NCBI RefSeq assembly: GCF_026151205.1
Contig: NC_087073.1
Coordinates: 3,028,501-3,088,500, forward strand
Direction: 5' to 3'
From: Bolinopsis microptera
Taxonomy: Eukaryota; Ctenophora; Tentaculata; Lobata; Bolinopsidae
Length of the DNA stretch: 60,000 bases
A program made the position numbers and the translations under genes. Of the stretch, positions 1-60,000 are shown piece after piece. The notes under the pieces are model-generated. The model searched no databases. It worked only from the letters and a program-made list of their open reading frames with translations, and was not told the DNA's origin. Numbering within the stretch: position 1 is the first letter of the stretch; every line of letters begins with the position of its first letter.

Positions 1-247
1 TCCCTAAACCTCAAAACCAGCCGTATTCCCCCTTTTTTATCCTGGCAGTAGCATTAACCTGAATGAGATCATCAGAAGGAATGTTAAAGAGAATGCAGCA
101 GCTGGAAAACAGCGTGAAATTTATTGCTGTTGTGATGAGCGAAATATCCTTAATATATGCTAAATATGTCCCGAAAGCAGAAGATAATAATTTGTCGCTA
201 AGATTGAAAATCACCGATACCTAAAACTAAATTCATCCATCTTTCAG

Positions 248-2660
248 TGTTAGTTGACATGAGAGACGTACTGAAAGTTCAGGGTTTCTTCTACTCAGTC
301 CTGTCTAACCTGCCACGTGACACGACAACACCACGTGACACGACAACACCACGTGACACGACAACGTCACGTGACACGACAACACCACGTGACACCCCTA
401 TTCCAGACCACACTTCCGACTTTGTCCGACTGCTCTGCTCGAGAGTGTCAGAACCCTGTGTTATTATAGTGAAGCATGCTCAATTGCTTAACGAGCTGAA
501 CTCACTGCTGTTCGCAACCGTCACTGTACTTCACCAGCTTTCTCAGGGCAAGGTGAGACACTCCCAAACAACGTAACCAGTATTGCTTGTAATTCAGTTT
601 GGGATTCAGCGTAATAGACTTTTTGTTTATTCTGTAATTTTATAAAATTTTAGCTTCACAGCTGTTTATATTCGTATTTCGTGTGTCACTAAATTATGAT
701 TAAGTAGCATGTATCCTTCCGGCTCAGTTTAAATAGTTGACTTTTAAAATACACAATAAACAATAAACATGTATTACAATCTGTAGGTATTATACATAAT
801 ATGTAGGTATTATACATAATAATATGTTTCATAATATTATGCGCCACATAATTTAACTCCTCTGTTAAGGTGTAAGAATATCCCTCTTATCTCAACCACT
901 CACCACACATTGCAGCAAATATTACGTAATGAAAACTCCTACTGTTTTGTAAATTTGCTGCATCACAACACGTGTACATGCCACGCCGCGCATCACAACA
1001 CGTGTAGATGCCACACCACACAATACGTACTGAAACTAACACGGTCCTGCGCACTTTTACAGGTGAAACTAATCTCCACTCTACAGGTGAGCGTAGTGAT
1101 GGTATCTGACACTCCCTGGGAGCTGATCCACCTCAGTACTGGATCTACTCTCTCCCCTCCCGTCATTCTTAACATTCCACCCTATTCCAGACTGCAGGTT
1201 AGATACACTTATACTGCATCTCGTACTGTTACTGATATGTAGCTAGCTCATGTTGTATTGCCATATTGGTAGTTCCAGTTCCGCTTCTAAATGGACAGTG
1301 GAACTGCAACTGGCGAAACAGTTTGCACTGTGCTTCTCCAGTCCCAGTTCCACAGTATGCACCATGCAATTAGATAACCACTGATTATTTCTTTGAATGG
1401 TGATTGTTGCATACAGCGACCGCGGACTAGACGAGAAATTGGCTATTTGAACTTCCATGGTAACTTCCATACAAAACAACATGCGTAACTAAACCGGTCA
1501 ACAGACATAGCCTTCCCGCTCCAGACTTGAGCACATAATATTAAACCTAATTTAAAGGTACCAAACTCGCTTTGTTTCCACTAAGTAGTGGAAACAAAGC
1601 GAGTCAGTGTTGATACCTCGATACTAAGTACCTTTTTAAATGTGACCTCTTTATTTCAGACGGTAGATATCATCGCAATGCACCTGCTAGAAGAGTACTC
1701 TGTTCTTTGCTCTGAAATTGATTTCGGGCTGGCGGAGTTAGAAAATTATGTGCGATCTTGTGTGTACGATTCTCTTTCTGTCTACACAAGCTCTCTGAGG
1801 GTGAGAACTTTAAATCTTTAAACTTGGATTCATATAATATGTATATGTTGTCTTTCGTAAATTGTATAATTTATTTTCTGTTTCTTGCATGATAATACCC
1901 TGCTGAATAGAAATAATCCCCTCAGGAAATGATGACCGCAGCAAGTGCACTTTTACTAAAGTATGTAGCTCCAATCCAACTCCAAGAACTGAAGAAAAGT
2001 GACAAGATCAAGCTATTCCACAGAATCCAGCCAGAACTAGTGACCACAATGACACAACTAAGCTGTGTCCCTTCCTTTAAAACCTCTCTAGAACTACCCT
2101 ACAACCTGAGGATCCTCCTAATCTGCTCCTTCCTGGCTTCTCATAACCCAGCTAGGCTGGACAAGAGGTTCTTCTGTAAGGGCAAGTCCTCACGACGCAA
2201 GGTAAAGTCCAGGAAGGGAAGCAAGCTCAGTGATGCTCTTAAGGGCCCCAAGACGTTCCCTCTGGACAGACTACTCGCAATCCACTCCTCGATCACGCAG
2301 GTTTGCTCTATTTAACTGTGCGTGATGTGCGGAGATTTTGCACGTGGTGTACGTGGTCACAGCAGCGTTATCTTTCTTCTTATCAGTGCTTACACTACGT
2401 CAAACGTAATTTAATCATATTTATTATCTAATCATCTGATGACGTTATTTTTCACGCTTTTATATTTTCAGGATGGTACAATTCCCTGCTCAGATATTCT
2501 CATGTCTGTCTCTTCTCTTGTGGCCCTGAACCTGGTGGTCCGTGCTAGTGTGGACCTTCTGGAACAACCCAAGTACAAATGTGTTGCACCCTTGTCTACT
2601 ATCAGTATTCTTGCTAAGGAGTCTGGGATAGACTTTGAAAGATTTTACTACAATTATTGA
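248..2660 (+). CDS. ORC5: Origin recognition complex subunit 5 (3' part of gene, five exons)
   Basis: Subunit of the nuclear complex that marks replication origins and loads MCM helicase. Exons read as 248-552, 1087-1197, 1660-1800, 1926-2300 and 2472-2660 (stop), all joining in phase 0. Family-specific stretches are clear: DFVRLL and the VIIVKHAQ strand (the Walker B region), SLELPYN, the SFLASHNPARLDKRFF block, GPKTFPLDRLLAI, and the C-terminal PKYKC segment ending FYYNY. The exon carrying the Walker A loop and the start codon lies left of the window, since 248 begins after an acceptor (CTTTCAG) with a split codon. A short stretch present in human ORC5 between the second and third exons listed is missing here; either the protein is shorter or a small exon in 1198-1659 was overlooked. 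Exon 248-552 carries an in-frame minisatellite insertion. An AATAAA lies at about 2982. Confidence 0.9.
313..396 (+). repeat. In-frame 18-bp minisatellite inside ORC5 coding exon
   Basis: About 4.7 copies of an 18-bp unit (CCACGTGACACGACAACA, with two single-base variants) encode the six-residue repeat RDTTTP. The unit length is a multiple of three, so the frame is kept. Each copy carries the palindromic E-box CACGTG. The insert sits just before the DFVRLL block, at a position that is a variable acidic and polar loop in vertebrate ORC5. Confidence 0.9.
1565..1604. repeat. Perfect 19-bp-arm palindrome in ORC5 intron
   Basis: Two 19-bp arms (ACTCGCTTTGTTTCCACTA and its exact reverse complement) flank a 2-bp loop. 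It lies 55 bp before the acceptor of exon 1660-1800. In RNA it would form a strong hairpin close to the branch-point region. Confidence 0.9.
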
Positions 2661-3392
2661 CTAATTAGTAATTAGCCAATTAGTGACTAATCGTCTGGTG
2701 AATTTTAAACGATTTGATATTTCAGATATTTTAATGTAATGCTTATTTATTTATTTGACATTTGGGTTTGTGTTCGATGTTTTGGAAGTTTAAACTTGCC
2801 TAAGTTAGGCAGCATATTCTGTTAAAAAGTTTTGATGACCTTTTTTACACATCGAACATTGCAATTGCTTAATATTGATTTTTAGATTGTTTTAATATTT
2901 TTGTTATAAAAAATATGTTTTAATATTTTTATCCACATTTTAACAAGTACCTACAGTCCTACAAGCTTTATCTTTATTGAAAATAAATGCCGTTTTTATA
3001 ATTGAATGTAAAATACAGTCCTCCGTGAGTATTTCAAGTGTGTGATAGAGCTTGAGTAAGAAGCAGCGCTCGCAGGGTAATGAAAGGTATGTTATTAAAG
3101 CATGTTCTGACAGGCATGCGAGCAGGGGTATTGATATTATTGATTAGACATTATTTGAACTTTGATTAGACGATGCACTGGAATATCCGAATGTTTTTTA
3201 TATTTTGATCGCCGAAGGGCCAAAAAATGCGATGTCAGAAAGGTAAGCCCTCTTTATAAAACGCCGGTGCTGTGATAATATAAGTTTAATGTTGAGGAGC
3301 AATATACCACTCGTCTAATATGATAAGATTTAATCTTGTTTTAAAATACATCGCTAATCACTGAGCATACATATCCCAGGGTTCATAAAGTC
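2661..3392. other. Intergenic: ORC5 3' UTR and upstream region of the first P450
   Basis: AT-rich sequence with an AATAAA at about 2982 that probably ends ORC5. There is a TATA-box candidate at 3255. No coding potential was seen. Confidence 0.6.
3255..3260 (+). promoter_or_regulatory. TATA-box candidate for first P450
   Basis: TATAAA in the context CTTTATAAAACGCC, 138 bp upstream of the ATG at 3393. The position suits a core promoter with a UTR of about 110 nt. No initiator or transcript data are available. Confidence 0.4.
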
Positions 3393-6300
3393 ATGTTTAT
3401 TGCCTTGCACGTTGCAGTCTCCGCTCTGCTGGTCGCTCTTGTGTACTGGCACATCTCAGCTTACAACACCAGAAACCGGTACACCCACATTCCTTCTTTC
3501 CCCATTCCAATCTCTTGGAAATGGATTGGTGGACATCTACCCCTGATCGCTAAAAGACGGAGACAGTTAGGAGGTCATCGGATAAAGAATTTTGCTATGA
3601 TACTGGATTGGATTAGAAAAGATTTAGATGTGAACACTATGGTCCTCTTCGTAGCAAACAGACAGATGATGTACACTATTCACGTTCCTATATCTGCTAA
3701 AGTGCTGAGCGACCACAGAACGTTTATGAAACCTGGGGCGAGAGAATCTAAGATAGCTTATGTGAATGGGGAGAGGGTCTTTGGAGACCATGGGATAATA
3801 ATGGAACCGGGAACTGAGGTTTGGTATCACAAACGGAAAATGATGGACCCTGCTTTTCAGAAAAAATATCTGAAATGCCTTATGGAAGACATGAAAACGA
3901 TTACAAATAAAATGTGTCATGTTTTGGAACAGAAAACCGACCAGAAAATTATCGATATTTATAGCTTGCTGAACAAAGTTGCCTTAGAAATTATTTGTAC
4001 CTGTGGGTTCAGTCTCAGAGACGACTTTGTCATGCTTGAAGAATCTGAACTGAACAAAGCCGTGACCGATATGTTGGAAATAATCCCACTTTCGTTGAGG
4101 GAATCGCTTACATTTTGGATGCCATGGAAATTCAACCAGGAAAAGAAGAGACTAAAGGAGGCTAACAGTTTGCTGAGAGGAACAGTAAGAAAGATCTTGG
4201 AAGCACGCATTGAGACGCACTCAGAAAATCCAGACGCTAGCCCAAATGATATTCTGGGTCATATCATCAGAGGTCGGTAAACTTCTGTGTAGATTTTTAA
4301 ACATACGTTGAATTGTGACAATATTATAAACAGTGGTAAAATAACCGCAATTCAACTTCCTTGTCGATTGGTTTCATTATCATTTATCATTAACCTTACT
4401 CTTCTTGATCCTTTAAATTTCAGCAAACATGTTTTCGGGCAACATATCGATAGAGGATCTACTGGATGACTTCGTAGTGTTCTTAGCGGCTGGAATGGAG
4501 ACGACTGCTATCACCATGTCATGCTTAATTTGGCACATACTTAAACAACCTGAGATATCCCAGAAGATCGTTGCGGAGGTTGGTTCGAGAAAGAAAATGA
4601 ATATTAACAAAATATAAATATCTACTTACTTTTACTTTGGGCGATCCTCAATCGAAATCCCATTCACTGTCTGCCTCCACACGTCTCGATCGCACATAAC
4701 AGTTCGAAGGTCGTCTAACTGGAGCCCAGTGTCACGAGCTACTACATCCAGGAAGGTGAGTGGTCTCCTTCCACGGCCCGATTGGGCAAGTCGCCAGGGG
4801 AGGATAGTGGAGATAACTTGGTCAGAAGCTCTCATGCAATGCCCAGCAAATCTGGAACGCCTCGACGCAACCACTGAGGCAATAGATGGAAGGTTGCCAT
4901 AGATCTGCTTGAGGGTTGGATGCTTCTTCCACGAGATGTTCTTGGCCTTCATTAAAAGACGGGTGTAGCATCCGTTGAGGCGTTTCTCAAGCTGCTTGTT
5001 TATGGTCCATGTCTCTGATCCATAGAGCAATACTGGTTCGACACAGGCTCTAAAGAACTTGACTTTCAGTTGTTCGGAAATGCCAGAGGACCAGACTTTT
5101 TGCAGTTTAATACAGGCTGACCAGGCCATTCCTTTCCTTGTGTTGAAATCCTTTCTACTGTCCGCAATGAAAGAGCCGAGGTATTTAAAGTCATCAACCT
5201 GTTTAATCTGGCGGCCTGAGATAGAATGTAAGTCGACAGTGTCAGGGATATTGATGGTCATGAACTCGGTCTTAGAAGCATTCATAGCAAGACCAACTTG
5301 TGCGGCTGCATTTTCAAGGTCTGTCAGCAGAAGTTGGACTTGCTCTATGGTGTCTGAAATTAAGGCCAAATCATCAGCAAAGTCAAGGTCTGTGATTTTG
5401 ACCGCAGGCACTCTTCGGCTTTTCCTAGGCACGATGGTAAGACCGAATTCGTCACCCATGCAGCTTCTGAGGACATAGTCAAGGACGATGATGAAGAGAA
5501 AGGGTGCTAGAGTGTCTCCTTGAAGAACTCCAATAAGTGTCCTAAAAAAGTCAGTAAGGCCGTCGATGGTCTGGACACGAGAGAACGATGAGTCATAAAG
5601 AAGCCTGATAGCATCTACAAGTGGAGTAGGGATACCGTAGAGGGAGAGGATGTGGAAAAGGGCATCCCGGTTAATGCTGTCGAACGCTTTCGAAAAATCG
5701 ACAAACACAATTGCGGCTGAACGATTTCCGATCTTGCATTCCTCGAGTATACGACGTAGGGCAAGGACCTGTGGGAGTGTGGATCTTCCTCTACGGAAAC
5801 CATTTTGGTTTGGCCGCAAGAGGGGATCAATGAATGGGTAGATCCGGTTGAGGATGAGCTTGTTAAAAACTTTCGCTGCAACCGGTGCCAGTGAAATGCC
5901 ACGGTAGTTTCCTGGATTAGTAAGATCACCCTTTTTGGGGATAGGAATGATAGAGGCCGTTTTCCAGGCTTGGGGGATCACACCATCCATGAGTGCTTTA
6001 TTACAGAATCCGAGGAGGTTTTCACGTAGCTGGGGAAGCTTCCAGACTGAGGGAGGGATGCTATCTAGACCGGGTGACTTGGAGGACTTGGCGGACTTCA
6101 GAACCGTGTCGAGTTCTGACATGCTGAAGGATGAGCAGCTGATGGGCAGGGTGTCAGAGACTCGCTGGTTGAAGAAGGGGAGGGTGAGGTCCGGCGGAGG
6201 CTGTTCTGTGCCTAGAAGGGACATAAATATCTAGTATCTACAGAAAGTTGGAAGTCTTTTAACTTTTGACATGAAGTAGATTTATGCTTTTATGGTAATT

Positions 6301-6965
6301 AGCTCCGTCAATTTTACAAACAATGTTGCAGATTAACGAAGTCTATGGAGGAAAGGAAGAGCTTGAATTCGAGGACTTAAATAAGCTAATCTACTTGGAA
6401 CAGTGCCTTAAGGAGTGTTTGAGACTTCACCCACCTATTCAACTATCGTTCCGGAGAAGTCCTAATCGCGATGTTATTGTTGACCATCTTCTTATACCAA
6501 GAGGTTAGTGGTTACGTAATTATTTAGAGTCAAATCAATCATTAATTGAATTGTGTTATCATCCAAAACAAATGTATCATATTATAATGTTATGAACAAG
6601 AATCGTTCATTATTACTAAGTTATCTAGAAATTATTTAACTTTTTTTCCCTCAGAAACAACAATTGTGATGTCGACGGAGGCTATTCAGCAGCTTGAGAC
6701 TCACTGGTCGAATCCGGACAAGTTCGATCCAGAGAGGTTCGCGCCTGGTAAGAAGATACAACCATTCACATACTCTCCTTTTAGTGCCGGCCCTAGACAG
6801 TGTATCGGCAAACATTTCGCCATTATGGAAGCAAAGGTTGTGTTGGCTGCCTTGTTTCAAAAGTTCCAGCTTTACGATCCGTACCCGGAGGAGACTAAGC
6901 TAGAGAAGGTTACTAATATGACCTGTAAACCTAAAGACGGAGTTTTCATCGGAATTCAACAGTGA
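3393..6965 (+). CDS. Cytochrome P450, CYP46-like (cluster gene 1)
   Basis: Membrane-bound heme monooxygenase resembling CYP46A1 (cholesterol 24-hydroxylase). Four exons: 3393-4272, 4424-4578, 6332-6503 and 6655-6965, giving 505 residues (human CYP46A1 has 500). Introns have phases 1, 0 and 1. Visible parts: N-terminal anchor (residues about 2-24), proline-rich hinge PSFPIP, C-helix WYHKR (144-148), I-helix AGMETT (316-321), K-helix ECLR (373-376), FDPERF, and the heme loop FSAGPRQCIG with the thiolate ligand Cys452. All catalytic motifs are intact. Intron 2 was enlarged to 1753 bp by an antisense LINE. The substrate is inferred only from family resemblance; sterol or another lipid is likely, and the protein should sit in the ER. 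Confidence 0.9.
4625..6222 (-). mobile_element. 5'-truncated non-LTR retrotransposon (LINE) with target-site duplication
   Basis: Antisense insertion in intron 2 of the first P450. The flanking duplication ATAAATATCTA is exact at 4614-4624 and 6223-6233. The minus-strand 3' end is a short AAAGTAAAAGTAAG tail with no poly(A) and almost no 3' UTR. The endonuclease domain is missing, so the copy is 5'-truncated. The exact duplication and intact frame indicate a young insertion. Confidence 0.92.
4632..6224 (-). CDS. LINE reverse transcriptase ORF, uninterrupted
   Basis: 530 residues of non-LTR reverse transcriptase with no frameshift or stop. Seen in order: YRGISLAP, NGFRRGRST, the palm aspartate block FVDFSKAFDS, GVLQGDTLAPFLF, the catalytic FADDLAL, and the thumb region ending with NASKTEF. 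The C-terminal region has a CH-type stretch (RRSRFAGHCMRA, GRGRRP, DRDVWRQ). The endonuclease is absent because of truncation. The ATG at 6224 is formed partly by target DNA (bases of the duplication), so it need not be a natural start. The clade is unsure (RTE- or CR1-like by tail and C-terminus). Probably not mobile on its own. Confidence 0.9.
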   Translation of the reverse strand: MSLLGTEQPPPDLTLPFFNQRVSDTLPISCSSFSMSELDTVLKSAKSSKSPGLDSIPPSVWKLPQLRENLLGFCNKALMDGVIPQAWKTASIIPIPKKGDLTNPGNYRGISLAPVAAKVFNKLILNRIYPFIDPLLRPNQNGFRRGRSTLPQVLALRRILEECKIGNRSAAIVFVDFSKAFDSINRDALFHILSLYGIPTPLVDAIRLLYDSSFSRVQTIDGLTDFFRTLIGVLQGDTLAPFLFIIVLDYVLRSCMGDEFGLTIVPRKSRRVPAVKITDLDFADDLALISDTIEQVQLLLTDLENAAAQVGLAMNASKTEFMTINIPDTVDLHSISGRQIKQVDDFKYLGSFIADSRKDFNTRKGMAWSACIKLQKVWSSGISEQLKVKFFRACVEPVLLYGSETWTINKQLEKRLNGCYTRLLMKAKNISWKKHPTLKQIYGNLPSIASVVASRRSRFAGHCMRASDQVISTILPWRLAQSGRGRRPLTFLDVVARDTGLQLDDLRTVMCDRDVWRQTVNGISIEDRPK

Positions 6966-6994
6966 TGTAATGTTTATTTTTGATCGACCCTCTT

Positions 6995-7330
6995 TTGGTT
7001 GGCCATGTTTGGCACAAAAGCAAGTGATGCTAACGTGATCCTTTTTGAATTAATAAGTTTTGATTTTATAAGATTTGATTTAACAAGATTTGAATTAATA
7101 AGTTTCGAATTAATTGCTTGTGATCTCTGAAAGAGGAAAGGTCCACAGAAATTATTGTTTGGCCATTTTTGTTTGGCCATTTTTGCTTGGCCAGATTTGT
7201 AATTTGGCACAAAAGCAAGTAATACTAACTTGATCCTTTTTGATTTTTAATAAGTTTGATTTCATAAGTTTTAATTTATAATAAGTATTGATTTAATAAG
7301 ATTGCTAAGAAAGACACAAGGTCCACAGAA
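6995..7330. repeat. Two-copy local duplication downstream of first P450
   Basis: Two related segments, 7009-7150 and 7204-7330, both start TTGGCACAAAAGCAAGT and end AAGGTCCACAGAA. The core is rich in AATAAGTTT and GATTTAA variants. The spacer has three TTGGCCATTTTTG-like copies. No coding sense was seen. Confidence 0.75.
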
Positions 7331-8059
7331 CTGCATGAATTGATATCTCTTTATTAAATGAAATATTTATTATATCTTCTTATTGTAAATAAATTTGAAA
7401 ACGTTGACCTTAATTTTCGTGTACTTACTTTGTTTACATTGAATATAACCGTGTTGACCCATTGGTTAAAGAGTTGACTGCGAGGAGAATGGATCAAAAA
7501 ATGTGAGGGAAAGAAAATAACCGCAGTCAATCAGGTTTTTTTGCAGTAAATTAGGTTTATATCATTGAAATGTAGATAAAATATAACTGGAAATTGTACA
7601 GAAAAAGATATTGTAAACGACCAAATTTGAGACAAAAAGCTTGAATCTAATGGGGTTACAGCATTAAGGGGACATACACCAAAACCGTTTTAAATGGTTA
7701 GACCCACCAGATGACTTCATATTAGGAGAATATGGGGGAATGTGGACAAAAACAATAAGTTTCCTGCTTCTTGGCTCCCTGCTAACAGCTCCACGAACTG
7801 TAATGTAGACATCAACTTATGAAGAAAGTTTCGAATAGAAAAAGCGATTTTTCGAAAGTGCGAATAATTTTATGACATTGTGGCTAAACTTATTGTTTTG
7901 GTGTATGTCCTCTTAAGTAATGGTGAACTTATTGGTGGTGAATTGATTTGTAGCCTGCTCTAAATATGTTATCTTATATGAGAACTCTTCCCTTATCATG
8001 TATGTATGAACAGTTGAATATTGAACATTCATTTTTAACTGACTAGGTTTTATCTAGGC
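7331..8059. other. Intergenic, upstream region of second P450
   Basis: Non-coding. About 7807-8059 recurs at about 10800-11020 in front of the third P450, so the probable promoter was copied with the gene. The downstream copy lacks about 60 bp following GTGCGAATAA. Confidence 0.7.
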
Positions 8060-10429
8060 ATGGTATTGACTGTTTATGCAGTGATCGCAGCTTCGTTCAT
8101 CTATGTCGTCTACGTACACATTTCTACTTATCTAAAGCGAAGATCATACTCTCATATCGCGTCATTTCCCATTCCTTTAACTTGGAAGTGGTATCTGGGC
8201 AATTTGTATTTGATGCGGAAGAAGGGTTCAGAAATGGGCTTGGAAGGCCCTTCTTTTAGCTTCTCCAAGGTAACAGAAGCTCTTAGAAAGGAACTTGAAA
8301 CTGAAAGTTATGTTATCTTCTTTCCTGGTGTTGCCTTGGTATACACAGTTTCAATTCCTGTCGTTTCCAAAGTGTTCAGTGACCACAAAACCTTTTTGAA
8401 ACAAGATCCTCGTGCTGGGAGGTTGGCCTATGTGAATGGAGAAAGGGTCTTTGGGCATAATGGACTCCTTACAGAAGCCGGAACTGATGTATGGTACTAT
8501 AAGCGTAAAATGATGGATCCAGCTTTTCAAAAAAAGTTCTTGAAATGCCTAATGGGGGACATGACGAATAGTGCAAATAAATTGTGCCAATATTTGGAGG
8601 GAAAGAAAAGCCAAAATGCCATCGACATTTATGGTATCATGAACAGGGTTGCACTAGAAATAGTATGTACTTGTGGGTTTAGCCTGAAGGACGATTTCAT
8701 CATGCGTGAAACATCCGATCTTAACAAAGCTACGGAAAGTATTTTTGAAGTCTTGACATTGAGTTTTCGTTCAAGAGGTGGCTTTTCATTTAGGCTTCCT
8801 TGGAAATTCCGAGAAGAAAAAAGACGACTGAAAGATGCTTGTGCCTTGATGAGGGGGACAATGCGAGCTTTATTAACTAAACGGATGAAGAAAAACTCAG
8901 AAGACCCAGAAAGCATTTCCAACGATGTTTTAGATCACATCATCAAAGGTAGGATCTTGTGTGTGATAATCTTGATTATAGCGAATTCTTTGATCTGCTT
9001 TTATCATCGATGTCACATAAATTGTGTAGCGAGGAATGAGATATAATTTTATTCTGTGCATTGAATCAGGTATTCAGCGTAGGATTAGTTTTGAATTGTA
9101 ATGTATAATACATAGATATTAAATATTGTATATAAATACAGGGTGGGCCAAAAGTCAGTACAAAAGGCCAACCCTGTATTACGAAAAATATTTTTATTTT
9201 GTATACAGCTACCTTGTCACATTCCTGTCTCTCTTCAGGGAACAATTTTTCCGACAAAATATCAATCGAGGACATTTGCGACGACTTCTTTGTCTTTTTG
9301 GTGGCTGGAATGGAGACTACTGCTATAACTATGTCGATCACGATTTGGCTTCTCCTAAAACATCCTGAAATATCAGAAAAAGTCGTTAAAGAGGTGAAAG
9401 ATTCGATAGCATGTTCAAAAGATTCGAATACTGGTGACCATTACAAACTAAATAGCTCTTTAAAGATATTGTAATTACTAGAAAAATACCGGGTCGTGAT
9501 AGACGACAGTGTCTGATAGTTATTATTTTTTCAAATTTCCAAGGTGGTGTTTAAAAAATTGAAAAATAAAATGCTACATGTGTCAATGTTTTGTGCCATA
9601 ATCAATCTGCCCTCGATTGCTTTAACCTGTAAAGTGGTTATGATTTTTATGATTATCATGATGTGGCGAAGTTAGGTTACAATTGCTATCACGAACATGT
9701 GTTTAAATTCTAGTACAACTTCCAGGTTAACGAAGTATATGGAGAAAAAGACGAGTTGGATTACGAAGACTTGAATAGACTTGTTTTCCTAGAACAGTGT
9801 ATTAAGGAGTGCCTCAGAATGCACCCTCCTGCTGAACTATCTAGCAGAGTCAGCCCCAAACACGACGTTACAATTAATGGTCTTCTCATCCCTGGGAGTA
9901 AGTTTTCTTTAAATCACAACTAACAGCATCTTATAAGTATTTAAGTTGTTTTACTAAGATACTGTGTACCCAGGAGAAGTTGAGATGAATCAGGACTTTC
10001 AAATCATCAAAATATGTAACTTATTACCTACTTAGTGCACGTATTATATCTATAATAGAGTATAGATCTTGTGGTCGTATTATGTCTGTTATTTTTTTAG
10101 ATCATTAAATCATTTCAGAGAGTATTATAATGCTACCAACAGAAGCAATACAGAGTCTTGAAGCACATTGGCCGGACCCACACATATTCGATCCAGACAG
10201 ATTTGCACCTGGCAAGAAAATTGAGCCCTTCACTTACTTTCCATTCACTGCCGGTCCAAGACAGTGTATAGGGAAGCATTTTGCTATCATGGAAGCGAAG
10301 GTTGTGTTAGCCAAGTTTTACCGCACTTTCAACTACTATGACCCTTACCCGGAGAAAACGACACTGGAAAAAAAGACTGCTCTAACCGCTAAACCGAAGA
10401 ACGGAGTCTTCATTGGAATCGAACACTAA
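8060..10429 (+). CDS. Cytochrome P450, CYP46-like (cluster gene 2)
   Basis: Exons 8060-8948, 9239-9393, 9726-9897 and 10119-10429 give 508 residues; intron phases 1, 0 and 1 are shared by all four cluster genes. N-terminal anchor, WYYKR, AGMETT, ECLR, FDPDRF and FTAGPRQCIG are all present, so it should be catalytically competent. It is nearly identical to the next gene in exons 3 and 4, including intron 3. Small differences include loss of the first hinge proline (HIASFPIP here, HIPSFPIP in gene 3) and one additional glycine in the G-rich stretch before FSFRLPW. Intron 1 contains a short mariner-like relic absent from the sister gene. Likely an ER sterol or lipid hydroxylase. Confidence 0.9.
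9137..9178. mobile_element. 42-bp mariner-like foldback relic
   Basis: Inverted ends TACAGGGTGGGCC and GGCCAACCCTGTA enclose about 16 bp, with TA at both borders, in intron 1 of P450 gene 2. The CAGGGT termini flanked by TA are characteristic of Tc1/mariner elements. Far too short to encode anything. Confidence 0.6.
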
Positions 10430-11020
10430 ATGTTTTTACCGTACCCTGGCCCTGATTAAACCATGTTAAATCAAGTTAGATTTTTATGAACAAGCTCTAT
10501 TCTCCACTATTAATTGATTTTTGATGTTCTTAAAGTTTTCATTAGGAAACAATTTGGCCAGTATCTCAGAATTTTTTCGAATGCTGTATTAATTAAATAT
10601 GAGCATGTAATGTTTTACAGTAAACTTTATTCATTCTCATTTGTTTTCAGATAATTTATTTTTATTTTGAATTTATTTTAACGATTATTGCTTTCTATGA
10701 AAAATTGCCTTATATAAACTAATTTTTGTATTTCTACACAGTTCTGTTCGAAATTTCAGGAGCTGCTTCTTGACTTCTTGCTGACATCGTCACGAACTTC
10801 AGACATCACCTTGTCCTTATGAAAAAATAAGCTTCAAAAAGAAAAAGCGATTTTTTCGAAAGTGCGAATAAGTAATGGTGAACTTATTGGTGGTGAATTG
10901 ATTTGTTGCCTGTTAGCTCTAAAGATATTATCTTATATTAGAACTCTTCCCTTATCATGTATGTATGAACAGTTATTAATATTGAATATTAATTTTTAAC
11001 TGACTAGGTTTTATCTAGGC
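10430..11020. other. Intergenic between P450 genes 2 and 3
   Basis: AT-rich. The right part (from about 10800) is a copy of the sequence upstream of gene 2. No other features seen. Confidence 0.6.
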
Positions 11021-13465
11021 ATGGTATTGACTGTTTATGCCTTAATCGCAGCTTCGTTCATCTATGTCGTCTACGTACACATTTCTACTTATCTAAAGCG
11101 AAGATCATACTCTCATATCCCGTCATTTCCCATTCCTTTAACTTGGAGGTGGTACCTGGGCAATTTGTATTTGATACGGAAAAAGGGTTCAGAAATGGGC
11201 TTGGAAGGCTCTTCTTTTAGCATGTCCAAGGTAGCAGAAGCTCTTAGAAAGGAACTTGAAACTGAAAGTTATGTTATCTTCTTTCCTGGTATTGCCTTGG
11301 TATACACAGTTTCAATTCCTGTCGTCTCCAAAGTGTTCAGTGACCACAAAACCTTTTTGAAGGAGGATCCTCGTGCTGGAAATTTGGCCTATGTGAATGG
11401 AGAAAGGGTCTTTGGACATAATGGAATCCTCACAGAAGCTGGAACTGATGTATGGTACTATAAGCGTAAAATGATGGATCCAGCTTTTCAGAAAAAGTTC
11501 TTGAAATGCCTAATGGGGGATATGACGAATAGTGCGAATAAATTGTGCCAATATTTGGAGGGAAAGAAAAGCCAAAATGCCATTGACATTTTTGGTATCA
11601 TGAACAGGGTTGCACTAGAAGTAGTTTGTACTTGTGGGTTTAGCTTGAAGGACGATTTCATCATGCGTGAAACATCCGATCTTAACAAAGCTACGGAAAC
11701 TATTTTTGAAGCCTTGACATTGAATTTCCGTACAAGAGGCTTTTCGTTTAGGCTTCCTTGGACATTCCGAGAAGAAAAAAGACGGTTAAAAGATGCTTGT
11801 GCCTTGATTAGGGGGACAATGCGAGCTTTATTAGCTGAACGGATTAAGAAAAACTCAGAAGACCCAGAAAGCATTTCCAACGATGTTTTAGATCACATCA
11901 TCAAAGGTAGGATCTTGTGTTTGAGAATCTTGATAAAAACGAATCCTTTCATCTGCTTTTATCATCAATGTAGCATAAATTGTTAGTACTTTTGGTAGCG
12001 AGGGATGGATGAGATCCATGCTGTGCATTGAATCAGATGAATTCAGCATAGGATTAGTTTTAAATTTAGTATAATATAATAATTAATTGTTAATACTATA
12101 TATTACGACCACACCATTCAAGTTGTGTAGGATAAGATTAAATTATTATACAGCAAAAAAATATATTTTTTATTCAGCTACCTGGTCACATTACTTTAGC
12201 TACATTTCACATTCCTGTCTTCTTCAGGTAACAAGTTTTCCGACAAAATATCAATCGAGGACATTTGCGACGACTTCTTTGCCTTTTTGGTGGCTGGAAT
12301 GGAGACTACTGCTATAACTATGTCGATCACGATTTGGCTTCTCCTAAAACATCCTGAAATTTCCCAGAAAGTTGTTGAAGAGGTGAAAGATTCGATAGCA
12401 TGTCCAAAAGATTTGAATACTGGTGACCAGTACAAAATAAATAGCTTTTTAAAATATTGCTTCGTCAGTTTAGAATTAACTTTGAAAGAAATTTATATAC
12501 ACAACAAAAGTCATCAATGCCTACTAGTCGGCTACTGAAATTTGTGTCCTCTGTTTTATTGGATGATCAAACCAACAATATAGATTTTATACCGTACGAT
12601 TAATAATGATCATTGTGTCCAAGGTACACTCTACAAGGAGTGGAGGGAGCGGTACGGAACTCTAATTTTATATTGAACCTATTTCCGATCCAGGGTTTCT
12701 GGCTTCTGTACTAATATGGACCCATTCAGAGATCTTTTATATCATCAAATAATAATTCCTGTACAACTTCCAGGTTAACGAAGTATATGGAGAAAAAGAC
12801 GAGTTGGATTACGAAGACTTGAATAGACTTGTTTTCCTAGAACAGTGCATTAAGGAGTGCCTCAGAATGCACCCTCCTGCTCAACTATCTAGCAGAGTCA
12901 GCCCCAAACACGATGTTACAATTAATGGTCTTCTCATCCCTGGGAGTAAGTTTTCTTTAAATCACAACTAACAGCATCTTATAAGTATTTAAGTTGTTTT
13001 ACAAAGATACTGTGTACCCAGGAGAAGTTGAGATGAATCAGGACTTTCAAATCATCAAAATATGTAACTTATTATCTACTTAGTGCACGTATTATATCTA
13101 TAGATCGTGTGGTCGTATTATGTCTGTTATTTGTTTATCATTAAATCATTTCAGAGAGTATTATAATGCTACCAACAGAAGCAATACAGAGTCTTGAAGC
13201 ACATTGGCCGGACCCACACATATTCGATCCAGACAGATTTGCACCTGGCAAGAAAATTGAGCCCTTCACTTACTTTCCATTCACTGCCGGTCCAAGACAG
13301 TGTATAGGGAAACATTTTGCTATCATGGAAGCGAAGGTTGTGTTAGCCAAGTTTTACCGCACTTTCAACTACTATGACCCTTACCCGGAGGAAAAGATAC
13401 TAGAAAAGAAGAGTACACTTACCGCTAAACCAAAGAACGGGGTTTTCATTGGAATCGAACACTAA
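11021..13465 (+). CDS. Cytochrome P450, CYP46-like (cluster gene 3)
   Basis: Exons 11021-11906, 12228-12382, 12774-12945 and 13155-13465 give 507 residues. All P450 signatures are intact: anchor, HIPSFPIP hinge, WYYKR, AGMETT, ECLR, FDPDRF and FTAGPRQCIG. Together with gene 2 it forms the youngest pair: the two copies align through promoter, exons, intron 3 and 3' UTR start. Introns 1 and 2 differ more, so either they evolved faster or conversion homogenised the 3' half. Substrate as for the other cluster members, inferred only. Confidence 0.9.
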
Positions 13466-13741
13466 ATGTTTTTACCGTGCCTGGTTAAACCGTGTAAAAT
13501 CAAGTTAGATTTTTATTTTTAGTAACAATATCTCAGAAATGCTGTATTAATGGGTTATAAGTATGTAATTTTTAAACTTTATTCATTCTCATTCGTTTTA
13601 TACAATTTATAACAAGTTATGTTATACTAACACTTAATAACTAATATTAAAAACTGTTTGTTTTTATTTCGAATATTTAAATCACTCCATTTAAATCAAA
13701 CGTGACTTTTGCAAAGTTATTTTTATTTTGAATTTATCTTA

Positions 13742-14291
13742 AGGGGTCTTCATCAAAATTATCTCGAGATCAACTTTATAGTTGTTTCTGATAGAGGGGA
13801 GTGATATCTATCAGCTGCTTTTCTTCCCATGGAAAAACATTGTTCCTAGCAGAAATTATCCTTGGTCAAAGGTCAGCGCTTGTGTGTAATTGTATTGCGC
13901 GAGCGATTTTCAATTGCACGTTCTGAAGATCTATCTTCTCCTACATTTTTTGAGCAATCACCCTCAAACCTTCAGGATATGTTCTTAAGATCAGTTAAAA
14001 GAGAACTCTAGAGCTAGAATTTTAAGAGAGGCTTTTAAAGATTTTAAATTTGAAAATGTTGGACCTCTAAAAATCGACAAAGATCGATAGATTTTTAGAC
14101 TCGATTTTCAGAACGTGCGATTGAAAATTCGGGCAATAAAATTACACAAAAGCGCTGACCTTTGACCGGCGATAATTTCGGCTAGGAACAATATTTTTCC
14201 ATGGGACCAAAAGCAGCTGATAGATATTACTCCCCTCTATCAGAAATAACTATAAAGTCGATTTCGAGATAATTTTGATAAAGACCCCCCC
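13742..14291. mobile_element. Foldback (MITE-like) element, arms of about 200 bp
   Basis: Left arm about 13742-13940 and right arm about 14100-14291 are imperfect reverse complements. Landmarks are the ends AGGGGTCTTCATCAAAATT and its counterpart closing with GACCCCCCC, then shared ATCAGCTGCTTTT, CCATGGAAAAA and AAAGGTCAGCGCTT. About 160 bp separate the arms. There is no ORF. The target-site duplication is not clear because both borders read TTA next to the G/C run. Confidence 0.8.
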
Positions 14292-14410
14292 TAATGATTA
14301 GGTATTGCTTTTGATTAGGTAGTGCGATTATTTTTTTCAGACAATGATTGCATTTTATAAAATCGTTTCTAGAATATCTCTGTTTATGTGTTTATGAGAT
14401 AAAACCTTAT

Positions 14411-17081
14411 CACCCCCCGCGCGTGAGGGCACGTTTTTGCTAGTAATTTGCGACATTACTTTATGGATATCGAATCTCGCGACTTCAACGAAGTGCTGGG
14501 GACAAGTTTTCAATAATTCATAAACTTTTCAGTTCCTATCGTTTTAAGCATCGTTAGGGCTTTCCCAGAAACTAACTCTCATCATCCTAGGATAATCATG
14601 TGTCGCACAGCACTTGTTTCAGTAGAGAGTGTACTCACCTTTACGAGAGAATGACGTGTACGTTTCGGTCACCTGCGGAAAAAGGAAGTGAGATATCGAA
14701 AATCTGAGATAAACCCGATCGATAAAATCCTTTCAGGTAGGTGCTAGTCAAGATTTCATCTCTTTAGACATTAAGATGGCTTCAAACACCTCACAAAAAG
14801 TTTTCAAAAGTAAATTTGACTCGCGACCTACAAATACCACCATAAAACTTGCCCTCATATATTTTTGAGGGCAAGTTTTTGAGCCCGCCGCGTGACTTTG
14901 TCTCAGCAACAGCAAGACATAGTTACAATCTCGCAACTATGAACAGACAAGGAAAATATTGTATTAATATCTGTCAAAGGAATTTAATGTATTTTAACAA
15001 CTTGTTCTAATAATGCTAATAACTAATCGATGAACCTCATAAATGGTCGGCCCGGTGTGAGTGTATAGTATGGATTGTGCTCTGAAATGGGGCGCTGTTA
15101 TTGGTTAATACAGCGGCCAATCAGGATCGAGCTGGTTTGTGGCTGCAGTCCAAATTTAGGATCATATCTGATTAGGTACCTAATTAGTGATTATGCACTT
15201 TAAAGTAAGATTAACTCGGTATTCACAATCCACATTAAATCGCTACATTTTGCAAATCAGCTGATATTTGTAACTTTAAAAAATAGTTGTAACTTATATA
15301 TTTATACAGGTCCCCGGTTTAACAAGCATTCAGGATAGAAGAACCAGCAGCGGTTAATGACACTAAAACAGAGGTGGAGAACAGTAAGAACAGCAGAAAG
15401 AGTGGAGTGAGATAAATATCTTCTCTTTTTCTGCACTGGTTACTGATGCTCAACAGTTATTCAAGAAAATTCTGGCCTGGGTTATGTTTTAAAATTAGAT
15501 ATAGCCAGGCCCATGTCAGTTTTGTTTATGTTCTATTTATCATGAAAAATGATTGTGCTCGGAGTGATCTGGGCAAAAAATTAATTTGAACTCCACGGGG
15601 AATCGAACGTGCGACCGCCCTGCCCCTGCGAGGCACTCGACGCTCTAGCGGTCACGCCACACGGGATATACGCTCATTAAAATTGTGATGTCTATATAGT
15701 GCTTATTTGGCAGAAATTAGTACCGCATACAATCCTCAATTTTGAGTTTGTTATGATTGTAATTGGGAAGTGGGAACATTAAACAACTCTTCTGCATTTA
15801 ATTGGAACTGTCTGTACAGTGTACACGATAAAATACATTGGGTAATTACAAAGATTGTGTACAGTGCATTCGGGGGCTTTGCTTTTGACTGATTTATTTT
15901 CCGGACAGTTCTTGGAAGTTCAATTAAAACCAGTGCAGTAGAAGAGTAAACTTGCATGAGAGTTAAAATGGTACTATTATAATTTGTGTTGTCAGGTAAG
16001 ATTTCAGTTTTCACTTTGATACATTGGTATGTGATTTATATGCTGATTACAGATTACCGATAAAGATTGTTACATGTACAATTCAGAAAAATGTGTACAT
16101 CATATGAGAGTCTAACTGTCTTCTCATTTCACCTCTTAACTGACAAGTGACATGTCAGAAACATGAGTCGTCTTATAATGATACAAACACTATATAATAA
16201 TATGATTTTCACGTTAAGTAGTCAGCTTGACCTTGATTGGTTGCAGACAATTGTTAATGTGGATTGTGAATACCGAGTTAATCTTACTTTTAAGTGCATA
16301 ATCACTAATTAGGTACCTAATCAGATATGATCCTAAATTTGGACTGCAGCCACAAACCAGCTCGATCCTGATTGGCCGCTGTATTAACCGATAACAGCGC
16401 CCCATTTCAGAGCACAATCCATACTATACACTCACACCGGGCCGACCATTTATGAGGTTCATCGATTAGTTATTAGCATTATTAGAACAAGTTGTTAAAA
16501 TACATTAAATTCCTTTGACAGATATTAATACAATATTTTCCTTGTCTGTTCATAGTTGCGAGATTGTAACTATGTCTTGCTGTTGCTGAGACAAAGTCAC
16601 GCGGCGCGCTCAAAAACTTGCCCTCAAAAATATATGAGGGCAAGTTTTATGGTGGTATTTGTAGGTCGCGAGTCAAATTTACTTTTGAAAACTTTTTGTG
16701 AGGTGTTTGAAGCCATCTTAATGTCTAAAGAGATGAAATCTTGACTAGCACCTACCTGAAAGGATTTTATCGATCGGGTTTATCTCAGATTTTCGATATC
16801 TCACTTCCTTTTTCCGCAGGTGACCGAAACGTACACGTCATTCTCTCGTAAAGGCGAGTACACTCTCTACTGAAACAAGTGCTGTGCGACACATGATTAT
16901 CCTAGGATGATGAGAGTTAGTTTCTGGGAAAGCCCTAACGATGCTTAAAACGATAGGAACTGAAAAGTTTATGAATTATTGAAAACTTGTCCCCAGCACT
17001 TCGTTGAAGTCGCGAGATTCGATATCCATAAAGTAATGTCGCAAATTACTAGCAAAAACGTGCCCTCACGCGCGGGGGGTG
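14411..17081. mobile_element. Non-autonomous DNA transposon with 828-bp terminal inverted repeats
   Basis: Arms 14411-15238 and 16254-17081 are near-perfect reverse complements of exactly equal length, beginning CACCCCCCGCGCGTGAGGGC. A 5-bp CTTAT occurs at 14406-14410 and again at 17082-17086 and fits a target-site duplication. The 1015-bp centre (15239-16253) has no transposase-like frame, only short ORFs and a tRNA-like segment. The same 62-codon ORF appears once in each arm because of the symmetry. Superfamily not determined; long arms recall Foldback- or MULE-type elements. Confidence 0.9.
15585..15667 (-). ncRNA. tRNA-derived (SINE-head-like) segment inside the TIR element
   Basis: On the minus strand there is an A-box-like TGGCGTGACCGCTAGAG, then about 35 nt later a B-box-like ACGTTCGATTCC. 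Stems pair poorly in a cloverleaf, so I read it as a SINE head or decayed tRNA rather than a working tRNA gene. Confidence 0.45.
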
Positions 17082-17369
17082 CTTATGTAATGAATAAGTA
17101 TTGTATTTTTTATCATCTGAACGAATTTGTTAATTCTGAAATAGTGTGAAATGTATTACTATCTTTAGTAGATACAATAGATTTATTAATGATGTCGTAT
17201 TATTTGTTTGTTTGACCGATTCAATGTTTACTTTCACTCGAAATAATTACAGCCTGAGCCATTTTCGCAATCTTTTTTCGCTTTTTTAAATGGGTCGATC
17301 ATATTATAGAGATATAATTTGATATCAAATTATACTTAGCCATTTTCACGGGTTAAAGGTACTATGTAT

Positions 17370-18430
17370 GATCTTTGATTAAGGTCCCACATCCAGAAAG
17401 TTTCAAATTTCCTTGTGCAGTTACATACTTTGGTTACTTTGGTGTGCTTCATAGAATCCTCTATCGGGTCATCAGAGTTGTTGACCACCCGGACAGCGAG
17501 ATCGCTGCCTTTATTCTACTCCAGTCCAGTAACGAATTTCCATTCCGACAGCTGTATCCTGCCACTAGAGGCTCATCCGGGAATGATTTCACAAACGTTG
17601 TAAGTATTTCTTTAAAGTGCAGGGGATTTTCGATAGTATGCATGTTTGGTGGGATTAAGTTCCACAATCGAGGTCCAATTACTGCAAATGAATTGTCATA
17701 GAGCGTTTGGTTGCGCTGACTGCTAGATTTATTCAGTGGGAATAACTGCCTTTTGGCCATGTCGGAGTGTTGCAGAGAACTGGATGTTGACATCATTTGA
17801 GCACTTGCCGTGCAGCACTTTCCATATGTGGATGATGGTATATCGTTCTCTCCTCCGTTGCAACGACATCAAATTTAAGGCCTTGAGTCTCTGCCAGTAG
17901 TTTAGATGCTGTAGGCCATCTATTCTCGTCGTGAACGTGCGCTGAACCCCTTCCAGTTGTTGGACGTCCGTATTCTTGGAAATATTTCATAAGGGGCAAC
18001 AGTACTCGAGGTGGCTTCTGATGAGAGATTTGTAAAGGGTCAGCATGGTGACTTTGTTCCTCGTTTTAAACGCACTCAGAACCCAAGCAGCAACTTTACG
18101 AGCACGTTCGGCTATAAGGGTAACGTGGGGACTCCAGGATACTGTAAGTCAGCTGAAACCATCACCCCTAAATCTTTAACCACTTTAGGAGGGTATAACA
18201 TGTTGCCGTCCGAGACTTGGTATACTTGGGTTAGGATGGCAAATGGGTGGTCTAGCAAGATGTTTTGAGGACAATGTTTGAGGACAAGCAGCTCAAATTT
18301 ATCATCGTGAAGTGCCATGTTGTTGCATTTTGCCCACTTATCGACACAGTTGAGATCATGCTGTAATATCTGAGCATCTGTTAGACTATAGATGGTGCCG
18401 TACAATTCGGGTATCATAGACTGCAAAGAA
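17370..18430 (-). pseudogene. Decayed LINE reverse transcriptase 3' fragment
   Basis: Minus-strand pieces in different frames. About 18426-18112 has the region after the catalytic aspartates (LQHDLNCVDKWAKCNNMALH, then VVKDLGVMV). About 17796-17461 has the typical LINE C-terminus (YDNSFAVIGPRLWNLIP, then NGNSLLDW). The linking part, 17999-17793, is frameshifted. Palm motifs and the endonuclease are missing. Sequence style resembles CR1/Jockey-group elements and differs from the LINE at 4625, so it is another family and older. Confidence 0.8.
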
Positions 18431-19088
18431 CCTGATGATTGATCATCAGGTTTCCAACTTAAAGATTTTGTTATGCCCTAACTCATAACTGCCAACATTT
18501 CCACTAACTGTAGTTATTTTGTGATCCAGTAGAATTTACAAAGTCTCTCAGAACTTCATTACTTTAGAATTATCTTTATATTAGAAAACTCTGCACCCAT
18601 CGTCAGAAGGTGAGATGTTAAACTTCCTCTGAAAATAGGTTTTTCGAATTCCACGACTCAGAGTGAGAGCATCTTTATGTTACCCGGAATTTTATAGATA
18701 ATGTTGGGAATCCGTGTCTATTGATACTAATTTGAATTAGATTTCATTTTCTGAGAAAGCTGTTCACTTAAAGACTTAAGTATTCACATGACTCCTATAG
18801 CATAAGTATTAAGTATGTGACTTGTGTAGGTGATGTTAAACTGTGGTCACGTGAATGCATTCCTGTAACGTCACTGGCAAACTTTTAAACTTTCATACAA
18901 ACCATAGTAACCATTTGCATTGTTGATATCATTTATGATCTCCAACATGCCATTGGCGTCCAATGCAACAGTGGTTCAACAAGGTTCATTTCGTATTACG
19001 TAAGTGGAGCACTTATTTCTTTATTTGACGATTCTCCTAATATTGTAATAAGGCATTTTGTTACTAACCACCTTTATCTAGATGAAAC
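18431..19088. other. Intergenic upstream of P450 gene 4
   Basis: No coding or repeat structure except a 20-bp palindrome (CCTGATGATTGATCATCAGG) at about 18430, abutting the decayed LINE. Confidence 0.5.
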
Positions 19089-21024
19089 ATGCTGTTCACT
19101 ATCTATATCGGAGTCACACTGTTGGTTTGTTTCCTGATTTATCTTCATGTGAAAACTTACCTTGAAAGAAAACGTTTCTATCACATTCCTAGTATCCCCA
19201 TCCCAATATCCTGGAAATGGTACTTCGGACACACTACTGCAATACAAAAAAAGAGGTTGGAGCTTGGAGGGAAGGGTTTTGATTTCGCAGTTCTGTTCGA
19301 AGCTCTCCGGAAAGAACTTGGGGTTGACACGTATGTTTTGTATATTTTTGGGGGAAGTATAATTTACACACTTCGCGTTCCAGTAATTGCTAAGGTGCTT
19401 AGTGATCATAGAACCTTTATGAAAAGAAAGCCCGAGGAAACGGGATTGTGTTATGTTGCTGGCGTCAGAGTTTTTGGTCCAAACGGAATCCTAACTGATC
19501 CCGGAACCGAGAAATGGTATCATAAACGGAAAATGATGGATCCGGCATTCCAAAAGAAGTTCCTCCGAATTTTGATGGGTGATATAACGAAAAGTGCTGA
19601 GAAAATGTGTCAGTATTTGGAAGATAACAAGGACCAGAAGACCATAGATATTTACAGCCTCATGAATAGAGTTGCATTAGAAGTTGTTTGTTCCTGTGGA
19701 TTTGACCTGAAAGATGATTTTATTATGGCCGAAGATTCAAAACTGAATAAAGCTGTCGCTGATGTGTTTGATATTTTGGCACTTTCAATTCTGGAATTCT
19801 TTACCTTTCCGTTGCCATGGAAGTTTAGGTCCGAGAAAAAGAGGTTGAAGGAGTCCAATGGTTTGTTAAGAGGTATGATGAAGGAACATCTTTCAGTCAG
19901 ATTAGAGAAGATCACCAAAGACCCTGACGGCATCTCCAATGACATCTTAGACCATATTATCCGAGGTTTGATATAATATAATATGTTCACCTATCAACAT
20001 TAAAACTGGTATGTATCTTTTTCTTGTTTGTGATATCAAGTTGATGATAAACATAATATAATAATATAGGTTAAAGCATGCCACGTTTTATTTGTTTTTC
20101 ATGGAAAAACTATGAGTGGTTCCATTTAATTAAAAGGAGATTTTTATCCAGGGAACATGACTGGAGAGGAAGTTTCAATGGATGACATCATTGATGATTT
20201 CTTTGTGTTCATGGTAGCCGGTATGGAAACTACTGCTATAACAATGTCTACCCTCATCTGGTTGCTTCTTAAACACCCCGAGATATCTCAGAAAGTGGTT
20301 GCCGAGGTACTTATTAGTTTCACCTACCTGGTAATGAACATTTCAAACTATTCATGATTAACTATCGTCACATATTGTTGTAAATGTTGATTGTATCTGC
20401 AAGGCTGATTCAATAATTTGCTGGCTTTTCTATTCAGGTCACGGAAGTATACGGAAGCAAAGAAACTTTAGATTATGATGACTTGAATAAGTTGGTGTAC
20501 CTTGAACAATGTATTAAAGAGTGTCTGAGAATGCACCCTCCAGCCCAGATGACTTCCCGGGTGTGTTCTACAAGTGATGAAACAGTGGCGGGTCTCCTTA
20601 TTCCAAAAGGTGTTCACCCTTTCTACTTTATTTTCTTTATTAATCTCCAAACAACATAAGATACCACAATATGGCTAAGATGACGAATTAATTTATATTT
20701 GTCTTTTTTTCAGGAGCTATAGTGATGTTACCCACAGAAGCTGTTCAACATTTAGAGGAATTCTGGTCAGATCCTTACACGTTTGATCCGGACAGATTCG
20801 CTCCTGGCAAGAAAATAGAGCCCTTCACTTACTTTCCGTTTACGGCTGGACCCCGAATATGTATTGGTAAACATTTCGCCATTATGGAGGCAAAAGTTGT
20901 TCTGGCTAAGTTGTACCACACTTTTCAGTTTTATGATCCATATCCTGAGGAAATGAAACTTGAGAAGATCACTACCTTGACTGCTAAACCAAGAAATGGG
21001 GTTTTTGTTGGGATAGCTAACTAG
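19089..21024 (+). CDS. Cytochrome P450, CYP46-like (cluster gene 4)
   Basis: Exons 19089-19965, 20152-20306, 20438-20609 and 20714-21024 give 504 residues. It has the same intron phases and exon sizes as the other cluster genes. Anchor of about 22 residues, SIPIPISW hinge, WYHKR, AGMETT, ECLR and FDPDRF are present. The heme loop reads FTAGPRICIG, with Ile replacing the Gln found in the other three just before Cys; the cysteine itself is intact. It is more divergent than the gene 2/3 pair and is separated from them by the foldback, TIR and LINE insertions. An AATAAA lies at about 21387. Confidence 0.9.
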
Positions 21025-21552
21025 ATCTCATGGGGAGTGCATTGTTTTTCCCCTACGACTGAGTTTAAGCTAATTTTATGGTATTTAGTTAAAACTTAAA
21101 CTTAGGTACATTCATTGCACCATACATGATAGGAAAATATATAATGATTATTTTTACAATATCTGTCTATTTTAGCGTTTAGTTTTATCATATTTTTATT
21201 CAGAAAGTTATGTTTCATTCTTTTATTGACGTTTATCAGATAAATTTCAGACTTTTATCTAAATTATCTCCGTATTCGTATCTTCTTTAAAGTAAGAAAG
21301 AACAGTTTTAGTTGTTTAAATTTTATACGAACTTTAGAGTGTATTAATTGTTTTTTAAAAGTTAGAATTATTGTCATAGTATTTCAAATAAAATATGAAA
21401 TAACCAGCAAAATAAGTTGTATAACCTTATAACGATATCATGTATAGATCAATTACTCAATTACAATCATCAGATTAGTGAGCTGGGTTATCTTCTCAAA
21501 ATTGCTCATGAAACCTTATTACGCAATTAATTACATTATATAATATAATCTA

Positions 21553-22764
21553 TCTATATTATATTTTAAACTTGACGAAATTTCCCCGGCAACGGGGACA
21601 TAGAAGAAAAAACACCGAAAATCGACCTCAAAATGACCCTCTGGTGATGCCAAACCCAGCTCGCAAATGGAGTTGAAACCTCGCCATTTTTAGCAGGGTT
21701 GTAGAAAAAGGATAGGAATAGGCTATAGCATTCTTAGAATTTTGATTTAGGCTTTAGATTTTTTATAATTAACGTCGGAAGTGAGGTTAAATAATCGTTA
21801 GAATAATGGCGTTATTTAAGCAAAGGTTTACTGCGCTGTTGCGTAGCAACGATAAAAATGCACGTGCGCGAGCAACGTGCATTTGTTATGCTGTATGCTA
21901 CGTCATAATTTCAAAACTAGCTCACATTTACGCTCACGCTATGACTTCTTATAACTTTGTTTGTGATTGCAATATTTTGATGCAGTAAAAAGTATCGATA
22001 CTTTTTTTTTCGATACTAAATTCGCTAGAGCTACACACAATGCTGACATTACGCCGCGCACACACAATCAACAAAAATATTGATTGGTGGAAGGAAGATG
22101 TATCAGACCGACGATTCTGTAGTAGTCCACTCAAATACTATTGGTAGACTCTACTCGATGTCACCAAAAATTGGTGATCTTTACTACCTCAGACTGTTGT
22201 TGGTTCATCAGCCAGGCCCAACGTGTTGAGTCATTTGATAGATTATGTCATTTTACCAATTTCATTCAGCACAAATTTCCTTTTTTATTTATCACAATTC
22301 TTTCATACGTAAAAACTTCAATTTGAACAGATCTATCAAATGAGACGGTGAGGGACCTGACATTTACCGAAATGATTCAAATGTGTAATTCATATATTTT
22401 CAGTGAAGCAGGGTTCGGGAACTAAAGCATATTTGTTGGATTGTTTGACCATTGACTTATAGCGATGACCGATAAATTCGAACGATAAATTCGCTCCCTT
22501 ATAGTGTCCTTTAATAAAATTTTCGACTACAGCGGATTTCAACGCGCGGTGTTATGCTGTATGCTACGTCAGAATTTCACAACTAGCTCACATTTACCCT
22601 CATGACGCTATATACCTATATATATTTATAACTTTGGTTGTGATTGAAATTTTTTGATGCGGTAAAAAGTATCGTTTTGGGGCTATATGATGAAGAGAAA
22701 TTAAAACATAACTGATGCTTAAAATTTCCTCGAACAAAGCTTTCGACTAGCGGCGGGTTTCTAG
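21553..22764 (+). mobile_element. Helitron-like non-autonomous element (tentative)
   Basis: Left end TCTATATTATATTTTAAAC follows an A, and the right end GCGGCGGGTTTCTAG precedes a T. This matches the TC...CTRR ends and A^T target preference of Helitrons. A weak hairpin (CGAA...TTCG) lies about 10-20 bp before the right end. Two internal copies of a segment of about 110 bp occur at 21888-21999 and 22548-22673 (shared ATGCTGTATGCTACGTCA). No Rep/helicase ORF. Another TC at 21549 could be the true left end. Confidence 0.45.
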
Positions 22765-23391
22765 TATTCTATATTTTAAAAACAAAAATAAAATATACGC
22801 ACATTTGAGAAGTTGTGATCAGCTAATCGCTCAAGAGAGGAGAGAACACTTTATGTTATTTAATAATAGTTTGGGGTATTGAATTACACTGTTATCAGCT
22901 TCGTGAGCCATTTAATTAAATTGTACTCTTCTTTCCAGTGTGTGCAATTCTTAAGTATTTCATTTGAACTGTAGTTTTGATGTATTTTAGTTTTAAAGAA
23001 AGCGATAAACGTAATTTTAACTTTCAATACTTTTTATTAGCACGTCATATCAGTTACGCGATGTTTGTATATTTGAACTTTGAAGATATTTCTAATGTTC
23101 AGTATTTTTGTCTGTGACCCAATTTGATAAATATTGTGACCCAGTTTTGATGATTACTAGCCTCATTATGCATTGCATCGAACATAGTTGTTTTTATTGT
23201 GATTTTGTGAATAACATTTTTAGGCCTGCTCCGTCCTATCCTAAATGTTATAATTTACCAAATATTCCGAAGTGAAAAATATTAAAACCAGCTTGAATGT
23301 AGACTTGTTCACGAATAAACATTCAGCCTGGAGATAATTTCGGGACAGACTCAGAAAAGTTTTGATATGCGATAATTTTACAGGTGAAACT
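22765..23391. other. Intergenic and 5' UTR region before SLC35B4
   Basis: AT-rich. An acceptor-like TTTTACAG lies directly before GTGAAACT and the ATG at 23392, which suggests a spliced 5' UTR. Nothing else recognised. Confidence 0.5.
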
Positions 23392-24411
23392 ATGGTGGAA
23401 AAAGAAGCTGAGGAGTGTGAAACTCGGACTGAAAACACTGAAAATGTAAAGACGGGAGTGAGCATAACATCTATAATAGTAATGATCGTGACAGTGATTA
23501 TCTGCTGCAGCAATGTTCTGCTCCTGGAGAAGATCGTAAAGGAAGCTCCAAACTGCACAGCTTTCGTAACATTCTCCGCGTACGTGACCATTGTACTGCA
23601 GACTATCGTTCTCCAACCCGGACTGCTAACCAACTACACCATCCCCCTCCACAACTACCTTATCATCACCTTCCTCTTCTACACCACCAACCTCTCCAAC
23701 AACATGGCTCTCAGCTACGCTGTGGATATGCCCACCCTCTTGATCTTCCGGTCTGGTTCTCTACTCGCTAACATGGTGGTTTCTATCATTGCTTTCAGGA
23801 GATCTTATTCCTTGAGCAAGTACATTTCTGTGGTGATGGTAACTGCAGGTATCATAGTTGCAACTCTGGCAAGTGCTGATTTGAAGAAGAACTCAGCTGA
23901 TGACGCTACGTTCAGTGTTTGGATGACAGGGATAACCATGCTGACCTATGCTCTCTTTGGTAGTGCTGTTATGGGTGTTTTTCAGGAAAAGTTGTTCGCT
24001 AAATTTGGTAAGAAATCAGACGAGGTGCTGTTTTTCTCCCATATCCTAGGGTTACCCGCTTTTATCTTCAACTACAGCGATCTAGCTCAGACCATTGTCG
24101 ATTTCAATAACTCTGACCCAGTCTCGATCCTTGGAGTCAGCTTTCCGTTTCTTTGGTGTTGTATTGCTGTCAATGTTGTCCTCCAAAGTGTGGGTATAAA
24201 AGGTATCTTCTACTTGCTGAGTGAGTGGAGTTCTCTTTCGGTTACCATGGTCACGACCCTCCGCAAGTTTATTTCCTTACTCCTTTCAATATTTCTTTTC
24301 CAGAATCCATTTACTTTGGTTCACTGGATTGGAACTACTCTGGTTTTTTCTGGATCCGCTTTGTTCTCCGGAATTATTCCTCTGCCAGGAGGTAAAGAGA
24401 AGAAACAGTAG
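23392..24411 (+). CDS. SLC35B4: UDP-xylose / UDP-N-acetylglucosamine transporter
   Basis: Nucleotide-sugar antiporter of the ER/Golgi membrane supplying UDP-xylose and UDP-GlcNAc for glycosylation. Single coding exon of 339 residues (human 331). Hydrophobic helices run throughout, about ten in all. Orthologue blocks: CCSNVLLLE, LIFRSGSLLANM (human MIFRSGSLIANM), ALFGSAVMGVFQE, VTTLRKFISLL, FQNPFTLVHWIGT. The start is set at the ATG at 23392; an upstream in-frame TTG at 23362 would include an apparent splice acceptor and is rejected. The N-terminus has an extra acidic stretch of about 30 residues before helix 1. The C-terminus ends in a lysine-rich KEKKQ, compatible with ER/Golgi retrieval. 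Confidence 0.93.
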   Translation: MVEKEAEECETRTENTENVKTGVSITSIIVMIVTVIICCSNVLLLEKIVKEAPNCTAFVTFSAYVTIVLQTIVLQPGLLTNYTIPLHNYLIITFLFYTTNLSNNMALSYAVDMPTLLIFRSGSLLANMVVSIIAFRRSYSLSKYISVVMVTAGIIVATLASADLKKNSADDATFSVWMTGITMLTYALFGSAVMGVFQEKLFAKFGKKSDEVLFFSHILGLPAFIFNYSDLAQTIVDFNNSDPVSILGVSFPFLWCCIAVNVVLQSVGIKGIFYLLSEWSSLSVTMVTTLRKFISLLLSIFLFQNPFTLVHWIGTTLVFSGSALFSGIIPLPGGKEKKQ

Positions 24412-25082
24412 AAGAGTCGAGAATATTCAAAAGATATTATAAAGTAATGACGTGGCGTTTATCTGGGACTTAATATTATATATTATTTTTCACTTTTTGA
24501 ATCAATCTATATGTTTTAATTCTTAGTCCTTCTAATTAAATTTAAATATGTTACTATACCGAAAATCATTCAGAGTTTTCTATCTTATTTAACTTTTATA
24601 TTTCTTAATTGCTTAAGAGAAGCAAACTTTCTTGTATGCATAAATGATTTATTGTATGTCTTAGTCCATAATTTCAATTTCATTTGTTAATATTTTGAAC
24701 CTTTTAATGCTCATTTCTTAAAATTTTTTCGTGTTTAGTTTAATGTTCCGTTGAGCCAAAATAAAGGGTATTTGGGAGTTATCTTGATGTCAAAAATATT
24801 AGGGTGTTTATTAATTGAAAATGCATTCAGTCTTAATTCAATTTTCTATTGTTTAAAATATGGTTTCAATTCTTGTTATAAAACCCAGAAACTTGTTAAA
24901 TATTGCTTTGGTTTGGTAAGGCCGAGTTTAGTAGTGATTAGAAGGAAGCATCACGGCTCTCGACAAACAAAGTAAAACAAGACAAATAACTAGTAAAACT
25001 ATGAAAATAATCGACGTTTCGTCCTTTACCGCGCTTCACTAATCAAGAACTCTTACTAATCTCTACTTTCTCAGTGTATGAT
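24412..25082. other. Intergenic between SLC35B4 and PIGF
   Basis: AT-rich 3' UTR and spacer. The acceptor-like TTTCTCAG ending at 25074 suggests a 5' UTR intron for PIGF. No further features seen. Confidence 0.5.
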
Positions 25083-25893
25083 ATGGATGTTGTAGTGGAT
25101 ATTATCGCAATCTCATCCAGCTGGTTCATCACCAATCACTTCTTAGCGGACTACGTCACCGACTTCTCATCCCATCTTATCTTCTCTGCGGCTATTTGGG
25201 TTTTCTTATCAATAAGAGGGCTACAGAAACATGAACTGAATGTCAGATATTTGTACCATACAGGTGTGTGTTTAACATTTGATACTCACGAGTCATCATC
25301 GTTATCGTAATAGCATATTCTTATTTTAAAAATCTGTGTTTTTTCTTTCGCTTTTGTTTCTAAACAAAATTAACTCTAAATATTGTCCAGTGTGCAGCAT
25401 AGCAGCCTGGAGCGTGGTTTTTGTGATATTTGGAGCTCCGTATGCTAAAATGGACAACTTAATGTCAGTATCTCTACTTGCCAGTGTCTACACATCACCC
25501 TACACTTCCTCTATTAACTTTAAAAAGAAGGTTTGTCATATGAAAATGATTCTTCTATTCTTTTTGCCATCGTTTTACAAAATCCAATTTTATTCATTTA
25601 CACTTGATTAATCTGCACGTGCAAGTATCCACTAATGTGCACGTGCAAGTATCCACTAATGTGCACGTGCAAGTATCTCCTATTACACCCTGCTGTTAAC
25701 ATTCTCTCTTTACCAGGAGAGTTCCTCCAACCCATCACTCTGCATTGTGTTACTGTTTGGTTGGTTGGGAGCTGTACCCATGTTCCTAGACTGGAACCAA
25801 GCCTGGCACACGTGGCCCAATCCGGTGATATGGGGACTCACTATGGGCCACATTATTGGGGGAATTGTTAATTGCTTTTGCGAATTTGATTAG
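25083..25893 (+). CDS. PIGF: GPI biosynthesis protein PIG-F
   Basis: Multi-pass ER protein that stabilises the ethanolamine-phosphate transferases (PIGO, PIGG) in GPI-anchor synthesis. Exons 25083-25263, 25391-25530 and 25717-25893 give about 165 residues. Diagnostic features: VFVIFGAP in the middle (human VIFVLYGAP) and the C-terminal WLGAVPMFLDWNQAW block (human WLGALPIPLDWERPW) followed by a GHIIGGIV helix. It is shorter than human PIGF (219), mainly in the loop between exons 2 and 3. The start is the first in-frame ATG in the first visible exon; an upstream coding exon cannot be excluded. Confidence 0.82.
25614..25677. repeat. 24-bp minisatellite with E-box, PIGF intron 2
   Basis: Nearly three copies of a 24-bp unit built on GCACGTGCAAGTATCCAC. 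Each includes CACGTG. It lies 40 bp before the acceptor of the last PIGF exon. Confidence 0.85.
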
Positions 25894-26353
25894 ATGCAGA
25901 TCAAATGTTAATGTGATCTACATATTTATATTTAATTTAAATGAATAATATTCTCTCCCATTCGTGTGTATTTTCTGTAAAATAAGATTAATTAAGATTC
26001 AAAAATGCTGGTCAAATCCACGATGTTATGAATTTCAGTTCATCCTGAAACAAATTTGAATTAGTTCCACTACAGTCCCTCTTGTTTTACAACACAAATG
26101 ATCCTATTGTCTAACACAAACAATGCTCAACTAACATAATCACTAGTCCAATTTACCCCAATTCCTGAAAACCTACTAACTTATCTTGATCAGAAATGAA
26201 TCCTATCCTGGATGATGGTAGATGGACAAACTGTGTCTGTGAAATATCTTGTCTACGAGAACTACACTCTTTACAGTAAATATGGTGTACCAACCAAGAG
26301 TCTTGGTAAACATTCTAGACGAGTAAACAGAATAGGATAGAAAGTTTCGTAAA
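25894..26353. other. Intergenic, degraded satellite border
   Basis: No gene seen. About 26260-26340 resembles diverged pieces of the adjoining satellite unit (ATGGTGTACCAACCAAGAG here, ATGGTGTATCAATCAAGAG in the array). Confidence 0.5.
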
Positions 26354-27810
26354 TATATCCTGGAGTAGTTGAAGCACCAGATCAAATATTGGAATACACT
26401 CATGAACAGTATTCTGCTTTTCTTCCAACACTTATGGTGTATCAATCAAGAGGATTTGTTATTACCAGACTATTATTCTCCTTAATGTGTACAATCTATA
26501 TTGAGAAAAAGAGAAGACAGTTTCTCTTCCCAGAAGAAAATAGAAACTTCTGGAACATTCTGGAGTAGTTGAAGCACCAGATCAAATATTGGAGTACACT
26601 CATGAACAGTATTCTGCTTTTCTTCCAACACTTATGGTGTATCAATCAAGAGGATTTGTTATAACCAGACTATTATTCTCCTTAATGTATACAATATATA
26701 TTGAGAAAAAGAGAAGACGGTTTCTCTTCCCAGAAGAAAATAGAAACTTCTGGAACATACTGGAGTGGTTGAAGCACCAGATCAAATATTGGAGTACACT
26801 CATGAACAGTATTTTGCTTTTCTACAAGCACCAATTTGACATCAGTTTTACCTGCTATTACTGTTAAATATACTGGAGTGGTTGAAGCACCAGATCAAAT
26901 ATTGGAATACACTCATGAACAATATTCTGCTTTTCTTCCAACACTTATGGTGTATCAATCAAGAGGATTTGTTATTACCAGACTATTATTCTCCTTAATG
27001 TGTACAATCTATATTGAGAAAAAGAGAAGACAGTTTCTCTTCCCAGAAGAAAATAGAAACTTCTGGAACATTCTGGAGTAGTTGAAGCACCAGATCAAAT
27101 ATTGGAGTACACTCAAGAACAGAATTCTGCTTTTCTTCCAACACTTATGGTGTATCAATCAAGAGGATTTGTTATTACCAGACTATTATTCTCCTTAATG
27201 TATACAATATATATTGAGAAAAAGAGAAGACGGTTTCTCTTCCCAGAAGAAAATAGAAACTTCTGGAACATACTGGAGTAGTTGAAGCACCAGATCAAAT
27301 ATTGGAGTACACTCATGAACAGTATTCTGCTTTTCTACAAGCACCAATTTGACATCAGTTTTACCTGCTATTACTGTTAAATATACTGGAGTGGTTGAAG
27401 CACCAGATCAAATATTGGAATACACTCATGAACAGTATTCTGCTTTTCTTCCAACACTTATGGTGTATCAATCAAGAGGATTTGTTATTACCAGACTATT
27501 ATTATTCTTAATGTGTACAATATATATTGAGAAAAAGAGAAGACGGTTTCTCTTCCCAGAAGAAAATAGAAACTTCTGGAACATTCTGGAGTGGTTGAAG
27601 CACCAGATCAAATATTGGAGTACACTCATAAACAGTACTCTGCTTTTCTACAAGCACCAATTTGGCATCAGTTTTTCAGCTATTAACTGTTAAATATCCT
27701 GGAATGGTTGAAGCACCAGATCAATTATTGAAGTACACTCATGAACAGTACTCTGCTTTTCTACAAGCACTTATGGTGTATCAATCAAGAGGATTTTGTA
27801 TACGGGTACT
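26354..27810. repeat. Two-unit satellite array (about 200 bp and about 112 bp units)
   Basis: Units begin CTGGAGTAGTTGAAGCACC or CTGGAGTGGTTGAAGCACC at about 26360, 26559, 26759, 26871, 27075, 27276, 27386, 27590 and 27700. The long type (about 200 bp) contains ATGGTGTATCAATCAAGAGG and ends GAAACTTCTGGAACAT. The short type (about 112 bp) instead continues TTCTACAAGCACCAATTTG. Long and short alternate irregularly, giving a higher-order pattern. Units carry open frames of 80-114 codons, but with no recognisable protein and with stops shared at unit junctions. Confidence 0.85.
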
Positions 27811-27822
27811 TTTTACAGAATA

Positions 27823-27928
27823 CACTACCACGTCACTACCACGTCACTATCACGTCACTACCACGTCACTATTACGTCACTACCACGTCACTACCACGTC
27901 ACTATCACGTCACTATCACGTCACTAGT
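27823..27928. repeat. 11-bp array with ACGTCA core
   Basis: About nine to ten copies of CACGTCACTAC or CACGTCACTAT in direct order. The reverse complement contains TGACGTGGT, similar to a CRE half-site plus E-box half. It joins the right edge of the satellite. Confidence 0.85.
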
Positions 27929-28349
27929 ACTAAACATATACGTCGGAGTGCTGGTTACACGACTGAGAATTCCAGTCTAAAGTATGTTCGCAAGATGTAG
28001 AATAGCCAGAAGTTACTGGCTTGTCTGGCACCTTGTCAACATGAACGTCAACTTCAGGTTAAAGCTACTAATGACTGCTAATTATTTTGTGAGATTTTAT
28101 GTAGAGTATTATACATGTTGTTATGAATGGAATTTTGATTTGACACAAGTTAAATATACATCAAAATAGTATCTTATTAATATGTCAGTGTAAAATGTTC
28201 GGATTATTTTAATTATAGAACCCTTACCTCGCAGCCAATCTGCTGCACCGTCCTCTGATTCCTGAAACCTCTCTATTTTACAATCAAAACTCAACTTCCC
28301 ATTAAATTGATGTTAAGTCGATCAAAGCTATAGCTTTTACATTATTGGA

Positions 28350-28447
28350 GGGGGGGGGGGGGGCATCAACCTCATAAATACCTAATATTTCCTCCGATTT
28401 CAAAAGAGGTATAGCTATTTATTTATATTTATGAGGTTGACGCCCCT
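28350..28447. repeat. G-run plus inverted-repeat mini-element
   Basis: A 14-G run (28350-28363) leads into CATCAACCTCATAAATA, and the reverse complement TATTTATGAGGTTGACGCCCC follows about 45 bp later. The size and G/C-run ends fit a tiny foldback MITE. It lies 50 bp before the DPH5 start. Confidence 0.6.
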
Positions 28448-28498
28448 CATCATTAGCTGAACATTCGTCTCTATTCCTAACCCACTGATTTTCCCAGG

Positions 28499-30098
28499 AT
28501 GCTGTACTTAATAGGACTAGGGTTAGGCGACGTTACAGACATTACAGTCAAAGGATTGGAAACTGTCAGAAAATGCGACAAAGTATTTCTCGAAGCTTAC
28601 ACATCCTTGCTCCTTAATTCAGAGTTGGACACTTTAGAGAAGTATTACGATAAAGAGATTACGATCGCCGACAGAGAAATGGTCGAATCAGAATCAGAAC
28701 TCATTTTAGATCCTGCTTTGACTCAAGACGTCGCATTTTTAGTTGTTGGTGATCCGCTTGGAGCAACCACACATACTGACATAATATTGCGAGCAATAGA
28801 GAAGGGTATCAGTTACAGAGTTATACACAATGCTAGTATCATGAACGCTGTAGCCAGCACGGGGTTACAGCTCTACAATTTCGGGGACACTGTCAGCATT
28901 TGCTTTTGGAAGGAGAATTGGAAGCCTACCAGCTTTGTTGATAAGATTATAAAGAATTTGCGAAATGGACTCCATGTTTTGTGCTTATTGGATATCAGGG
29001 TAAGTCTATATCTGATCTTCTATTGCCTTACACAGAATGTGCCGTGTTTGTGTCACTGTGCCAAAGTCAGGGACACGTATCGTCATATATATCACGTGTC
29101 TTGGTTTCGTAGCGCGCGGAACGAATTTTAATCTGTTCAGCATACTGTGCACGAGCGTTCGTTTAACTCGCTTTGTCAGAAATTAGCAGGGACTAAAGCT
29201 GTAATTTGATTTTGCTTTATTTCCTTGGCTCTGAAATTCTGATCACATACAAACATTGAATATTATGGTCTTTACTCTGTATAATAATAATAATTCCAGG
29301 TCAAGGAAATCGACTGGAGCAAAATGGTGCGGGGCAATAAAGTTTACGAACCTCCTTCATACATGTCGGTTAACACTGCAATCGAACAAATCTTGGAGAT
29401 AATCAAAGATGGGGATAATTGTGACAAGGAGTTTCTCAGTGAAGATACGTTATGTGTCGGCATTGCACGATTGGGCACGGAGGGGCAAGTTATAAAATCA
29501 GGTGAGAGGGTAGGGGGTCCAGTCTGGATTTTTTGTGGAACGTTTTTACGACATAAAACCTGTGTCCTTTTTGGCCCAATTATGCAAAATGCCCTCAACA
29601 TGCGCAAAACTCAGATTTCCGCTTGTAGCTCGTGATTGAATTTTAATCCAGATCGGACAAAAAATCGCTGAGTTGTGAGCCAAAAATCATGTGCCCACAT
29701 TTGGGCATACGCACCAAATTTGATAGATTTCAGCATGGAAAGTATGGTTTTAAAGCTGTAATGGTTACAATAATCAGAATTCTAAATTGACAGCAACATG
29801 CATACTCAATTCACCACCGAACAAAATCACAACTATCTAGCTGCGTTAAGTACACAAATTTTGCTTCCACGTTTCATGTTTCCAATGTCAGCGTTTAGTT
29901 TAATTTAACCCTGACAGCTGACAGGTTTCTAGTATAATATTAACACTTCTACTTTTCTCAGGAACTTTGAAGAGAATGGCTACAGAAGATTTTGGGAAGC
30001 CACTTCACAGTTTATGTATTGTCGGAAAGCTCCACGCGCTAGAAGCTGACATGCTTAGACATTTCGCTGTTGACAAGAATGACATCCCGGTTATATAG
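28499..30098 (+). CDS. DPH5: Diphthine methyl ester synthase
   Basis: S-adenosylmethionine-dependent methyltransferase of diphthamide synthesis on translation elongation factor 2, cytosolic. Exons 28499-28999, 29300-29501 and 29962-30098 give 279 residues (human 285). Family blocks: [16 protein letters not shown] at the N-terminus, [18 protein letters not shown], the [19 protein letters not shown] cofactor loop, [20 protein letters not shown] and [11 protein letters not shown]. The C-terminus stops soon after the conserved core, without the human tail. Introns have phases 0 and 1. The start has no competing upstream ATG and aligns with the family. Confidence 0.95.
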
Positions 30099-30344
30099 TT
30101 CGTACTGGATATTAAGAGAGATATTTGGCTTTTTTGAGTTTTTATAATTTATTTATCTAATTTTAACAACCTCACCGTTTTTCATTTTTACCAATTGCTG
30201 CAACTGGACATTCTCTCTAACTAGTCAATGCTCAAGATATACTCATACTTAAAACCGTTTCACTTGATTATTAACACCTGACATAGCCTAATGTGACGAA
30301 CCTTATCACGATATGGAGAGCCTCAAGGGATGAGGACCACTTAG

Positions 30345-31133
30345 ATGGAGTCGCGTAAAGAAAGTTTACTGAAATTCCTCGAAAGTATTGAAGAAAAAGA
30401 AGTTATAATAAGAGAGAAAAGGGCGGAAAGTATGAATTCCCCTCCAGAGAAGGACATTCCCCCCATCAACCCCCAGGTTCGAAATAGGGACACAAATGGT
30501 CAGCTGTTATTGAGGATACTCTTTTGAAATTTTATCATGCTATCAATTTGTTGTAATGACAGAAACACAGACTTGGCTCTTAAAAATCTACGTAAAAATA
30601 CATAATAACAAAAATTACATGCATGTACATGTTACGTAATTATGTATTATTACTTATTATTCTGAATATAATGACTATTTTCAGATTATGAGAGAAATGA
30701 CTGTCAGACTAGAGAGAACTTCAAAAGATTTGGCTGGGATGGTTTCCTGGCTGGAACGAGAGATGTGTGAAATGAGCTCACACACTGCTAGATTTGTCGA
30801 CTTTCACGCTAAAGCTGTTGATGAAGTCTCGGATAATACCGACAAGTAAATTAACGAATAAAATTAAAAGTCTCTTATTTAATTTCAATCCCGATCCCAC
30901 GATTTGTTTTCCAATAACATCAGAATTTTATCATCGATTGTGGATTGATAGACCCTCAATTATCTACTAGGTCGGTAAAAGCAATGTATTCTCTGCTATC
31001 CAAAGCCAGTTCGATGGAGAAGGACATGACTAAAGTTGAGATGATGTCTTCACACTTGAAATCGATAAACAAATATCTGGAGAGACTTGACTCGACACTT
31101 GCAACTATCAAACCTAACCCTGAAATCTCCTAA
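30345..31133 (+). CDS. BORC subunit 6-like small coiled-coil protein
   Basis: Exons 30345-30476, 30685-30845 and 30971-31133 give 151 residues. It is predicted mostly helical with a charged N-terminus (KEVIIREKRAE). The C-terminal pattern (KSVKAMYSLLSK, then SINKYLERLDSTL) resembles the end of BORCS6, a subunit of the BORC complex that links lysosomes to Arl8 and kinesin. The assignment rests on this short stretch and the overall length, so it could be another BLOC-1/BORC-family helix protein. All exon borders are GT-AG and phase-consistent. Confidence 0.5.
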
Positions 31134-31885
31134 CAGATCGGTTTATTTTCTTACACTGTTAATTTCGCATATTTGGGTTGGCTACGCAGCTCTAGATTTC
31201 TTGATTAGAGCCGCGCATTGCGCATCCGATCCTAACCTAGAACGGAAATGAGAATGCACTTCTGCATTTTGTGAGATGCTGTTTTGATTTTGTTGTATTG
31301 CCATTTCTAGTTATTTTTTCTTAGAGAGGTGATAAGTTCCCTTTGTATCAAAGTTCTCCTGGCTTAAATTATTGCTTGTACGTATGTTCCTTAGTTTTGG
31401 GTCGTAAGTTCTGATTTTGATATCATTTGACGTCAAATTTTGTACATGACCCGAATTTCATTAAAAATTGAATCCCTTTTAGTGTTTAGGCTGGTATATA
31501 GATCTGGTATATAGATCTGGTATATAGATCTTTCCCTATTGTAGAACTGTTAAAATTATGTTTTGAGTATTTAAGGGTAATCTTCTACTCTTTAAAGGAA
31601 GTGGTATAAAGTCTGAATTCATAAATAGAGAAGAAGTGGACATATGTTTTATTGATTATTTAATGTGCATTTCAAATTGCATCTGTTGTTACTGAGTTTC
31701 ATATAGTGTATAGCGGTTTAGAATAAACTTTATAATACAGGTCTTGAAATACGATATTCGTCTCTGATAGTGATGATGTAGTTATATACATTTCATTCAA
31801 CTCACAAAATACTAAATTCACATTGAATTTATTCTGGGCGAATAAGGTGCCAACTTATACATAAAGATAATTGTTTTCAGGTTAA
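31134..31885. other. Intergenic between BORCS6-like and ECH1
   Basis: AT-rich. Holds a three-copy 13-bp repeat at 31491 and an acceptor TTTTCAG ending 5 bp before the ECH1 ATG. Otherwise nothing seen. Confidence 0.5.
31491..31529. repeat. Three-copy 13-bp repeat
   Basis: CTGGTATATAGAT repeated three times without change. Confidence 0.9.
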
Positions 31886-32737
31886 ATGTTGAGAAAGGCA
31901 TTACAACGATCTCTTCCTTCCCTAGGGAGGAGCATTTCAACCTACCAGTTTCTAAAAATAGAAACCCCGTCACCCAAAGTTTACCATGTCCAACTCAACC
32001 GACCAGAGAAAAGGAATGCCATGTCTCTGGAGATGTGGTATGAGATAGGGGAAGCGTTCGACGAATTATCAGATACCTCAGATTGCAGAGCGATCATCTT
32101 GTCGGGTAACGGTAAAATGTTCACGGCCGGGATTGACATATCAGCATTTATCAGTGTTGTGCCCCAGCAGTCTGACTCGGCTCACAAGTCTCTTAGTTTG
32201 CTGAAGACCGTGAAGAAACTACAGGATAGCTTCACCGCAGTAGAGAAGTGCCGGAAACCAGTGATAGCTGCTGTCCACGGAGCCTGCATAGGGGGAGGCA
32301 TTGACCTGATCTGCGGGGCTGATATCAGGCTGATGTCCAGTGAGTGTTACATGCAAGTGAAGGAGGTGGACATTGGTATTGTAGCTGATGTGGGGACTAT
32401 ACAGCGCCTCCCCAAGATAGTTGGTAACCAGAGTCTAGTAAACGAGTACTGTTTAACAGCTCGGAAGATCTCCTCAGATGAAGCAGCCCGAGTAGGGATA
32501 GTGTCCCGGGTCCTGGTGGATAAGGAGAGTATGATAGAGGAGGCGGTGGCACTAGCTGCTCAGATTGCTAGCAAGAGTCCGGTGGCAGTGCAAGGGACGA
32601 AGAGTAATCTGGTGTATAGTAGAGACCATACTGTTCAGGAGGGACTGGATAGGGTGGCGCTCTGGAACTCTGCTATGTTGTTGGGAGGTGATCCTATCGT
32701 TGCTATGTCTGGGGCTGGCGAGTTTGAAGACCCTTAG
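31886..32737 (+). CDS. ECH1: Delta(3,5)-Delta(2,4)-dienoyl-CoA isomerase
   Basis: Auxiliary beta-oxidation enzyme of the crotonase fold that shifts double bonds in dienoyl-CoA. 283 residues in one exon. Seen: a basic N-terminus rich in Arg, Ser and Leu (residues 1-20, mitochondrial presequence type), VQLNRPEKRNAMS, KMFTAGIDI (CoA and oxyanion hole), HGACIGGGIDLI (oxyanion loop), and acidic residues Asp140, Glu160 and Asp168, which match rat Asp176, Glu196 and Asp204. NQSLVNEYCLTARK and SKSPVAVQGTK are strongly ECH1-like. The C-terminus ends EFEDP and lacks the peroxisomal SKL tail of mammals. TTTTCAG directly before the start suggests a spliced 5' UTR. Confidence 0.95.
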   Translation: MLRKALQRSLPSLGRSISTYQFLKIETPSPKVYHVQLNRPEKRNAMSLEMWYEIGEAFDELSDTSDCRAIILSGNGKMFTAGIDISAFISVVPQQSDSAHKSLSLLKTVKKLQDSFTAVEKCRKPVIAAVHGACIGGGIDLICGADIRLMSSECYMQVKEVDIGIVADVGTIQRLPKIVGNQSLVNEYCLTARKISSDEAARVGIVSRVLVDKESMIEEAVALAAQIASKSPVAVQGTKSNLVYSRDHTVQEGLDRVALWNSAMLLGGDPIVAMSGAGEFEDP

Positions 32738-33055
32738 ATTGCTCTTTAATTGAGCAACTTTATTTAATCTCAGAGAATTGATGTGATTTGAATTTGGCTA
32801 TGAGGCTTTTGAGTTGTGGCCCTCATAATAATTGTTAATTCTAGGAACAATTGGAACTAATGTACTGACTCAGAGTTGGTATTTTGATTATTTGTAAATT
32901 TATTGTGTTGATCATTTGATTCGTAGATACTTTGTTTTATTTCATCGCAATCCCTTGCAGAAAATTTACATATTAATTTATACTATTAATTTCGCTATGA
33001 TATCTATAAAACTACATCTTGCCGATGCTAGCTTTAAACCAGCTCAGTTTTCAGA

Positions 33056-36000
33056 ATGGTCAAGAAGAAAGGAGATTTAGCATTTACAGTAATCCATCTT
33101 CCTGCCCTCTATCCAACTCTCGATATCATCTCGCAGATATCTATATCCCCTGTGGCGGATGGATTTGATGGTACTGTCTGTCTGAACATTGCTCCCCAGT
33201 TTCCATCTTCAACTTTTAAACAGGTCATTATAGCACTGGATTGCTCAGATTAGAGTAATATTTTGTTCAATTATATCGGCATGAGTATTTTGGCCAGATT
33301 GTTCACCTTATTTTTACATAACCATGTTCCTGACCGAATATACTAAGTATAAGAGATCAACCTATTTTATAGAAGACCTTGTTTATAAACAAGTTCGATC
33401 CTAACAGGACACATGTTTCTCAGTTTCAACACGATATTTTCATGCTTCTCCGTCAAAACACCTATTATATACATTTCCATAACTATCTCTTATTTCAGAT
33501 AGATGCGTTCAAGCACTGTGCGGTAGAAAACAAGGCTTTATCACGAATCATCCCTGAAAACACACGAACAATCATCATTAACAATCTCAGTTTTTGGATT
33601 CTCTATTGTGGTAAGATTAAATCACTTCCCCTCTTTTCAAAATGAGTCGTTGCTTTGAAATTTGCGATATTTTGAAATATCTTGACCGAGTATCGCTAAG
33701 ATACAACTTAGTGAACGTGACCACCATCTTACACTTATTTTACTTCAGACAACAGCCACATTTTTACACAGTTGTACCAGCCAATTACAGGAAGCCGAAG
33801 GATTAAATTATACATTAGGCTTGTAGCGCGATGCACTACTGGGCCGCGCCGCGCATCCAATAATGGGGGGGGGTGTCACGTCCGTCTATGTCCGCTTGTC
33901 TCATAGAATCCAAAAAGGACAGGACATAGGCGGACATAGGCGGACATAGGCGGACATAGACGGACATATGCGGACATAGACGGACATAGGCGGACATTGG
34001 CGGACATAGACGGACATTAGCGGACATTAATGGACACCTAAATTGCTAAATAAAATGTTCAATTTTTGCTGTTATAGGGGGATCATGTTTTTTGTCCGTT
34101 CGGTACCCTATATTTTCAAAACGGACAAAAATAGAGCGGACAAAAACGGACAAAAATGGACAAAAACGGACAAAAATGGAAATAACATTTAGATGCTTCC
34201 TCCTCCTACTCTTCCTCCTCCTCCTCATGGGTCTTCCTGATCTTGCTCAGTCCTCTTCCTCCTCCCCTCCTCAGCCCTCCTCCTACTCCTCCTCCTCGTC
34301 CTCAGTCCTCCTCATCAGTCCTCAACAGTCCTCCTCCCCAGTCCTCCTCCTCTTCATCCTCCTCCTCTTCCTCCTCAGTCCTCAGTCCTCCTCAGTCCTC
34401 CTCCTCATCCTTCTCCTCAGTCCTCCATCCTCCTCCTGAGTCCTCCTCCTGGGTCCTCTTCCTAGGTCATCCTCCTCCTCTTCATCCTCCTCCTCTTCCT
34501 CCTCAGTCCTCAGTCCTTCTCAGTCCTCCTCCTCATCCTTCTCCTCAGTCCTCCATCCTCCTCCTCAGTCCTCCCCCAGTCCCCCTCCTCCTCCTCCTAT
34601 TCAGTCCTCCTCCTCCTCAGTCCTCCTCCTTCTCAGTCCTCTTCCTCCTCCTCCTGAGTCCTCCTCCTCCTCCTCCTCCTCTACCCTCTCAGTCATCCTC
34701 CTCAGTCCTCCTCCTCCTGGGTCCTCCTCCTCCTCTTCATCCTCGGTCCTCAGTCCTCCTCCTCATCCTTCTCATCAGTCCTCCTACTCCTCAGTCCTTT
34801 CCCAGTCCCCCTCCTTCTCCTCCTCCTATTCAGTCCTCCTCCTCCTCCTCAGTTCTCCTCAGTCCTCCTTCTCATTTCTCCTAAGTCCTCCTCCTGAGTC
34901 CTCTTCCTCCTGAGTCCTCCTCCTGAGTCCTCCTCCTCCTCCCTCTCAGTCATCCTCCTCAGTCATCCTCCTCAGCCATCCTCCTCAGCCATCCTCCTCA
35001 GTACTCCTCAGTCCTCCTCCTTCTCAGTCATCGTCAGTCCTCCTCCTCAGTCCTCCTCAGTCCTCCTCCTCCTCCTCCTGGGTCCTCCTCCTCCTCCTCC
35101 TCCTGGGTCCTCCTCCTGGGTCTTCCTGATCCTCCCCAGTCCTCTTCCTCCTCCCCTCCTGAGTCCTCCTCCTACTCCTCCTCGTCCTCAGTTCTCCTCA
35201 TCAGTCCTCAACAGTCCTCCTCCTCCCCAGTTCTCCTCCTCCTCCTGGGGCCTTTTCCTGGGTCCTCCTCCTGGGTCCTCCTCCTCCTGGGTCCTCCTTC
35301 TCCTCCTCAGTCCTTCTCCTCCTCCTCCTCAGTCCTCTTCCTTCTCTTCCTCCTCCTCCTCCCTCTCAGTCATCCTCCTCAGCCATCCTCCTCAGTCCTC
35401 CTCCTTCTCAGTCCTCCTGAGTCCTCCTCCTGAGTCCTCCTCCTCCTGAGTCATCCTCCTGAGTTCTCCTCCTCCTCCTCCTAGGTCCTCCTTCTGGGTC
35501 CTCCTCCTCCTCCTGGGTCTTCCTGATCCTCCTCCTCCCTCTCAGTCATCCTCCTCAGTCATCCTCCTCAGTCATCCTCCTCAGCCATCCTCCTCAGCCA
35601 TCCTCCTCAGTACTCTTCAGTACTCTTCAGTCCTCCTCCTTCTCAGTCCTCCTCAGTCCTCCTCCTGAGTCCTCCTCCTCCTGAGTCATCCTCCTCAGTC
35701 CTCCTCCTCATCCTCCTGGATCCTCCTCCTGGGTCCTCCTCCTGGGTCTTCCTGATCCTCCTCCTCCCTCTCAGTCATCCTCCTCAGTCATCCTCCTCAG
35801 TCATCCTCCTCAGCCATCCTCCTCAGCCATCCTCCTCAGCGATCCTCATCAGTACTCTTCAGTACTCTTCAGTCCTCCTCCTTCTCAGTCCTCCTCAGTC
35901 CTCCTCCTGAGTCCTCCTCCTCCTGAGTCATCCTCCTCAGTCCTCCTCCTCATCCTCCTGGATCCTCCTCCTGGGTCCTCCTCCTGGGTCTTCCTGATCC

Positions 36001-39000
36001 TCCCCAGTTCTCTTCCTCCTCCCCCCCTCAGTCCTCCTCCTACTCCTCGTCCTCAGTCCTCCTCCTGAGTCCTCCTCCTCCTGAGTCATCCTCCTGAGTC
36101 CTCCTCCTCCTCCTCCTGGGTCTTCCTGATCCTCCCCAGTTCTCTTCCTCCTCCCCTCCTCAGTCCTCCTCCTACTCCTCGTCCTCAGTCCTCCTCATCA
36201 GTCTTCAATAGTCCTTCTCCTCCCCAGTCCTCCTCCTCCTCCTCCTCCTGGGTCCTCTTCCTAGGTCATCTTCCTCCTCTTCATCCTCCTCCTCTTCCTC
36301 CTCAGTCTTCAGTCCTTCTCAGTCCTCCTCCTCATCCTTCTCCTCAGTCCTCCATCCTCCTCCTCAGTCCTCCCCCAGTCCCCCTCCTCCTCCTATTCAG
36401 TCCTCCTCCTCCTCAGTCCTCCTCCTATTCAGCCCTCCTCCTCCTCAGTCCTCCTCCTTCTCAGTCCTCTTCCTCCTCCTCCTGAGTCCTCCTCCTCCTC
36501 CTCCTCCTCTTCCCTCTCAGTCATCCTCCCCAGTCATCCTCCTCAGCCATCCTCCTCAGCCATCCTCCTCAGTACTCCTCAGTCCTCCTCCTTCTCAGTC
36601 ATCGTCAGTCCTCCTCCTCAGTCCTCCTCCTCCTCCTCCTCCTCCTCCTGGGTCTTCCTGATCCTCCCCAGTCCTCTTCCTCCTCCCCTCCTCAGTCCTC
36701 CTCCTACTCCTCCTCCTCCTCCTCAGTTCTCCTCAACAGTCCTCCTCCTCCCCAGTCCTCCTCCTCCTCCTGGGGCCTTTTCCTGGGTCCTCCTCCTGGG
36801 TCCTCCTTCTCCTCCTCAGTCCTTCTCCTCCTCCTCCTCAGTCCTCTTCTTCCTCTTCCTCCTCCTCCTCCCTCTCAGTCATCCTCCTCAGCCATCCTCC
36901 TCAGTCCTCCTCCTTCTCAGTCCTCCTGAGTCCTCTTCCTGAGTCCTCCTCCTGAGTCATCCTCCTCAGTTCTTCTCCTCCTCCTCCTAGGTCCTCCTTC
37001 TGGGTCCTCCTCCTCCTCCTGGGTCTTCCTGATCCTCCTCCTCCCTCTCAGTCATCCTCCTCAGTCATCCTCCTCAGTCATCCTCCTCAGCCATCCTCCT
37101 CAGCCATCCTCCTCAGCCATCCTCCTCAGCCATCCTCCTCAGTACTCTTCAGTACTCTTCAGTCCTCCTCCTTCTCAGTCCTCCTCAGTCCTCCTCCTGA
37201 GTCCTCCTCCTCCTGAGTCATCCTCCTCAGTCCTCCTCCTCATCCTCCTGGATCCTCCTCCTGGGTCCTCCTCCTGGGTCTTCCTGATCCTCCCCAGTTC
37301 TCTTCCTCCTCCCCCCCTCAGTCCTCCTCCTACTCCTCGTCCTCAGTCCTCCTCCTGAGTCCTCCTCCTCCTGAGTCATCCTCCTGAGTCCTCCTCCTCC
37401 TCCTCCTGGGTCTTCCTGATTCTCCCCAGTTCTCTTCCTCCTCCCCTCCTCAGTCCTCCTCCTACTCCTCGTCCTCAGTCCTCCTCATCAGTCCTCAACA
37501 GTCCTTCTCCTCCCCAGTCCTCCTCCTCCTCCTCCTCCTGGGGCCTTTTCCTTGGTCCCTATATAATTTGATATAATAAGTTAAAGCTATTAATAGCTTT
37601 AGTGTGATTAATAAGTCGTTTGTTTTGTACAAGATTATAATACAAGTTGCGAAAAATTCTCAAAATGTTTGTCCGCTTATGTCCACCAATGTCCGCTAAT
37701 GTCCACCAATGTCCGTCCGAGTCCGCCTATGTCCGTCCGGGTCCGCCTATGTCCGTTCGAGTCCGCCAATGTCCGTCCGAGTCCGCCAATGTCCGTCCGT
37801 GTCCGCCCATGTCCCAAAAAACACGTCCGTTGTCTCATAGAATCCAAAAAGGACAGGACATAGGCGGACATAGACGGACATGACACCCCCCCCAATAATC
37901 AATAATGCTTCTCGTAGATCGGCGAGATGCACCACTGGGCCACGCCGAGCTACGAAGGATTGACATCGTCAATCAAACATTGGGCCAGTGACGGTTAAGG
38001 TGGTGTGTACCATACTATCTTCGCCTGAGACTTGGCTGCAATGGGCAGCTCCTCATTTAACCCTCACACCCGATTTCTCGAGTATTCGGCTGAGTGGATC
38101 GGGGGCTACATAGATCACTCGGAACCATTAGCTGAGCATCAATGACGCTCACCCCATGGCTGGTAACTCAGCTGGGAATCGAACCTGGTAGCTCACGATT
38201 AACAAGCAGGAAGATTTACCAACTGAGACACTCAGCCATTAAAAGGGTTTCCACTAATTTCACTTGTGATTCCAGGGCTGCAGCGAGTGTACAAGGAGCT
38301 AATACAACTCAGTAGAGAGCACAAAGTCATAACCACCATCTCTCACGACACTCTGGATCAGGAAACGGAGGATACTATCTTACTCTTACCCGATCTTATC
38401 TTATCACTTTCTCCTGATCCTGAAGATCCTCTTTCCGGAACACTCATGGTAAGTCTTTGACCTGGGAGCTCTGGGTTTGAAGTAAAGGTCTTCTAGCGTC
38501 TTATCTCTAATCATGCCCTAATGAAGTGCGTGATTTAATTAAGCAACAAATCGATTTCTGCAGAAATTAAGTTATTTTCTCGATAATTAGCGCTGCCCTC
38601 AAAATTGGCAATGTTTTTCACTCATCCTTATACTTCCTATGTCGATTTTCAATAAATGTTTATTTTTGTTTCGATAGAAACAATCGCGATTAGTCATAGT
38701 TGAGACAAGTCGATGCTAAAATACTCTGTCACCCAGGAAGTGTTACGACAAAGTTCGGGAAGAACGGAGAAGAAAACGCAACGTTACAGTTTGTTGAAAT
38801 CAGAATCTTCCTTCAAGTTGGATATCTCTAAAATCGAGGAAAAAACCGCTGCTGCCCCCGAATCTAACTCTCACAATGTTGGTTGATGATTCATGTTGTC
38901 TTCATGTTGTCTTCATGTTGTCTTCATGTTGTCTTCATGTTGTCTTCATGTTGTCTTCATGTTGTCTTCATGTTGTCTTCATGTTGTTTTTATGTTGTCT

Positions 39001-39978
39001 TCATGTTGTCTTCATGTTGTTTTCATGTTGTCTTCATGTTGTCTTCATGTTGTTTTCATGTTGTCTTCATGTTGTCTTCATGTTGTCTTCATGTTGTTTT
39101 CATGATGTCTTCATGTTGTCTTCATGTTGTCTTCATGTTGTTTTCATGTTGTTTTCATGTTGTCTTCATGTTGTCTTCATGTTGTCTTCATGTTGTCTTC
39201 ATGTTGTCTTCATGTTGTATTGTGGATTTGTACTGTTGATATCGATGGTCACGTTTAAATGGTATTTGTTTGTAGCACAGTATTGTAGTAATGTTCGTAT
39301 AATGTTTTCTTGACGATTACGCACCTGCCTAAAAACTAGTTTAATATAACGGGAACTCAAATGACTGACAACTCAGTCAGCATGACCAGATTCCCCGGTT
39401 TTTTATTAAGAGTGACATAACCAGTTTAAAAACCTGTAGTAAGACAGGATATTATGTATGACCTGTAGTAAGACAGGATATTATGTATGACCTGTGGGTA
39501 AACCAGGGAGTAGGGGGCATTTAGCACCAGTCTCTAGTCTCCGTCCAAATTATACTGCTAACCTCGCCAATTCAAAAGCAGTCATGATGTTAATATGGAT
39601 CAAGTTCCACATTCAAATTGAAGACTTCGAGAAGATTAGTTGATATGCATTATGCATTATACAATATGCTTAAACTATAAAAAGTAGTTCCCCACAATAA
39701 TACATCATAGATATTAGATGTGTATTGTGTGTGATCGATAAAACAGTTACACTACATTCTACTTAGTGCTAATAAACACTAACTGACTAACTCCCACGCA
39801 GATAACGTTTGAGTTAGGACTATCTGAGCGAGAGAAGAGTGCACGTGACGCTACAGAACTACCGTACACTCGCAATTCAACAGACAAAACAGAGGAGTCA
39901 GCTGGGCATATTCACTACGTTCCTGACGAGGTGGACGACTGGGACGACGAGGATCCGGACGACGATCTAGATATTTAG
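33056..39978 (+). CDS. ELP5: Elongator complex protein 5
   Basis: Subunit linked to the Elp4-5-6 ATPase ring of Elongator, which modifies wobble uridine in tRNA. Exons 33056-33223, 33499-33610, 38276-38448, 38737-38877 and 39802-39978 join in frame to about 256 residues. The C-terminus is decisive: SNSHN/ITFELGLSEREKSARD matches the vertebrate HLTFNLHLSKKEREARD region, and the protein ends EDPDDDLDI exactly as human ELP5. The first visible exon starts MVKKKG, which lines up with residues about 30 inside human ELP5 and follows TTTTCAG, so an upstream coding exon may exist. The donor after AAT at 38877 is weak (GTTGGT). Intron 2 is 4.7 kb because of a minisatellite-bearing element; intron 4 contains an 11-bp array. 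Confidence 0.85.
33903..34185. repeat. Subterminal GGACATAGGC array and GGACAAAAAC array
   Basis: About eleven near-copies of GGACATAGGC up to 34035. Then, after about 70 bp, six or more copies of CGGACAAAAA or TGGACAAAAA at 34120-34185. Both share the GGACA core. Confidence 0.85.
34200..37555. repeat. 3.3-kb pyrimidine-strand minisatellite (TCCTCCTCAG family)
   Basis: Nearly unbroken C/T on the + strand, interrupted mainly by CAG, GAG and GGG: variants of TCCTCCTCAG, TCCTCCTGAG and TCCTCCTGGG. A longer period is visible: the landmark CTGGGGCCTTTTCCT recurs at about 35246, 36772 and 37540, and GGGTCTTCCTGATCCTCC recurs many times. Lies in ELP5 intron 2. Long frames through it are low-complexity artefacts. 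Confidence 0.95.
37671..37886. repeat. Right subterminal TGTCCGCC array
   Basis: About sixteen copies of TGTCCGYCNR-type 10-mers (GTCCGCCTAT, GTCCACCAAT, GTCCGTCCGA). Then the segment TTGTCTCATAGAATCC to 37850, which also occurs in the same orientation near the left end at 33897, then GGACATAGGC copies. A mirror-like counterpart of the left array. Confidence 0.85.
37965..38240 (-). mobile_element. tRNA-derived SINE
   Basis: Minus-strand head with A box (GTGTCTCAGTTGGTAAATC) and a perfect B box (GGTTCGATTCC) about 40 nt on, then a body of about 200 bp with no tRNA likeness. Ends 35 bp before an ELP5 acceptor. A second A-box-like TGGCCCAGTGGTGCAT at about 37938 and another at about 33845 suggest further truncated heads beside the 4-kb element. 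Confidence 0.65.
38888..39222. repeat. 11-bp array (TTCATGTTGTC) after ELP5 exon 4
   Basis: About 30 copies, some TTCATGTTGTT. It begins about 10 bp after the exon 4 donor, whose own sequence (CAATGTTGGTTG) resembles the unit. 11 is not a multiple of three, so all three frames stay open over the array and give repetitive spurious ORFs. Confidence 0.95.
39434..39493. repeat. Two-copy 29-bp repeat, ELP5 intron 4
   Basis: ACCTGTAGTAAGACAGGATA followed by TTATGTATG occurs twice head to tail, with a partial third start (ACCTGTGGGTAA). Confidence 0.85.
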
Positions 39979-41492
39979 TGATCTGGACATTTAGTGGGCC
40001 GGGCTCTTGGTGGGCCAGACTTTTAATGGGCCGGACTATCTTATTGTATTTCAAGCGCAAACTTAAAGTTTCTGTGATAGTTTTCAACAGACACCAGGGA
40101 CCACTTCTGAAGTTTTATTTTACTGAACAGTTTGAACTAAGGTGCTGCATAAATCATCAACATACGAATTTATCTCCTTCTTTTGGGAGACTCAGACAGC
40201 ATTATAATATCCCTCTCGCCAGACACCTAATGATTTTTCCAATTCTCATTCGTCCTTAGCTATTCAAATTTGATTTTGTTCGAAAATGGCACATTTTTCT
40301 TAATATTCTTGATTCCACGAGAATACTTTCCACCGAAAATTAAAGTTATTTTATTAGTGAGGCTACCCCACCAATCACCATGGCATGGTGACCATGTACA
40401 CCCACGATCACAATAACTTTGATGGGGCGCACGAAGCCTGCAGGACGATTATACTAAATACGGTCATTGTGGACAACAAAGGCTGAAAACCACATATTTT
40501 CGAGTCAGTGCTTCACTTGAACCCTGTGCTCTGCCGTAGCAATTCGTGGTTTTGTTGTAATCTAAAACTAGATTTTATTTGATTAAATTGTTTTGAAGGA
40601 ACTGTTTTATTATTATTAGCCTTTTATTTCCTTCGTACCACATCATTACGAAGAACTAATTTAAATCGACGATCTACGTCGTGATTGGGCCGACAGTGCG
40701 ATGTATTCGATCTAGCTTACAGTTGCTATTGTACAATACTTTACGTCTGACCGTCTGACGTTATTGATCTTTATCTATTTTCCATCACCACCGAGTTTTA
40801 TTGAAGTTTGTCTCGCTTCAACATTAAATGTTGTGTTGAGAAATAAAAGCCCTAAAATTGAATAATCGTGGTCAAAAGATTGGGTTTTTGCAAACCATTT
40901 CACAGTTTAGGGATCTTGTTATTCAGGCAATGGTCACGCGCTCCATTAGACCACACCCTCAGTGATCAGACACTGAAAAGAGTAAAAAGTTACTTCCCAC
41001 TCCTTCTTTGATACAGGTTGTATTTCCCTTTAATTCGCTCGCCGGCAAGCGTGTACAAACGTGATATGCAACGTGTAGCAACTCCTTCTCTCCCACCCCT
41101 TCTTCTCCCACTCCTTCTCCATCTCCCTCCCTCCCTCCCCTGCTTTCTTAATCTTATCCCTATTTTACTAACCATGCGTGTAGTGACCGTGTTTTAACCG
41201 TGTGCCAGCGTTACGGTTAAGGTTGAAGGTTTGTGTGTTGACTGTGTTATAAATTAATGGCCATTGTGCTAGTATATACCGTGCGTTGACAGTCAGTTAA
41301 ACGTACGTTACAATTGTGACACTTGTGACATCACATGGATTATTGGATTGACAAATAACCTCATGATATAATATAATCATCACTTACTCCTATGTCCTAG
41401 TAATGTAGAAATTAACCATGTAATGTAACACTAACTGTAACGGATCAGCAAACAGCTTGACGTCGCTAAAAAAAGGTTGCAACCTTAAAATC
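39979..41492. other. Intergenic between ELP5 and mucin-like gene
   Basis: ELP5 3' UTR, then AT-rich sequence. A C/T-rich patch at 41085-41150 reads CTCCCTCCC. No confident gene or repeat. Confidence 0.5.
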
Positions 41493-43042
41493 ATGATAAG
41501 TCGGATAGTGAGGACATGTATCACATTCTGGACTATATACCTGTCAATCTTTGGGCCTGCTGCTTACTCTTATGTTATTGATAGACCTTATCATTGGAAT
41601 ACTCCTGTGTGCGACTGCTCTGTTGAAAGGGCCCTGCAAAATGGTTTGTAATATGAAAAATGCAACAAAAATGTCAGCTTTAAATTTTGTGTGCACATTT
41701 TAAAGACTATAAAGAGTTAGTAAGGTGTTTCTGCCTCCTGAATCACTATTGTATTCCTTTTATAGAAATTCGGCTTGGCATACAATATCTGAAACGAAAA
41801 TCCTGTAATTTCTATCAAGAGTTTTCAAAATGTTATCAATTTGGAACAGTAAAATTCGATAAAGGCAAACAAACGCAAATGTCCAAATATTCTCTTATTT
41901 CAGACGCGTGTAAAAGTCAGTGTGCCATCGTGGTACGAGTAAGAAGACAAAGTCGGAAGAAGCGGAAGAAACCAAAAACTACCGTACCTGTCACGACTGT
42001 CCTGACGACCTCTACTGGAACCACATCTGCAGGAACCACATCTGCAGGAACCACATATGCAGGAAGCGTAACAGCTGCCAGCTCCATCACCTCCACTGCC
42101 ACCTATACTGCTGCTTCAAGCTCCAGTGCTGCAAGTGTATCATCTGCTGCTAGTGTCAGTGGTACCACTACAGTAGTGGCAACTGCAGGATCATCTGTCA
42201 GCGCGGTATCAGATACATCCACTATCGAGGTCTCCACTACTGGCGGCTCTACTACAACGCTAGCCCCGACAACGAAAGTGATCACAACAAAGCCGGTCAC
42301 GACAACGAAAGTGATCACAACAAAGCCGGTCACGACAACGAAAGTGATCACAACGAAGCCGGTCCCGACGATGAAAGTGATCACAACAAAGCCGGTCCCG
42401 ACGATGAAAGTGATCACAACAAAGCCGGTCACGACAGTGAAAGAGGTAACAATAAAGCCAGTCACGACAGTGAAAGTGGTCACGACAAATCCGGTTACGA
42501 CAGTCAAACCGGTCACAAAAAAGCCAGTAACGACCGTTAAAGTGGTAACAACAAATCCAGTCACAATAAAGGAAGTAACAACCGTCCAAGTGGTCACATC
42601 AAAACCAGACATGACTGAAAAGACGACAATCGAACAAATGACTAGTGGAAGAAATACTTTGCAGATAACTGACACAACGGAGAAATCCAGTAAACCGATT
42701 GAATCCACAAATAAAAGCAGCGCGGGCTCTGGGTCAGGGCAGAACATGGTTGTGTCCACCACACCCGGAGTCCCGGCTAACCCATCTGAAACGACAATTA
42801 CGACATCCTCCAGTTCATTAACTGGCACGTCGACACCAGAGAAGGACTCTACTTATACATCTACCAGTTCCAGTGCCCTAATGTCTAAAACCTCCGGCAC
42901 CACCACCACCACCACCACGACAACAACTGTAACTACCACCACGGGGACTGGAAGTACTAAAGAGGAGGGGGACCCTCAGACCACTACTTCTTCTAATCCT
43001 AACTTCTCTACATCGTCTACTTATATAACAACCAGTCAACCG
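41493..43042 (+). CDS. Mucin-like secreted/membrane protein, N-terminal exons
   Basis: Exon 1 (41493-41643) encodes a signal peptide (MISRIVRTCITFWTIYLSIF, about 28 residues) and then a cysteine pair, VCDCS. Exon 2 (41766-43042) joins in phase 1 and adds further cysteines (SCNF, KCYQ, ACKSQC), a basic patch RRQSRKKRKKPK, and over 350 residues rich in Thr, Ser, Pro and Val. Within it about ten copies of a ten-residue repeat (KVITTKPVTT and variants) are typical of O-glycosylated mucin stalks. The last codon before the GTAAAA donor is CCG, phase 0. Probably continues in the exons from 50379, since those lack a signal peptide and start Ser/Thr-rich; the phases do not join directly, so at least one exon is missing from this model. 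Family not recognised. Confidence 0.65.
42268..42600 (+). repeat. Coding 30-bp repeat in mucin-like exon
   Basis: About ten copies of a 30-bp unit with core ACAACGAAAGTGATCACAAC, decaying to the right. Frame kept. Confidence 0.85.
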
Positions 43043-43480
43043 GTAAAATGCTTTTTTTTCTTTCTATAGACCAGTTCGTAGTTGGTTTTTGCTGGTACTA
43101 TCTGCACCGTACTACACTGGTCATGATGCCAATAATGCATATTATGTAATGTGGATCACTAGACCATCGTGTCATTAGTAATGGACTGATCAGATTTCGC
43201 AACTTTACAAGCAGCTTCAGTCACTGAAGTTGCTTGCAAAATCCCGAAATTCGATTCAGTTGGACCAGCGTTTTGTAATGAACAACACATTCAACCCATA
43301 GAGTGTTCGATTTTTCATGATAAATAAACTTTGCTTACTTTACACACGATAATGATAACAGTGCTGTTAATTTCTGATTTCCCCAAATTTTTGAATTCGT
43401 GCAGGATGTCTTCTTTATTGTAAAAAGTTCATTTCTAAGGGTGGAGCCCCCGGAGATTTCTGAAAATGCGGTTATTTCAT

Positions 43481-43618
43481 AGCATTTTCAGTGAAGTACG
43501 TATATATATACGTACTTCACTGAAAATGCTTCACTGAAAATGCTTCACTGAAAATGCTTCACTGAAAATGCTTCACTGAAAATGCTTTAGCCTTAGGAGC
43601 TTATATATAAGCTCCTAA
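43481..43618. repeat. Two perfect palindromes joined by a 14-bp array
   Basis: 43481-43530 is a perfect 50-bp palindrome (25-bp arms, arm starts AGCATTTTCAGTGAAGTACG). Its right end TCACTGAAAATGCT then repeats four more times to 43586. 43593-43618 is a second perfect 26-bp palindrome (arm TTAGGAGCTTATA). Confidence 0.95.
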
Positions 43619-44734
43619 ATCTTCAGGATTTGCAGCACTTTTATGACTTTTTCTTTTTAATATGCGGCGCAGTTATAAAAGTTTTATTTTACTCAACTCA
43701 TGTCATAGGAAGATTCGACTCTCAACAGAAAAACAGGTTCGCTAGCTGAGAACAGTTCAAATTCTATATAAAAAGAATCGCTCGTTCAAGATTCATCTTT
43801 TATAAACATAATTTTGTATTATAAAGTTATAAGAGGTATAAAAACCAATTCTCAGCAGCTCAGCTGTTCGCTCTAATCTACAGTACAATTTGGCTGCGTA
43901 ACAGCGATAAGAGCTCTTCATAACAGGTCCCTCTGTCTGAATTGTGACTTCAATACCTGTTAGTGTTCTAGCTGATTCAAACCAAACAGTTTGAGATATA
44001 ATCTTGCGCAAAAACATGTCATTTGGTAAGCAGGTAAGCTAAAATCTTACGCAAAGTTTGGCGCACCCCGATAATAATTATGACACCTTCTTAGTTCTTA
44101 CATGACCGAAAAATGTTAAAATAATCAGGATAATTGATATAACCGGTTAAAATAAGATAACAAAACCTTACCTAGCAGTACTTGAAAAACTTAAATATAT
44201 TATTTCAAAACCATGTCCTCTCCGTGGCTGTTAAGATCCTCTTCATGAGTAGATCCATATGGTGTTTGGCGATGTTCCCAACTTAAGGCCAAATTTTGTG
44301 AATACGATACAGAATTACAGCAGCATCTGACGAGAGTTAGGGTTAGGATTCTAAGGGTTGGGGTCAGAGTAGAGATTTTAGAATAGTCCCTCAGGGCCAT
44401 CTAGATTCTAGAGTGCATGTTTCAGTACGTCACGTGATATGAGGAAATAAACTAGCTTGACATGATATCCAGACAGAAGGATCAATAATAAACTCCACTT
44501 GCATATCACTCACCAGTCCTACACCAACCAGCCTGACCTATTTTTGAAGTGCTCAGTAGATTTGGCAATAGAACGGGCATGATCTGAAGAGGCTCGAGAG
44601 TCGTGAGTTGTGTGTAGATTCTAGGCGATGCACTGCCCATATTGGCATTGTGTGCTATATATAATCTTATAATTGTTTGCAAGCTTTCAGTTTCAGACGA
44701 AGTGAGTAGAATTCTCTCTCCTCAAACTCCTTTA

Positions 44735-45080
44735 AATTTTTGTTCACGGCCGTAAGCCGTAAGGTTTTGGTGCGACAGAAGGTGTGTAAAGTTGGCAGGG
44801 ATCCCTAGCTGAGAAACCTCACCGAACCTCCACGCGGTGTGGGGTGGGTGGCTCGAACGGGAGGTTCGTGTATGGGTGTTTCTAACCTATGCAAAGGATT
44901 AGGAAGGGACTAGCCATCTCTACAACAAAGGAAAGGCTCTAAGAGCCTCTAAAACGTTCACAGGCTCCCACGTCTCGTGTAACCCCAGGAACCGCAGCAT
45001 AACCGCTCTTCCCACAGGCAAATAACATCTTCCGCAGGAAAGGTGTTGAGAAGACAATCGGGTAGGGTTTCAGGAAATTC
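44735..45080 (+). repeat. Unclassified GC-richer block, possible LINE 5' UTR fragment
   Basis: Composition differs sharply from its AT-rich surroundings. It holds local hairpins (GGCTCTAAGAGCC) and many CG dinucleotides, and no ORF. Such blocks are common in 5' regions of LINEs, but nothing here identifies the family. Confidence 0.3.
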
Positions 45081-46228
45081 AAAATACAGAAAATTTAGAA
45101 GCAACAAATTAAGAAAATTCTTTGCTCTGTTCCCTAATTTAAATTAAGTGTGTTCTTATTTTGTTGCATTAAGGTAAGTACACGCTAAGAGGAGAGAACG
45201 TTACATGATCAATGAATTGTTGATGAAATTGTAGCATTTGAAAGAAATACATCCAAATTGTAAATTCCAACCACTCGCTCTTATCTGAGGATGACACGTA
45301 TATAAGGTGCACACGTGATTATCATTTTGTGATCTTTTCTAATAATATGATGCCACTGACATCATGCAAGTCGTGAAAAGTCTTTATCGCATGTTATCAG
45401 TATATAATTATCAGTATATAAGTATATAAATATACTTTTATTCGATTATAGATAGTACTTTTATTAGATTATTCCTTACGGGTGAAGCCAATTCGAGGAA
45501 TATAAGCATAAGATAAATTTAAACATTGCATCACTACGGGTTTTGATTTATCTGGTGAGTTTTCTAACAAGTATATAACAAGTTCATTCGGTGAAGCAAT
45601 CCTGTCAAACTTCAATTCTTCGGCAAATTTCCAGTACCACGTTCATATGCATAAAAAGGCTGGACGCGAATCGAAAAGACATATCATTATCCGTACGACG
45701 ATGATTTCAACTGCGGAACATTTTCAGTTTTCTAAAACGTAATTTATTTAAAATTTACTATAATATCGATATCGTTCATGTCAGATTCAGTACCTTATCG
45801 AAGGGAAAGGAAGAGGGAATGGAAGGACAGTAGAATTTTTTGCAATTTTTGGAATTTATGCCACGGTGGGGTCATTATCAAAAACAACACATTTTTTCAA
45901 ATTTTCAAGAATTTCTAGAATCGAACACCTATTTCGTACTTGGTGCTGCTGAAAAATAATTTGATAGAAGCCGCCTCTCAATTGTTAAAGACAACCAGAG
46001 TTCTTTATCCCCTATCATCTCCTCTCATTCGGTAGTAAAGGGGAAGGGATCATTTTATATGTAGTTACACGTGGAGATTCGAAACAAGTTTTAAAATTAT
46101 CTTGTTTATTAGCCTTGGTTTCGTTATTTGTAAATCAGTCTAAATTCTAAACTGCACATTTTTGTTTTTGTCCAATTTATTTATTGCAAAACCTCAAAAA
46201 AAGCTGAAACGAATAAAAAGATCACGAA

Positions 46229-48455
46229 ATGGAGTTTTCATCGTTTTGGAGAAGATTTAGCTGGAAAGCCTTTCTGGTGTTTGGAGCAATCTGTCTGCAA
46301 AGTGTCATAATTTACGGTTGCTCAGTCGTCCAATCAACCTTCTACGTAACTCATCTTGTCAACAGAGGTTTGAATATGATACTTTTTCTAAATCAAATTT
46401 CAGTTTCTAGGTCGTTTTCTTAAAATGAATGCTTCTTCCTCTATGGAATTCATGGTTATCACTTATTCATAAAATGGGATCAGAATTATTATTTCAAAAA
46501 TCGTGTTAATTAACTCAAAATATTCATTTCAGGAATCCCGAACTTTCAAGTTGGCTTCATCGGAATGGTCTCTGCCATTGGTTACATTGGTAACACCTTT
46601 TATGATGTCACCAGCTACTTCCTCAGAACCAAAAAAATGTCCCTAAGAGTAACCCAGTCCATCCTAATGGCAATAGTCATAACCAACTGTCTTTGTAAGT
46701 ATCTATTTGTTTTAAACTTCAAATGAGATTTACATTCTTATCGTCACATGTTATTAATTTTTTTCCCTTATACTCTTGCCGAAGGCAAAAAGATCGTAGG
46801 GAATAAGTAATCGGGTTTGGATATATGAGGTGGCCCGACGGTCCTACGATGTCGACAAAAGTCTGCTCCTTCGCAATATAGACCACTCCCCTATAAGTGT
46901 GTGTATTGGAAGGGTCTGTTATGCTGCGCGCGACGCTAGCCATGCATGTGTTAATTAATTACAGTGAAGTTCCTCCTTCGCAAAGTTATTTTCCGCAATT
47001 TTCTGGATTCATTTATTGTTGATGCGCGCGGCGCTACATTGGTCAAATAAATCGTCAATTTTCACCATGCACGAATCCCACTCATTTATTATTTTTTCCC
47101 TAGTCACACTTTTCACTCGAAAGAATTAATGGTACAAGATACAAGTACATCGTAGGGAAAATTGATCGTGCGTGGTTTAACCGCGGCGACATTCTTGTTG
47201 AAGAATATTATTTATAACCTACCTTGATAATTTTACTTGTCTGTCATTGGTATAAATTAATAACAATTATTAACGATTTCTGATTTCAGTATTGGGGATC
47301 GTCGAGATGCTCCCTGCACCAGACTACAACAAACTCTTGGCTGCTCTGCTGATACTACTGCGCACCATTCACGGCTACGTAACCTTCCTGGCCTCCAAGT
47401 TGACGGTAGAGTGCTGTAGAGCTTGGTTTCCTGACCACATTAATCTGACAGTTGGACTTGCGTGCAGTGCAAATTACTTGGGAGGTTCTCTTATAATTCT
47501 CATGGGAGGGCATGCCTACGAAGCTTTTGGCTACCAGGTTCCTTACCTGTTCACTGGCCTAGCTGTCATCCTATTCTGGGTATACAATTTTATTTGTATG
47601 CCAAGAACTTCTGAGCCTGTGTTTGTTAAAGTGAGAAATGCTGGTGGCATCATTGAAGCTCCTTGGTCCAGTGAAATTGTGTTAACTGAAGCTAGCTACA
47701 AAGGTAGGGTTCCAGAAAAGGGAGAAAAGGTATCTTCACTCCTTGGCCTCTCCTGGACGGTTGTCATCCCTCTTGCTGCAATGAGTCTTACAGTAGTGTT
47801 TGAAGGTTTCTCGGCGGCCATAACCACTCCTTACCTAAACGATATCTACGATCTACCCATTAGTCGTGGAAGCAGTTACGTGTTTGTGCAGTACATTGGA
47901 TTGATGATAGGGGCTGTTAGTTCCGGCTCAATCTTGCAACTAGGATGGTTTTCTGCTAGCAAAATCATGGCAGCAGGGTCCTGTTTCTGTGTTGTAGGCG
48001 TGATGCTTATCTTCCCGGGGGAGAGCATTAAGTTTCTGTACGATGGAGTTCCACAGGTAGCCTATTTTGGGTTATTCCTCCAAGGGTACGGAAGCCAACT
48101 AATTGGGGTTGCCACTCTTCCAGCAGTCGAGGAGATCCACACAGTATTAGGCGGAAGACCTTACACAAGCAACAACAAGTCGACCGCTGCAACTCTGTGG
48201 CTTTGTGCCTGGATGAGCTTTGCTTATGGAGGACACTTGGTTGCCCTGATAGTGATGGGTACCATGACCTATAGTCAAGGAGGCTGGATGTTGGCAGGAT
48301 TCAGTGTAGTGTCTCTTATAGTGTGCATTTCTCAGGATATTGTCATCTGGAGATCTAAAGTTGCATCAAGGCGAACCGAATTTGAACCAAGTTTGGTAAA
48401 GGTCAACAAACTTTCATGCATACAGTCGGGAGAGGATGAAAAAGGAGCTGTGTGA
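46229..48455 (+). CDS. Major facilitator superfamily transporter, SLC18-like
   Basis: Exons 46229-46367, 46533-46694 and 47290-48455 (intron phases 1 and 1) give 488 residues with about twelve hydrophobic helices and a hydrophilic central loop (residues about 205-255). GGHAYEAFGYQVPYLFTG closely follows the SLC18B1 pattern (GGFLYQSFGYEVPF), and other parts are diverged, so the substrate is not predictable. The N-terminus is short and cytosolic (MEFSSFWRRFSWK); the C-terminus is polar and acidic (SGEDEKGAV). It sits on the same strand between exons that appear to belong to one mucin-like gene, so it may be a nested gene. Plasma-membrane or vesicle location is a guess. Confidence 0.75.
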
Positions 48456-50378
48456 GTATAAGAGAGCCTGATTAGGCTAAATTCAAACTAAAGGACTCGT
48501 TTAATGGACTCCGACACATGATCTGCAGTTCAAAAGTGACTTTGTGACCGAGTGTGTTAAACTCAGCTATGATTATTTATTTACTAGTGTAACCTGTGTC
48601 TACGGCAGGGACTTCACTATCGCAGTGGAAATGCAAAAATATAAACCCGCCTCTTATATTTGAAAACACGTATAACATTGTCGTATGAAAGTATGAACTT
48701 TCTCTACAGTCCAAACTTCCAAACAGAGTGCAATCCCCCCTAATGAGCTTATATAGTATTATCTTGTGGCTAACCTAATTTTGATTCATGTACCAACGCT
48801 ACATAATATGCAGCAATGGGAGAGAGAGAGAGAGCGAGGAGGGAGAAAAAGAGAGTCATTTTATGTCACATTTGTGGTACAAAACCATCAATTAAACCAC
48901 TTAAACCACCGACCAATTTGAAAAACCTTATTCATTTGGCTTCGTCAGAGTTTCTTGAAACTATACCGAAAAATCAGTCCCGTAACTTTTACCGTTTTCT
49001 TGATTAAGCCGCTCGGAAATTACACGCGCACAGACAGACAGACACACATTATGAGATTATTGTTTAAGATTTGAGTTAAGTGTTGAAACATGTAACGATT
49101 AATTTATTAACATTTAATTACGTAGCAATATTTTATGGTGAAAGTATTTTACCGTAGTCTTAGCAGATGGATTTTGAGAAAGACTGACAGTGACTGTATT
49201 TCTTTAACTTATATCAAAGTAAACACTAAACGAAATATTGATTAAATTGACTTTTATCATTCGGTAAAATTTGAATTGGGGAGAACATCTCTTATATATT
49301 TCTTTTACGGCGATGATCCGAGAATTTTGACAAATTATTACGATTTGTGGTTAAAACTTTCGCCATTTTTTGAGATATTTCAAAACATGGTTAATGAAAA
49401 TTACGATAACTTACGATAACCGCCAAGGGGTTTTCAACAATCAAATTAATTGTGTTTCTAATCAATCAAATTGATTGTTGGGTTAACTTCTCTGGGTTAA
49501 CTTGTGGTCAGAGTTTAACGATTCATGATAAGTCGCTACCTCTTTTCAAAACCTGTTTTGAGAATGAATTGAAATGTTGTATGCCTGAAAATGACCCAAT
49601 CACGAGCTTTACAAACTGAGTTTAACTATGTCAATAAATTATCAAATTCTATCCAAGTTTTTTATATCACCTCCTCTGTATAGTGTATTGGCTAGTTCGT
49701 TGACTACGCTGGTTGCTGATGTTAAATTTAAAATGTATTTAACTCTAGTCAAATTCAATCTCATTATCTTCCAAAAATCTAACCCAACCACTGCTGACTT
49801 TTTAGTGTTAAGGTAAATATATAGTGGTAAGCAGAAAATAGAAAATTGTAAAAATGTCACCTACTGTCGACTGTAATAATATAAAAACTGATATTAAAAA
49901 CACCAATCAATAATCATGTTATTAAAATATCAAGCTAAATCCATTCTTATAGTCAAGTGGTGATCACTAATTATGAAACGAGCCTGATCATTAACTATAA
50001 CCTTTTAATGACTAAAAGGCATTCCGTAAAATTTGTAGATCATGCAATCTGCTCGACATACACCAATCTGGACATACGACCAAACTGAAATGGTTCAGTT
50101 TGGTCGTTCCGTAGAGTGTGTTTAATTGAAACACCTGACAAGCTGCTTCATTAGATTCGTTACTTACTACAAACGTTGCCCCCCCCCCTGTAGATAGTAG
50201 ATACTGACATGAATTTACTTGTTTTTGTTTTGGTATCTCATAGTATAACGCTATAACAGTCACCTTATGAGCTAGCCTTTATAGCGTTGATCAGAACGAT
50301 CACGTATGCATTGCAGTACAAAGGTGCAAAACTTAACAATATAATTTATTGTGGAAGTTTTTAATAACATTATTTCAG
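48456..50378. other. Non-coding stretch between MFS gene and glycoprotein exons
   Basis: AT-rich. Short GA run at 48816-48850 and a 13-C run at about 50180. No gene or transposon recognised. Confidence 0.5.
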
Positions 50379-53300
50379 CAAGCACAACATTATACCAAAC
50401 TACGGAGACTAAATACTACACTAAAAGTAGCAACAATGCCACCGAGTTTCCGACCGAACCAGTAGAGACTGAAACTGAGGCGTGGGCAGTGCTCAAAAGT
50501 CAAGAGTATGAGTGAGTTATCAGTTCTGCAGTTTTAGTCAATATTTTGATGCAGCAATTCAGTGTATAAAACACTAAAACAGATTGGGGTTTCTGTTTGA
50601 ATTGTAGCACAGAAAAACAAATTAAACGTAATCCATGTCGCCAGGTTTAAAGTAATGAAAGGGAAGCTGAAGGACGATAAGAAGGAGTGTAAGAACCAGT
50701 ATGGTGTAGTGATCAAAGTCCTTAACCCTGACTCTGATGGCTATAGAGGCTATGTAAGTGAATAACATTCGCATTTCTTGAATAATATGGTTTATTATAT
50801 CATTGGAATATAGATCATCTTTGTAGTTTGATTTACATAAATTTATTTTAAATTATCGCTCGATATTGCAGTATTGTTCGTGATTTGTTAAGCTTGTTCC
50901 TTACTTTCTTAATAAATGAACCCCCAGTCGCTCATGTGTTTCAAATACAAAGACCTTGAAAAAAGCGACGTTCTGCCCGGTGACGGTGTCCTTACCGTCA
51001 GAATTGAAAAACTTAAGGTAATACCGGGAAACGTTCCTACCCACAGTAAAAAATATAGTAATTCTGTATTGCTTATTTTACTTCTTTAGGAGCAAAAAAA
51101 GAAATCGGAGAGCCGAACTAGCAGAATCATCCATACGCAAAATGTAACCATTCGATTAAATATTTCTCACTACTTATCAGTCTTAACCTCCCGATCTACT
51201 CATTAATTCCCATGAAGAATATGCCTGAATTCTTCAGACTCAAATTATTTTCAAACTAATATCATCTAATCATAATCGGTCATGTCAAACACCTTAGTAA
51301 GATTTATGCTCCACAGTACTTATACGGGACATTAGGAACCAGGATATTTACTCCAACTTATTGGAACTCAGGATACTGTAGTATACCCACTTGTATTGAC
51401 TTAATAAACTGTCAGTGTATTAGATTAAGCAACTTGGCAGGGTCAATTAAATTCCTGTAAATGATTATTTCGAATATACATGTATAAATTTAATTTTGTA
51501 GATGAGTTCATTATCAAAAAGTATTGAAACATAAATTTGATTCAAAATTATTATCTGTAAGTAACAGTCTTAGAACTGCTAAGAATCAATAAGTTTGCAA
51601 ATTCGAGTTTTGTTCATATTTGTGAACCCCATTATTTTCTAAAATGATTTTGGAACAGAGCAAAATTCTAACAAAGTTAATGTTGTGAACAATGATTACA
51701 GTAAATTATTTGTAAGCTTTATGAACTAATGGAACTAGATTTTGTTTATAAAAAAATTTATTGTTTTTTAAAATCAGGACATTATTTTTGAAACACCCTG
51801 TATATAGAGATATAGGCACAGTTGGGGCACGCAATTAAAATTCCTGGGGCAAAAAGTTACTTAGGCTAGGGTAATGCAGTGTATTGTAGAATGTAGTTTG
51901 TAGAATGTAGTTTGTAAAATTTAGTTTGTAGAATGTAGTTTGTAGAATGTAGTTTGTAGAATTTAGTTTGTAGAATGTAGTTTGTAGAATGTAGTTTGTA
52001 GAATGTAGTTTGTAGAATGTAGTTTGTAGAATGTAGTTTGTAGAATGTAGTTTGTAGAATGTAGTTTGTAGAAGGTAGTTTGTAGAAGGTAGTTTGTAGA
52101 AGGTAGTTTGTAGAATGTAGTTTGTAGAATGTAGTTTGTAGAATGTAGTTTGTAGAATGTAGTTTGTAAAATTTAGTTTGTAGAATGTAGTTTGTAGAAT
52201 GTAGTTTGTAAAATTTAGTTTGTAGTATGTAGTTTGTAGAATGTAGTTTGTAGAATGTAGTTTGTAGAATGTAGTTTGTAGAATGTAGTTTGTAGAATGT
52301 AGTTTGTAGAATTTAGTTTGTAAATTTAGTTTGTAGAATGTAGTTTGTAGAATCTTGTTGGAGGGTCAGATGACGTTTCTATGTTTTGATGTTATAGCTT
52401 AACTGAGGCGACCTTGTAGTGCGGTTTGGTAGCACATTAACTTAAAATACGAACAACAGGAAGAACGGACCTTTTGAAGTTCTGTACATGGAGGACACGC
52501 CCATGTTGGTCGACTACGTCAGTCAGATTGGAGTTATGATCGTGATCATGGATGATATGGTCATTCCGGGCAAGTTGATCAAACCTGTTCTGCAAAATAT
52601 TATGCACGATATTTTTAAGGTGAGCTAAAGATGACATTACATGTATATCTCAAATGTTATCGAATGTTATCCGTATTCGTTCCCCATTTGGTACATTTAT
52701 ATGAGCCGTTTTCCTTCAACCCCCAAGAGAAATTAAACAATTACAAGTTCTTTCCATTGGCCTAACTTCATTAATTCCTGACACATTGTGTCAGGAACTT
52801 CACCTCCCCCCAGAGCTCACCCCCGTATTGTAGCTAACTCCTTCACCTCCCCCCAGAGCTCTCCCCCGTATTGTAGCTAACTCCTTCACCTCCCCCCAGA
52901 GCTCACCCCCGTATTGTAGCTAACTCCTTCACCTCCCCCCAGAGCTCACCCCCGTATTGTAGCTAACTCCTTCACCTCCCCCAGAGCTCACCCCCGTATT
53001 GTACCTAACTCCTTCACCTCCCCCCAGAGCTCACCCCCGTACTGTAGCTAACTCCTTCACCTCCCCCCAGAGCTCACCCCCGTATTGTAGCTAACTCCTT
53101 CACCTCCCCCCAGAGCTCACCCCCGTATTGTAGCTAACTCCTTCACCTCCCCCAGAGCTCACCCCCGTATTGTAGCTAACTCCTTCACCTCCCCCCAGAG
53201 CTCACCCCCGTATTGTAGCTAACTCCTTCACCTCCCCCAGAACTCACCCCCGTATTGTACCTAACTCCTTCACCTCCCCCCAGAGCTCACCCCAGTATTG

Positions 53301-56300
53301 TAGCTAACTCATTCACCTCCCCCCAGAGCTCACCCCCGTATTGTAGCTAACTCCTTCACCTCCCCCCAGAGCTCACCCCCGTATTGTAGCTAACTCCTTC
53401 ACCTCCCCCCAGAGCTCACCCCCGTATTGTAGCTAACTCCTTCACCTCCCCCCAGAGCTCACCCCCGTATTGTAGCTAACTCCTTCACCTCCCCCCAGAG
53501 CTCACCCCCGTATTGTAGCTAACTCCTTCACCTCCCCCCAGAGCTCACCCCCGTATTGTAGCTAACTCCTTCACCTCCCCCCAGAGCTCTCCCCCGTATT
53601 GTAGCTAACTCCTTCACCTCCCCCCAGAGCTCACCCCCGTATTGTAGCTAACTCCTTCACCTCCCCCCAGAGCTCACCCCCGTATTGTAGCTAACTCCTT
53701 CACCTCCCCCAGAGCTCACCCCCGTATTGTACCTAACTCCTTCACCTCCCCCCAGAGCTCACCCCCGTACTGTAGCTAACTCCTTCACCTCCCCCCAGAG
53801 CTCACCCCCGTATTGTAGCTAACTCCTTCACCTCCCCCCAGAGCTCACCCCCGTATTGTAGCTAACTCCTTCACCTCCCCCAGAGCTCACCCCCGTATTG
53901 TAGCTAACTCCTTCACCTCCCCCAGAGCTCACCCCCGTATTGTAGCTAACTCCTTCACCTCCCCCCAGAGCTCACCCCCGTATTGTAGCTAACTCCTTCA
54001 CCTCCCCCCAGAGCTCACCCCCGTATTGTAGCTAACTCCTTCACCTCCCCCAGAGCTCACCCCCGTATTGTAGCTAACTCCTTCACCTCCCCCCAGAGCT
54101 CACCCCCGTATTGTAGCTTACTCATTCACCTCCCCCCAGAGCTCACCCCCGTATTGTAGCTAACTCCTTCACCTCCCCCCAGAGCTCACCCCCGTATTGT
54201 AGCTAACTCCTTCACCTCCCCCAGAACTCACCCCCGTATTGTACCTAACTCCTTCACCTCCCCCCAGAGCTCACCCCAGTATTGTAGCTAACTCATTCAC
54301 CTCCCCCCAGAGCTCACCCCCGTATTGTAGCTAACTCCTTCACCTCCCCCCAGAGCTCACCCCCGTATTGTAGCTAACTCCTTCACCTCCCCCCAGAGCT
54401 CACCCCCGTATTGTAGCTAACTCCTTCACCTCCCCCCAGAGCTCACCCCCGTATTGTAGCTAACTCCTTCACCTCCCCCCAGAGCTCACCCCCGTATTGT
54501 AGCTAACTCCTTCACCTCCCCCCAGAGCTCACCCCCGTATTGTAGCTAACTCCTTCACCTCCCCCCAGAGCTCACCCCCGTATTGTAGCTAACTCCTTCA
54601 CCTCCCCCCAGAGCTCACCCCCGTATTGTAGCTAACTCCTTCACCTCCCCCCAGAGCTCACCCCCGTATTGTAGCTAACTCCTTCACCTCCCCCCAGAGC
54701 TCACCCCGTATTGTAGCTAACTCCTTCACCTCCCCCCAGAGCTCACCCCGTATTGTAGCTAACTCCTTCACCTCCCCCCAGAGCTCACCCCCGTATTGTA
54801 GCTAACTCCTTCACCTCCCCCAGAGCTCACCCCCGTATTGTAGCTAACTCCTTCACCTCCCCCCAGAGCTCACCCCCGTATTGTAGCTAACTCCTTCACC
54901 TCCCCCCAGAGCTCACCCCCGTATTGTAGCTAACTCCTTCACCTCCCCCAGAGCTCACCCCCGTATTGTAGCTAACTCCTTCACCTCCCCCCAGAGCTCA
55001 CCCCCGTATTGTAGCTAACTCCTTCACCTCCCCCCAGAACTCACCCCCGTATGGGTACGGGATGGAATATTACCTCTACATTGGTATCCCTGACATGTAC
55101 ATGTCAACCCTAGTGTGGAGTCACAACGAGTTCCTGGCTAGTATACTGGCGTGTATAACACTCGGCTCTATTATTCTCATGGTCATGGTGTCTGCTCTTA
55201 TTGCTGGAGTGCGGAGTGGAGGGGTAAGAGTATTTCGGTTATGTTGAGAGGAGTTATCATGGTGACTACTTTAAAGATAATACCATTACCAGTATCAGCA
55301 GTCAGCACGATACATGGTTATATGTATTATTTTATCAAAGAAGACTAAATCTATTGATCCCATAACTCCCACTTCATAGATACGCAACTAACACTATAGT
55401 TACAGTATATGTGTAACTTGGTGCCTGCCTGAGTTCCTGCAATCTAATAGTTTGTTGTACAGGAGGACGAGTCCTCTGAGAACGAGGACGACTCCAACAC
55501 CGACATTAACGACGAGTCTCTGTATCACGACGACTCTAACAGACCTGCTGAGATTCAGGAAACAGACCTTAAACTGGTCGACGATGTTCCACAAAAACAG
55601 GTTCAAGTTTTCTTAGTTTGGAATGAAATTTGCTGCTCAAAATTTGGAGGTTACATCATGCATAACTTATAAATAATATCTAATTATGACATTTGAATCA
55701 ACATTATATTCATATGACTGATTTAAATAAAATTAAACACGGTATACTGAGGCAATAGATGATTCATCGATAAGTTGACAAGTTTAAATTCTAAGAAATG
55801 CATTACAATATTTCAATTACCCGTTTAATAGTTACAATGTTCCTAGGGTGAAAATAACTTGGACTCTGGTGAGATAGAGGGGTGTTGTTGCGACATCACA
55901 CCAGACAAGGCTGATGTTATCGTGAACAAGTTCAATATCACCGCTACTGGGGAGGAGGAAGCTAGTGAGTTATTATTTCACAGTATACAGGAAGGTGTGG
56001 AGGAAAGGGAGGGAGTGGAGGAAATGGAGGAGGGGTGGAGGAAAAGGAGGAAAGGGGAGGGTGTGGACGGAAGGGAGGAGGGGTCACATATTCTGATTTA
56101 AGGGCACACTGAAGGTTAAAATATGGACAGACACGTCTGAATATACAAATGAAGCATATATCACTGGCCGGGTGGTGTAGTGGTAACACGATTGCCTCCC
56201 AAGCAGAAATCCCGGTTTCGAATTCGGTCGGCTGCAAGTCGGCCAGTTGCCAAGCTGTGATTTGGTACAGCTTCGGCTGGTGATACACAGTACAGACTCC

Positions 56301-56767
56301 CTTGCTCGTAGGACTAGCCCCCCTACAGCTAGTATACTAGTATAGTGCCTTGGCACCGAGTGGCTTAGGGTTAATGAACAGGAGATAAGCACCTCAGGCC
56401 ATACCAACACTGGGAGTGTCCTAGCCTTGTATCTATAACTAACATCCACATTCAACAACCAGGGACTGAAGCAGAGGCAGCAAACACGCCAGCGAGCACC
56501 AACTTAGACCAAGAGGAGCATAAGAACACGGGAAGCAAGAAGAAGTGCGAGCTGGATGAGAAGGCTGGTGAGGGGGAGGAGATGAAAGAGGAGGATCCTG
56601 ACAGCTGCTCTGAAACTGACAACACCAAGAAGGAGGGTGTGGTGGAGGGAGAGGAGGTGAAGATCGTTAACAGAGACAACGGAGAGAAGACGGGAGATAA
56701 GGAAGATGTGGCTGCTGATGAAGAGAAGGAGAAGGAGAAGGAGGAGGTAAAAGAGCTCAATAATTAG
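50379..56767 (+). CDS. Type I membrane glycoprotein, C-terminal exons
   Basis: Exons 50379-50511, 50645-50753, 50928-51017, 51090-51143, 52460-52619, 55038-55223, 55463-55600, 55847-55964 and 56463-56767. In order: a Ser/Thr-rich start with sequon NAT; a folded-looking region with FKVMKG, YGVVIKVLNPD and SLMCFKYKDLE; a segment ending MHDIFK; then SPPYGYGMEYYLYIGIPDMY and one hydrophobic span (FLASILACITLGSIILMVMV) of about 27 residues; then a long acidic tail (EDESSENEDD, EEKEKEKEEV) ending ELNN. Tail size is about 190 residues. Exons 51090-51143 and 52460-52619 do not join in phase, so a small exon is missing between them. No known family recognised; likely one gene with the mucin-like exons at 41493. 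A SEA-type fold before the membrane is possible. Confidence 0.65.
51884..52353. repeat. 14-bp array (GTAGTTTGTAGAAT)
   Basis: About 33 direct copies with variants AAATTTAG and GAAGGTAG, in the intron before exon 52460. Each copy contains TTTGTAG. Confidence 0.95.
52777..52795. repeat. Palindrome at left edge of the splice-site array
   Basis: CCTGACACA, one base, then TGTGTCAGG: a perfect 9-bp-arm hairpin ending exactly where the array begins. Confidence 0.85.
52796..55037 (+). repeat. About 52-copy array of a complete 3' splice site
   Basis: The unit of 42-43 bp contains, in order, CTAAC (branch-point consensus), CTCCTTCACCTCCCCCCAG (pyrimidine tract and acceptor), then AGCTCACCCCCGTATTGTAG. 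The last copy is the real acceptor: CAG at 55035-55037, then exon AACTCACCCCCGTATGGG, sharing 15 exon bases with the unit. Variant units (GTACCTAAC, GTACTGTAG, CAGAACTC, CCCCAGTATTG) recur in the same order about 729 and 982 bp apart, so blocks of units were themselves duplicated. Confidence 0.95.
56165..56455 (+). mobile_element. tRNA-derived SINE in last intron of glycoprotein gene
   Basis: Head GGCCGGGTGGTGTAGTGGTA (A box) and, about 35 nt on, CGGTTTCGAATTC (B box), around a GCCTCCCAAGCAG anticodon-arm-like stretch reminiscent of tRNA-Gly. A body of about 200 bp follows. The next exon acceptor lies at 56461-56462, so the SINE 3' end nearly touches the splice site. Confidence 0.65.
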
Positions 56768-58711
56768 ACAGTGTTAGCAGGGTTCAGCAATGTGCGTAAA
56801 ACACTGGGCCTGGGGCGGAGATTGAATTTCACATTACTGACACACAGCGAGATCTGTTAAAAACCCTCGCCAATTCTGTTTTTAGAGGTCTTTAGAGTAT
56901 TGAAACGTTTCTTCACCGATCGGTCTAAGCAGCGAAACACGATATCAATATACCACCCTCGAGATCTGATAGCTCAAGCTGATCTACCCCAGTATTTTCC
57001 GCCTGTTGACACATTTGTTCCGCTGATTTTCTCTGCTGGTTACCCTGTGCATTAGCTTTTTAATTTGTTGTGAGTTTATGATTCTGCAGTCTGCACACTA
57101 GTCTAGTATCATGATCTACTCCAGATTCGATAGGTTTAAGATGATTGGTTCCAGAAATGCCGATGCTTTGCTGTTTTTCCGCTTGCTACTTTTTCATTTT
57201 GCTTGTTCGATCTTACCACATGTTTATGTTACAGTCTCTTTTGTTGAACTTAGCACGTATAAAATTGAACAGAATTGTTCGCTTTGTCTATTATTAACTT
57301 TTTAGCTTTACTGATATATAAAAAGAATGTGTTTCATTGATACTGATTGGGCCGACTTATCTTGTGGTTGTATTTTAAAATCTGATCACGTCCAACAACA
57401 TAATTTAGTGTAAAAGTCTGTGACTCTAACGATGTGCCCCCTGACAAAACAACCAGTTACGTTATGCATATCACAAATAATAGTGAATACTCAGAATCTC
57501 AATATTTAAATAGAGTCATTAAATCATATCTACTGTTAAACTTGCTTGCCAGTGCACACTTGTCAGCTCCAATAGCTACTTAAACTCACTCATTTACTTT
57601 CATTTCTTGTGTCATTTCGTTTATCACAAGTTTTTAACAAAAGTTGACATCAAGTGTGACCTCTTGAAGAGAGAGGTGGCCAATAGTCTCTCAGCACAGA
57701 TCTAGTGGCCTGATCACGTGGGCTGATCACCTGATCACGTGGGCTGATCACCTGGTCACGTGGGCTCGGCTACAATCCCCCGTGATCACACTTCCTCGTT
57801 ATTTCGCCGCTCCTCAAAACCGCGGAGTTGTTCGTGAGAACTGGCAGGTATCCAGTGCCGGCCATCTGTTTTAGAGTTCACAGTATTTGATCGCCCAACG
57901 CGGCTATGTTCAAGTTTGCCAATTAATTACAACGACAGAACAGTACAGTGCGGTATATACTGTATAATATAGCGAGATAGTAAGCGAGACCTCTAGGGAA
58001 GGTGGGACCCCCTTCAAGGAAACACGCCAAGTAACAAAGTGTATTTTATCCATCTTACTTCTCAGTTTTGCTAGCGACGAATGCTAGAAATATTATTGTC
58101 TCATCATTATCAGTGGTCCATATTCCAAAACTTAGACTTAGAGTTAGCTACTTGCCAGTTCCGTTGAATTATCTTGAATATTACTCTTTTGTCGGTTGTC
58201 GGTACCATTCTTGATGTCCACGTTACTTGTTTTCTCTTCTGATTGAATTGCATATTTAATGATTGAGATTGGTCGGTACTGTTGTGTCCGTGCATATCAA
58301 CTTTCGTACTTTAGTGTGGTATTAAGTCAAGGTCCTTCAATTACTAATGAACGGTATTTTCTCCAGAACTGCTATTTAATGCCGCAAAGTAATCCAATTT
58401 AAAGATCTTTATCAGTAGCTCTGCCTGATCCATCCTTTCATTTGTAGGTGGTTTCCATTATCACTCTGGCTATTCTTTCAAAATGAAATAGGAAACGATC
58501 GAACCAGATATTTCTTGACGAACCCGTACAGAAAAATAACCGTACCAGACAGATTTTGCATGACCTGAATCTGACAGAACTAATAAATAATTGCCGGTAT
58601 TGGATATTTCAGGCAGTGGATAATCGTTTTGAGAAACTTGACATTTATTCTCGATTTATCATTTCAAATAACATATAATATCTGAAATCTGGCATGCTCA
58701 GGTGACAAGAG
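56768..58711. other. Intergenic, probable promoter of last gene
   Basis: No coding seen. Contains a GATCACGTGGG array at 57709. An acceptor-like GCTCAG lies just before the next ATG. Confidence 0.5.
57709..57776. promoter_or_regulatory. Three-copy 21-bp repeat of E-box TCACGTGGG
   Basis: CCTGATCACGTGGGCTGATCA twice, then CCTGGTCACGTGGGCTCGG. Each has CACGTG with flanks close to the bHLH-zip (USF/TFE) site. About 0.95 kb upstream of the ATG at 58712; function not shown. Confidence 0.5.
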
Positions 58712-60000
58712 ATGCTTTATGAAACGCTAGATGGTATCGTTAAAACAGCGGGCCTACCTACCGAGCCTCCTGAAAATGGGACAAGAGTTCGAGCTAAAAG
58801 CATCAGCTTTCTTCCGAACGCTGAACCCAAACTTCGGAGGAGATATTCCAGACCGCTGGACTTTCAGTTCGACGACTGTCAAATTTTCACAATAAACGAA
58901 ACCCCAGATCTATCAGTCACCAAACCCAAACAAAAATCAGAACCAAACCCTCCTCCCAGTAAGCCGGAAACGAAGTCAGATACCACCACTTTTACGGAAA
59001 AGCTAAAGTCTGGGAAGAGGAGAAGCAGCAGATTGGGTAATAAGGTTCCTGATATCTCAAACTTTCCTCTTTTGGTGACATCACCGGACGAGATCGTGGC
59101 TGCCACTAGACGGAAGTACAGTAGGGCAAAATCTGCTCCCAACCTTAAAGTCGAGCAGAGATCTGACTCCAAGACTGGTTTGTTACTAAAAATAAGGTTA
59201 TTTTGATTTTGAGAAATCTCTCCTGATGGTTGGATTTTGAATTTAGTTTGGTACATTTTTATTTTTGACGGCTGTTATTGATTTCAGAAAACTCCAGTGG
59301 CAGTACTGAGAATGTGGCGGATAGTGAGAAATCTCTAAGTAAAAATAAAATAAGAGTTAAGAAAACAAATGGCTCTACCTCAACGACAGATTCACCGACA
59401 AACTTGCTCAGGTTTTTATTGTAACATTTTGCTTCATTGCCGTCCGGCAGCATTACGTATTAGAAATATTCTTCGCCATTGGCATTTGTATAAAATCTAC
59501 TTAAATTGTTTAAAATCTTCAGTTTGACAGCCCGGACGCACCAAGTTGCTGACAGTGCTAATTTCCGAGAACAGCGACAGTTAGAACGACAACTTAAGGT
59601 CAGCTGTACGAATGATATTCATGAACTTTCATACTATTAAAGTTATTGTTGATATCAAGAGTGATTGTAATAATTGAAATTTTGCTATATTCTTGATTAG
59701 ATGTTGTATCCTACTCTATATTCAGACTCTTAGCCCTGTTGATATTTTTCCTCCTTCCAGGGAATACAAAGTTTACAAAGAATGAACATCAGCAGTATTA
59801 ACAAAGAAAAGTTGTTCATCCTCCAAAAGTCGAAGGCTCTATCGTCGATGCTGTACCCAGACGTGTTCACGGGTAAGAAGCCGAAGTGCACGCGTAAAGG
59901 GAAGTGTTTTGGCACGGGTAACGCTGATACAGGAGAGGATATTGACTCCGGGACCTACTTGTGTGACCCGTCTGATGGCACGTCTCCGTACGCAGATCCG
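58712..60000 (+). CDS. Unrecognised protein, 5' exons (runs off window)
   Basis: Exons 58712-59177, 59288-59411, 59523-59598 and 59761 onward join in phases 1, 2 and 0 with good GT-AG borders. No known domain seen. The first 155 residues are polar and likely disordered, rich in Pro, Lys, Ser and Arg, with two similar basic patches (RRRYSRP and RRKYSRAKSAPNLK) that look like kinase target sites (R-x-x-S). The third exon is a charged helix (REQRQLERQLK). The fourth has GKKPKCTRKGKCFGTGN, with two cysteines six residues apart, then an acidic stretch and TYLCDPSDG. The start is the ATG following the acceptor-like GCTCAG; an earlier exon is possible. The gene is open to the window end. Confidence 0.7.

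Follow-up and report, generated by a model that had tools for sequence, protein, structure and literature searches.

How does a spliceosome choose an acceptor when the whole site has been copied dozens of times in front of the exon? The question is raised by a predicted gene in the window, the 60,000-nucleotide stretch of the Bolinopsis microptera genome analyzed here. Beside a coding-like exon of this gene, an entire acceptor consisting of branch point, pyrimidine tract and AG has been amplified 53-fold.

Anatomy of the array and its predicted host gene

The array and the predicted exons around it have the following positions in the window.

52460 to 52619, plus strand: predicted exon 5′ of the array-bearing intron, ending in phase 0 (AAG/GTGAGC)
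52620 to 55037, plus strand: array-bearing intron, 2418 nt with the last acceptor, predicted from sequence and the in-frame exon chain
52775 to 52797, no strand assigned: perfect inverted repeat with 11-bp arms that adjoins the array start, read directly from the sequence
52798 to 55052, plus strand: tandem minisatellite array, 42-43-bp unit, 53 acceptors
52813, plus strand: AG of the first acceptor, without a CTAAC-like match in the 45 nt upstream
55038 to 55052, plus strand: exonic part of the repeat unit, 15 nt (AACTCACCCCCGTAT), complete in only 2 of the 52 internal copies
55038 to 55223, plus strand: transmembrane exon of 62 codons, phase 0 to phase 0, predicted to be opened by acceptor 55037 and ending at donor GGG/GTAAGA
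55463 to 55600, plus strand: predicted next exon, acidic tail (coding score, in-frame chain)
55847 to 55964, plus strand: predicted exon (in-frame chain)
56463 to 56767, plus strand: predicted last exon, with a stop codon at its end (in-frame chain)

TRF reports a single array from 52798 to 55052 with a period of 43, 52.7 copies, 97% matches and a score of 4307, which is far beyond what could arise by chance. When units are cut at each CCC(C)AG preceding A[AG]CTC, 52 of them lie between the first acceptor at 52813 and the last at 55037 (40 units measure 43 bp and 12 measure 42 bp), in good agreement with the original prediction of about 52 copies. The units fall into nine sequence variants, arranged in the order ACABDEABABFGAAAAAACABDEABBAABAIABFGAAAAAAAAAHHBAABAA. 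Blocks of 8 and 10 units are duplicated within this order, such that units 1-8 appear again at 18-25 and units 9-18 at 32-41, which suggests turnover by unequal exchange. The inverted repeat at the array edge could possibly favor slippage there.

Every unit had been predicted to carry a branch-point match and a strong C/T tract. This description holds for nearly all of the array, as a match is found within 30 nt 5′ of 52 of the 53 acceptors (CTAAC in 51, CTTAC in one), at a distance of 18-19 nt from the AG. The exception is the first copy, for which the next CTAAC is ∼48 nt upstream. The pyrimidine share of the tract is 82-88% in copies 2-53 and 71% in the first copy, but the tract is C-rich, and “strong” is therefore a generous term. 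The preference of U2AF65 is for U. At its other end the array crosses the predicted 55037/55038 junction and reaches 15 nt into the transmembrane exon. The boundary copies escape homogenization, with AACTCACCCCCGTAT common to only two internal copies and the branch-point part absent from the first.

All 51 matches of the array unit in a genome search fall at this locus. A second search returned 10 matches at this locus and one single-mismatch match at C2:750203, and a reversed-pattern control also returned one; the tool used in both searches may miss repeats. A dispersed mobile or intron-creating element was rejected, as these searches did not reveal copies at other genomic sites. Recursive splicing via the CCC/GTATTG within the unit was set aside because, judged by eye, this is a poor donor.

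Only one frame of the exon at 52460-52619 is both open and codon-biased (18.3, versus −20.1 and −24.3), and the transmembrane exon has a coding score of 16.8 in the joining frame, versus −11.2 and −14.0 in the others. The latter score is equaled by 7% of the 12209 stop-free 186-nt stretches in the window, real coding ones included. From 52460 to the stop codon in 56463-56767, the predicted exons form a chain of 301 aa that is open in frame; no exon 5′ of 52460 could be chained in phase. Frame, codon bias and splice consensus point to acceptor 55037 as the one used. The acceptors of neighboring introns are AT-rich, versus the C-rich repeat part of the array.

Searches for a homologue of the transmembrane exon, and for a second genomic match to its protein, found none. 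Pfam searches with two pieces of the gene gave nothing at E up to 1, and phmmer against PDB gave nothing at E up to 10. A fasciclin-like ectodomain was considered and dropped as unsupported, the one genome match (on C4, E = 0.126) falling under the cut-off.

Other features of the window include a second minisatellite at 51884-52353, just 5′ of exon 52460, with a 14-bp unit in 33.6 copies. Four related long plus-strand ORFs at 3345, 8039, 11000 and 19086 (within 3345-19976) are P450-like by eye, and a minus-strand ORF at 4632-6230 is reverse-transcriptase-like, also by eye. A tRNA scan of the 60-kb window found none.

Reading frames and sequence identity of the internal acceptors

Joined in phase 0 to the preceding exon, every one of the 52 internal acceptors runs into a stop ahead of the membrane span. 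The resulting tail is SSPPYCS in 43 cases, precisely the Ser-Ser-Pro-Pro-Tyr-Cys-Ser followed by a stop that had been foreseen for a standard internal copy. SSPPYCT, NSPPYCT and SSPQYCS occur twice each, and three longer tails once each. Shifting to the second AG of CAGAG, found in 50 of the 52 internal copies, meets a stop in every one. The last acceptor, 55037, reads NSPPYGYG... into the transmembrane exon.

Upstream of the AG, the internal copies are close replicas of the presumed authentic site. Identity extends over 23 nt in 38 of 52 decoys, 28 nt in 34, 43 nt in 28 and 86 nt in 15. On the 3′ side of the AG, two decoys match over 15 nt and none over 16 nt. Because the upstream sequence is the same in most decoys, the picking of 55037, if it is picked, must depend largely on the exon side. 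Exon size by itself cannot exclude the decoys, since the nearest ones would give exons of 229, 272 and 314 nt, and the last seven would cover a range of 229-484 nt. At the opposite end, the first two copies would define introns of 194 and 237 nt, compared with 2418 nt for the last copy.

Boundary arrays elsewhere in the genome

An extra sample of 27 stretches of 10 kb, taken at round coordinates and including two directly beside the window, contains two boundary arrays in addition to that of the window. One (in stretch L016) is of donor type and the other (in L027) of acceptor type.

L016, 2862 to 7109: donor-type array directly 3′ of an EGF-like exon, ∼35-bp unit with GTAAGT, 117 GTAAG
L027, plus-strand positions 3807 to 3990, minus strand: acceptor-type array in an EDC4 gene, 46-bp unit, four acceptors

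The exon at L016 matches PF00008 with E = 0.0026, under its cut-off, and a few of the array units repeat the exon's own end, GGCTCCTGCATCCCC. The first donor joins this exon to the next in an open frame, and only three donors precede the stop that is met on read-through. The L027 unit consists of ATTTCAG and 39 nt of exon, and its first three acceptors lead to early stops. The first 38 aa of the exon that the last copy opens match EDC4_C (E = 4.4e-5), and when this exon is joined with its neighbors through that copy the match improves to E = 9.3e-19; joining through the first copy gives no Pfam family at E up to 1. By this homology, the boundary amplified at L027 is the native one. The frame-keeping site is the exon-side one in all three arrays.

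This genome is rich in tandem repeats. Arrays with a period of at least 8 and at least 2.5 copies make up 32.6 kb of a 220-kb set that includes the window, and 11.5 kb of a 110-kb set. A screen for arrays that straddle a coding-like exon edge covered 71 arrays with a minimum length of about 60 bp. The window array ranks first with a score of 18.6, and the L016 donor array reaches 10.8. For comparison, 4.5% of 2840 random placements of same-size intervals reach 10.8 and 1.4% reach 18.6. Three of the 71 real arrays reach 10.8, and one of these is a repeat that lies within an ORF. The exon-edge codon score is crude, with 27% of random placements scoring 0 or more. Thus, arrays are not enriched at coding-like exon edges over random intervals in this comparison of 71 arrays with 2840 placements. 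Selection is therefore not needed to explain the boundary arrays, as accidental capture in a repeat-rich genome suffices.

Eight arrays score above 6 in the screen, including those of the window, the L016 donor, EDC4 and another at L016 694-1346. The EDC4 array is only eighth, and was recognized by reading through the lower scores. Several other candidates were rejected as boundary arrays. The array at window 42267-42564 sits inside a 461-aa ORF, that at L030 3347-3490 resembles by eye an in-frame 39-bp coding repeat, the likely acceptor at the L014 array lies outside it, and no exon was apparent by eye at the L013 array.

Two further repeats were observed in the window. A 3.3-kb TCC/CAG-rich array at 33889-37875 lies between opposed CGGACA and TGTCCG short repeats, and a similar array (TCCTCCTCCTCCTCAG) with CGGACA/TGTCCG motifs nearby occupies L030 4825-7416; the two are possibly copies of a dispersed element. 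Interleaved 200- and 313-bp tandem repeats are present at 26360-27796.

Two boundary arrays in 270 kb of extra sequence would extrapolate to hundreds or thousands across the genome, although the error on this figure is large. We tentatively entertain the idea that boundary minisatellites of both splice-site types are common in this genome, with arrays above 50-100 copies, each constituting a natural test in which many near-identical sites compete and the spliceosome can be guided only by context on the exon side.

Origin of the array and comparison with known systems

We consider it likely that the array belongs with the boundary-spanning repeats known from amphioxus as “mirages”, such that a minisatellite captured a native intron-exon boundary by chance and is tolerated because splicing mostly goes to the exon-side site. 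The captured segment would comprise ∼28 nt of the intron end and 15 nt of exon, and the array would then have expanded on the intron side via unequal exchange or slippage. In a repeat-rich genome, some arrays are expected to land on splice sites in this way. The choice of site would have to be instructed largely from beyond ∼+15 of the exon, either by exon definition spanning its 186 nt or by enhancers within it. Leaky use of nearby decoys would introduce premature stops, and the products would presumably be removed by NMD. Block duplications, the identity of the decoys, the joining frames of both exons, the 301-aa chain and the repeat load are all consistent with this reading, as are the recurrence at L016 and L027, the random-interval control and the RT-PCR precedent from amphioxus. 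Conversely, if splicing in this genome works mainly through intron definition, the earliest copies would be expected to prevail, which would make the allele null. The codon score of the transmembrane exon is also unexceptional by itself, and the nearest decoys would open exons no longer than 229-484 nt. The proposal in the original prediction of a selfish array that persists because splicing favors the last or best site comes close to the explanation we favor.

The same decoys could instead have damaged the gene. Early copies are transcribed first and lie closest to the donor, at 194 and 237 nt, versus 2418 nt for the last, and in 34 of the 52 decoys the upstream 28 nt are identical to those of the authentic site. 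If such copies win, the haplotype would be null or hypomorphic and present in the assembly by chance. However, the exons farther downstream have retained an intact reading frame, although an array of recent origin would not yet have affected it, and amphioxus mirages are described as regularly spliced (PMC3087553); we therefore regard a damaged allele as unlikely. It is also conceivable that events ran in the opposite direction, with an unrelated intronic minisatellite growing into the exon edge and now supplying the acceptor and the first five codons. The C-rich composition of the repeat, set against the AT-rich acceptors of neighboring introns, and the second minisatellite in the intron upstream would fit such an invasion. 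Yet the repeated exon part is native in EDC4 by homology, and the unit is found at no other genomic place with a search tool that may miss repeats. This history appears quite improbable, and a native site probably seeded the window array.

The original prediction also raised the possibility of a noisy switch between anchored and soluble forms, in which internal acceptors, noisily or under regulation, are used at a useful rate and the protein is cut before its membrane span. The uniform outcome of all 52 internal acceptors in phase 0, and the branch point, tract and AG on 52 of 53 acceptors, would fit such a device. However, the stop lies 5′ of later predicted exon junctions, such that the expected outcome is NMD and not a soluble protein. 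Coding-like exon edges attract arrays no more than they do random intervals, which weighs against a selected switch, and EDC4 and L016 exhibit like frame-breaking decoys in other genes. An array of variable copy number would also be a poor device for setting a ratio. A switch is thus unsupported, and we judge it very improbable. The value of the locus is that it can show, in its natural setting, how one splice site is chosen from many near-identical ones. With 28 of the 52 decoys matching the authentic site over 43 nt, RNA from this locus would separate a first-transcribed-wins mechanism from exon definition, and no construct would be needed.

Competing AGs at one intron end are also found in NAGNAG tandem acceptors, which share one branch point and tract. 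NAGNAG sites lie three nucleotides apart, whereas the AGs of the window array are spaced at 42-43 nt and each except the first comes with a branch point and tract of its own, and the array was not assigned to that class.

Minisatellite units can act as splice sites, as in human IFI6 (6-16), where they supply several donors and three mRNA species (PMC4526556, citing Turri et al. 1995; the donor minisatellite is also mentioned in PMC3618361). The IFI6 units are donors that are stated to be used, whereas those of the window are acceptors whose internal copies lead to stops. As read from their frames, these copies would never yield the membrane form, unlike productive units of the IFI6 type. In C. 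elegans, intronic minisatellites have been linked to alternative splicing, but not through amplified splice sites as far as that account describes (PMC4039745). In the open-licence literature, judged mostly by title and abstract, we found no ctenophore report of such arrays and no case of a whole acceptor amplified to a similar copy number.

The original prediction was aware of no described amplification of a whole 3′ splice site, but amphioxus provides published cases. Its mirages are tandem repeats that span intron-exon boundaries, including the 3′ end of an intron together with the start of an exon, and are described for the globins BflGb6 and BflGb9 and for Adh3; RT-PCR suggests undisturbed, regular splicing across them (PMC3087553). 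The window array similarly spans a predicted boundary, joining the intron 3′ end to the 5′ part of the exon as in BflGb6. Many of its units carry splice signals, and its boundary copies likewise escape homogenization. The two haplotypes of BflGb6 carry 6 and 3 units, each 150-160 bp long, compared with 53 acceptors and a 42-43-bp unit in the window, where the host is a ctenophore and splicing is predicted from the DNA. Boundary-spanning repeats have been proposed as seeds of new introns (PMC3087553), an idea on which the window array bears. The recurrence of boundary arrays in this genome suggests that such minisatellites occur far outside amphioxus as well. Thus, the window array belongs to the known mirage kind, is extreme in copy number relative to the published globin cases, and probably extends this kind to a new phylum.
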